Position numbers and translations under genes: made by a program
Notes under the pieces: model-generated
Told to the model about the DNA's origin: nothing
What the model saw: only the letters and a program-made list of their open reading frames with translations
Databases searched by the model: none
IMG/VR virus record: IMGVR_UViG_3300035659_000050
Location: 1 to 38,909 of that record
DNA from: a virus
DNA: 38,909 nucleotides
Direction: 5' to 3' (one strand)
Part shown: one piece after another, positions 1-38,909 of the stretch
Numbering within the stretch: position 1 is the stretch's first letter
Layout of the letters: each line of letters opens with the position of its first letter

Positions 1-127
1 CATGACCAAGCGATGTTCCAAAACATACCCATCGGCAGGTGCCATGGGATAATAGAACTCAGACGAGCGCACCAGTATTCGAACATAACCGTTCCCTGTG
101 CGTCTCCTCCCGCCATTCCACGTCTTT
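1..127. repeat. terminal direct repeat, left copy (circular-contig overlap)
   Basis: The first 127 bases are identical to 38783-38909. The HNH reading frame continues unbroken if the two copies are merged, so this is the overlap of a circular assembly (or a circularly permuted genome) and not a biological long terminal repeat. The unique genome length is then 38,782 bp. Confidence 0.93.
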
Positions 128-321
128 ATCTGTGGGCCAAAAGCCCTCGTTGTATGAGCATTGCAACGCCGACACAACCTACTCTTATTGAACATGCTCC
201 CATTGCCATGCAAGCGAAGCCATCTTTCGAAGCCACATCCTGAGCAAGAATCCCAAATGTACCGGCTTCCCTTATCTTTACCGATTATCTGGCCGCGCTC
301 TACTTGGCCGATTTGAGGCAT
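1..321 (-). CDS. HNH homing-type endonuclease, N-terminal part (continues at 38782)
   Basis: This is the first 107 codons of a 176-residue protein whose remainder is at 38782-38573. The ATG at 319-321 follows an AAGGGAG ribosome site about 10 nt upstream. The N-terminal part has a zinc-finger pattern (CSGC near residue 26, CRRC near 50). Downstream of the joint come the typical GYVLEHRLVM strand, the HNH core VHHKNGVKDDN (about 121-131) and a coiled-coil tail. It overlaps the end of the upstream gene by 44 nt. HNH proteins of this kind nick DNA and spread by homing. Its position between an 85-residue gene and a RecB-like nuclease gene suggests a free-standing homing endonuclease. The start is chosen from the ribosome site; the family call is secure. 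Confidence 0.88.
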   Translation of the reverse strand, partial: MPQIGQVERGQIIGKDKGSRYIWDSCSGCGFERWLRLHGNGSMFNKSRLCRRCNAHTTRAFGPQIKTWNGGRRRTGNGYVRILVRSSEFYYPMAPADGYVLEHRLVM

Positions 322-535
322 AACCATTCCGCTCCCTTCTGCCGGCAGCTACCGGCGCTCCATGCCGCTGAGCAAAACCAGCCATAGGATTAGCTGGGCC
401 CAGTAGCTCCCAGCCCAACAGCCTGTAATAACTCAGGAACGTTTCATAGGTCACCTGCATGACCAATCCATCAGGCCCATCAAAACAGATATAAACCTGG
501 TTTTCTATTCTCGTTCCGTTCATCCTACTTTCCAT
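278..535 (-). CDS. hypothetical protein, 85 aa
   Basis: I do not recognise this protein. The N-terminal half looks like a small folded domain (VYICFDG, then YETFLSYYRLLGWELLG); the tail is Arg/Pro-rich and overlaps the start of the HNH gene. A promoter with the recurring palindrome lies directly upstream, with only 8 nt between the -10 box and the first ATG, so translation from that ATG would be almost leaderless. A second ATG four codons later has a GGAAAG-like sequence just before it and could be the start. It is the first gene of its transcription unit. Confidence 0.7.
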   Translation of the reverse strand: MESRMNGTRIENQVYICFDGPDGLVMQVTYETFLSYYRLLGWELLGPANPMAGFAQRHGAPVAAGRRERNGYASNRPSRARPDNR

Positions 536-543
536 TTATTATT

Positions 544-572
544 ATTGTAGCACTGCAACACACATGCGTCAA
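544..572 (-). promoter_or_regulatory. sigma70 promoter with palindromic operator (site 1)
   Basis: On the minus strand the -35 box is TTGACG (567-572) and the -10 box is TACAAT (544-549), with a 17-nt spacer. The imperfect palindrome TTGCAGTGCTACAA covers the -10 region, a degenerate copy of the operator found at 1678, 2772 and 11120. It drives the 85-residue gene and possibly the genes after it around the circle. Confidence 0.75.
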
Positions 573-577
573 GGCGG

Positions 578-1645
578 CTACCACTGGACAAACATCGGCA
601 TGTTCACCACCAGAACACCCTCTAAATCACCATACACCTTGACCGGGGACGATGGGCTAATGACCTCCATCGTCAGTTCGGCGAACAGGCCAGCCAGGTC
701 AGCCACATATCGCGAATCCACAGCTATCTTCCCATCACCGGTCATCACCGCCGGTATCTTCGCCTCAAATTTATCTTCATCCTCAGTCATCGCTACCTTC
801 AGAAAACCATCCTCTGTCTTGCTCAGCCGGACAATGTGGTCCTTAAATTGCTGCACACGGCTCTGCAGCACCGGGCCAGACACCGTGAACGTCCACTCTG
901 GCTTGGCCGCCGGTATGAGCTGCGGATATTGCGGGTAACTGCCCTGAATCAGTTGGCTAACCACCCTCACATCCGGCGCTCCGTCAAACCACATCTTAGC
1001 ATTATCAAAACCAACCCTAACTGACTCTTTCTTTCTCATAATCTTCTCCAACAGCATACACGTCTTGCGCGGTATCAGCCATTTGCCTGCCGGCAATGTC
1101 AGCTTCATCGATGACATAAACAACCTGAATCCATCGGCTGAGGCAAACGACACTTTGCCCTGGCCATCAGATTCAACCAGCACCGCCGTCAGTACCGGTC
1201 GCACATCTTCATCCGCTGTAAACGGCCACGCCCGGGCCAGATTCATAATGAACTCATCGCCTACTTCATATTGTGTCTCGCCGCACATTGTATTCGGCAG
1301 TGCATCGTCCGGCGGCCCCAGATACATATTCACTTTAACCTGGCCATCCACATCGCCTAACGACAGACTACGACCTTTGCTTTCGATAACCACCGGCCCC
1401 TTTTCGTGAGCGGCGAAATGCCACAGCCTCCTGTTAGGTATCAATACCTTGCCCGCCTCCTCGACCGTAGCAAACAGGTCCATCACCAGAATCCTCTCCA
1501 GGTCAGACACACGCAGGTATGCCCGGCCATCCTTGGCCTCTATCTCGGCATTCTGTAGCACAGGCAAACCCATATTACGCGGAATGACCATGCTCGCGGC
1601 TTTCGCCGCCATACTGAGTCTACTACCAAGACACTTCAGCTTCAT
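578..1645 (-). CDS. dnaN: DNA polymerase III beta subunit (sliding clamp)
   Basis: This 355-residue protein has the length and three-repeat layout of bacterial beta clamps. It has the N-terminal region with GLPVLQNAEIEA, the central domain with the ADGFRLF motif, and an ending in VVVNMPMFVQW, which resembles the usual C-terminal MPMR-type edge. A clamp tethers the replicative polymerase to DNA. As no polymerase gene is present, it presumably recruits the host enzyme or phage repair proteins. It has its own promoter (1678-1706), a 26-nt leader and an AAGGA ribosome site 7 nt before the ATG. It is sited among other replication and recombination genes. Assignment is firm at family level. Confidence 0.93.
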   Translation of the reverse strand: MKLKCLGSRLSMAAKAASMVIPRNMGLPVLQNAEIEAKDGRAYLRVSDLERILVMDLFATVEEAGKVLIPNRRLWHFAAHEKGPVVIESKGRSLSLGDVDGQVKVNMYLGPPDDALPNTMCGETQYEVGDEFIMNLARAWPFTADEDVRPVLTAVLVESDGQGKVSFASADGFRLFMSSMKLTLPAGKWLIPRKTCMLLEKIMRKKESVRVGFDNAKMWFDGAPDVRVVSQLIQGSYPQYPQLIPAAKPEWTFTVSGPVLQSRVQQFKDHIVRLSKTEDGFLKVAMTEDEDKFEAKIPAVMTGDGKIAVDSRYVADLAGLFAELTMEVISPSSPVKVYGDLEGVLVVNMPMFVQW

Positions 1646-1677
1646 TGTTCTTTCCTTCTTTCAATGTCTATATTGTG

Positions 1678-1706
1678 ATTGTAGCGCTACAACGCTCATA
1701 CGTCAA
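1678..1706 (-). promoter_or_regulatory. sigma70 promoter with palindromic operator (site 2), upstream of dnaN
   Basis: Minus strand: -35 TTGACG at 1701-1706, -10 TACAAT at 1678-1683, spacer 17 nt. The perfect 14-bp palindrome TTGTAGCGCTACAA (1679-1692) overlaps the -10 box, so a bound regulator would block RNA polymerase. The 24-nt core is identical to the site at 2772-2800. Confidence 0.85.
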
Positions 1707-1760
1707 GTAGGTTCATGCCTCGCCCAGTCCCCGACCTGCTCTGCTGTCAGATAGCTCACT

Positions 1761-1961
1761 TCACACCCTCCTTAACGAATCTATTTGCTTCAGATGATAA
1801 TACGGCTCATGGTATAACTCTTCAGTGTGCGGCTCTGACTCCAGACTTTCCTCATGTTCATCATATTCCGCCGGTTGGACCATCACCACCTTCTCACCAT
1901 GTCTGAGAACCAGACCACACTCCTGACAGAACGTTTCACCCGCCGTATAATATCCGCCCAT
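1761..1961 (-). CDS. small CxxC protein, 66 aa
   Basis: Not recognised. The N-terminal half has CQECG, half of a zinc ribbon, followed by an acidic, His/Tyr-rich tail. The start is taken at the ATG ending at 1961 because AGGTGG lies a few bases upstream; two in-frame GTG codons lie just before it. The gene follows the stop of the 129-residue gene by a few bases, so it belongs to the operon started at 2800. Confidence 0.6.
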   Translation of the reverse strand: MGGYYTAGETFCQECGLVLRHGEKVVMVQPAEYDEHEESLESEPHTEELYHEPYYHLKQIDSLRRV

Positions 1962-1970
1962 ACTCACCAC

Positions 1971-2360
1971 CTAATGCCTTATTCTCGGGTCCGGCTTGCC
2001 TTCATACAGACTGCTCAGCGTATACTTCCCGCAGCTGTCCGGGCTCAGGTCGAACTCACAACCGCCGATATAATGCCGTGTCCGCGGTGGTCGCTTGTCT
2101 ACGAGATGCTGGCAGTACCGGCAGTTATCAGCCCAAGGCATCTCCAGAACCCGCACCTGCCGCTTGAACTTATCCAGCTCCTGCTCGGTCGTGAACTGGG
2201 CAGTCACCCCCACCATGCCATCACTCAGACTCACGAATGCGTAAGGGGCACACCCACATGGACAGGAATTTGACACCCTCACAAACGGCTCGCCTACCTG
2301 AAGACCCTTCTCGACCAGCTCCTTGTCAATTTTGAAACTGAATACTCCCATAGACTCCAT
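1971..2360 (-). CDS. hypothetical Cys-rich protein, 129 aa
   Basis: Unrecognised. It contains a CPCGC motif near residue 33 and a CRYC motif near residue 80, plus an extra C pair, suggesting one or two bound metal ions. The AAGGAG sequence upstream supports the ATG at 2360; an ATG three codons later is an alternative. It lies in an operon of small metal-binding proteins between the zinc-ribbon gene at 2414 and the small gene at 1761. Confidence 0.7.
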   Translation of the reverse strand: MESMGVFSFKIDKELVEKGLQVGEPFVRVSNSCPCGCAPYAFVSLSDGMVGVTAQFTTEQELDKFKRQVRVLEMPWADNCRYCQHLVDKRPPRTRHYIGGCEFDLSPDSCGKYTLSSLYEGKPDPRIRH

Positions 2361-2413
2361 TCGTCTCCTTTCTGCTTAGTATTATCGTAACACCTACCAT
2401 CAGCTCATCAAGC

Positions 2414-2626
2414 TCAGTCACCAAACATTTCTTCCATATCTTCAAAGAACCGGGGCATCCCCTCGGGCTTCATCCTGATACCATAGTCAGCAACCAGGGC
2501 CAGCTGACCATTTGGCTCCACAAAGTACATCGCTCCACAGCTAGGGCATTTTACCAACCCAACCCCAAGCAGTTCAAAGTCACCTTTCTGGCGGCCACAC
2601 TTCTGACACTTCCAATTATTGCCCAT
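2414..2626 (-). CDS. zinc-ribbon protein, 70 aa
   Basis: Two CxxC knuckles (CQKC near residue 7 and CPSC near residue 27) form a classic zinc ribbon, followed by an acidic C-terminus. The ATG at 2624-2626 is preferred over an upstream GTG-type start because GGGGAGG lies 7 nt before it and the previous small gene stops one base earlier. Role unknown; such ribbons in phages are often transcription- or nucleic-acid-associated. Confidence 0.72.
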   Translation of the reverse strand: MGNNWKCQKCGRQKGDFELLGVGLVKCPSCGAMYFVEPNGQLALVADYGIRMKPEGMPRFFEDMEEMFGD

Positions 2627-2627
2627 C

Positions 2628-2738
2628 TTAGGGCCTCCCCTGCCTAGTCCACCTGACATGGGCCACCACTGCGGCTATCACCGGCAGACCAAACAGGCCA
2701 CCCCAGATTGCGATTATCGGAATCCATACCATGTCCAT
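2628..2738 (-). CDS. small single-pass membrane protein, 36 aa
   Basis: A 36-residue protein with one hydrophobic segment (about residues 5-26: VWIPIIAIWGGLFGLPVIAA) and a basic tail, so probably an inner-membrane peptide with its C-terminus in the cytoplasm. It is the first gene after the promoter at 2772-2800, with a 27-nt leader carrying AGGAAAGGAG. A second ATG two codons in is equally possible. Function unknown. Confidence 0.62.
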   Translation of the reverse strand: MDMVWIPIIAIWGGLFGLPVIAAVVAHVRWTRQGRP

Positions 2739-2771
2739 TCTGCTCCTTTCCTAATAGTGTTCTTTGATTAT

Positions 2772-2800
2772 ATTGTAGCGCTACAACGCTCATACGTCAA
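2772..2800 (-). promoter_or_regulatory. sigma70 promoter with palindromic operator (site 3)
   Basis: Minus strand: -35 TTGACG at 2795-2800, -10 TACAAT at 2772-2777, spacer 17 nt. TTGTAGCGCTACAA at 2773-2786 is a perfect palindrome over the -10 box. It starts the unit 2738-1761. Confidence 0.85.
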
Positions 2801-2831
2801 TAGTATTTTCATAATATTACCAGTGGTTGAC

Positions 2832-3215
2832 TCACTCAGAATCGCCGTAACTGACCAGCCGTTTAATCAACTGAAACCGTACCACGTATACGAACTCATC
2901 AGCATCCTTCCAGTCTTCCCAGAACTTCCGCGGCTCCATTCCACGAATCTTCAATCCCTTCTGCTCAAGCCAAAGCAACCCCTCGGCGGCATAGTCTTTT
3001 TCCGGCATGATGCTGGTCCTCTCAGGATACGGGTCAGCAGTCAGGCAGATAATGGCCACTGGCTGGCCGCCGGCCCGGGGCAACCGGTCCCATGCTTGGA
3101 CATCCATGCCGCAGCGGAACCGGCGGGCATAGCCATCATTCCAGTTGCGCCGGGTGCAAGATTTATTTCCGCTGAGCAAAGCGGCAAGGGTCCATCCAAA
3201 CGAAATAATCAACAT
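2832..3215 (-). CDS. ASCH/PUA-like domain protein, 127 aa
   Basis: The start ISFGWTLAALLSGNKSCTRRNW resembles the ASCH fold seen in many phage and bacterial proteins (a SxxW...LL.G.K..TRR.W pattern). It is followed by AWDRLPRAGG and VAIICLTADPY strands. ASCH proteins bind RNA or process modified nucleosides; a specific role here is not visible. The ATG overlaps the stop region of the HNH gene before it, and the gene ends just after the promoter of the next unit. Family call is by pattern only. Confidence 0.65.
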   Translation of the reverse strand: MLIISFGWTLAALLSGNKSCTRRNWNDGYARRFRCGMDVQAWDRLPRAGGQPVAIICLTADPYPERTSIMPEKDYAAEGLLWLEQKGLKIRGMEPRKFWEDWKDADEFVYVVRFQLIKRLVSYGDSE

Positions 3216-3216
3216 A

Positions 3217-3789
3217 CTACATCTTCCCTGTTCGCCTGGCTGTCCTTACACGATGGCAATTTGCACAAACCAATTCACACTTCAACGCCTCAGCTAAAAT
3301 ATCTTCCCAAGAATACGTACTCAGCATCAGACTGACATTCTTTACCTTATCACCATTCACATGGTCAAATTCGAAAGCCGCAAGATGCGGAACACAACCA
3401 CAATCTAAACACTTACCTCCAAGTATCTCCACCAACTGCCTTTTCCGTTCGTCATGTCTATTATTTGCAGTCTTTCTTCTTTCAACAGACACCGAGGCAT
3501 ACCTTTCTCTGCGTTTTGCACTAATCCGCTCTCTATTCGCTGCTTGCCAAGCATTGCGTGTAGCCCTAACCCTATCTCGATTATTCTCCCTCCAACGCTT
3601 ACAGGCTGCCTTCGCCTTTACAGGATGCTCTCTATGCCAGCGCAGATTCATCATCCGCACGATTTCAGGGTGTCGCTGCCTCCATCTTCGCTGAGCTTCT
3701 TTGACATTTTCAGGGTGCTCAGAGCGCCACCTCTTTATACGCTCTAAGCTACGTTGGCTTCTCTCTTCAGCCACCACTCCAATTACCAT
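3217..3789 (-). CDS. HNH endonuclease with basic repeat arm, 190 aa
   Basis: The first two thirds are made of roughly 12-16-residue basic repeats of the form RWRxxHPExV (RWRSEHPENV, RWRQRHPEIV, RWHREHPVKA), likely a helical DNA-binding arm. The C-terminal third is an HNH/zinc domain: CLDCGC near residue 141, FEFDHVNGDK near 154-163 and CANCH near 179. The HNH residues are intact. GGAG lies 8 nt before the ATG. Such proteins are usually free-standing homing endonucleases; it is wedged between the ASCH-like and MmcB-like genes. Confidence 0.85.
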   Translation of the reverse strand: MVIGVVAEERSQRSLERIKRWRSEHPENVKEAQRRWRQRHPEIVRMMNLRWHREHPVKAKAACKRWRENNRDRVRATRNAWQAANRERISAKRRERYASVSVERRKTANNRHDERKRQLVEILGGKCLDCGCVPHLAAFEFDHVNGDKVKNVSLMLSTYSWEDILAEALKCELVCANCHRVRTARRTGKM

Positions 3790-3830
3790 CAGCTACTCTC
3801 CATTTTCATTCTCTCAACCTTGCTTGTGCC

Positions 3831-3849
3831 CCCTGAGCTAAACTCAGGG
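3831..3849. repeat. 19-bp palindromic hairpin, also present at 10600-10618
   Basis: CCCTGAG, a 5-nt loop and CTCAGGG give a 7-bp stem in the 74-nt gap between the MmcB-like gene and the HNH gene. A near-identical 19-mer (one loop base changed) lies in the coding sequence of the SSB-like gene. No T-tract follows on the minus strand, so it is a weak terminator at best; it may be an mRNA processing element or protein-binding site. Confidence 0.5.
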
Positions 3850-3863
3850 TCATTCCAACCTCA

Positions 3864-4658
3864 TTACTGACTGGCTACATCTTTGTTGACTTTGAACTTA
3901 TCGGCTATCTGGCGCAGCTTCTCCTCAACCTGCCATGGAGAGCCTTTCATCAACTCGAGGGCAATCTCTACCAGCTCTCCGGCATCTTCACCATACTTAT
4001 ACTTCCCGAGAAGAGTTTCAACTTCCCCTCGGAGCCAGTGCATTGCCCAGTCTAAGGAAACGAACTGGCGACCGACAAGTTTCTCTATTTTTATCTTGAG
4101 CTCCCGGGCAGCAGGTAGAGCATAACTAGCGTCAACCAAGTCTTTAGATAACCTCTTGCCGTATTTAGCCGCAGCGCTAACCAAGCCCGGGTAATTCTTC
4201 AGGTACTCGACCTCAAGGCGCCGGTATTCCTCAAAGTGATTCTGATAACCCTTCATAAGTAAGGCGAGCAGGAGATTTGGGTCTATTTGATAGTCATGCC
4301 GCGGGGCAACTTTTAGGGACCGCCAGCTTTTCTCGCCGCGAACTGTCAGTCCGCAACCTTCCGGGAGTTCTCCTTTATCAATCAACTTAGCCGGCGTAGC
4401 AAAGTAGAAGTGATGACAGAACGGCAGATAGCTGAGATATTTACCCCGCGCGACATCGCCCTGGAAGTCCCTTCTCGAGACCTTTACCTCGTAGATTTTG
4501 TTGACTGCGTTGTAACTTTTGGAGATAGCCAGAACATCGGCAACCGGTACATGGTCCTGCTGGACCGAACCCAGTGGTTGATTTGTCCAGACCATATACC
4601 CGGCTCCCTGAAGCGTTCTCGCCAGGTCTTCTCCTAAATCACGACCGTTGTATTCCAT
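3864..4658 (-). CDS. MmcB-like PD-(D/E)XK family protein, 264 aa
   Basis: The N-terminal 125 residues match the MmcB-type fold: an initial helix (DLARTLQGAGYMVWTNQ), ADVLAIS, then YEVKVSRRDFQGD and YFATPAKLI. The D (VADVLA) and E-x-K (YEVKVS) form a PD-(D/E)XK-like active site. The family is linked to DNA repair in host bacteria. The C-terminal half is helical with no recognised domain. The final 25 codons have a decayed duplicate at 5887-5945. It is placed downstream of the DUF1643 and RusA-like genes in a DNA-processing operon. Confidence 0.68.
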   Translation of the reverse strand: MEYNGRDLGEDLARTLQGAGYMVWTNQPLGSVQQDHVPVADVLAISKSYNAVNKIYEVKVSRRDFQGDVARGKYLSYLPFCHHFYFATPAKLIDKGELPEGCGLTVRGEKSWRSLKVAPRHDYQIDPNLLLALLMKGYQNHFEEYRRLEVEYLKNYPGLVSAAAKYGKRLSKDLVDASYALPAARELKIKIEKLVGRQFVSLDWAMHWLRGEVETLLGKYKYGEDAGELVEIALELMKGSPWQVEEKLRQIADKFKVNKDVASQ

Positions 4659-4672
4659 TCACACCGCTAACC

Positions 4673-5182
4673 TTACTTAAATGTCGGCGCAGGCACATAC
4701 TCTTTCAGCTCTGCCGACAAAGGCTGATAAAGCGGATGCACCGGCTGGCCACTCTTATTAACAGCGAAACAATACACCGGCTTGCCCAGAATATCTAACA
4801 CTGCTTTATCGCGGCCTGCCGAGTTGCCATGATTTCCCCAACCTACCACAATAATACCGGCCACACGCTTCAATTCAGCCAGATACCGGTCATTCTGCTC
4901 CCCTACCGCGCTATTCCCATAAACCAGCTGCTCCGGGTACGGCGACACTACCGCGAACAGATTGCCGACATACAGACCACCATAACGCCACGCTTTTGAA
5001 TAGGTCACCATCTTCAGAACGGTCTTATCATCACAACGGTACTCATCAGCCCGGGACGGATTCAGCCCCACGAATATCACCGCCGGCTTCTCCCTATCCC
5101 ATATCCGCCAGAGAGCATACCGGTAGACCCTATCCGGCGAGAATATCGCGCCTGATATACCCTCACCAACGTACGAGCTCAA
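4673..5182 (-). CDS. DUF1643 family protein, 169 aa
   Basis: Contains the DUF1643 signature: RYALWRIWD, then IFVGLNPSRADE and the WRYGGLYVGNLFA stretch, ending with a VHPLYQP motif. The function of the family is unknown; members are common in phages and islands. I place the start at the TTG ending at 5182, whose bases overlap the TGA of the RusA-like gene (TTGA) and which has AGGAG 7 nt upstream. A longer reading from 5248 would lie over the RusA coding region. The overlap implies translational coupling. Confidence 0.78.
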   Translation of the reverse strand: MSSYVGEGISGAIFSPDRVYRYALWRIWDREKPAVIFVGLNPSRADEYRCDDKTVLKMVTYSKAWRYGGLYVGNLFAVVSPYPEQLVYGNSAVGEQNDRYLAELKRVAGIIVVGWGNHGNSAGRDKAVLDILGKPVYCFAVNKSGQPVHPLYQPLSAELKEYVPAPTFK

Positions 5183-5610
5183 CGTTGCTCTCCTATCGTC
5201 ACTATCAGCTTCGATTGACAGCCGCGAATCGTCTTCGAAACGCCGCACTCAACCGAGTAATACTTATCATTGATGCCCAGAGCATTCTCAATCGCATCCG
5301 CTATCGGCTTAATTAAATTATGCACATCCGGCACTTTCTTGGTCCGGAACTCTCCATCAATCTTTATCCTCAGCGGTATCTTGAAGACAATACCAGTGCT
5401 GTTCTGATACACCCTGACCATCCAAGCCAGTTGCTCCATCCACCTCTTGACCGAATCCCTGAGCACAGTTTGGCCTGTGAATCTGTTCCGGGTCAGCCGC
5501 CGGTTGGACGACAGCTCAGGCAGATACTCCATCTCAACCACTATCTGCGGCCCGCCCTGCCCCTTAACCCTGACCGAACAGTTCATCGCCGACTCCAATC
5601 TCAGCGCCAT
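5179..5610 (-). CDS. rusA: RusA-like Holliday junction resolvase, 143 aa
   Basis: RusA family endonucleases cut four-way DNA junctions at recombination or replication intermediates. The hallmark is visible near residues 95-115: KKVPDVHNLIKPIADAIENAL followed by INDKYY, giving the conserved Asp residues and Lys of the active site. The length is normal for the family (about 120-150). The start ATG overlaps the TGA of the ribbon-helix-helix gene. It probably resolves branched phage DNA before packaging. Confidence 0.85.
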   Translation of the reverse strand: MALRLESAMNCSVRVKGQGGPQIVVEMEYLPELSSNRRLTRNRFTGQTVLRDSVKRWMEQLAWMVRVYQNSTGIVFKIPLRIKIDGEFRTKKVPDVHNLIKPIADAIENALGINDKYYSVECGVSKTIRGCQSKLIVTIGEQR

Positions 5611-5780
5611 CTTGGGTCCTTATGGTGACTTCGCATGACCTGATATTCTATCATGTCTCTGAGATAGCTAGATACCGTTTGATACTTACCCGGCACCGCT
5701 ACACGCCTCTTCAGTATCTCCACTACCTCATTCCGTAACCTAATCGGCACTATCTGCGTTGTAGCACTCCGTCCTGACAT
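5601..5780 (-). CDS. ribbon-helix-helix DNA-binding protein (CopG/Arc-like), 59 aa
   Basis: The layout is a short beta strand (TTQIVPIRLRNEV), a helix (VVEILKRRV), a turn with a Gly (PGKYQT) and a second helix (VSSYLRDMIEYQV), as in CopG/Arc/MetJ repressors that dimerise through the strand and insert it in the major groove. It has an AGGAG sequence before the ATG and its stop overlaps the RusA-like start. A perfect palindrome (5849-5862) sits 70 nt upstream, a natural autoregulatory operator. It is also a candidate for the protein that binds the TTGTAGCGCTACAA sites. Confidence 0.72.
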   Translation of the reverse strand: MSGRSATTQIVPIRLRNEVVEILKRRVAVPGKYQTVSSYLRDMIEYQVMRSHHKDPRWR

Positions 5781-5872
5781 TTCTCCCTTCTCCTGTATGA
5801 TTTTATTCTCTCGGCCATTGCCCTTCTCTCAGGCTCGCATAAGGCTCTAGGTGTATACACCTGCACGCTCAC
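5750..5872 (-). CDS. possible small basic protein, 40 aa
   Basis: A GTG-started frame with an AAGGTGG sequence upstream gives a 40-residue, Arg-rich product (MAERIKSYRRREK in its middle). It overlaps the first ten codons of the ribbon-helix-helix gene in another frame and contains the palindrome AGGTGTATACACCT. It may be a leader peptide or chance. Confidence 0.3.
   Translation of the reverse strand: MSVQVYTPRALCEPERRAMAERIKSYRRREKCQDGVLQRR
5849..5862. promoter_or_regulatory. perfect 14-bp palindrome, candidate operator
   Basis: AGGTGTATACACCT is a perfect inverted repeat lying upstream of the ribbon-helix-helix gene. Short perfect dyads upstream of an RHH gene are typical autorepressor sites. 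No clear -10/-35 pair is visible next to it. Confidence 0.5.
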
Positions 5873-5886
5873 CACCTTACACCTCT

Positions 5887-5945
5887 AACCTCATCACTGA
5901 TTGGCTACATCTCTTGGCTGCTATCTCGCAGTACTTCTCCTCTAT
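5887..5945 (-). pseudogene. decayed duplicate of the 3' end of the MmcB-like gene
   Basis: On the minus strand this stretch aligns with 3857-3930: the blocks GAGGAGAAG, AGATAGC and GATGTAGCCA, then the TCAGT-ATGAGG end, occur in the same order, with about 12 bases missing. The frame is broken, so only fragments (IEEKYCEIAAK, then DVANQ in another frame) remain. It suggests a past duplication of the gene with loss of most of one copy. The gap between the RHH gene and 6005 holds this remnant. Confidence 0.5.
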
Positions 5946-6004
5946 CCTTTCAAGCAGTCGGAGGATTATTTACTATCTCCATCAGGTACTTGCCGATGCT
6001 AAAT

Positions 6005-6361
6005 TTAATCTCCCTCAAAGATTCCATTGGGTAATAATTGAGCAAAGACCAGCAATCCTTCCAAGGCTCGTTTTGCGTTGCCCTCTGTAGGTTTCCAGTA
6101 ATCATCATCAATATCATCGCCAAGTTGAGCGATGGCACTCTCCAAAATAGGAATTGCTTGTTTGCCCGTTAAACCATATAATATTCGGATGCCTTTCTCA
6201 CCCATAGTCCTATAAAAATGAGTAGCATAATTCCAAGTTATACTTAGCCATGCCTCAGTGGTTCCTCCCATTGCATAAGTCCCACCCTTAATTTGATGAG
6301 GTTCTTCAAAGCATAAAACCTCTTTCGTGTCAGGGTGTATAACCGAAATATCGTAGCTCAT
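6005..6361 (-). CDS. hypothetical protein, 118 aa
   Basis: Function unknown. The sequence has the look of a recurrent phage/bacterial family: a start MSYDISVIHPDT, a GGTYAMGGTTEAWLSITWNY block, a GIRILYGLTG block and a closing YWKPTEGNAKRALEGLL block. No catalytic motif is evident. AAGGAG precedes the ATG, which lies inside the end of the small gene at 6330-6464. Confidence 0.7.
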   Translation of the reverse strand: MSYDISVIHPDTKEVLCFEEPHQIKGGTYAMGGTTEAWLSITWNYATHFYRTMGEKGIRILYGLTGKQAIPILESAIAQLGDDIDDDYWKPTEGNAKRALEGLLVFAQLLPNGIFEGD

Positions 6362-6464
6362 TTCCTTCTCCTTTCAAGCAGTCGGCGCAGTAGATTACTA
6401 TATCGGCCTGCTCATCCCGATAGTAAGGCTTGGGTAACTTGGCTATAACCTCTTCGAAGGTCAT
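6330..6464 (-). CDS. small protein, 44 aa
   Basis: The ATG lies 3 nt after the TGA of the helicase-loader gene. The product starts MTFEEVIAKLPKPYYRDEQAD and carries YCADC, a possible half zinc site. The C-terminal 10 codons overlap the next gene in a different frame. Its position in the gap and coupling to the upstream stop favour a real gene. Function unknown. Confidence 0.5.
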   Translation of the reverse strand: MTFEEVIAKLPKPYYRDEQADIVIYCADCLKGEGNELRYFGYTP

Positions 6465-6467
6465 TGG

Positions 6468-7247
6468 TCAATGCCTCTCTAGCCGGTGCTCCGGCGAATC
6501 GAGAACAACCACACGGCACCAGCTCTCCCTTTGTAACCTACTGCCAATCCTGTGCTCATCATCGCCGGCCAGCTGGCCCAACGGCTTATTGCTGGTCACC
6601 ACCAGCGGCAACCCTTGGTTGCCGCGGTAATGAATTATCGTCTGCAGTTGCTCGATGCCCCAGCTAGTCGTCCTCTCAACGCCCAGGTCATCCAACACCA
6701 GCAACGGAACATTGCACAGCATCTGGAACCTCTGCCGGTAAGACTGGTCACCGAGCAGCTCAAACCCATCTCGGAGTTCATTGAGCAACAACGGAACAAA
6801 GCTGTACCGGGCCGCCTTATCCCGGCTCAACCACCGGCGGCAGATGGCCACTGCAAGGTGCGTCTTCCCTCGGTCGACGCCACCAAGCAGCGTCAGCCAC
6901 TTCACCTCTCCAGTTTCATCTGCCAGCTGCAACGCTGCCGCCTTAGCATCAGCCAGGCTCTTATTCGCAGCGGTCTTAAAGCTCTCGAACGTCATGTGCT
7001 CAGTGTTCGCCGGTAACTGACAGTATCTCAGATAGTGACCAGACCGGGCCGCCGCCAACTGGCCGGCCATGCACTGGCACGGCACAGTACTCCCATAATC
7101 AACCCGCCCATCAACAACCGGGTACACTCTGCCAATGTCACGACAGACCTGACAGCGATACTGCCTAGCTGAGTGGTCTGCCGACACTTGCTCTGAGTTC
7201 TTCGGCTGTGGTCTGACCCTGGCCAGTATATCTCCTATCGGGTCCAT
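6468..7247 (-). CDS. DnaC-like helicase loader ATPase, 259 aa
   Basis: AAA+ ATPase of the DnaC/DnaI type, which loads the replicative helicase at the phage origin. Walker A is GGVDRGKTH (residues 122-130) and Walker B is LLVLDDLG. Sensor region VVTSNKPL and an arginine-rich C-terminus follow. The N-terminus has four cysteines (CQVC at 32-35, CQC at 57-59), likely a zinc ribbon that contacts the helicase. I choose the ATG at 7247 because GGGAGG lies 5 nt before it. The gene overlaps the initiator gene by about 80 nt, so the two are coupled. Confidence 0.87.
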   Translation of the reverse strand: MDPIGDILARVRPQPKNSEQVSADHSARQYRCQVCRDIGRVYPVVDGRVDYGSTVPCQCMAGQLAAARSGHYLRYCQLPANTEHMTFESFKTAANKSLADAKAAALQLADETGEVKWLTLLGGVDRGKTHLAVAICRRWLSRDKAARYSFVPLLLNELRDGFELLGDQSYRQRFQMLCNVPLLVLDDLGVERTTSWGIEQLQTIIHYRGNQGLPLVVTSNKPLGQLAGDDEHRIGSRLQRESWCRVVVLDSPEHRLERH

Positions 7248-7797
7248 TCCGGCCTCCCTTGTCACTCATTCGCTCCCAATTCAAAATAGTGGCATAATGA
7301 CTTTTATACTTGTCACCTTTACTCCGAATGTAAAGACTTAAATTCTCAATACGCTCGGCAGCATCAGCTTCACCGAACTTCTCAATCAGTTTCTGATGCT
7401 CCTCCTTGGTCAGCCGCACACTACCAGCATAAGCATCTTTCTTCTCCCGATAAGGCTTCTGCCGCTGATATTCGGATTGGTATGCAGCCCAATTCGTAAT
7501 TACTATGATACCGCCATCCTCTTCCTGAATACGCCCCTCTTCTTTGCACTTACGCAATGTCTTTTCCAGCAACTCCAAACTGATATTCAACCGGTTCGCT
7601 ATAAAACTATGCGGATAAGGACGCTCATCCTTATCCGCAATCGTGCCCGGGAGCGCACATACAGCTGAGAAATTCAACAGGTCATACCAGACTCCTCTTT
7701 CATCCGCCTCCAGCTGGTATCTGATACTCCCATCTAAACAGTCCATTGGATAGAGCTTAATCCATAGACGGCGACTCTTGACCCGCGGCTCAGCCAT
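7165..7797 (-). CDS. phage replisome organiser / DnaD-like initiator, 210 aa
   Basis: The N-terminal region (RLWIKLYPMDCLDGSIRYQLEADERGVWYDLL) is the winged-helix start typical of phage replisome organisers. The C-terminus has the DnaD-like ending HYATILNWERMSDKGG. Such proteins bind origin DNA and pass the helicase to the loader; here the loader gene overlaps directly downstream, which supports the call. Start at the ATG with AAAGGAG 5 nt upstream; a GTG two codons earlier is possible. Confidence 0.78.
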   Translation of the reverse strand: MAEPRVKSRRLWIKLYPMDCLDGSIRYQLEADERGVWYDLLNFSAVCALPGTIADKDERPYPHSFIANRLNISLELLEKTLRKCKEEGRIQEEDGGIIVITNWAAYQSEYQRQKPYREKKDAYAGSVRLTKEEHQKLIEKFGEADAAERIENLSLYIRSKGDKYKSHYATILNWERMSDKGGRNGPDRRYTGQGQTTAEELRASVGRPLS

Positions 7798-7888
7798 TAT
7801 CACTCCTTTCTACACATCCCTCCCCTACAACCCCTCCCATAGATTTAGAAAAAGATAGAGATATAGAAGTAGAAGGCATACAACAAAA

Positions 7889-7908
7889 AGTTACTGTCTT
7901 AGTTACTG
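7889..7908. repeat. repeat flanking the HNH gene, 3' copy
   Basis: AGTTACTGTCTTAGTTACTG overlaps the stop codon of the HNH gene. An imperfect inverted copy (about 16 of 21 positions) is at 8415-8435, just upstream of the promoter of that gene. The pair brackets the gene. Confidence 0.4.
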
Positions 7909-8346
7909 CTTTAAGATACCTAGCTGATATTCTAACTGTCTGATTTTAGATTTCAATGCTTGCTCGACCAAGCGGCCATGATGGTCACCCCTTGGCATAG
8001 CTAGAAGATTTTCCAGCCTATTATCGCCCTTCAATCCATTGAGGTGATGCACTATCCAATTTTTAGGCAACTTTTTTCCATGCGCTTGTTCCCACATATA
8101 ATGGTGATATGGCATTGTTTTCCCATCTACCATAACAGAGCGATATTTACTGACATCATGCGGTTTACGCTCACGACAGATACGGCAGAGCATAGCCGAG
8201 CCATACGGATTGATAACCTCCCCACATTCTTGGCAATATCTTGGTTGGCTTCTGCGCTTGTGGAAACAACTGCGGCATAGACCACTTAGGCTGTATATTT
8301 CAATGACCTGGCCACATTTACTGCAAGGCTGACCTTGATAATTCAC
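7903..8346 (-). CDS. HNH homing-type endonuclease with zinc fingers, 147 aa
   Basis: Three cysteine pairs (CSKC at 8-11, CRSC at 24-27, CQEC at 38-41) plus CRIC form N-terminal zinc fingers. The HNH core is at about 99-114 (VHHLNGLKGDNRLENL), followed by a coiled-coil C-terminus (KSKIRQLEYQLGIL). The same C-terminal plan is found in the HNH proteins at 37252 and 38573. It has its own consensus promoter (8378-8406) and a GTG start with GAGG 7 nt upstream, and is flanked by inverted repeats. Inserted just upstream of the replication initiator gene. Confidence 0.86.
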   Translation of the reverse strand: MNYQGQPCSKCGQVIEIYSLSGLCRSCFHKRRSQPRYCQECGEVINPYGSAMLCRICRERKPHDVSKYRSVMVDGKTMPYHHYMWEQAHGKKLPKNWIVHHLNGLKGDNRLENLLAMPRGDHHGRLVEQALKSKIRQLEYQLGILKQ

Positions 8347-8377
8347 GGCATTGCCTCAAATTTGATAGCTTCATTGA

Positions 8378-8406
8378 ATTTTAACATTTAGCGTGTAACC
8401 TGTCAA
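8378..8406 (-). promoter_or_regulatory. consensus sigma70 promoter of the HNH gene
   Basis: Minus strand: -35 TTGACA (8401-8406), 17-nt spacer, -10 TAAAAT (8378-8383). Predicted start near 8371, leaving a leader of about 25 nt before the GTG at 8346. Confidence 0.8.
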
Positions 8407-8414
8407 GACCGACA

Positions 8415-8435
8415 CAGTAACTATCTGTGTAACTG
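8415..8435. repeat. repeat flanking the HNH gene, 5' copy
   Basis: CAGTAAC...GTAACTG-type element just upstream of the -35 box; imperfect inverted partner of 7889-7908. Could be an operator of the promoter or a trace of the insertion. Confidence 0.4.
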
Positions 8436-8450
8436 TTTCCATTAAAGTCC

Positions 8451-8765
8451 CTATTCCTGTGTAATGCCAGTCGGGCCCTCAAGCCTGATGCTCAGGGGCC
8501 GGCCAGCGGCAGAGACAGACAAGATATTACCATCTTCCAGGGTAAGAGTCAAGACCCGACCGCGGAGCTGGAAATCAGTCACCACCTTGCCCTCAACGGC
8601 CTGTCCAATCGGATGGTCTACATAGCCGCTTCCGCACGTATGCCAAGTACCATCAGGATTAAACATGCGCAGGCTGTCATTCTCCAGCTTTAGAACAATG
8701 GCAACGCTGCACTGCGGGCACTTCTCCTGATTATCTATCTTCACTGGCTGTCGGTAACTACTCAC
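8451..8765 (-). CDS. zinc-ribbon hypothetical protein, 104 aa
   Basis: CPQC near residue 16 and an isolated C plus H further on (WHTCGSG) suggest one bound zinc; the C-terminal half is beta-rich (DFQLRGRVLTLTLEDG). GTG start with AAGGAGG 5 nt upstream. It sits between the replication genes and the HNH gene at 8784. Function unknown. Confidence 0.68.
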   Translation of the reverse strand: MSSYRQPVKIDNQEKCPQCSVAIVLKLENDSLRMFNPDGTWHTCGSGYVDHPIGQAVEGKVVTDFQLRGRVLTLTLEDGNILSVSAAGRPLSIRLEGPTGITQE

Positions 8766-8783
8766 ATCCTCCTCCTTTCGCCA

Positions 8784-9110
8784 CTATCTGGCCGGCAAAT
8801 ACCTATCCAAACCGCGACCGGTACGGAGCGCCTGCCTAAAATCCTCACCAGGCACCAAATCAGCAGCATCTGCATTCCACGAACTGGCGCTTTTATGACA
8901 GCGCAAGCACACGTCCATGCCATTTCTTTCATCGTTAATAAGTTCACGCATCACTCCTTTCCGGCCACCCATCCCCTTAGCAACTATATGATGCTTATGA
9001 ACTGCCGGCGCCATACAGCGGTAGCCATCCGGCATCTTCCTCTCGCAAAGGCCGCTGGACCTGACCCGTATTCGCCATCTTACATCTGGCGAGAACGTCA
9101 CTATGCCCAT
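8784..9110 (-). CDS. HNH-type protein, 108 aa
   Basis: Has CERKMPDGYRC, then HKHHIVAKGMGG, a conserved N (DERNGMDV) and CLRCH, which together are the zinc-stabilised HNH fold of small phage nucleases. It is much more compact than the homing-type HNH genes here and is embedded in the replication operon, so it is more likely a working phage nuclease (NinG/DUF968-like role) than a homing enzyme. The start is not well supported by a ribosome site. Confidence 0.75.
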   Translation of the reverse strand: MGIVTFSPDVRWRIRVRSSGLCERKMPDGYRCMAPAVHKHHIVAKGMGGRKGVMRELINDERNGMDVCLRCHKSASSWNADAADLVPGEDFRQALRTGRGLDRYLPAR

Positions 9111-9295
9111 CTTCCGGAGGGCGGAGCAGACAGGCGGGCATCTTGGCTAATCTTGGCTCGGATTTCTTCAAGAGTCAGATGCCCAGGCTTCTCCCACTGA
9201 GAGCACACCTTATACTCCCTATCTAGCCCTTTGCCCTTGAACATGACTGTAGCACCGCCACACTCCAGACATTTCTCAATCGTTTCAGTTGTCAC
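9101..9295 (-). CDS. small zinc-ribbon protein, 64 aa
   Basis: CLECGG near residue 9 and a later C (YKVCSQ) suggest a degenerate zinc ribbon; the sequence KCLECGG...GHLTLEEIRA is typical of small phage ribbons. The GTG start overlaps the stop of the preceding gene (GTGA), so translation is coupled. Function unknown. Confidence 0.65.
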   Translation of the reverse strand: MTTETIEKCLECGGATVMFKGKGLDREYKVCSQWEKPGHLTLEEIRAKISQDARLSAPPSGRWA

Positions 9296-10038
9296 GGTCG
9301 ATTGGCTTTGCGAGCATCAAAAGTATCGCCACAGCGCGGGCATATCACCAGCATTTCAGTTTCACTACCGCCGCCCACATTATGGCCCAGCTCAGCGCGC
9401 AAGTCCAGGTCACTCAGAACCCGGGCCGCTTCAATGACCGCCTCGGTCAGCTCACCTTTCCGGGCCAGAGGCAGCAGCCTGGTCAGCTTGGCCACCCCTA
9501 TCTCGGCCAAGAGCTTCTCATCCAGCTTCATGTTCAGCACCAGGTACTCATAGATATTGGACAGCCGTGTCGCCCAGCTATACGAATTGGTCATCGGCAA
9601 CTTCAGGTCCACAATATATTCCTTATACGATTCATAATGCAGAACCGTCCACTCGCCCTTCTTCTGGGCATTGAACAGCAGCTGGCCCATCCTCAAGAAC
9701 ATGACCTCAGCCTCGATAGCCAGCGCCTCTATCTGCTGCTTGTGCTCATAGGCCGTTTTCTCGGCCTCTGAAGGCACCCCGACCACCTCCTGCACGGTTG
9801 TCTGACTAACCTCTACCTCAGTGCCCTCTAGGTGCTGTCCTGCAGCAGGCGGCGACCCCTCCGTGGATTTCTTCTTCCCCTTCGTCTTCTTGGCAGCAGC
9901 CGCCGGAATATCCGGCAATATCTCAACAAAGGCAGTAACATCTTCTCCCCAACCCTGAGCCTTAAAAGCTGCAGGCAGATTAGGGGCCTCCACCTCTACC
10001 ACCTCACCTGTTGTTTGATTGGTCATCTTGTACCTCAT
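9292..10038 (-). CDS. hypothetical protein with helical core and C-terminal zinc knuckle, 248 aa
   Basis: The N-terminus (YKMTNQTTGEVVEVEAP) is followed by an Ala/Lys/Pro-rich linker, then a helical domain (about 100-215) with a GQLLFNAQKKGEWTVL motif reminiscent of DUF3102-like or ParB-related helical domains, and a C-terminal CPRCGD knuckle. ATG at 10038 chosen because AGGAGG lies just upstream; an earlier start has no such site. It lies in the replication operon after the SSB-like gene. Confidence 0.65.
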   Translation of the reverse strand: MRYKMTNQTTGEVVEVEAPNLPAAFKAQGWGEDVTAFVEILPDIPAAAAKKTKGKKKSTEGSPPAAGQHLEGTEVEVSQTTVQEVVGVPSEAEKTAYEHKQQIEALAIEAEVMFLRMGQLLFNAQKKGEWTVLHYESYKEYIVDLKLPMTNSYSWATRLSNIYEYLVLNMKLDEKLLAEIGVAKLTRLLPLARKGELTEAVIEAARVLSDLDLRAELGHNVGGGSETEMLVICPRCGDTFDARKANRP

Positions 10039-10151
10039 GGCTCCTCCTTTATTCCCCCGAAAGGGAAGGTGGGGGCTGGCTCTCTTACACTCAGTCATTT
10101 TTTTACTCTACCTTGCACATATGAGCAGCACCCCCACCCTAGCCTTACCGC

Positions 10152-10835
10152 CTACTTTTCCCCGGCTGCTGTTTCCAGCAGCTGCAGATATGCTTTCTCG
10201 AAGGTGCCGCACTTCTCCAGCAGCTCCTCCATTGACTTGACATCAAACTTCTTTTCAACATCGCTGCGGTTTAGTCCCTTCTCTTTGGCGCACGCCGTCA
10301 GAAACTCGCCGGCATTCTTAAAGCTCGCGGCCTGTGGCGCCTCTGACCCCGGGAATAGCTCTTCCTTTATTGGTGCATCGGCGGCAACCTTCGGCTCTGC
10401 TTTCTTGGCTGTGCTGGCCTTAACAACTGGCGCAACCTGGAGCCGAGACCGGGCATAATCAAACACCGCCTCCCTCAAATCATCCGGTACTTGCCTTCCC
10501 TGCGCCATCAACTCAATCATCCCTTTGAAGGCTACTTGGCTCTCAATGCTCCGGCGCTCTGCCCCGAACTGCTCCGGCGTCTTGGCGTGAGCGCCATTGC
10601 CCTGAGCCAAACTCAGGGCCTGAGCTTTCCCCTCCTCCAGCACTTTCCATTCAACGATATTGATATACTTCCCTTCGACCTTTATCTCGATACCAAGACG
10701 GCTGCCCGGCGTGACCTGCTTAATCTTGGTATCGAACGTGGTGAACTCGCCGCCCTTCTCATCGACAACAGCATAGAACTGCTGCTTGCCCTTACCCAGG
10801 GGCCCTCTGACTTCCTTTACAGTAATCTCCTGCAT
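10152..10835 (-). CDS. OB-fold SSB-like protein, 227 aa
   Basis: The first 65 residues (TVKEVRGPLGKGKQQFYAVV, then FDTKIKQ and GIEIKVEGKYINIVEW) read as a single OB fold, so single-strand DNA binding is likely. A long Ala/Lys-rich linker follows, then a helical C-terminal domain (about 180-225) with FLTACAKEKGLNRSDVEKK. It is the first large gene of the replication operon. The palindrome 10600-10618 lies within the coding sequence. Direct homology to SSB is not shown; the call is structural. Confidence 0.6.
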   Translation of the reverse strand: MQEITVKEVRGPLGKGKQQFYAVVDEKGGEFTTFDTKIKQVTPGSRLGIEIKVEGKYINIVEWKVLEEGKAQALSLAQGNGAHAKTPEQFGAERRSIESQVAFKGMIELMAQGRQVPDDLREAVFDYARSRLQVAPVVKASTAKKAEPKVAADAPIKEELFPGSEAPQAASFKNAGEFLTACAKEKGLNRSDVEKKFDVKSMEELLEKCGTFEKAYLQLLETAAGEK

Positions 10836-11022
10836 TTCCTTTCAGCTCCTTTTTAATGATTTCCCTCTGTTCTCTTTTTTGTTGTGCCCGCAGATACTCC
10901 GGACGGACCGGATACTGCAGGCTGTCCAGCGTTATCACTTGAGCTACTCGGCCTGTTCCATGACAGATTGGACAACCACGACCTTTACACTTGGAACAGA
11001 ACGACCACTGCTTGACATCCAC
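10792..11022 (-). CDS. DnaJ-type zinc-finger small protein, 76 aa
   Basis: CSKCKGRGC and CPICHGTG (residues 9-24) match a CxxCxGxG zinc finger as in DnaJ and similar phage proteins. A Lys/Glu-rich helix follows. The GTG at 11022 is the only sensible start in frame; AGGAGGGG lies about 9 nt before it. First gene after the promoter at 11072-11099; its end overlaps the SSB-like gene start by 44 nt. Confidence 0.65.
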   Translation of the reverse strand: MDVKQWSFCSKCKGRGCPICHGTGRVAQVITLDSLQYPVRPEYLRAQQKREQREIIKKELKGNAGDYCKGSQRAPG

Positions 11023-11071
11023 GCATCCATTCCCCTCCTTTCAGCTCCTTTCTTTAGTTTCCGATAATGAT

Positions 11072-11099
11072 ATTATACCACTCATGCAACAGAAATCAA
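11072..11099 (-). promoter_or_regulatory. sigma70 promoter of the replication operon
   Basis: Minus strand: -35 TTGATT (11094-11099), 16-nt spacer, -10 TATAAT (11072-11077), giving a leader of about 43 nt before the GTG at 11022. Located between the lysis-region gene at 11195 and the replication genes. Confidence 0.78.
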
Positions 11100-11119
11100 G
11101 TGCGGCAACCGAGCCATCA

Positions 11120-11133
11120 TTGTAGCGCTACAA
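11120..11133. promoter_or_regulatory. palindromic operator (site 4)
   Basis: A perfect TTGTAGCGCTACAA, the same 14-mer as at 1679 and 2773. Here its TACAAT is not preceded by a good -35 box; it sits some 20 nt upstream of the promoter at 11072-11099, so it could act as an upstream operator or activator site. Confidence 0.78.
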
Positions 11134-11194
11134 GCTCTACGACCCGATAAATAATATGGACGTTGTGGCACGTCGCCATTCTGCACAAATAGAG

Positions 11195-11389
11195 TTACGA
11201 AGCTGGCTCAGTGCTATCGCGTGACGGAGCTGCTTCGTGCTTCGCCCTCTCATATAATGGGCATCGCCCGAAAGGGCAAGCTTTCTCAACGCTCTTAGTC
11301 AAAATACCAATGCGAAACCACATGACGCCTGTAGCCGTGGCCTGACCTACTACTAATACGAATACTGCCCAAAGTAAAACAGAGTCCAT
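11195..11389 (-). CDS. small membrane protein, 64 aa
   Basis: One N-terminal membrane segment (about 4-26, LLWAVFVLVVGQATATGVMWF), then a cytoplasmic tail with CPFGRCPLYE, a Cys pair. AAAGGAG lies upstream. It follows the two-span holin candidate and precedes the replication promoter, so a part in lysis is possible. Confidence 0.65.
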   Translation of the reverse strand: MDSVLLWAVFVLVVGQATATGVMWFRIGILTKSVEKACPFGRCPLYERAKHEAAPSRDSTEPAS

Positions 11390-11404
11390 TATAGGCTCCT
11401 TTCT

Positions 11405-11656
11405 TTATTCGGGCTTCGCCCGCCTGAAATAGTGTTGGAACACTAACGTCGTCAGCGTACCGAATATGCCAGTCATAACACCGGCGCCGGATGCGCTCAA
11501 TATATCAGTTACTTTGAGTAGAGTGATAGCGCGTTCCGTAGCATAGACGGCAAACGCTGACCAACCCAGGGTTACAAGAAGCATTATCACCGCCAGCACG
11601 AACTTGTTGCGCTCTACCATCAAGACCATCTTCTGCTTGAACTGTGTATCATCCAT
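11405..11656 (-). CDS. holin-like two-span membrane protein, 83 aa
   Basis: Two membrane segments (about 19-40, FVLAVIMLLVTLGWSAFAVY; and 53-75) joined by a short loop, with charged ends, fit a class II holin or a small inner-membrane protein. CGGAGG lies before the ATG. Next to it are two more single-span proteins, downstream of the tail fibre gene, the usual place for lysis genes. No sequence family is recognised. Confidence 0.6.
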   Translation of the reverse strand: MDDTQFKQKMVLMVERNKFVLAVIMLLVTLGWSAFAVYATERAITLLKVTDILSASGAGVMTGIFGTLTTLVFQHYFRRAKPE

Positions 11657-11672
11657 CGCTACCTCCGAGCAA

Positions 11673-11777
11673 TCACTTTAGCCGATTACAGGCGCGCCGA
11701 ATGGCAATACCCATTGCTACGCATCCACATAAAGCGCTGACCAAGAACACAACGGCAAAAGCTAAGTCAGCATTCAT
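11673..11777 (-). CDS. small membrane peptide, 34 aa
   Basis: A single hydrophobic helix (residues 5-26, LAFAVVFLVSALCGCVAMGI) with a basic C-terminus. Its ATG directly follows the TAG of the fibre gene, so it is probably translated by re-initiation. May be part of the lysis cassette. Confidence 0.6.
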   Translation of the reverse strand: MNADLAFAVVFLVSALCGCVAMGIAIRRACNRLK

Positions 11778-13184
11778 CTAAGCACTAAGCCTTACGAAAA
11801 TTGCTGGTATAGGAGCAGCAACTATCATTGTTGGGCTACTAGGAAACGTACTGGGCAATGCCCCGTAAGTTTGACTAACGTAAAGCCCAGCGTTTTGAGC
11901 TGTTCCCAAAGCACTGGAATGGCCCAGCATATTGATAACCCCTGCAACTGGGATGCAATATATAGAGTGTATGACGTCGCAGACAAGTACCAACCAATAG
12001 AGAATATCTCCAGGCAACGCCTGACTTATAGTAAGGGCCTTGGCTCCGGTAGTGCTAGCATCATAAACCCCAGCATCCAACACAAGAGAGCCGGGATAGA
12101 CGAAGGACGCCCCTATACCAAGGTCAGCATAAACGCCCAAGCGTCCGTGGGCGCTGGTTCCCAGAGTAGACACGTATACGCCTATTCTATCAAGAGTCAT
12201 TCCCTTCGGACAAGGGAAAGGCATGGCGTAAAGTCTGTTGATGGTTAACGCCGAACCGGCCAGAGCAGCTCCGACCTTCGGAGAAGTATGCCACGCCTCA
12301 TATTTGGTAGTGCCGTAATGCCTGAAATAGGATATATCAAAATCGGCCTGCGGAACTTGCCAACTTTGGTCGTCTCTCAAGAACTTCGCTCCTGTAGGCG
12401 TTCCCGAACCTAACTGAGATGCAGGCACCAACACACCTGCATCGAGAGATGGATAACCACTAGCGGCACCTTTGTTAGCAGTCTTCTCCAAATTGGTGGC
12501 AGAAGCATGCGGGCTGATTAAACCGTCATGAGTATCAACTTTCGTTTGCGCTCCTGATGGAGTTTCTTTAGCTGCCAAGTCTGTTACTAGATTAGCAACA
12601 TCAGATTCAGCGTGGGGATGGCCTGGCGCAGAATAGTCTGTACCCGATACAGCCTGAGCAATCTTAGTAGAGGCTCCCTTCAACAAGCCAGTAATATTCG
12701 TATCAGTATTGGTTGTTACCTGATTAGGGCCAGGGTCTCCTTGAATTCCCTGTATGCCTTGCTGCCCTTGCGGACCAGCATCGCCCGTATCGCCCTTAGC
12801 ACCTTGAGTACCAGTATCACCCTTCGCACCGGACTCGCCTTGTATTCCTTGTTGGCCTTGAGGGCCGGTATCGCCAAGGTCTCCTTTATCCCCTTTATCA
12901 CCTTCAGCGCCGACCTCTCCTTGGACTCCCTGAATGCCCTGCTCACCCTGCGGTCCTTGATAACCCTGCGGACCCTGAGGACCTGTATCACCAGTGTCGC
13001 CTTTGTCGCCCTTCTCTCCAGGGATACCAGACGAATATGGTAAACTGCTCCAGTGAGTTGAGCCGTCGCCAACTTTGAACTTCCCGGTGTCCATTTCGTA
13101 TCCAGGTTCGCCAACGGCTAGAATGGGATTAATTGAAGTCCACAGAGACGCTGTACCTCGTCTATATTGAATTTTAACGGGCAT
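11778..13184 (-). CDS. collagen-like tail fibre, 468 aa
   Basis: The N-terminal 50 residues (IQYRRGTASLWTSINPILAVGEPGYEMDTGKFKVGDG) are the common phage-fibre entry motif that joins fibres to the baseplate. Residues 53-154 are 34 uninterrupted Gly-X-Y triplets, a collagen-like triple helix rich in GDK, GDT and GPQ/GIQ units. A helical neck follows with LGSGTPTGAKFLRDD (shared with the next protein), then a C-terminal beta-sandwich-like receptor-binding head. It is trimeric by inference. TAATG overlap with the previous gene. Confidence 0.88.
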   Translation of the reverse strand: MPVKIQYRRGTASLWTSINPILAVGEPGYEMDTGKFKVGDGSTHWSSLPYSSGIPGEKGDKGDTGDTGPQGPQGYQGPQGEQGIQGVQGEVGAEGDKGDKGDLGDTGPQGQQGIQGESGAKGDTGTQGAKGDTGDAGPQGQQGIQGIQGDPGPNQVTTNTDTNITGLLKGASTKIAQAVSGTDYSAPGHPHAESDVANLVTDLAAKETPSGAQTKVDTHDGLISPHASATNLEKTANKGAASGYPSLDAGVLVPASQLGSGTPTGAKFLRDDQSWQVPQADFDISYFRHYGTTKYEAWHTSPKVGAALAGSALTINRLYAMPFPCPKGMTLDRIGVYVSTLGTSAHGRLGVYADLGIGASFVYPGSLVLDAGVYDASTTGAKALTISQALPGDILYWLVLVCDVIHSIYCIPVAGVINMLGHSSALGTAQNAGLYVSQTYGALPSTFPSSPTMIVAAPIPAIFVRLSA

Positions 13185-13420
13185 TACGGACCTCCTGCGT
13201 CTATGTTGTCTATACCACCATAATCAGAATCTGGAGCTCCGCCGTCAAAGTCGCCAACAGCTCCGCCCGGCGGCTCTTGCCATGTGTTATCGTCTCTCAG
13301 GAACTTAACACCCGTAGGCATTCCATCTCCCAACTCTTGCGCCGGCAACTTTCCACTGTCGTCGAGCATTGCCGGCAATGTCTGTTTCGCGCCATCGGGC
13401 TTTGCAACGATTCCAGCCAT
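13184..13420 (-). CDS. small tail-fibre-associated protein, 78 aa
   Basis: Contains LGDGMPTGVKFLRDDNTWQEP, closely similar to LGSGTPTGAKFLRDDQSWQVP in the adjacent fibre, then a Gly/Asp-rich tail. It looks like a diverged copy or separate module of the fibre neck. The stop overlaps the fibre start. Confidence 0.65.
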   Translation of the reverse strand: MAGIVAKPDGAKQTLPAMLDDSGKLPAQELGDGMPTGVKFLRDDNTWQEPPGGAVGDFDGGAPDSDYGGIDNIDAGGP

Positions 13421-13421
13421 A

Positions 13422-16379
13422 TCAAGCCACCTCCACGAATAGTCTAGGTGTCAAGGTGCCGGTGACCTTGATTCCCGCGTTTGAAGGGATGCTAATATCC
13501 TCGAGCCATTCTTCGTAAGCCTGTCCGGGGCTGGTCTTCGAGATGTCCTTCGAACTCCTGATGCCGAACTTGGTTATCCCGCCCTTGACTATGGCCGCAA
13601 CACCCGCAGGAGTTAAGGGGACAACAAGCCAACCATTGATTATACTGGGAGGCGATACCGTTACGTGGCCGTAATCGGTCGTATTGCCCCTCAGTGCCAG
13701 GTAATCGCCCTCCACTAGCGGAACATGGACACCTGTAGCAGGCACAAGTGTCAAATCCCATTCGTTGCCTTCTCCGATGAAGCCATCAACGCCGTAGATA
13801 TTAAAGGCTAGTTGGGCGCTCAAGACGGTATCCTCCACTAAAATGCTACTAGTGTTAATCTCGATGTATCCGCGAGCTATCGACCAGAGCCAGTTCATGC
13901 TTATCATGACGCTGGCCTGACCTACCGAAAGAGGGTCTTGGTCAGTGTAAGGAGCTGGGTCACTGGTAGTGGCGTCATGAGCGTCATCATAGGTGTCGTC
14001 TAATCCCGTCCTCCTTATGAGATAACCCGTATGAGGAATCACGGAGCAAATTCGATATTGGTTCACCTTCCAGAGTTGCCATTTCGTCATCCAGAGGTTC
14101 CGAGGGTCATCGATAATACTCCAGTTATGTTCGATACCCTCGATATGATATTCTTGGTCTAACATGGCCGGATTTCGCTCGCTGTTAAGTATGAGCTCAA
14201 TTCTCGTTGAGAGTTCAAATCCGAAGGCTTTAGGATAAAGGTCATCAGGGCTAGCGGCAGGCTTTATATTCAGCCAATTGCATCTGAGAAAAGAATCTGC
14301 GAACCGTAAAACGATTTGCAGAGCTTGGTCGAAAGCGTCCGCTTGGCTGTAAATCAAAGAGTCTTTCTTCGTAAGTATCCGTTCACCCTGATAGTATATA
14401 GCGTCAAGGTCTAGGATTGTTATCTCGGCAAAACCAGTACCGCTGATAGACGCGCCGTTGTAGATGAACGTGTCATCATCAACGAGTTCAGGCTCGACAT
14501 ATTTGCTATCAGTATCGTCATCCGTGAATACGGCCTGCACTTCATCGTACGGATAACTTTGCCGAGCTAAGCTGTCTTGATAAACGATTTTGCCGTTACC
14601 AGCTTGGAACAGAATTCCGTTTTCGGCTTCGGCTACCTTTTGGATATGCTCTAACGCGTTCGTGCCACCAGTTGGAGGTATATGTTCAATGACCATTACC
14701 TGGCCAACGCCAAGAGTGAAGTCGCGCAAATTGATAGGCCAACCTAAGTCGTCCAAAACAGCCCGGATTCTGTCACCGCTGAGTTGCGCCACAAATTTGT
14801 TAACGTAAGCGCCAGCGCTGACATGATAAGTATTGACCAAGTTATTCTGCATCGTGAGTGTATCGCCACTAATTGAGTCCACAGTATTGTACTCGCTATG
14901 TGCAGTATCGCCGATTTTGACCTCTTGGCTTGCATAAAACGTGGAGGCTCCTTCTACGACAACATCCTTCTGAGTAGTAGCTGCATCACTGAGAAGACTT
15001 CTTACGCGAAGGCTATAACGAGAGAAGGTTTTGAAGATGTCGACTGCTGCAATTTCCACGTACGGACTAAATCCACCGACGTCAAGCCAGCGATGCGGAA
15101 CGCTTTCCACCACGCCATACCATAGAGGATAGTAAGTGCCGTCCCAGTATCCTTGGAGACGAATCAAAGTTAACGGTTTGACATCAGGCGAGTAATCACC
15201 GCCCGTGTTGTTACGCCACCAGTTACCGTGTGAATTGTTCAAGACGAAGGAGGCTGTTCCCGCCTCAATCCTATCTAACTCATGCATTCTACCGCGCTTC
15301 GTATTTAGCCTTAACAGGTCGCCGCTAACATCTGTCCAGTCCGGAGATTCAGTGAAGATTGATTGCCCGAAGGCCAGTTCTAATACGAGCGCGTAATCTG
15401 TAGGCTCGCCTGTCGTGAATGTCATGTCATCGCCGTAATCTACGTCCATCGAGTTCTGGGCTATTGCGCGGTAGTGATATGTCGTGTTGAACTTCAGACC
15501 TGTTAAGACTTCCTGGAAATTGCCCTCACTAGAATCAGGCCAATTTTCGGTCACAGGGAGCCATGGAGTGGTTCTACCATAGGCAACCGTTTCGCCATAC
15601 TCGAACCGACGCGTGCATTCTAGTCCGCCGTCGATGGCAAGTCTTCCTCGGATAGTCGCACCGAAAGTACCGACGTTGATAGCGCTTCTGGTAACCACTG
15701 TTGGAGGAGACTCGTAATCCAGCTCAAGTATTGTCTGACGGTCGCTGTCGTTGCTTGCCCACGGATGAATGGACGCCCCTTCCGGTGGGCTAGGCTCGAC
15801 TCCGGTAGCGTCAAAGTTCGCTACGCGGAGCGACAGATTACCGTAAGTGGGTATCGGATTGAGATAAGCAATGCCGGAAGCGTTGAGCTCGAACACAACA
15901 TACAAAGCAGGGTCAAACGGCCCGCCGCCATATCCGCTCACTGCTATATCATCGTACTCAATGTCATCTGAAAACTTTGTGCCGCCAACATTGGCATAAT
16001 CAGCAGCAGCTATTATACCGGGCGTAGCGGGCGTAAGAGAATATACGTTAAATGTTGGAGTGTCATCGCCTGTCTCCTTACCCGCTATCATTACCTTTAA
16101 CCTTCCGCTTATTATAACGGCGTCAGGATGGAGTCCCGTTCCGTAGTGAGTTGCTCTCTTTACTCCCTTAACGAGCAAGAATCTCGATAGGATAACCCAT
16201 TCAGGTTCAAAATAGATTTGCACCGCTGGAAACCCAGGGAATACCAACATACCAGTTCCGGCTCCAATCCGGATGTTGTTCCAGGTCTCACCCGGTGGGT
16301 CGACAGCTCTATGGACTTGACCAGTAGCATAGCTTATAAAGAGACAGTGGTCAGTCCAGTCTTCTCTGGTAGTCCGCAC
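13422..16379 (-). CDS. tail tip/baseplate protein with fibronectin-type III domain, 985 aa
   Basis: A large structural protein directly downstream of the tape measure, the position of Dit/Tal-type tail-tip proteins. Residues about 225-325 (VVTRSAINVGTFGATIRGRL ... GLKFNTTYHYRAIAQNS) have the beta pattern and the GL...TTYHYRAIA motif of an FN3 domain. The rest is beta-rich with no recognised catalytic motif. GTG start overlapping the tape-measure stop (TAGTG). It likely carries the fibre attachment site. Confidence 0.78.
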   Translation of the reverse strand: MRTTREDWTDHCLFISYATGQVHRAVDPPGETWNNIRIGAGTGMLVFPGFPAVQIYFEPEWVILSRFLLVKGVKRATHYGTGLHPDAVIISGRLKVMIAGKETGDDTPTFNVYSLTPATPGIIAAADYANVGGTKFSDDIEYDDIAVSGYGGGPFDPALYVVFELNASGIAYLNPIPTYGNLSLRVANFDATGVEPSPPEGASIHPWASNDSDRQTILELDYESPPTVVTRSAINVGTFGATIRGRLAIDGGLECTRRFEYGETVAYGRTTPWLPVTENWPDSSEGNFQEVLTGLKFNTTYHYRAIAQNSMDVDYGDDMTFTTGEPTDYALVLELAFGQSIFTESPDWTDVSGDLLRLNTKRGRMHELDRIEAGTASFVLNNSHGNWWRNNTGGDYSPDVKPLTLIRLQGYWDGTYYPLWYGVVESVPHRWLDVGGFSPYVEIAAVDIFKTFSRYSLRVRSLLSDAATTQKDVVVEGASTFYASQEVKIGDTAHSEYNTVDSISGDTLTMQNNLVNTYHVSAGAYVNKFVAQLSGDRIRAVLDDLGWPINLRDFTLGVGQVMVIEHIPPTGGTNALEHIQKVAEAENGILFQAGNGKIVYQDSLARQSYPYDEVQAVFTDDDTDSKYVEPELVDDDTFIYNGASISGTGFAEITILDLDAIYYQGERILTKKDSLIYSQADAFDQALQIVLRFADSFLRCNWLNIKPAASPDDLYPKAFGFELSTRIELILNSERNPAMLDQEYHIEGIEHNWSIIDDPRNLWMTKWQLWKVNQYRICSVIPHTGYLIRRTGLDDTYDDAHDATTSDPAPYTDQDPLSVGQASVMISMNWLWSIARGYIEINTSSILVEDTVLSAQLAFNIYGVDGFIGEGNEWDLTLVPATGVHVPLVEGDYLALRGNTTDYGHVTVSPPSIINGWLVVPLTPAGVAAIVKGGITKFGIRSSKDISKTSPGQAYEEWLEDISIPSNAGIKVTGTLTPRLFVEVA

Positions 16380-16930
16380 TACTTCACCCCACTCGTATTG
16401 TAATTCCGTTGCTGTGTCAAAACGACCTGGCGCCGTACTGACTCCGCTAAATCTTTCTCTTTTATCACTGAGCCCTGAACGGTTACGTGGACGTTAGTTT
16501 GGCTAGCGCCCTTTTGGCTCCGCTCGTACATAGTCGCTCCAACCACAGCTCCAGCCACAGCCACCCCTACACCCAGCGTGACCCACCCGGCAGGGCCAGC
16601 AAGGGCTTGAGTTATCATCTGCATGATTTGTAGCTTCTTCAAGGCATCAACCATTTTCGCGATGGCCGAAATGAACTGGATGGACGAGCCCACGGCCGCG
16701 GCAATTCCGCCAACCATCATAAACATGTGCCCGACTGATTGAGCCAACGGGCTGTTCGACTTCTCCAAGGCGATGCCCAGACCCAGCAATGTGGCCCCCA
16801 GGTAGGTAACGCCCATGGCCAATTCTCGAATGGCCATTCGATTAGTCGACAGCGTGGCGCCAAAGCTCTTCATTTTGGGCGTTGCTTGGTCTTCCATTGT
16901 GAGCAGGATACCTAACGTCGCTTCGTTCAT
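16379..16930 (-). CDS. short tape-measure-like protein, 183 aa
   Basis: The N-terminus (ILLTMEDQATPKMKSFGATLS) is the motif of tape measure proteins (a DxASPxLK-type start), followed by three hydrophobic helices (about 37-53, 66-90, 108-133) and a basic C-terminus. It follows the G/GT frameshift pair and precedes the tail-tip gene, exactly where a tape measure belongs. At 183 residues it is far below the usual 600 or more. By the classic rule of about 0.15 nm per residue it would set a tail near 27 nm. A fragment of a split gene is not evident, as no other frame continues it. Confidence 0.68.
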   Translation of the reverse strand: MNEATLGILLTMEDQATPKMKSFGATLSTNRMAIRELAMGVTYLGATLLGLGIALEKSNSPLAQSVGHMFMMVGGIAAAVGSSIQFISAIAKMVDALKKLQIMQMITQALAGPAGWVTLGVGVAVAGAVVGATMYERSQKGASQTNVHVTVQGSVIKEKDLAESVRRQVVLTQQRNYNTSGVK

Positions 16931-17501
16931 AATCTCAACTCGCCTCCGTTGTCGATAACGTTCTTAACGCCAACGAAAAGCAAATAATTCTCGATGCGAC
17001 TGTCGGGTTGCCCATCCAACACTTCTGGGCTCCAACCCGTAGCGTAAAGCAACATGCTGTCTTGCATCTCCAAAGGCAGGGACTCTCCTTTCAGGATAGC
17101 CCTGAAGGTTCGCTCCGCTAACTCCCTCCTGGCTTCCCGAGAAAAGGGGCTGGCTTATACAGCTCATTCAACTCCTTCTTCAAAGCCTCATACTTGCTAG
17201 AGGGCATATTGTTGCTCGTGATGGTTTCGGAGGTTACTGCACCGAATGACCATTCCGTCACCTGATTGAGAACGAATATTTCGGCAACCTCGTCTTCGTC
17301 GACAGAAGCCATGTCAATCTCATAATCGTTAAGTAGCGCTGCTCTTCCGGCCTGAACGTCTGACAGCAGCACCGCCTTACCCATTGGCTTCATGAATCGG
17401 CGATAATACTGCTGAACTTGGCGACTTGTTCGATGCAACAGCTCCTTAATTGCCACAGCATAATCGCCATCACCAAGCTCAATTCTCTTAGTTTCCAGCA
17501 T
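16927..17501 (-). CDS. tail assembly chaperone GT fusion by -1 frameshift, 191 aa
   Basis: The first 120 codons are those of the G-like protein. At the slippery heptamer CCCTTTT (17148-17142) a -1 shift moves reading to a frame that stays open to a TGA overlapping the tape-measure ATG (ATGA). The extension, 71 residues starting SREARRELAERTFRAIL, is helical and acidic/basic as in phage T extensions. Only a small share of ribosomes should make it. The arrangement is the lambda G/GT system between tail tube and tape measure. Confidence 0.78.
17118..17501 (-). CDS. tail assembly chaperone G-like, 127 aa
   Basis: A small, charged helical protein (MLETKRIELGDGDYAVAIKE start, ending KYEALKKELNELYKPAPFLG) between the tail tube and the tape measure. 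GGGAGG lies 5 nt before the ATG at 17501. A longer in-frame reading from 17618 would overlap the tube gene in an unlikely Arg/Trp-rich stretch. The last 8 codons follow the frameshift site. Confidence 0.78.
   Translation of the reverse strand: MLETKRIELGDGDYAVAIKELLHRTSRQVQQYYRRFMKPMGKAVLLSDVQAGRAALLNDYEIDMASVDEDEVAEIFVLNQVTEWSFGAVTSETITSNNMPSSKYEALKKELNELYKPAPFLGKPGGS
17142..17148 (-). promoter_or_regulatory. -1 programmed frameshift site
   Basis: C CCT TTT in the zero frame (minus strand), a canonical X XXY YYZ slippery heptamer. After slippage both tRNAs re-pair perfectly at CCC and TTT. The -1 frame is closed by a TAA 10 nt upstream and is open downstream for 71 codons. Confidence 0.8.
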
Positions 17502-17512
17502 ACCAGCCTCCC

Positions 17513-17968
17513 TTAAGACGCCGTGCCAAAGCCAACGCCGTTGTCGACATCGAACTCGGCTCGGATTCTTACAGCGTTCCCAACGCGGCCCATGAAACGG
17601 AAGACGGGGCAACGGCAATCCCCATATAACTTTGTATTGCCTGATGTGGCTCCAGCAGGATAATACTCAAAGGCTACCTTCGTCTTTGCGGCATGTACCG
17701 CGCCGACGACTGTCTGAGTGCCTTTGGTAGTTAACTGATTCCAGATGAAGTCGATGGTAAACTTGCTGTCATCAATTGACGGGTTGTATCGCAAGCCGCT
17801 GGAACCATACGTCGTAATGTCCACGTCACGCCATGACGAAGGAAACTCAACGCCCGCATCCGCAATGTCTTCGGAAATGTCTTGAGGACTCGTGGGCGAG
17901 CCAACAGTACCTAACTTGAAGATGCTTACCTTGGAATCAAAGGCCAAACTCGTTACATCTGCTGCCAT
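17513..17968 (-). CDS. major tail (tube) protein, 151 aa
   Basis: A beta-rich protein of typical tube length, with DSKFTIDFIWNQLTTKGTQTVV and EYYPAGATSGNTKLYGDCRC strands followed by VRIRAEFDVDNGV. Position directly upstream of the G/GT pair fits the siphophage tail tube. AGGAGG precedes the ATG. Confidence 0.78.
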   Translation of the reverse strand: MAADVTSLAFDSKVSIFKLGTVGSPTSPQDISEDIADAGVEFPSSWRDVDITTYGSSGLRYNPSIDDSKFTIDFIWNQLTTKGTQTVVGAVHAAKTKVAFEYYPAGATSGNTKLYGDCRCPVFRFMGRVGNAVRIRAEFDVDNGVGFGTAS

Positions 17969-17978
17969 GTCAAACCTC

Positions 17979-18362
17979 CTAGTAAACTACTATGTCAAAC
18001 CGGACTCCTATGTATTGGTCAAGGACAGTCTGAGCGTAATCCCGCCACCCTATCACCCGGGCATAGTTGGCCTGCCCAGCGTAATTCGCCTTCTCAATCG
18101 CGTCCCTCAATTGCGCCGACTCGAGGTAGGCGTCCAGCGTGTCCTGCGCCTCCTCGAGAGACAGGCCAGCTGGTAAAACGATGGTCAATTCGTACCGATT
18201 GCGGGTGCTAGACCTGGGCAGATTCATGTCCCAATCGCCTGAAACTGGTCTCAGTATAGCCAACGGCGGCTGTATTACATCTGGAACAGTCGCGTGGCAT
18301 TCCAAACCAGTAACCGCCTTCACTGCCGCGGCTATAACAGAACGAACTCCTGATACTGTCAT
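17979..18362 (-). CDS. tail terminator-like protein, 127 aa
   Basis: Matches by size and location a tail terminator/completion protein (between connector/gp10-like and tube genes). MTVSGVRSVIAAAVKAVTG start, then a DWDMNLPRSSTRNRYELTIVL strand and a LDAYLE helix. The tnpB element lies directly upstream of its ATG, so its native leader has been disrupted, and no strong ribosome site is visible. Confidence 0.62.
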   Translation of the reverse strand: MTVSGVRSVIAAAVKAVTGLECHATVPDVIQPPLAILRPVSGDWDMNLPRSSTRNRYELTIVLPAGLSLEEAQDTLDAYLESAQLRDAIEKANYAGQANYARVIGWRDYAQTVLDQYIGVRFDIVVY

Positions 18363-18428
18363 AATCGTTGGCGCAGGAGACTGTCTCCTTCAGGTGACAG
18401 AGGAATGCGCCCCTCCTCTATTAAATAC

Positions 18429-18457
18429 TTGATTTGCAGAACTATATAGTCTACAAT
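18429..18457 (+). promoter_or_regulatory. tnpB promoter (leaderless type)
   Basis: -35 TTGATT (18429-18434), 17-nt spacer, -10 TACAAT (18452-18457), then six bases and the GTG start at 18464. Confidence 0.72.
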
Positions 18458-18463
18458 ATAGGT

Positions 18464-19552
18464 GTGAAGCAAACCCTGATGATTAAACTCTCCCCTAGCC
18501 AGGAGCAACATCAAGCTCTGCTTGAGACTATGGAACGATTTAACGAAGCCTGTAACTACGCTTCGGGTAAGGCTTTTGAGACCTGTACCTATGGGCAGTA
18601 TTACCTTCACCATATGGTTTACGGCTATCTTCGCGAGCATTATAAACTCTCGGCGCAGATGGCGGTAAGAGCGATTGCCCAAGTCTCGGAGAGCTATAAA
18701 GCCGATAGGAAATATCAACACTCTTTCAAGCCACACTCGGCAATGGTCTATGACCAGCGCATCCTTTCGTGGAAGGGATTGGACAAGGTTTCTATCCTGA
18801 CTTTGGCTGGCAGACAGATTATTCCCACACGTATCGGTGATTATCAAGAGGCTCGGCTTGACCGTAAGGTTAGACAGTCCGATTTGATTCTCCGTGATAG
18901 TATCTTCTATCTGGCTGTTGTGGTAGATGCTCCTGAACCGACTCCCGATGACCCAAACGGATATTTGGGGGTTGACCTCGGTATTGTGAATATTGCCGTT
19001 GATTCCGATGGCAAAACGTATTCTGGCAATCAGGTTAACGGTCTCAGAAAGCGTCAAGCCAAGCTGAGAGGTAAACTTCAAGCCAAAGGAACGAAGGCAA
19101 CCAAGCGACTTCTCGTAAAGCGTTCTCGTAAAGAAAGACGCTTTGCTACCAATATCAATCACACTATCGCCAAGAGCATTGTTGCAAAGGCTAAAGGCAC
19201 TGGCAGGGGTATCGCTCTGGAAGATTTGAGAGGTATCCGTGACAGAATCACGGTTCGGCACAGCCAGAGGAGACAACATCACTCTTGGGCATTCAGACAG
19301 TTGCGCAACTTTATCGAATACAAAGCAATATTGGCGGGAGTCGTAGTCAAACTCGTTGACCCTCGGAATACTTCCCGTACCTGCCCTGTCTGCGGTTGTA
19401 TTGATAAACGTAATCGTCCTTCTCAAGCTATCTTCTCCTGCGTATTTTGCGGTTTCTCCTCACCCGCTGATACCGTCGCTGCGGGAAATATTTCCCGTAG
19501 GGTTGCTGTAAACCAGCCGTACTTCTCGTCCTCCCTCGTCGGGGTTGGGTAG
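18464..19552 (+). CDS. tnpB: TnpB, RNA-guided endonuclease of IS200/IS605 type, 362 aa
   Basis: TnpB is an ancestor of Cas12 that cuts DNA with a guide from the element's right end (omega RNA). The RuvC triad is complete: D171 in YLGVDLGI, E253 in IALEDLRG and D336 in SPADTVAAGN. The zinc ribbon is CPVC...CVFC (residues 307-329). The N-terminus KQTLMIKLSPSQEQ is the family start. GTG at 18464 is preferred over an ATG ten codons earlier because it matches the family and lies 6 nt after a -10 box. It is one of only two convincing plus-strand genes. Confidence 0.93.
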   Translation: MKQTLMIKLSPSQEQHQALLETMERFNEACNYASGKAFETCTYGQYYLHHMVYGYLREHYKLSAQMAVRAIAQVSESYKADRKYQHSFKPHSAMVYDQRILSWKGLDKVSILTLAGRQIIPTRIGDYQEARLDRKVRQSDLILRDSIFYLAVVVDAPEPTPDDPNGYLGVDLGIVNIAVDSDGKTYSGNQVNGLRKRQAKLRGKLQAKGTKATKRLLVKRSRKERRFATNINHTIAKSIVAKAKGTGRGIALEDLRGIRDRITVRHSQRRQHHSWAFRQLRNFIEYKAILAGVVVKLVDPRNTSRTCPVCGCIDKRNRPSQAIFSCVFCGFSSPADTVAAGNISRRVAVNQPYFSSSLVGVG

Positions 19553-19583
19553 GGAAAAGCTGTCTGCTTTAGCTGACAGTGGT
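19440..19583 (+). ncRNA. possible omega (guide) RNA of the TnpB element
   Basis: In IS605-type elements the guide RNA scaffold overlaps the tnpB 3' end and ends at the right tip. Here the region holds a short CCTC-rich/GGGG dyad (about 19528-19553) and the terminal hairpin 19560-19579. The guide would be the flanking phage sequence just past the right end. Inferred from element type. Confidence 0.4.
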
Positions 19584-20096
19584 TTACGTCATCCAATCCC
19601 TTTCAATGTCTTTGGCGAACTGGCCAAACACGCCCTCCATTTCACCAGACGACTTGACTTGGTCTAGAGCCGGAGCCAAGAAAGGATAAGCTGGCGCAGT
19701 AGGATTGACCAATCTCACACCTAGTCCTCGAGACACCTCGTATCGCCCCTTAAGCCCCCCTGTCGCAATTCGTCTCATCGCGTAAATAGGCACAAATCTG
19801 CCTACCTGTTGTCTATGCCCAAACTCAACGTGCGGCGCATATGCCACGTTAGTTCCTACAACAGCTTCTTTCACTGGAGGTCCTGGCCCTAACAGGATAC
19901 TAATACTAGCTCGCAATCGCCCAGTTTGAACCATCGGACCAGGACGGCACGTCGCATTCACCTTAGCTTGCCTTTCAACTAGCAAACCGACGCGCGACAG
20001 CAAGTCACCGCTCGAGAGTCGCGTAGCAATGATTTCGAGATTACGCTGTATCTTTTCAACATCAGGGACTGAAAGCTCGACTCTAATATCCGGCAT
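19584..20096 (-). CDS. HK97 gp10-like minor structural protein, 170 aa
   Basis: The pattern MVQTGRLRASISI followed by VGTNVAYAPHVEFGH is the signature of the HK97 gp10/minor capsid-tail joining family. ATG at 20096 (TAATG overlap with the connector stop, GGAGG 8 nt upstream). The stop codon lies immediately next to the right end of the TnpB element, so the final residues may have been altered by the insertion. Confidence 0.83.
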   Translation of the reverse strand: MPDIRVELSVPDVEKIQRNLEIIATRLSSGDLLSRVGLLVERQAKVNATCRPGPMVQTGRLRASISILLGPGPPVKEAVVGTNVAYAPHVEFGHRQQVGRFVPIYAMRRIATGGLKGRYEVSRGLGVRLVNPTAPAYPFLAPALDQVKSSGEMEGVFGQFAKDIERDWMT

Positions 20097-20965
20097 TACA
20101 TGCTCCTCCACATCCGGTACCGTCTGTAACGGCTAATCTCCCGATGATAGCTTGGGTCAAGGTCTTTGAACACTTCCACTGTGCCAAGAATGACGTTCTC
20201 GATTCGATTCGCATAGGCCGATTGACGACGCCTCCATTCTCTGGCTGCTTGAATCAACGTGGCATGCGAGATAGCTTCCGGAAAGCGGTATACGTATATG
20301 GCAGTGTCCTTCACGTGCGAGGCTGCTGTAGTCCCATTCACACCCCGGCTGACTGTAGCCGTTTTAGTTCCAGTATCAAAAGCTGAAACGAACATCTGCT
20401 CGGATTCAACACGGAGTGTCATACCAATAGCAATCAGAGATGCTGACGTTAACTTGAGCGTCGTCTGGGAGATTGTCATTGGGTTATCATCGACTTTGTC
20501 CCCAGAATTCTCGTACGGGCTACCTGGATAGTCGTTACCATAGCCAAAAACGCCCGTTATCCTGACTGCTTTTCGGATACTCTCACCCCATACCGGGTAA
20601 CTGCCGCTCGGATTGGCCTCTAGACAAATATACGGCAGTTTATTGACTGTTAATTCGTCGTCCAGAAGCATCGCGTCTGGCGGTGTCTTAGTCAGGTCAA
20701 GAGTTACGTAAGTTCCGCTACCATCAAGGTCAACTGCTATGGCTGAATAACTTTGCAGGTCGTCAATGGGAAGGTGAAGAGTAGACATGTTCTTACCTGT
20801 CGCAAAGTAACGCGTTCCTTCCCACGAGTAGAAATGACGAGCCGTGTCCCGGTCTACATCACGGCTCGCCTCCGTAACCATTCGAAGATAGTCGGCCTCG
20901 TAGCTACTACCACTTTTCAGTTCGAAGAAGCTCTTGAATTCGGTTATATCTGCGTAGCAGTTCAT
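20096..20965 (-). CDS. head-tail connector protein, 289 aa
   Basis: Starts with MNCYADITEFKSFFEL and a helical EADYLRMVTEASRDVDR segment, the form of phage gp6-like connector (adaptor) proteins. The middle part carries beta modules, including a repeated TVSRGVNGTTAASH motif common in phage structural proteins. It has an unusually long insert relative to small gp6 proteins. ATGA overlap with the preceding gene. Placement between capsid and gp10-like protein fits. Confidence 0.78.
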   Translation of the reverse strand: MNCYADITEFKSFFELKSGSSYEADYLRMVTEASRDVDRDTARHFYSWEGTRYFATGKNMSTLHLPIDDLQSYSAIAVDLDGSGTYVTLDLTKTPPDAMLLDDELTVNKLPYICLEANPSGSYPVWGESIRKAVRITGVFGYGNDYPGSPYENSGDKVDDNPMTISQTTLKLTSASLIAIGMTLRVESEQMFVSAFDTGTKTATVSRGVNGTTAASHVKDTAIYVYRFPEAISHATLIQAAREWRRRQSAYANRIENVILGTVEVFKDLDPSYHREISRYRRYRMWRSM

Positions 20966-21312
20966 GTTTTCGCTTCAACCTTCGTCTCCACGAACTTCTC
21001 GTAGAGACTATAGTGTTCCATTGTAAGCACTTCATCTCTGTCGAGCTGCCTAAACACGTTGGCTATCTTTTTCTTCAAACCAGGACTAATCTCCACATCT
21101 TTTTCTTGAGGCAAGGGACGGCCGTCGTCGTCTTCGGTTCGCCACTCAATACGACGGCCATCCTCCGCCAAGTGTATCTTAAACGCTTCCTCTTCCTCGG
21201 GCGTGAAGAGGGACTCCACTAGTATTCGAGCCTCCCTTATATGGCCGAAATTGCCCTGAATCTGAGGCATGATGTTCCTCAGCAAGAGCCTATCGAAAAC
21301 GTTCAGCATCAT
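20962..21312 (-). CDS. hypothetical head-region protein, 116 aa
   Basis: Not recognised. Mostly helical and charged (LFTPEEEEAFKIHLAEDGRRIEW). The ATG at 21312 has GGAGG 8 nt upstream; a longer reading would overlap the preceding gene. It lies between the capsid decoration gene and the connector, so it may be a small head-completion protein. Confidence 0.65.
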   Translation of the reverse strand: MMLNVFDRLLLRNIMPQIQGNFGHIREARILVESLFTPEEEEAFKIHLAEDGRRIEWRTEDDDGRPLPQEKDVEISPGLKKKIANVFRQLDRDEVLTMEHYSLYEKFVETKVEAKT

Positions 21313-21331
21313 GGCAGTTGCCTCCTTCGTT

Positions 21332-22195
21332 CTAGCTCCATTCACCGAATATTGGTATCCTGCCTGGAGTGCCAGCTAAACTAACCAGCAAATAGCCAAG
21401 CGTATTGCCTAGGCTAGCCACCGCAGTAACCTTCGCGGTGTACGGCGGTTTGGAAGCCGAAGCCAAGTAGAGGAAGTTGGTAAAGCCCGTGCCGGATTGC
21501 GTAATGTTAATGGCGTTGTTTACAAGGCCAGCCATGTTCCACAGGCACAGCCCGGTCGACTCCTCTGCGTTCGAAGTCCCGCCGTTGTCGCAGAAGATTT
21601 GAACGCCTCGCCAAACGCTACCAGCGGCATGCGGCGTCTTGCTGCTATCAGCATGGTAGCCAAAGTTGCCACCGATACCCGTGCGAACCTCACTGCTATC
21701 AGTTTCGTAGAACCAGCCCTCAACGCCAATGAACGAGACTTCGGCAGTCGCTATACCAGCTCCCGCCTTCTTGGCAATAAACTGGGCGCCGTACATCACT
21801 CCTCTGGTAACGGCGACACCAGTACTGCGGACAATAGACTTCATGCCAATCACGCCATGGCCTGTATCCATGAAGTCTATATCCGCATCAATCACGGAGT
21901 GGATGCCTTCAAAGCCTCCGGACGCTCCAGTGAACACACCAGCGATTTTAATGGCTGCGGAACCGCGACCGCCAGAGTAAGTCATGAGGCTGTTTATGTA
22001 TCGGCTGTTCGTTTTGAAGTTTAAGGACAGGATGTTCTTCTCGTTCAAGCCGTCCGAGGGATTGCCGGAAAGGAACAAGTCCATGCCGTAGTTATCTTCA
22101 CCGAAATGGACTTTGGCACCGTTGCCCACTGCCCTTTCAGAAAAGATTAGATTCCCGCTTGCACCCTTGATTACCACCTTTTGTGAAGAACCCAC
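21332..22195 (-). CDS. capsid decoration or head-fibre-like protein, 287 aa
   Basis: Gly/Ser/Ala-rich, beta-structured protein directly downstream of the major capsid gene. MGSSQKVVIKGASGNLIFSE start; it ends LLVSLAGTPGRIPIFGEWS, a closing typical of virion surface proteins. The GTG start has AGGAGG 8 nt upstream. Decoration is inferred from position and composition. Confidence 0.6.
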   Translation of the reverse strand: MGSSQKVVIKGASGNLIFSERAVGNGAKVHFGEDNYGMDLFLSGNPSDGLNEKNILSLNFKTNSRYINSLMTYSGGRGSAAIKIAGVFTGASGGFEGIHSVIDADIDFMDTGHGVIGMKSIVRSTGVAVTRGVMYGAQFIAKKAGAGIATAEVSFIGVEGWFYETDSSEVRTGIGGNFGYHADSSKTPHAAGSVWRGVQIFCDNGGTSNAEESTGLCLWNMAGLVNNAINITQSGTGFTNFLYLASASKPPYTAKVTAVASLGNTLGYLLVSLAGTPGRIPIFGEWS

Positions 22196-22220
22196 GTTAG
22201 TTTCCTCCTACAACTCAACA

Positions 22221-22273
22221 TCCCGATTGAATCGGGACATTGAGGGAGGGATGTTAAGATTTCCCTCCCTCAA
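22221..22273. terminator. paired hairpins after the major capsid gene
   Basis: A 12-bp perfect stem (22240-22251 with 22262-22273, TTGAGGGAGGGA and its complement, 10-nt loop) and a second shorter dyad (22221-22237, TCCCGA/TCGGGA). On the minus strand they follow the capsid stop without a T-tract, so they are likely a leaky terminator or an RNA stabiliser that raises capsid output over downstream genes. Confidence 0.55.
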
Positions 22274-22281
22274 CATTGGGT

Positions 22282-23757
22282 CTAGGTCGTTGGTGCGATG
22301 TTCTGGATGACGCCACAGGCCGTCGGGAAGTAGAGCTTCTGAGCGCCAATGCAGGTTACACCGATGGGCTGCGCGCGAGCCGTCCGCGCGAATTCCTCAG
22401 CGTAGTATTCCTGCTGAAGCTCAATCTCTATGTTGTTGGGCGTCTCACTGTTTGGGTAAGGCACTCTCTCGCCAATTAACAGGATTGTGCCCGGAGCCAC
22501 ATGCAGGCTAGTGATTAGTGGTATCCACTGAGCCGTGAACGGGTTGTAGTATGCCGTGACGCCCGCACCTGCCTTAAACTCAGCCTGTCCGTCCATAGCT
22601 ACCGTGATACGAGTGGCGTTGGTAGCTGCTGAACCGATAGCCAGAGCCTTCAGGCTTCGAGACTCCTGAGCGTTGAGCAGCATGACGGTTGGACTGATAC
22701 GACCATTATTCCAGATGTTCTGGAGCGCCGTATCAATCTCCGTAACGCCGGCTGCTCCGTCACCGCTCAACTCGGCTCCATCCATACTCTTGTAGTAAGC
22801 AGTCATGGTGCCGTAAGAGGCTGCGACGAGGGCAACAATCTGCTGGAGCAGGCCCTGATAGCCATACGTGTCCCCCGACTCATCAGTGGAATTGGCAGTA
22901 TGACCTGCCGTACCTGTTATCGTGGTTACAGTCGATTTATTGGTCGTGACTGTCTTCAGGTAAATCCTGGTGCCGGTATGGGTTATGCCGTAGATATTGT
23001 AGGCGAAGGCGCCTTTGACAGCCGGCCATGTTAACAAAGCGGCGGTCACACCTGCTCCGCTTGTCCAAGCGGTATTAGCCACAGCGTCGGTTTCGTCCTT
23101 TGCCTTGACTCCACCTACCGTTCCTGTCGCCGCATTGAGATAACCGTGAAGCGTCAGCGCTGACACCGAAAAGTCATAGGCCGTCAGAGCCGTCAAACTT
23201 CCAGCGTCAGGACTATCAGCTACTGTAAGACTCGACGGAGCGCCGATGTCACAGTCACAACCACCGATGATGTACCGGTCTTCCTGAATCATCAGGGACT
23301 GAAGGGTTGCCAGCATGGCGTATGCCGGGATGTCCTCAAAACGCCGGCCCATGAACCGCGCCTCGTCCGAATAGCTGTTGTACATGTTCAGCGTTACGTA
23401 CTTAGCACTCTTCTCCGCGTCGTAGATTGTGATAGCCGTGTTGACTAATCCCTCAGCAACACCAGCTTTTATCTTGGCCGAGTTGATTGCCGTTACCACC
23501 TTCCAGTGGGCGTAAGTACCACCGATAGGATTCAACCATCTCGGGACTCTCCTCCGCATGGCGTCTTCAATCGGATAGAGTTTCTTTGAAGGCGCTTCCA
23601 AAGGATAGCCGAAAAGGTAGTTAGCCCCAACGGTAATATCTTTCGCCTGCTTGGTAGTCGGCAATCTAGGCCCCAGGTTCTGGATACCCGCGGCAATTAT
23701 CTGCCGCGTCATATCGATAGTTTCCTGGGTGATGCCGAATAAGGTCTCGCTACCCAC
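22282..23757 (-). CDS. major capsid protein (HK97 fold) with inserted Ig-like domain, 491 aa
   Basis: Position after the protease/scaffold, size and pattern fit a HK97-type capsid: N-terminal helical region with TTKQAKDITVGANYLFGYPL, an E-loop-like PRWLNPIGGTYAHWKVV, and a C-terminal TAYYNPFTAQWIPLITSLHVAPGTILLI. Residues about 172-300 are a separate beta-rich insert (PSSLTVADSPDAGSLTALTAYDFSV ... FAYNIYGITHTGTRIY) resembling an Ig/FN3-like domain displayed on the shell. GTG start with AGGAGG 8 nt upstream. Confidence 0.82.
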   Translation of the reverse strand: MGSETLFGITQETIDMTRQIIAAGIQNLGPRLPTTKQAKDITVGANYLFGYPLEAPSKKLYPIEDAMRRRVPRWLNPIGGTYAHWKVVTAINSAKIKAGVAEGLVNTAITIYDAEKSAKYVTLNMYNSYSDEARFMGRRFEDIPAYAMLATLQSLMIQEDRYIIGGCDCDIGAPSSLTVADSPDAGSLTALTAYDFSVSALTLHGYLNAATGTVGGVKAKDETDAVANTAWTSGAGVTAALLTWPAVKGAFAYNIYGITHTGTRIYLKTVTTNKSTVTTITGTAGHTANSTDESGDTYGYQGLLQQIVALVAASYGTMTAYYKSMDGAELSGDGAAGVTEIDTALQNIWNNGRISPTVMLLNAQESRSLKALAIGSAATNATRITVAMDGQAEFKAGAGVTAYYNPFTAQWIPLITSLHVAPGTILLIGERVPYPNSETPNNIEIELQQEYYAEEFARTARAQPIGVTCIGAQKLYFPTACGVIQNIAPTT

Positions 23758-23790
23758 TTGTTTGTCCTCCTATCTTATTTTGTTCGTTAC

Positions 23791-25614
23791 TCAGCGACCT
23801 AGTCGCTGTGGGCCTTTGTCCAGCAGCTTTCTCACTTCTACAGCCGCGAGCTTCTCGCCAACGTAAGATTTAACTGCTGGCGGTGTGGTCGGGTCGTCAA
23901 ATATCTCTGTCAGACCCGTCGTGTCTTCATCTCCCTCGCCAGGCAACGGGTTAGCCGGGTTCTCGACTCGCATAGCCTTTATTGGCCGTCGAAGCGGCCC
24001 TATATCCGCCGGCGTCTCTTCTAGTGTTTTGATACGTTCTTCAAGTGGCTTTACCGCTTCTCTAACGCTCGTCTCCACTGTCTTGAGATGTTCCGCTAAC
24101 ATGGCCTTAAGACCGTCCATAGCTTTCGTCGCGTCCGACTCGACCTTTGCATCCGCCGATTTAACAGGCGGCGTGCCTGTGGAAGATGCTGTGTTATCCG
24201 AAGCCTGAGTTGCAGCTGGTGGCGGCTCAGGCTCCTTAGCCACGACTGTAGCGGCTGGCTTAGGAGTTTCGCCTTTGCCAACCATGTCTCCGACTGGCTT
24301 ATCGGGCGCTGCCGTAGCGCCTCCGTGTTGGCCACTCTGACCGGCCGTCTCAACCGACGCCGTTGGCACATGAGTCTCCGGAGCCATACCCTGGTTCACG
24401 CCTGGATTCTCAGCAGGCTTCTGCCTTTCCTGTTCCGAAGCAGGCGTGTCAGATGCGGGTGTGTCATCTTTGTCATCGGGTTGCTCGTAATCGAACTCCT
24501 TTTGACAAAGCGGGCACGTGATTTTGATGCTTTTCATAGATTTAGTCTCCTCCTTCTTTTGAACTTCTTGAATGGACGTAAAGTCCGTAATACCTACAGC
24601 TTTCAGCCACTCTATAGCCTTGAAGGTTTCCACCATAGCTATTGGATTAGCCGGGCTAACTGTCAGAGAGGTCTCAACCCAAGGCCACCGAATGATCCGA
24701 CCGTCGACAGCCTTCTCTACCAGATGCGGGACCGCACCTGTAGAGAAGAACACTTTGCCTTGCTTGATTAACTCCTTCAGTTCCTTCCAATAGGCCATAC
24801 TCTTATCAAGTTGGGCCTGAAGCCATCTTCCGTTGTCAACGGTCTTGGTTGCTGTGTCACGCCCAACGACCAGAGCTTTGACTTCCGCATCAAGTCCATG
24901 ATGATAGAGAATTGGTCTCGACGCAAACCACTTCTCACAGAAGTCCGTGTCCTTATCGAAGTATTCGCCTTGAAGGTCTTTGCCACCCAACGGGCCACCG
25001 AACGGAGCCGCAAGGCCCTCAATGATGCCCTGTTCTTCGTCGGCAAACTTGACGGCCATTTTCTTTGCATCTTTATACCTCATAGTTTCCTCCACTTCAT
25101 GGCAAGCAGTCAGTTTCTCCAGTATACGACCCGCAACAGTTGCCGGCGCCGCCCGGGCGGCCTGCTCCTCCACGTTTGCTCGTTCGTGAGCAGCGTCATA
25201 ATTCATGCCTCCGTACATGAACATGACCTCGACTATTTCATGCAGAACAATAAACGGCATTTCAGCCACGTTGGCTTGGTCGACCCAAATCTCGTTACTA
25301 GGTATCCAGTCGTACTTGTAGCCATTGCCACCCTGAGTAAAGTCAATCGCGTCCTCTCCGATAACCGAGGCGTTGGCGCGAATAGCCTGTCCATCAACAA
25401 GAAATACAGCGATTTCAGGACTGCTAAACTGAGGAACAGGAGTTTTAACAAGCCAGGGCATATCCACAGCCTTCTTGGGAGCTCGCCACTGACTGTAACA
25501 AATACCCGCTCTCTGCTCCTGGTCAGGATACTCGCGATTCATTACTTCGTTGCCCATGCAACGGCTAATGAAGCCCTGTTGCTGCTCATTCGCTCTGGGC
25601 TTAGGTATAGGCAC
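23791..25614 (-). CDS. zincin-like + prohead protease (U35) + scaffold fusion, 607 aa
   Basis: Three parts. Residues 1-60 hold a phage motif (FISRCMGNEVMNREYPDQEQR, with CYSQW). Residues 65-150 contain LHEIVE (H125-E129) and an AHERAN His, a gluzincin-like zinc site. Residues 192-330 are an HK97-type prohead protease with LYHHGLD (His 238/239) and VFFSTGAV (Ser 291). The C-terminal 250 residues hold a CPLC knuckle, a Pro/Ala/Thr-rich linker and a coiled coil (KPLEERIKTLEE), a likely scaffold. GTG at 25614 preferred: GGAGG is 7 nt upstream and the previous stop is adjacent. Confidence 0.82.
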   Translation of the reverse strand: MPIPKPRANEQQQGFISRCMGNEVMNREYPDQEQRAGICYSQWRAPKKAVDMPWLVKTPVPQFSSPEIAVFLVDGQAIRANASVIGEDAIDFTQGGNGYKYDWIPSNEIWVDQANVAEMPFIVLHEIVEVMFMYGGMNYDAAHERANVEEQAARAAPATVAGRILEKLTACHEVEETMRYKDAKKMAVKFADEEQGIIEGLAAPFGGPLGGKDLQGEYFDKDTDFCEKWFASRPILYHHGLDAEVKALVVGRDTATKTVDNGRWLQAQLDKSMAYWKELKELIKQGKVFFSTGAVPHLVEKAVDGRIIRWPWVETSLTVSPANPIAMVETFKAIEWLKAVGITDFTSIQEVQKKEETKSMKSIKITCPLCQKEFDYEQPDDKDDTPASDTPASEQERQKPAENPGVNQGMAPETHVPTASVETAGQSGQHGGATAAPDKPVGDMVGKGETPKPAATVVAKEPEPPPAATQASDNTASSTGTPPVKSADAKVESDATKAMDGLKAMLAEHLKTVETSVREAVKPLEERIKTLEETPADIGPLRRPIKAMRVENPANPLPGEGDEDTTGLTEIFDDPTTPPAVKSYVGEKLAAVEVRKLLDKGPQRLGR

Positions 25615-25615
25615 C

Positions 25616-25900
25616 TTACTTCCTCCGCTTTGGCGTCTTCTTTGATTCACGCTTAACTAGCACTCCGTTCTTGTCTTCGGCCGCAGGCAAAAACGGAGCT
25701 CCCGTAACAGGCTCAAAGACAATCGGCTCTTGCTCGCAGTGGCCCTCCAAACAGTGGTGCCAGAACCACTCTAATTCCGGTTCCGGATGGAGCGTCTTCA
25801 TCTCCTCCAGAGCTACCACTCGGCTCGCCTCATCGAGCCCGGTTATGTCTCGATTCGCGTACGACTGACCGTCCTTGACAACCTTGATAAGTTCCCTCAT
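25616..25900 (-). CDS. hypothetical protein, 94 aa
   Basis: Not recognised. A charged protein with a WFWHHCLEGHCE cluster (near 46-57) that may bind metal, and a very basic C-terminus. Directly between portal and protease genes, with AGGAGG before the ATG. It could be a small head assembly factor. Confidence 0.65.
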   Translation of the reverse strand: MRELIKVVKDGQSYANRDITGLDEASRVVALEEMKTLHPEPELEWFWHHCLEGHCEQEPIVFEPVTGAPFLPAAEDKNGVLVKRESKKTPKRRK

Positions 25901-25908
25901 ATAACCTC

Positions 25909-28900
25909 CTATTCGACTACTGGCAATAGAACGCAGTTATGTGATATAATATTATTGGCTAAGTAATAGCCAGAATTAGTTTCGAGATTATAGACATGAC
26001 CAGAAAAGCGCCTGATAGCGATATTGACAATGCGATCCGAGACTATCTCGCTGGGGAAAGTGCTGAGGTCACCAGCCGACGGTATCATACCTCGGAGAGA
26101 CGTTTGGTTGCCATTCTCAGAGAACAGGGATTTTTCCGCGACCGCACAACCAGCTATGCCCAAAGGGGTAGCAAAATTGCGGCGACCCGGCGAAGCAAAC
26201 TCGGCCTTGATTCGCAGGAGATTATCAGAAGGTATGTCACGGGAGAATCGGAAATGAGTATCGCCCGCGCCTACGGAGTCGATAGGGGTGTAATTGCCAG
26301 ACGGCTTATCATGGGTAACATACCAAGACGGACTATTAGCGATGCTAACAGAATCCGATTCAATAATCCTGCTCAACGAGGCATCACCACGCGCAAGGCA
26401 CATCTTTCGATGGGACGCGGGGAAACCGAACTTTGTGCGATGCTTAAAGCCAAGGGCTTTAGCCCGCTGCGCCAAGTAATCGTTAACCGATACAACATCG
26501 ACTTGGTCATCCCTTCCATCGCCGTGGAAGTCCATTGGCGTTCCGACTACCCGTTTTCTAAGATTGGAGACCGCAAGCGCATCAAATATCTTACTGATTT
26601 GGGTTGGCATATCATTTACGTCTGGATTGATTCTAAGCATCCTCTTACTAAGCAGGCTGCCGATAACGTAATCGCCTTCGCGCAAATCGCCGAACGCAAC
26701 CCATCCGGCATTGGTCAATATCGGGTGATTAGGGGTACCGGAGAGTTTGTGACCGAAGGCTGTGGTAATCTCGATTAAATCGCCATTATACCATCGCCTG
26801 AATACACGTTTTATGTCATTCGCATACACTAATGTGTCTTCAGGATGGCACCGGCAATTCGGATGAAAGGGTGGTGTATATTGCTCCGTAATGTCATGTA
26901 CTCCAGCCAAACTTTCACAGAGGTCACACTCCCTCTCGTCCATTGCCGGATAAACCTCAACTTGGTCTAACCCGGCCTCCCTGTAGCCCTCGACGGCGCC
27001 CTGGGACGACGCAGCAATAACTTCCGTACGAGCTATCCTCTGTGCCCTTACATCGCTACACTGAGCAAAAACGTCTCTCACCCTCTCGGCGATGGTGTAT
27101 GTAGATTCACCAGCTCCGAAACCTTTAGTGAGTTCATCCCGAAGCATCTGCTCAGTTTCATCATCAACCTGTTTCGCCGCCCATACGAGACGAGTGGTCA
27201 ACCATGTCAACGCGCCTTCAGGAATGACTGATGGTATCTGCTTAGTAGCGTGAGGAGTCGTCGGCTTCAACAAAGCGCGAGCGTCGTTAACGCCCTTTCT
27301 CAGCGCCTGCTCCATAGTCTTAAACACGGCATCGCGATAGTCTTCGCGAGCCTTATCCTTGTTGAACAAAGCGTCACTCGTCGACTGGGCAGTCTTCAAC
27401 TTTTCAACCACTTCCTTGAACTGAGCCCTGAACATATCACACAACTCGTTAACCATCTTATGCTCGAAGGACTCAGCATCTCTAACGAAAGACTGCCAGT
27501 AAGCTGCCTTCTGCGCTTCATGAGCAAAGAAGGCCTTGATAAACTCAGGAGTCAACTTGGCCGTAAGCTCCGATTGGATTCGTTTGGCCAATGCCGGAGG
27601 CAGCATCTTTGGCTCAAACTCCCGTCCCGACTTTTTCCCTAATCGCTTAATCGCGAAGCGCTCCCAGTCCTTCAACTCGGCCTTTACCAACTGTTCATCC
27701 GGCAACTTATCCTGCTCAACAGCGTCTTGGGGCGTGGCTATATCCGCCTCAGGCGCAGGAGCACTACCCGTCGGCTTCGCGGGTACGGCTCGACTAATAA
27801 TGTCCTCCAGAAGAATAGGTCCGGCTTGCGTCCAAACCAGGGGCTTCGAACCCATATCATTCTCGTAAGGCTCAAGTCCTTTGTTCCGGCGTACATTATC
27901 AAGTGTGATGACTCCGCTTTTAAGTAGCAAGTCATCCAGCTGCGCATCCTGCAGTTTATAATGTTGAGTCTCTGTCCAGATGAACTGGAGATTCGAAGCG
28001 CCCATCTGTCTCTGAATAATCGTATCGAACAACACCTTAAAGTGCTGTGTAATAGGTACAAGGCTCTCTTCCTTGGACGCCTCCTCCATGGTTTGAGCCT
28101 GAGCTCTGTTGACTTGAGCCACATAAGGAGTAGGCGAAACACCAAATCGGGCACACATCACTCTAGCCAACCACTCATCAAACTTGGCGTCAAAAGTTAA
28201 CGGCTGGAACGTGGTAACGCCACCACCGCCCGGAACAAGATTCATTCGGCTCCTGGCCGCTAAGTTGCCAGCCAGTAAATTATCGAAGCCCATCTGCCAC
28301 TCAGCTATCTGCTGAGGCGTCCAGGATTCAGGAGCCTGAATCAGCGCCGCAGGCAAGTTAGAAGACCTAAACCACTCAAGGAACTGAACTTCACGCCGGA
28401 AGGCGATGTTGACTGTCATAATAATGGACTCCACATGTGAGAAGCCATAAAGCCCCATAGACCTCAGATTGTAGGGACGATATATCACTTCGTTCTTCGT
28501 CCACCATGTCCTCGGAAAGCCTTTAACGTTCTGCTCATAAGCCGGCTCAGGAGGGTCAGGTATGCGGCCGCGGTCGTTAACGAGCATCCACATTGTGGTG
28601 CCATCTATCGTATCGAGCGATACAATCTCCTTCTTCTTGTTCCTGTTTATGTAAAGGCAAAGTGCGTCAGCTACGAAAAGGTCTTCAGCTAAGATACCCA
28701 GCCACTGGTCAAACGACGCGTCACCGTCCGGGTACTGCCAAAACTCCCGCATCTGAGCACATTCGTCAACCAAGTCTTCCTCTTCATGACCTTGAGCTGG
28801 GGCGATGTCCCACTCCAAGCCTTTAAGTTCGTCTTTGCGCTTCTCAATGATGGTTCGTAATATGCCGTAGGAGTCGGCTAGATTCCTCATCTGCATGTAA

Positions 28901-29151
28901 GTGATGGCTCGCTGCTCAGCAGCTCTGGGTGTGAACAGCATGTTGCGGCCGACCAGATAGTCCTCTCTCCGAATAGGCTCTAAAGCGGCTGCGGGGCGCA
29001 ACGGCTCTCCAGGACCGAAGCCTACTTCAGAAGGCGTCCACGGAGCACTCTCCACGGCTTTAACACCATGGTAAGTTACGAGTGCCCGATGTTGAGCCTT
29101 CTCGTGAGCTTCCATACAGTTCTGTTCAGCTATATCAAAAGCGGAAGGCAC
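25909..29151 (-). CDS. portal protein fused to MuF head-morphogenesis domain, interrupted by an intein, 1080 aa
   Basis: Residues 1-470 are the portal ring subunit (RNMLFTPRAAEQRAITYMQMRNLADSYG, then FGVSPTPYVAQVNRAQAQTMEEA). Residues about 500-775 are a MuF/SPP1 gp7 domain with ARTEVIAASSQGAVEGYREAG and a closing YTPPFHPNCRC, the family's conserved end. The intein (residues 768-1072) sits inside that motif: before it HPNCR, after it CVLLPVVE, so splicing restores HPNCRCVLLPVVE and a 775-residue protein. GTG start with GGAG upstream. The intein coding region also encodes an antisense gene. Confidence 0.88.
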   Translation of the reverse strand: MPSAFDIAEQNCMEAHEKAQHRALVTYHGVKAVESAPWTPSEVGFGPGEPLRPAAALEPIRREDYLVGRNMLFTPRAAEQRAITYMQMRNLADSYGILRTIIEKRKDELKGLEWDIAPAQGHEEEDLVDECAQMREFWQYPDGDASFDQWLGILAEDLFVADALCLYINRNKKKEIVSLDTIDGTTMWMLVNDRGRIPDPPEPAYEQNVKGFPRTWWTKNEVIYRPYNLRSMGLYGFSHVESIIMTVNIAFRREVQFLEWFRSSNLPAALIQAPESWTPQQIAEWQMGFDNLLAGNLAARSRMNLVPGGGGVTTFQPLTFDAKFDEWLARVMCARFGVSPTPYVAQVNRAQAQTMEEASKEESLVPITQHFKVLFDTIIQRQMGASNLQFIWTETQHYKLQDAQLDDLLLKSGVITLDNVRRNKGLEPYENDMGSKPLVWTQAGPILLEDIISRAVPAKPTGSAPAPEADIATPQDAVEQDKLPDEQLVKAELKDWERFAIKRLGKKSGREFEPKMLPPALAKRIQSELTAKLTPEFIKAFFAHEAQKAAYWQSFVRDAESFEHKMVNELCDMFRAQFKEVVEKLKTAQSTSDALFNKDKAREDYRDAVFKTMEQALRKGVNDARALLKPTTPHATKQIPSVIPEGALTWLTTRLVWAAKQVDDETEQMLRDELTKGFGAGESTYTIAERVRDVFAQCSDVRAQRIARTEVIAASSQGAVEGYREAGLDQVEVYPAMDERECDLCESLAGVHDITEQYTPPFHPNCRCHPEDTLVYANDIKRVFRRWYNGDLIEITTAFGHKLSGTPNHPILTNAGWVAFGDLREGDYVIGSLLSKRMLRINPDVNDMPTQISKIFDALAVSNLRKRVVGTPMDFHGDGRDDQVDVVSVNDYLAQRAKALGFKHRTKFGFPASHRKMCLARGDASLSRIIESDSVSIANSPSWYVTHDKPSGNYTPIDSVGAGDTHFRFSRDIPSDNLLRIKAEFASPGRRNFATPLGIAGCAVAEKSLFSENGNQTSLRGMIPSAGDLSTFPSEIVSDRIVNIAIRRFSGHVYNLETNSGYYLANNIISHNCVLLPVVE
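25942..25950 (+). promoter_or_regulatory. antisense promoter inside the intein C-terminal block
   Basis: TGATATAAT: an extended -10 (TGnTATAAT) with a perfect TATAAT at 25945-25950; only a poor -35 match (TGGCAA, 25921-25926). It points into the antisense endonuclease gene, whose ATG is about 39 nt past the predicted start. It lies on codons of the conserved NNIISH end of the intein. Confidence 0.6.
25996..26778 (+). CDS. antisense homing endonuclease, Vsr-like (EDxHD) family, nested in the intein gene, 260 aa
   Basis: Two helix-turn-helix-like repeats (residues 9-45, IRDYLAGESAEVTSRRYHTS; 72-105, IRRYVTGESEMSIARAYGVD) are followed by a Vsr-like nuclease domain. This starts at GETELCAMLKAKGF (142-155), then has RYNIDLVIPSIAVEVHW (165-181; D169, E178, H180) and KRIKYLTDLGWHIIYVW (194-210). 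These match the Vsr/EDxHD endonuclease fold and the tandem HTH plan of homing enzymes. It lies fully within the intein (25936-26850), on the opposite strand, with codons in exact register (residue k faces precursor residue 1053 minus k). The ribosome site is weak (cGAG, 9 nt). High confidence in the domain, less in expression. Confidence 0.85.
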   Translation: MTRKAPDSDIDNAIRDYLAGESAEVTSRRYHTSERRLVAILREQGFFRDRTTSYAQRGSKIAATRRSKLGLDSQEIIRRYVTGESEMSIARAYGVDRGVIARRLIMGNIPRRTISDANRIRFNNPAQRGITTRKAHLSMGRGETELCAMLKAKGFSPLRQVIVNRYNIDLVIPSIAVEVHWRSDYPFSKIGDRKRIKYLTDLGWHIIYVWIDSKHPLTKQAADNVIAFAQIAERNPSGIGQYRVIRGTGEFVTEGCGNLD

Positions 29152-29339
29152 GGCTTTACTCCTTCATTCGGCAAGTATATTCTCGGCCGGGCGACTACAA
29201 GAGGACTAGCCCTTCTTGCTGGCGGCTGTATAGCACGAAATTGCTGGCATATGTTGTTGTCCTGGTGGCGATAACCCTTATCGTCCTTGACAAGAGTTCC
29301 GTTAGCACCGCCGCAGACACGACAAGTAATATACGTCAC
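29130..29339 (-). CDS. small CxxC protein, 69 aa
   Basis: Starts MTYITCRVCGG with a Cys pair and then CQQF, perhaps a zinc knuckle; the tail is basic and hydrophobic (VVARPRIYLP). GTG start overlaps the stop of the membrane protein gene (GTGA) and its end overlaps the portal start. Unrecognised. Confidence 0.6.
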   Translation of the reverse strand: MTYITCRVCGGANGTLVKDDKGYRHQDNNICQQFRAIQPPARRASPLVVARPRIYLPNEGVKPCLPLLI

Positions 29340-29704
29340 GCGTCCTCCTTGTTCACCTGTCTTGATGTTTGAGTCATGGTTCCAATGGAGTTGGGTTCAA
29401 CATACGGAGGATTCTCTTGTTCGCCGGGCTTATACGTAGACCAAATCAGATGGCCTAATAGCAAGCCCCAGAAGATAGCGACTGTAATGCCAGCCGCGAG
29501 TTGGACTCTCCCCAGCCAGTATGCGCCGTAGCTCAATCCCGCTACCAATGGCCAAGCGAAGTGAGGCTTGAAGTGAATGAAGTCCCTGAGAGTATACGTG
29601 AATGGTCTTCGGAGATACTTGTTCTCTGTAAACAAGCCGTCAACGTGATACCATATTAGGCAGTAGAACTTCCAGAGGGCTTGAGCCATCTTCTTAGGGA
29701 ACAT
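29336..29704 (-). CDS. membrane protein in the head operon, 122 aa
   Basis: N-terminal amphipathic region, then two probable membrane spans (about 50-66, WPLVAGLSYGAYWLG; and 70-90, VAIFWGLLLGHLI) and a polar C-terminus. Located between the LamG-like virion gene and the portal gene. No known family; may be a membrane-associated infection or superinfection factor. Confidence 0.65.
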   Translation of the reverse strand: MFPKKMAQALWKFYCLIWYHVDGLFTENKYLRRPFTYTLRDFIHFKPHFAWPLVAGLSYGAYWLGRVQLAAGITVAIFWGLLLGHLIWSTYKPGEQENPPYVEPNSIGTMTQTSRQVNKEDA

Positions 29705-29773
29705 CTAAGTGTACCTCCGCTCGATAGTCTCCTTCGGTACTGTTATGGCAAAGTCGTAGAACACCCTAAGCAT
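29705..29773 (-). CDS. possible 22-residue peptide or fragment
   Basis: The frame MLRVFYDFAITVPKETIERRYT ends at a TAG directly before the membrane-protein ATG. FYDFAITVP resembles the start of a recurrent phage structural-protein family, so this may be the broken 5' end of a longer gene. GGAGG lies too close to the ATG to be a clear ribosome site. Small and uncertain. Confidence 0.3.
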   Translation of the reverse strand: MLRVFYDFAITVPKETIERRYT

Positions 29774-30524
29774 ACCTCCATCTGGTAGTATTACGGTTAT
29801 GAGTGACTTCAGTAAGGGATAAGGCACGGTTGTAAATGCGAAATTCGCCGAAGGTGCCGTTAAAACAACTGTTCGCCCCTTGAGGGCCTTTACCAATAAA
29901 GAGGTTATCGCCGGCATTGGTAGCAAAATTATAATCCCAAGTTTGAGACAGGATCACCTGACCATCCTTATAGATTTTAACATTAGGTCTATCAAATGTT
30001 ACTACAACATGATGCCACTTATCTTCAACCTCGGCTGGAGTATAACTGGGAGCGAAAACTTGAAGGTTATTGCCCTGCCACGCATCACCCATCCCAAATG
30101 TGACTCCTAAAGTATAACTAGTGGGAGTGGGCAAAGCATTTGGGCGGAACAATTCAATTTGGTAGCTACGTGTAAGTACACTTGTGCCCGTCTCTGGATA
30201 ACTTTTAGTCTGTCTATTAGCATAAACCCAAACCTCCATAGTTAGTTTATTGGTTATCCCCGTATTCAAACTCGCATTACTCCCGCAGTCAATATAGTCA
30301 TCGCCGTCACAAGCCCTGCCCTGTAACCCCCAGGTAGCACCAGTAACCGTGCAGACATGGGCGTTGAGGTCTTTCGAAAGGAACGAGCTACCGCTCAGCT
30401 CTGGATGCCACAGGGGAACATAGAGAACAAGTCCGTCGAGAGAAAAGTTCATCCTGTTCGGAGCGTAGAGACCACTTTCAGTTCTACGCCAAAGATTTCG
30501 TTTAACGCCAGCTAATGTCTGCAT
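29766..30524 (-). CDS. LamG/concanavalin-like virion protein, 252 aa
   Basis: A classic LamG (concanavalin A-like) domain: LVLYVPLWHP start, ACDGDDYIDCG, LTMEVWVYANR, WHHVVVTFDRPNVKIYKDGQVI and FGEFRIYNRALSLTEV. These bind carbohydrates and often decorate capsids or tails. AGGAG lies upstream of the ATG. It is encoded with head genes, so a capsid-surface binding protein is likely. Confidence 0.83.
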   Translation of the reverse strand: MQTLAGVKRNLWRRTESGLYAPNRMNFSLDGLVLYVPLWHPELSGSSFLSKDLNAHVCTVTGATWGLQGRACDGDDYIDCGSNASLNTGITNKLTMEVWVYANRQTKSYPETGTSVLTRSYQIELFRPNALPTPTSYTLGVTFGMGDAWQGNNLQVFAPSYTPAEVEDKWHHVVVTFDRPNVKIYKDGQVILSQTWDYNFATNAGDNLFIGKGPQGANSCFNGTFGEFRIYNRALSLTEVTHNRNTTRWRYA

Positions 30525-30533
30525 CCATAACTC

Positions 30534-31154
30534 CTAAGTCAGGTATGTATAACGAACGCCGTCGGTGCTGACCGTGGCGTCAACGTAGACGTCGGCAAGG
30601 TCATCAACCTCCAACGTCATTGAATCGCCAGCGTATAGCAGGACACCAGTTCCTGTAGCGACTGTAGCATCTACACCAGAAGCGCCTACCGCGATAACAC
30701 CAGTATTGTCTGTCTGGGCCTGAACAATAACTATCTTTGCCGGCGTTGAACTAGCGACTAGTGGCTCGTCTGTTCCTGCCGAAGATACGGTCTTCACGCC
30801 ATGCTCTACTCCGGTCTTGTCATGGCCGACTCTGCCTATGATAGCGGAACCGGCCGCGAGGATAGTACCAGTCAGCAGGTCCTTGAGCCTACGCAGTAAG
30901 GTGTACGCTGTTGGAGTCGCCTGGACTTCACCGATAGCGTCCACGCCAGCAGCACTAACAAGCAGAGTCTTAACGGCATCAGCGATGTCATTGGTAACTT
31001 CATCTCCAAGAGCTGTAACAAGCCTTACCTTACCCATAACGGCGGAGCCGGCAGGGTTAGCTAACGAGTAAGTTCCGTCTCCGTTATCTATGAGCTTTAT
31101 TGGCACCAAATCTGCCGTCTTAGGGTCTCTCACATACAAGACTGTATCAGCCAT
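30534..31154 (-). CDS. virion structural protein, 206 aa
   Basis: Beta-rich: DGTYSLANPAGSAVMG, then a helical part and a C-terminal domain with IVQAQTDNTGVIAVGASGVDA and GVLLYAGDSMTLEVDDL, a pattern found in many phage tail/head surface proteins. It lies between terL and the LamG gene and its ATG overlaps the terL end. Role not specific. Confidence 0.65.
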   Translation of the reverse strand: MADTVLYVRDPKTADLVPIKLIDNGDGTYSLANPAGSAVMGKVRLVTALGDEVTNDIADAVKTLLVSAAGVDAIGEVQATPTAYTLLRRLKDLLTGTILAAGSAIIGRVGHDKTGVEHGVKTVSSAGTDEPLVASSTPAKIVIVQAQTDNTGVIAVGASGVDATVATGTGVLLYAGDSMTLEVDDLADVYVDATVSTDGVRYTYLT

Positions 31155-32568
31155 TGTTAACCTCCACTGGTTTTCTTTCAGCCATTATCTTGAGCGCCTG
31201 TTGCCAAGCGCCGAACGAGTCCTCGAACATGAGGTCGGCCACCCCATAGGAAAAGACATCAACTATATCGTCGTGCTTGCCCCCGGGGAAGTTGGTCAGT
31301 TCGTCTAGGAAGACGGCCAGCCAATCCGCCCTCTCGGGGAGAGAGACCCTCTTGGCCTCACACAGCCCCGTTATCATGTTAGCTCGGCTCTCTTTGGAAC
31401 CCTCGGCCGTTATCTTCACCACCGGTATGCTGGAGTCCCTTGTCAAAGACTGGATAGCCGACTGCCCCGAGGCCGCGTCTTCCACCTTCACCGCCTGCGG
31501 ATGGAATTGGTCGTACTTGGCCTTCATCATCCTTATCAATTCGGGATACTCTACCTGCCCGCGCCACATGTCCAGAACACACACGCCGGTCTCATATTTC
31601 CCGAGCGTGAGGCAAACTGACCAGTCGGATGTCTTCCGCGCCTTGAAGGCCGTGTCCCAGTATTGCCGAACCGTGGTGAACTGGGGCAATTCTTTATGGT
31701 ACTGCCACCAGTCGATTTTGAAGATGCTGCCCTCCTGAGCGCTCGGCCTTTGCTGGTAGAGAGCCACCCAGTACCTTCCAGTCGTGCCGCCCACCGTCTC
31801 GCGCAGAACTTCCAGGTGGGGCAGGTCAAACATCTCCGGGCAGAGGGGCTCGCCCACTTTTCTCCCGAGCGGGTCGCTCTCCTCGGCCAACGCCGGCAAC
31901 TTGATGTGCTCCCACTCCTCGGTCTGTTGCTCGAGGAGCCGCCCCACGAGGTCATCCTCGTGCCAGCGCGTCATGATGACGATTATCGAGCCGTCCTGGA
32001 AGAGCCGGGTTCTGGCAACCGTCAAATACCACTTCCAAAGGCTCTCCCGGTAGACTTGTGACTCGGCCTCAGCGATGTTTTTGATTGGGTCGTCTATGAG
32101 GAGAAGGTTAAGCCGACGGCCAGTTATCGGCCCGCCCACCCCGGTGGCGAACATGCTGCCCCCGGACGTCAGACTCCAGTAGTTCTTCGCAGTCGTGTCT
32201 CGGGAGAGCTCGAGACTCAATTCCTGGCTTTTATCCGCTATCGTGTCCCTGACGAGTCCGCCCCAATATGACCCGAAACTCGACTCGTAGGTGGCCAGCC
32301 CGATTCTCCTGTCCGGCCACTCGGCGAGATACCACACCGGCACCCAGTGCGAAAGCAGGAGGGACTTGCCGTGCCCGGGAGGCAGGGAGACAATCAAACG
32401 CAAAGGCCGTTCCCTAACCTGGGCTATCTTGTCTGAGATGAAATCGAGATGGCGGTACCTGCGCCATGCCCCGTCGGAGAGGCTTTCGGCACAGTCGGCT
32501 GGCGTGTAGAAGTGCTCCGATTTCGTTCCCGCCCCGAAGAGATAAGAAGCATCCAGTGTCCTCAACAT
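31147..32568 (-). CDS. terL: terminase large subunit, 473 aa
   Basis: The packaging motor ATPase and nuclease. Walker A is SLPPGHGKS (61-69) and Walker B is NLLLIDDP (154-161). The C-terminal RNase H-like nuclease has QYWDTAFK near 305, VEDAASG near 360 and GGKHDDIVDVF near 435, giving the acidic residues expected. Full family length. A stable hairpin (32575-32608) lies immediately upstream and may hide its ribosome site. Downstream genes follow the usual head order. Confidence 0.93.
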   Translation of the reverse strand: MLRTLDASYLFGAGTKSEHFYTPADCAESLSDGAWRRYRHLDFISDKIAQVRERPLRLIVSLPPGHGKSLLLSHWVPVWYLAEWPDRRIGLATYESSFGSYWGGLVRDTIADKSQELSLELSRDTTAKNYWSLTSGGSMFATGVGGPITGRRLNLLLIDDPIKNIAEAESQVYRESLWKWYLTVARTRLFQDGSIIVIMTRWHEDDLVGRLLEQQTEEWEHIKLPALAEESDPLGRKVGEPLCPEMFDLPHLEVLRETVGGTTGRYWVALYQQRPSAQEGSIFKIDWWQYHKELPQFTTVRQYWDTAFKARKTSDWSVCLTLGKYETGVCVLDMWRGQVEYPELIRMMKAKYDQFHPQAVKVEDAASGQSAIQSLTRDSSIPVVKITAEGSKESRANMITGLCEAKRVSLPERADWLAVFLDELTNFPGGKHDDIVDVFSYGVADLMFEDSFGAWQQALKIMAERKPVEVNNG

Positions 32569-32574
32569 AAAAAT

Positions 32575-32608
32575 GCCCCTTCCGGCGATTCTCTCGCTGA
32601 TAAGGGGC
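32575..32608. promoter_or_regulatory. hairpin in the terL leader
   Basis: GCCCCTT/AAGGGGC (7 bp) with an inner GCGA/TCGC stem, located 7 nt before the terL ATG on the minus strand. Its GGAAGGGG strand is the only ribosome-site-like sequence for terL, so the hairpin could limit terL translation; followed by ATTTTT it could also be a weak terminator. Confidence 0.5.
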
Positions 32609-32642
32609 GTTTACAGCCCTGCTAGGACAGTCAAGCCGTCTT

Positions 32643-32819
32643 TTAATTTATTATAGCACTTTTCTTTAGGTCATCAATAGTGATGATGGCGGTGTGCTTC
32701 GACCCATGGCGCCTGTCCTTGATGATGATACGGTCGGAGGTTATCTCAGCTAAGGTCTGCTCGCCGCAACAGTCGCACTTCACGAGCCAAGTGTCCTTCT
32801 GGGAGCCGGCCACCAACAT
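32643..32819 (-). CDS. small CDCC protein, 58 aa
   Basis: Contains CDCCGE near residue 15, possibly a metal site, and strands IIIKDRRHGSKHTAIITIDDL. The ATG at 32817-32819 lies exactly 6 nt after the -10 box of the upstream promoter, which predicts a leaderless transcript. It is the first gene of the late structural unit. Unrecognised. Confidence 0.6.
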   Translation of the reverse strand: MLVAGSQKDTWLVKCDCCGEQTLAEITSDRIIIKDRRHGSKHTAIITIDDLKKSAIIN

Positions 32820-32825
32820 GGCATA

Positions 32826-32855
32826 AATATAAACCTTTGGCGGTCTGCTTGTCAA
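32826..32855 (-). promoter_or_regulatory. late operon promoter, leaderless type
   Basis: Minus strand: -35 TTGACA (32850-32855), 18-nt spacer, -10 TATATT (32826-32831), then six bases and the ATG at 32819. It heads terL and the structural genes. Confidence 0.7.
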
Positions 32856-32879
32856 TCAATTTCTAGGACTTACCTTGTT

Positions 32880-33377
32880 TTATTTAACCTCGGCCTGTTG
32901 GAGCTTCTTCGCTATTCGGTACCCTTTGGCCGGGTCGCCTCGGGGCTTATTGCGCCAGTACCCCAGAGCGGTCAGCTCCTCCTTGAGCACCCTGTGGAGA
33001 GGGGAGTGGATGCACATTTCCCGGATGGCTTGGCGGACACAACCAAACTGGGGGCGGAACCGGCAATGGCTACAACCTCGGTTCAGATGCCAACCACCAA
33101 CTGAGCGGCGACCTTTCAGGGATGAATCAAAATTGTTTTCGCTTGGCGAACCTGCAAACAGGTGCTCCGGCCGGCAACATGGAGGATTGTCGCACCGATG
33201 GCAAACATATTTGCCTTTCGGAATTGGGCCGTAGACCAACTCGTAAACTATCCGAGGAACTGGCTGTGATTTACCGTTGAAATAGACTATGCCATAACCC
33301 TGTTTGCTTCTAGTTCCTGTCCAGCACCAACAATCGCCTGTCCTGTCAATGTGTTCCCATATTTCAAGAAGATTCAT
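32880..33377 (-). CDS. HNH endonuclease (HNH_3-type) with extra C-terminal domain, 165 aa
   Basis: The first 90 residues have CWCWTGTRSKQGYGIV, a RIVYELVYGPIPKG block, VCHRCDNPPCCRPEHLFAG and SENNFDSSLKGR, the phage/HNH_3 core with intact H, N and H. From residue about 95 a Cys-rich, basic C-terminus (GCSHCRFRPQFGCVRQAI ... RIAKKLQQ) is not usual for the family and may be a remnant of the gene it invaded. Own leaderless promoter. It lies between the small and large terminase genes. Confidence 0.82.
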   Translation of the reverse strand: MNLLEIWEHIDRTGDCWCWTGTRSKQGYGIVYFNGKSQPVPRIVYELVYGPIPKGKYVCHRCDNPPCCRPEHLFAGSPSENNFDSSLKGRRSVGGWHLNRGCSHCRFRPQFGCVRQAIREMCIHSPLHRVLKEELTALGYWRNKPRGDPAKGYRIAKKLQQAEVK

Positions 33378-33383
33378 GGCCCT

Positions 33384-33412
33384 AGTATATCATTAGCAGT
33401 CGCCTAATTCAA
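33384..33412 (-). promoter_or_regulatory. leaderless promoter of the HNH gene
   Basis: Minus strand: -35 TTGAAT (33407-33412), 17-nt spacer, -10 TATACT (33384-33389), then AGGGCC and the ATG at 33377. With a start 6-7 nt after the -10 the mRNA would begin at the ATG. Confidence 0.75.
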
Positions 33413-33450
33413 ACAGGGCGTACTATTTGCATTAGTTTGAGATTAAATCA

Positions 33451-34059
33451 TCACTCCTTCGCCATGCCTAGTTCCTTGAACTTACGGTTGCGGTAGTCGT
33501 CTATCCGGAGAGCGAAAGTCCTCATGCGCTGCTCCGCATCCTTAATCAAGTTCACTTCTTTGAACAGCTCGACGAAGCCAAGAAGCATGATGTTGTACGT
33601 CACCGATATGGCCTCCAGCCGGTCGGTGGCCTCGCCCAAAGCCAGTCGTTCGAGCCTCGCCCCCTTCTCCAGAAGAGTAGCTATGTCCTGCGGCTGCATC
33701 TCGAGCTGACCTGTCTCCCTCATCTGCTGGACTAGGCCAGTCATGCCCGCCCGAGCTATCGCCTGCAGGTTCCTCGCGTCCTGCGCCTGCCTATCATTCA
33801 TCGCTTCTATCTTAGCGAATTTGGCCTTCTCCCTCTCGTCTTTTAGCTTGGCGTCTACCTCCAGGATGCGGTTCTGCCAACCAAATTCCACCGAATATAA
33901 TTTGAAGGTCGATAACGCCCGTTTCAGTCCGATTTTAGCGCAAAGTTCTTGTAATTTCTCAAGACTTCTTTCAGGTCCCATTTCATAATAAACAGCGAAG
34001 AAAGTATCGGCTCGTTGACGCCGTCTTTCCTTAAATAATTGCTTGCGCTCCAGCTTCAT
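33451..34059 (-). CDS. terS: terminase small subunit-like protein, 202 aa
   Basis: N-terminal HTH (SLEKLQELCAKIGLKRALSTFKLYSVEFGWQNRI) and long charged helices, the layout of phage TerS, which recognises the packaging site. Located just before terL (an HNH gene and the late promoter intervene). ATG at 34059 has GGGGAGG 9 nt upstream; a longer in-frame start would overlap the previous gene. Moderate because TerS proteins vary strongly. Confidence 0.7.
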   Translation of the reverse strand: MKLERKQLFKERRRQRADTFFAVYYEMGPERSLEKLQELCAKIGLKRALSTFKLYSVEFGWQNRILEVDAKLKDEREKAKFAKIEAMNDRQAQDARNLQAIARAGMTGLVQQMRETGQLEMQPQDIATLLEKGARLERLALGEATDRLEAISVTYNIMLLGFVELFKEVNLIKDAEQRMRTFALRIDDYRNRKFKELGMAKE

Positions 34060-34090
34060 TGCTCTCACCTCCCCGTAAGAGACTGCTCTT

Positions 34091-34642
34091 TCAATATGCC
34101 TTGCCAATCCTGATGAACTTAAACTCCTCCGGATTCGGCCCGACCCAGTACAGGTCATCTCCAGCTATGACCATGCATCCCATGTGCCAGGCCCCACTCA
34201 CCTTGTAGCCAGCGATATAGCCGTTGAAGTCAGTCATCTGGCACGACACCGGATAACCCTGCGCCAATGCCTTTTCCGCCACCCATACCGCATAATCGAC
34301 ACAGGTCGCTGGTCGGCAGCCTACCCCACCGAGAGCCGTGAAGCCCTGCTTCCAGTACCAGTCGGTGAACTGCTCTATGCTATCCCACCGCTTGGTCACA
34401 ATGTTCTGATACACAACGCGGTCTACTGGCACCTCCTGCACATGCGTCACTACTATCTGGGTCTCTCTGACGACCTCCACCCGCACAACCTTCAGTGTTT
34501 CGACTGGCACTCTTACTTCAACTCTCTCAATCTCCGGCGGCAGATACATGACGCATAGAGCAAACACCACTACCCCAACACAGACGCCGCCAAGCAGAAA
34601 AGACGGCCAGTTCCATAACGCCCTACCCATTTTCATCATCAT
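34091..34642 (-). CDS. membrane-anchored transglutaminase-like cysteine protein, 183 aa
   Basis: A signal anchor (about 13-33, LLGGVCVGVVVFALCVMYL), a charged stalk, then a transglutaminase-like fold (95-170) with C114 (PATCVDYAVW), H153 (GAWHMGCMVI) and an Asp/Asn (VGPNP), the usual catalytic triad order. The active domain would face the periplasm or outside. It could act in envelope remodelling, superinfection exclusion or as part of lysis. AGGAGG precedes the ATG; the first of three consecutive ATG codons overlaps the previous stop. Confidence 0.75.
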   Translation of the reverse strand: MMMKMGRALWNWPSFLLGGVCVGVVVFALCVMYLPPEIERVEVRVPVETLKVVRVEVVRETQIVVTHVQEVPVDRVVYQNIVTKRWDSIEQFTDWYWKQGFTALGGVGCRPATCVDYAVWVAEKALAQGYPVSCQMTDFNGYIAGYKVSGAWHMGCMVIAGDDLYWVGPNPEEFKFIRIGKAY

Positions 34643-34836
34643 GGACCTCCTGTAAGAGATTGCTCTTTCAGTACTTTCAGCCGGTATGCAGTCAACGCCA
34701 TCTTCTCGTCAGCAGTCAACAGACCGAGCATCTGTTTCTTCTCCAGCGCATCAACACAGCCATCTCGGTCAGCCAGCTCCACATAATACGGACACTCAGC
34801 GTACTTGCATACCGAATTGAAAAAAGGACACTGCAT
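34639..34836 (-). CDS. small Cys-rich protein, 65 aa
   Basis: MQCPFFNSVCKYAECPYY carries four Cys within 15 residues, a possible zinc or iron-sulphur knuckle, followed by a helix. GGGAGG lies upstream; a GTG one codon before is an alternative. Unrecognised; the same operon holds several Cys-rich small proteins. Confidence 0.65.
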   Translation of the reverse strand: MQCPFFNSVCKYAECPYYVELADRDGCVDALEKKQMLGLLTADEKMALTAYRLKVLKEQSLTGGP

Positions 34837-34842
34837 CACAAC

Positions 34843-35103
34843 TCACCTCCCTTCGTGAATGCGTTTAAAGCATTCTGGTATTGGCATAAAGACCACTCTA
34901 CATCGGGGACATAGAAATATGTCCCCACCGCCAAATTTCTCCCATTTTGGTGTAGCTAATATCGTTCCTGGTCTGTCTGGGTTTTCGGTAGCTAATCCCA
35001 GAGCTTCATTCAGCCAAACTTGGTCTGCGGCATGGCCGAATAACAAGCATAAAGCACGGCCGATAATACTATCGTGGAAGTGATGTTCAAGAAACCATTT
35101 CAT
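34843..35103 (-). CDS. hypothetical protein with CPRC knuckle, 86 aa
   Basis: A helical start (MKWFLEHHFHDSIIGRALCLLFGH) and a C-terminal FLCPRCRVVF pair. ATG at 35103 has AAGGAG 6 nt upstream; the longer frame from 35130 overlaps the preceding stop region without a site. Function unknown. Confidence 0.65.
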   Translation of the reverse strand: MKWFLEHHFHDSIIGRALCLLFGHAADQVWLNEALGLATENPDRPGTILATPKWEKFGGGDIFLCPRCRVVFMPIPECFKRIHEGR

Positions 35104-35130
35104 TTCTTTCTCCTTCACGTTTAACAGCAA

Positions 35131-35544
35131 TTACACGCTAGATTTTTTCTCAAGATATTTCCTAGCCGCGGCAAACCCTTTAGCTACTTCCTCGACGACC
35201 TTCAGCCAATCCTGTTCTGTTATTCTGAATGTCCAAGAGCTTATTTCATTGCCTATACGGACAGGAAGTTCAATCCAAACTTCAGGCTCTAGCCATCCAG
35301 CCCGAATACGGAAGTGAAGGTCACCCTCTAATGGGTGAAGTGGCTGTCCATCCCTGCCTATGACGACATCATTAAAAAGACCGAGAGACTCAGATACCTT
35401 CTTCATATCGAAGGTAACAAGCCCATCGCCTTCTTCAGTATACGCTCCTGGGAAAGCAGCCTTCAGCCGGCAAGCACGGTGTTCAACCTCTAACTCCATC
35501 TCGGTCTCAACCTCTGTACCACAATGTTCACATTTGAATCCCAT
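35131..35544 (-). CDS. hypothetical zinc-finger protein, 137 aa
   Basis: N-terminal FKCEHCGTEV and a later HRAC give a C2HC-like finger; the remainder is alpha/beta (FDMKKVSESLGL ... WTFRITEQDWLKVVEE). AAGGAGG precedes the ATG at 35544 by 5 nt. Unrecognised. Confidence 0.65.
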   Translation of the reverse strand: MGFKCEHCGTEVETEMELEVEHRACRLKAAFPGAYTEEGDGLVTFDMKKVSESLGLFNDVVIGRDGQPLHPLEGDLHFRIRAGWLEPEVWIELPVRIGNEISSWTFRITEQDWLKVVEEVAKGFAAARKYLEKKSSV

Positions 35545-35580
35545 ATTAACCTCCTTCACGTTTAATGCTCATTAAACGCT

Positions 35581-35700
35581 TTACTTTCTCTCGGATTGTA
35601 AAGCATAGTCAGTAATTAGCTTACCGTTAAGATGGTCTATCTCATGGCAGGCACGCCTCGCACTGTCAGTTCGTCCATATACCTTCCACCGGCGGGACAT
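35581..35700 (-). pseudogene. def: peptide deformylase C-terminal remnant, 39 codons
   Basis: The frame gives RRWKVYGRTDSARRACHEIDHLNGKLITDYA. CHEIDHLNG is the third motif of peptide deformylase (HEIDH binds the catalytic metal), and the RRWKVYG strand before it also fits. The two other catalytic motifs (GLAA and EGCLS) are missing and the frame upstream is closed by a TGA, so it is a truncated gene. It overlaps the tail of 35666-35944. Phage deformylases are known, so this may be the trace of one. Confidence 0.6.
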
Positions 35701-35944
35701 CCCTCAGAGTCTGTACTAGGTCAGTCAGTTTCTCCTTTGTCTCAGGAGTCAGCCAGGACCAAACCACCTCAGCCCCATAGGTGCTGTCATTGGTATCCAT
35801 TGAGAACACTATGGACGCAATCGTCTTGCACTCTTCCTTAACAGTCAGCCACCACGCCCTGATGTCATCCAGCAGCTGCTCATACGACTCGGCAGCTAAA
35901 AAAATGTGATGGCCCTTACCCTCTCCCACCTCGTAGTCTGACAT
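35666..35944 (-). CDS. hypothetical protein, 92 aa
   Basis: Alpha/beta, acidic: HHIFLAAESYEQLLDDIRAWW, then VVWSWLTPETKEKLTDLVQTL. No known family. AAGGAGGG precedes the ATG. Its last 35 nt overlap the deformylase remnant in another frame. Confidence 0.65.
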   Translation of the reverse strand: MSDYEVGEGKGHHIFLAAESYEQLLDDIRAWWLTVKEECKTIASIVFSMDTNDSTYGAEVVWSWLTPETKEKLTDLVQTLRDVPPVEGIWTN

Positions 35945-35955
35945 AGCAACCCTCC

Positions 35956-36123
35956 TTATCGAGAAGAATCTCTCATGGCCCTGAGTTCCTCAGCCTGTTT
36001 CCGGGCCTGCATCTCTTCAGCAAAGCTGCACACGAAGTCCCGACGCCACCAATGGCATGACGGAAAACAGACTGTGAACCTTAATGGGCAATGCTCAACT
36101 CGTTTCCCCTGCTCACCGTTCAT
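35956..36123 (-). CDS. small protein, 55 aa
   Basis: A Cys/Trp-rich N-terminal half (HCPLRFTVCFPSCHWW) and a helical C-terminus (EEMQARKQAEELRAMR). The ATG overlaps the TGA of the preceding gene (ATGA) and a GAGACAGAG-type purine stretch lies upstream. Unrecognised. Confidence 0.58.
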   Translation of the reverse strand: MNGEQGKRVEHCPLRFTVCFPSCHWWRRDFVCSFAEEMQARKQAEELRAMRDSSR

Positions 36124-36302
36124 TTCTCTGTCTCTCCTGGAAGTAAAACATATGACGTCTTCTGGTAAGTCTCTCGGATATGTTTGACCCTCTTTAGGGC
36201 TTCAGTGCCTAGTTTTTCAGCCTCGCGCAAGCTTTTACTGTCAACGAAGTCACGACAATCAATATCAGCCTGAAATATTTCAATAGCTTCGTCTATGGTC
36301 AC
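36120..36302 (-). CDS. small hypothetical phage protein, 60 aa
   Basis: The sequence MTIDEAIEIFQADIDCRDF and EAEKLGTEALKRVKHIRE resembles a recurrent family of short phage and prophage proteins of unknown function. GTG start overlaps the stop of the previous gene (GTGA). Confidence 0.7.
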   Translation of the reverse strand: MTIDEAIEIFQADIDCRDFVDSKSLREAEKLGTEALKRVKHIRETYQKTSYVLLPGETEK

Positions 36303-36544
36303 GCTCTCACCTCCTGCTCGAACCTGGTCACCATGCGGATAGTGTTGGGGGTAATATTACCAGCCGAGTCCAGCTCCCTCTCCGCGAGCTTTTGCCAGGC
36401 AAGGCACTCCCCGACGGCCTTGTGGTAGGCGGCGTGGGATATGGCCGCCGGGCCGTACCTTAGATAGTGCGTGTAGTAGTCGCACTCCTCAGTGGCGCAC
36501 TTGTCCCCCCACAGGATTACCAGCTTACCGAGTTTTAACTTCAC
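36299..36544 (-). CDS. hypothetical protein, 81 aa
   Basis: Helical protein with CATEEC (two Cys) and AERELDSAGNITPNTIRMVTRFE. The GTG at 36544 is preferred: GGAGG lies 6 nt upstream, while the ATG at 36589 has none. Unrecognised. Confidence 0.6.
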   Translation of the reverse strand: MKLKLGKLVILWGDKCATEECDYYTHYLRYGPAAISHAAYHKAVGECLAWQKLAERELDSAGNITPNTIRMVTRFEQEVRA

Positions 36545-36629
36545 CTCTTGCCTCCTTCTTTTTCTTTCGCTTGTACGGGCCGAATACATACCATATCAAG
36601 CCATAAAACAGCTTCCTGAACAGTAGCAT
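36525..36629 (-). CDS. small basic membrane peptide, 34 aa
   Basis: MLLFRKLFYGLIWYVFGPYK followed by KRKKKKEARG: a short hydrophobic helix then a strongly basic tail. GGGAGG lies 4 nt before the ATG. It overlaps the start of the next gene. Function unknown. Confidence 0.58.
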   Translation of the reverse strand: MLLFRKLFYGLIWYVFGPYKRKKKKEARGEVKTR

Positions 36630-36630
36630 T

Positions 36631-37227
36631 CTACCTCCCGGTGACAGTCAGCTCCGCTTTCTGAAAAATCTCTACGCCATCGATGGTTCTCAGGCCGGAC
36701 GCCACCGCCGCTCTTATCTTGCACTCATCTATCATCTTGTATTGCTCCGGAACTTTGGCCGGGTCCACCACCTTGAAATCCCAGACCATACGAGTAGACG
36801 CCTTGCCTTCAGCCGTCCTCACTATCCTATCTGGCTCCTGCGGCAAGACAACCGCTACAACTTCGCCGGTTTCGGCTGTCTTCTGGCGGGCCTCCTCCAG
36901 AGCCTTCCGTTGCGCCTCAGCCGCGAGCTTCTTCTGCTCCACCATGTACGCCGCCACCTTGTTCCTGGCAATCATGTCGGCGTCCAGTACCGGCTGGGTG
37001 AACTCTTTGAACTTCTCATTGATGACCTTGACCTCATCATTCAGCGGCTTCACAAAGAACTGCCGCTGGGATTCGAGAGCCTTCTTCGCTGTCGCAATCT
37101 TCCCCAGGAAGCTGACAGCACTATCCCGGCTCTGGTCATCAAACACCTCAATTCCCACCGCTTCCTCGCGGATTGCCCTGGCCTGGTCTACCAGGGCCTG
37201 CTGCTGTGTCGTTAAATTGAACTCCAT
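36631..37227 (-). CDS. phage recombination-associated protein, 198 aa
   Basis: A mostly helical coiled-coil N-terminal half (KALESQRQFFVKPLNDEVKVINEKFKEF), then an alpha/beta C-terminus with RMVWDFKVVDPAKVPEQYKMID and GLRTIDGVEIFQKAELTV. This plan is common in phages next to recombination nucleases and annealing proteins. Here it follows a RecB-like nuclease gene. No name assigned. Confidence 0.68.
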   Translation of the reverse strand: MEFNLTTQQQALVDQARAIREEAVGIEVFDDQSRDSAVSFLGKIATAKKALESQRQFFVKPLNDEVKVINEKFKEFTQPVLDADMIARNKVAAYMVEQKKLAAEAQRKALEEARQKTAETGEVVAVVLPQEPDRIVRTAEGKASTRMVWDFKVVDPAKVPEQYKMIDECKIRAAVASGLRTIDGVEIFQKAELTVTGR

Positions 37228-37251
37228 TTCTATTATTTACCTCCTCCATAT

Positions 37252-37905
37252 TTACATTTTAAGTTTCGGCTGCGCCAGTTTACCTTCCAATTCCCGAATC
37301 CGCTTTTGGAATGGCTCAATAATCTTTCTGGGAGAATGACTACTTTTCGGTAGTGCTATAAGATTCTCCAACCGATTATCAGATTTAATACCATTCAAAT
37401 GATGAATCAAATACTCGCCCGGGAGTTTGCCACATGCCTGTTCCCAAAGATACCGATGCTCTCGATAAACCTTGCCATTGACACTAATATTTATATAACC
37501 ATCTTTAGTAACATATCTACCGCCCTTCCAAGACGGGTGCTCAGGACCAAACCCAAAGGTTTTTACTCTCCCAAGTTTGTGTCCCAGCTTTAATGCTTCA
37601 CTGATGGAACGCATTTGTCTACCTGCTTTATATAACCGCGCATGTACGCTCTGGCTAGATAAGCCAACCTTTTTTGCTATTGCAGGCAAGGACCAGCCTT
37701 CATCATAAAGCTGAGCTAGCAAATCTGTACTTATGTCTTGTTTGCCACGATAGTAGTTTCGAGGTCTAACCTGTATCCCAGAATGATATAAATGATAAGC
37801 TATAACACCATGACAATGCCCCAATTGTCTGCCAACCTCAGCCATGGATAAGCCTTGTTGATATAGCTCAATAGCCCTTTGAACATCAACTGCTTTGCCT
37901 TTCAT
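37252..37905 (-). CDS. HNH homing endonuclease with tandem HTH, 217 aa
   Basis: Two HTH-like repeats (8-45, AIELYQQGLSMAEVGRQLG; 59-95, LLAQLYDEGWSLPAIAKKVG) are followed by an HNH domain: YREHRYLWEQA, then IHHLNGIKSDNRLENLIAL (about 167-185) and a coiled-coil tail. The same HTH+nuclease plan occurs in the antisense endonuclease, but with a different nuclease fold. Own leaderless promoter. Located between the RecB-like nuclease and its partner gene. Confidence 0.87.
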   Translation of the reverse strand: MKGKAVDVQRAIELYQQGLSMAEVGRQLGHCHGVIAYHLYHSGIQVRPRNYYRGKQDISTDLLAQLYDEGWSLPAIAKKVGLSSQSVHARLYKAGRQMRSISEALKLGHKLGRVKTFGFGPEHPSWKGGRYVTKDGYINISVNGKVYREHRYLWEQACGKLPGEYLIHHLNGIKSDNRLENLIALPKSSHSPRKIIEPFQKRIRELEGKLAQPKLKM

Positions 37906-37911
37906 AGTTTC

Positions 37912-37940
37912 ATAATAACATAAACTAACTTTATAGTCAA
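37912..37940 (-). promoter_or_regulatory. leaderless promoter of the HNH gene
   Basis: Minus strand: -35 TTGACT (37935-37940), 17-nt spacer, -10 TATTAT (37912-37917), then GAAACT and the ATG at 37905. Confidence 0.78.
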
Positions 37941-37962
37941 GACCTGAAAAGGCATACCCACA

Positions 37963-38583
37963 CTACTTATCAAAATAACGCCACAAGCCGAGGCAATTCA
38001 AGAATGCTATAAAGTCTTTCTTATGCTCAGTAAATTCTTTAATAACTAATTTTCCTTGCTCCGTTCTATCAATACGAACGACTAACCTACGGTTAACTTT
38101 TTTACCTTGTTCCAACAATGCTTCTCGATATGCTGATAATTGCACCGCTTGCGCCGGCCAGAAGTCCTTGCTCGTCTTCAGGTCTATCACTGACGGGGCC
38201 TTATCACCTTTGAGAACAGCCAGCAGGTCAAATGTGCCAGCATACCCATACTGGATACTCCAGACCACCGTCTCAGCGGCTATCACTTCTTCCACACAGC
38301 GGCTATACCACTCATGGTACGCCGCGAACATCTGCTCTACCTGTGAATCAGGAAAGGCGAATGGCTGGCAGCTATTGAACAGATGGCATACGCGGTGCAA
38401 CTGCGTTCCTATATCCGCGGCCTCGTCCCTGATGCGGTCGGCCTCAACATTGCCAACTTCACCACGCCAATGCTCCAGTGCCGGGGACCTGACAATAGAC
38501 AACACCGTGGTAACACTGGGGTATATCAAATTATCAATTTTATAATATCTTTTACCATTTCGTTCTGCTACTTCAATAGCCAA
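37963..38583 (-). CDS. RecB/Cas4-like PD-(D/E)XK exonuclease, 206 aa
   Basis: A RecB-family nuclease: PSVTTVLSIVRSPALEHW start, GTQLHRVCH (His of motif I), YAGTFDLLAVL (Asp), VIDLKTSKDF (D-x-K) and QLSAYREAL (motif QxxxY). All active-site residues are visible. It probably processes DNA ends for recombination. The TTG start with GAGG upstream overlaps the HNH stop by 11 nt. This fits an early recombination module with 36631-37227. Confidence 0.85.
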   Translation of the reverse strand: MAIEVAERNGKRYYKIDNLIYPSVTTVLSIVRSPALEHWRGEVGNVEADRIRDEAADIGTQLHRVCHLFNSCQPFAFPDSQVEQMFAAYHEWYSRCVEEVIAAETVVWSIQYGYAGTFDLLAVLKGDKAPSVIDLKTSKDFWPAQAVQLSAYREALLEQGKKVNRRLVVRIDRTEQGKLVIKEFTEHKKDFIAFLNCLGLWRYFDK

Positions 38584-38909
38584 TGCCAGCCTCGCTAAGA
38601 CGATTCTGTAAATACTTCACTTTCTTTTCAAGACGTAATATATGGCTTTTCACGGCCATATCAACAATATGCCATTTTCCATGAGGCAACAACTCTAAAT
38701 TATCCAATTTATTATCATCCTTGACCCCATTTTTGTGATGCACGATTTCCCACGGTAACAGGCATCGTTTAAAAAATTGAGCCATGACCAAGCGATGTTC
38801 CAAAACATACCCATCGGCAGGTGCCATGGGATAATAGAACTCAGACGAGCGCACCAGTATTCGAACATAACCGTTCCCTGTGCGTCTCCTCCCGCCATTC
38901 CACGTCTTT
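38573..38909 (-). CDS. HNH homing-type endonuclease, C-terminal part (5' end in window start)
   Basis: The remaining 70 codons of the gene that starts at 321, plus the 127-base duplicated overlap. It carries the HNH core (WEIVHHKNGVKDDNKLDNLEL) and a helical tail (RLEKKVKYLQNRLSE). See the entry 1-321 for the whole 176-residue protein. Confidence 0.88.
   Translation of the reverse strand, partial: KTWNGGRRRTGNGYVRILVRSSEFYYPMAPADGYVLEHRLVMAQFFKRCLLPWEIVHHKNGVKDDNKLDNLELLPHGKWHIVDMAVKSHILRLEKKVKYLQNRLSEAGIGY
38783..38909. repeat. terminal direct repeat, right copy
   Basis: Identical to bases 1-127; the assembly overlap that closes the circle. Confidence 0.93.

Follow-up and report, generated by a model that had tools for sequence, protein, structure and literature searches.

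A 14 bp palindrome, TTGTAGCGCTACAA, recurs at four gene-start regions of a phage genome, and a distantly related phage carries it unaltered at the corresponding position. Together these observations point to a docking site for one protein that would switch early and replication genes together. Judged from sequence, the palindrome is probably (roughly 0.66) the operator of a single regulator, a dimer that would bind DNA there and coordinate the phage's early modules. A regulon is thereby defined by sequence and open to testing, in a phage that has no cultured close relative.

Genome organization

The window, meaning the whole stretch of DNA analysed, is virus record IMGVR_UViG_3300035659_000050, of 38,909 bases. 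A 127 bp direct terminal repeat (1–127 identical to 38783–38909) indicates that the genome is circular and complete at 38,782 bp. Nearly all of the recognised genes lie on the minus strand, with families that include the large and small terminase subunits, portal, DnaN, a DnaC-like loader, a replisome organiser, a RusA-like protein, an exonuclease and several HNH endonucleases; no integrase family was among those listed in the pooled protein scans. Known phages are distant, with a best terminase identity of about 39 % and DnaN identities of 21–27 %, and searches with the DnaN, portal and DnaC-like proteins found no close relatives. The phage encodes its own DnaN sliding clamp, for which tblastn at E 1e-3 matched only 26 of 50,697 phage records, all at less than 60 % identity. 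The exception to the minus-strand layout is a TnpB/IS605 OrfB-like gene (18434–19552, plus strand; PF07282, E 6e-19; PF01385, E 1e-7) inside the tail module, present in both assemblies of this virus (the window and L037, described below). The 355-aa ORF antisense to it (18359–19426) matches no family and is unlikely to be a real gene.

Recurrence of the palindrome

Exact copies of the palindrome, unassigned to strand, were located at 1679–1692, 2773–2786 and 11120–11133, and at each of these the perfect dyad is 14 bp long with a 4 bp GCGC centre. A degenerate copy with two mismatches lies at 545–558 (TTGTAGCACTGCAA on the plus strand, TTGCAGTGCTACAA on the minus strand), which bears out an earlier note on this DNA that had described four sites, one of them degenerate. 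In the 545 copy, the half on the -10 side is intact and both mismatches fall in the other half. Taken singly this copy is unremarkable, 1.39 sites with three or fewer mismatches being expected by chance; its 29 bp context is 83 % identical to the cassettes around 1679 and 2773.

Among 200 dinucleotide-preserving shuffles of the sequence, none contained a 14 bp palindrome twice and only three contained a 12 bp palindrome twice. Chance recurrence was thereby rejected, and the same symmetric site occurs at several phage promoters more commonly than expected. A restriction or methylation site was rejected, since AGCGCT occurs 11 times against 10.3 expected and is thus neither avoided nor enriched. 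An RNA hairpin was likewise rejected: the dyad by itself gives a fold of only -1 kcal/mol, and its position is upstream of where transcription is predicted to start. The exact palindrome had no match in the literature searched.

Three predicted promoter cassettes carry the palindrome over the -10 box

Three of the sites lie within predicted minus-strand promoters of the form TTGACG-17-TACAAT, identified as consensus matches. These cassettes are located at 544–572, 5′ of a gene for an 85-aa protein (278–535, minus strand; an open reading frame with no family in Pfam, PHROGs or NCBIfam); at 1678–1706, 5′ of dnaN (578–1645, minus strand; PF02767/PF00712, phrog_947); and at 2772–2800, 5′ of genes for small Cys-rich proteins (2738 down to 1761, minus strand). 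The -35 element TTGACG matches TTGACA at five of six positions in all three, against a background frequency of 0.6 % for such hexamers. In each, the right half of the palindrome is the -10 box.

The repeated unit is 29 bp long and runs from the -35 element through the last base of the -10 box. The copies at 1678–1706 and 2772–2800 are identical over these 29 bp and the 544 copy is 83 % identical (repeat finder). The block common to 1678 and 2772 ends exactly at the -35 and -10 edges, with unrelated flanks on either side, and the two full cassettes could be recent copies of each other. The three sites for which the earlier note had claimed overlap with the -10 box of such a promoter are those at 545, 1679 and 2773; the 17 nt arrangement of -35 and -10 elements is missing at 11120. 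The accompanying claim of a largely conserved -35 element and spacer holds for these three, where the whole promoter core repeats.

The 85-aa protein, DnaN and the small Cys-rich proteins are the predicted members of the regulon at these cassettes. A dimer bound over the -10 box would block RNA polymerase at 545, 1679 and 2773, and would thus silence dnaN and the units of the 85-aa gene and the Cys-rich proteins. Two modes are compatible with this arrangement: the promoters could be active early and then be silenced, or could be repressed while the phage is dormant.

A fourth site lies upstream of the replication operon

The palindrome at 11120 is perfect and has no -35 element of its own at the 17 nt spacing (best match two of six positions). 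This indicates that the dyad is maintained separately from the promoter. By eye, the site reads CGTA-GAGC-TTGTAGCGCTACAAT against CGTATGAGCGTTGTAGCGCTACAAT in the cassettes, with the -35 element lost and the dyad intact, which gives it the look of a cassette in decay. The promoter predicted downstream of it is a different one, TTGATT-16-TATAAT with a TG-extended -10 box (11072–11099, minus strand; consensus match), which is about 50 nt before the first gene of the replication operon (start 11022). Counting the last -10 base as -7, the centre of the dyad is at about -61.5, a classic position for an upstream activator; repression from there is also possible. Immediately before the site, a terminator-like hairpin (11159–11174, minus strand; pattern match only) would end the late operon. 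Downstream, the operon encodes a 227-aa protein (10152–10835, minus strand). The fold model of a 248-aa protein (9292–10038) was too poor for use.

At 11120 the same protein would act from upstream of the -35 element, either as an activator or as an auxiliary repressor. The overlap with the -10 box fits occlusion at the three cassettes, and the position upstream of the -35 element, both at 11120 and in the relative described below, also fits an activator.

The site is conserved at the replication operon of a divergent relative

A scan of the viral collection for the 15-mer TTGTAGCGCTACAAT found 17 loci. Each has a single exact copy, and the multiplicity of the window recurs at none of them. 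One locus, L037 (IMG/VR 3300035660), represents the same virus assembled a second time: its bases 1–10725 are 99.94 % identical to window positions 8689–19413 (10,725 bp), the only differences being seven transitions, none of them in the 11120 site. A second, L040, is a contig of 8,052 bp for which blastn gave no match to the window. It encodes a homologue of the tail-module protein at 17513–17968 (29 % identity, E 2e-14) and a homologue of the replication-operon protein at 10152–10835 (29 % identity over 139 aa). A single exact palindrome lies between its tail and replication modules, syntenic with the 11120 site. This palindrome has no -35 element of its own; 8 nt after it there is a separate predicted promoter, TTGACA-16-TACAAT with a TG-extended -10 box, followed by the homologous gene, and the dyad centre is at about -49.5. 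L040 and the 1679 and 2773 cassettes have 17 nt in common; with both strands compared, the two contigs share no longer exact string. The upstream neighbour in L040 is an S-adenosylmethionine decarboxylase gene (611–1012; PF02675, E 2e-17), the stop codon of which is inside the palindrome.

L040 is a single 8 kb fragment that lacks the early region. It came to light in a scan for the motif, so the presence of the motif in it is no evidence. The evidence is that the match proved to be a relative and that the site stands upstream of a homologous gene. The site is thus conserved at the orthologous operon of a relative, for one relative and one operon. The other motif matches showed no detectable homology to window proteins, and -35-anchored scans of the viral collection returned only L013 and L014, both without such homology. 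Occurrence at a similar density in related genomes had been set beforehand as the refuting outcome: 15 records of terminase relatives held three single sites with two mismatches against five for a reversed control. With these relatives not above background, the comparison of densities did not refute the shared operator. The motif by itself retrieved two contigs overlooked by protein searches, the second assembly and the divergent relative with its syntenic site, and thus offers a handle for finding relatives. Near-identical 128 bp starts (bases 1–128) of two contigs of one Eubacteriales MAG, L008 and L011, end in TATTGTAGCGCTACAAT; these are probably an assembly repeat end that contains the same palindrome.

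The earlier note had proposed a regulon controlled by one repressor. The shared operator is supported by its recurrence, its position in the promoters, its retention at 11120 without a -35 element and its conservation in L040. That one repressor reads it, that a protein binds there as a dimer, and the sign of its effect at each site are what we infer from these features. The kind of system is ordinary and the arrangement in two geometries is unusual.

Candidate regulators

A close precedent is protein p4 of phi29, a phage dimer that represses early promoters while activating another, binding inverted repeats over early-promoter core elements and aiding polymerase at another promoter (PMC3100819). 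The geometry here, over the -10 box at three sites and upstream of the -35 element at 11120 and in L040, appears compatible with a dual regulator of this type. If one protein does act from both positions, the sites would form a compact early-gene switch comparable to that of p4. However, the p4 sites are CTTTTT-15-AAAATG over the -35 element and its four sites cluster between A2c and A3, whereas the phage described here has a contiguous 14 bp dyad over the -10 box and dispersed sites. No p4 homologue was identified in this phage.

The identity of the reader was considered among phage and host proteins. A serious rival to a phage-encoded protein is a host LacI-family regulator, which would tie the early promoters to a host metabolic signal; we regard this as possible but on balance unlikely. 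An even palindrome with a central CG is the operator signature of the LacI family, found for 1173/1303 regulators (PMC4052901), and the phage palindrome has both properties. No LacI or Cro/CI-type HTH family was present among the 25 of 69 families listed for 48 smaller phage proteins. The HTH_Crp_2 match belongs to the replisome organiser (7165–7803), and the other traced HTH matches belong to an HNH protein (37252–37905). Three Bifidobacterium species have the exact palindrome 5′ of GH31 genes, two of them with a LacI gene close by, and these three matches look like genuine LacI-type operators. An unrelated phi29-like fragment, L014, which has a gp16 homologue and no detected homology to the window, carries the exact palindrome over the -10 box of a TTGACA-17-TACAAT promoter (110–138) near its left end. 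However, the 14 bp dyad is shorter than the usual 16–22 bp of LacI-family operators (PMC4052901), and nothing ties the phage to Bifidobacterium. The seven matches obtained in a scan of genome contigs, the three from Bifidobacterium among them, are at about the chance level by a rough estimate, single sites in other phages may be due to chance, and the sole motif match with homologous gene content is the phage relative L040. If the reader were a host LacI protein, the phage may sense host nutrition at its early promoters. In a fuller scenario, one protein, perhaps a sugar regulator of the LacI type supplied by the host, shuts off dnaN and the small early genes at the -10 box and activates the replication operon from upstream; with such a host protein, phage replication would be coupled to host metabolism. 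This scenario is speculative and improbable.

The phage candidate put forward in the earlier note is a ribbon-helix-helix (RHH)-like protein of 59 aa (5601–5780, minus strand), and it too is a tentative and rather unlikely choice. Its sequence has the RHH pattern, an AlphaFold model places helices at residues 13–26 and 36–52 with low confidence (pLDDT 65), and there is a weak match (E 0.037) to TraY, an RHH protein. No PDB fold match was obtained, and with a model of such low confidence what supports the candidate is its likely fold. RHH proteins usually bind paired subsites, for which one 14 bp dyad per promoter is short. The gene lies in the run of genes downstream of 11120, which would allow autoregulation. 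However, another perfect 14 bp palindrome of different sequence, AGGTGTATACACCT, lies closer to it at 5849–5862, being the nearest one upstream, and is a natural candidate for this protein's own operator. RHH proteins appear able to read TTGTA..TACAA dyads, since the E. coli RHH repressor RelB uses the half-site TTGTAATTACAA, which resembles these arms, in its operator relO (PMC2812701). In relO, four hexads follow one another without spacing between half-sites (PMC2812701), whereas a single dyad with a 4 bp GCGC centre is found here.

Other possible explanations

The palindrome might also be a by-product of a duplicated strong promoter, a cassette having been copied and the dyad being an accident of TACAAT plus its mirror in the spacer. 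The 29 bp identity of two cassettes fits such copying, as does the 545 copy, which retains the -35 and -10 elements but differs at two positions in the far half of the dyad. However, 11120 retains the dyad without a -35 element, L040 does so upstream of another promoter, and around the identical cassettes all similarity ceases at the outer edges of the -35 and -10 elements. This explanation is quite improbable, and the shared operator is preferred.

Very improbable is a block to transcription of the kind exerted at mycobacteriophage L5 stoperators, which would suit the stop codon inside the L040 palindrome and the location of 11120 between the late and replication operons but not four symmetric sites, three of them in promoters, nor a late operon already closed by a terminator-like hairpin. 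As in L5 and cluster A, where repressor sites are dispersed over the phage genome and some lie inside early promoters, the sites in this phage are scattered; the cluster A sites are 13 bp long, asymmetric, up to 30 per genome and mostly outside promoters (PMC6550527). The stoperator features of asymmetry, mostly non-promoter location and many copies in one orientation were not found here.

A second repeated element

A second repeated element of 42 bp was observed at 35110–35151 and 35551–35592, the two copies being 76 % identical and each lying directly 5′ of the ribosome-binding site of one of two adjacent genes. The inverted repeat CGTTTAAT-GAGC-ATTAAACG is contained in one copy. The element may represent a further operator or a hairpin that acts in translation.
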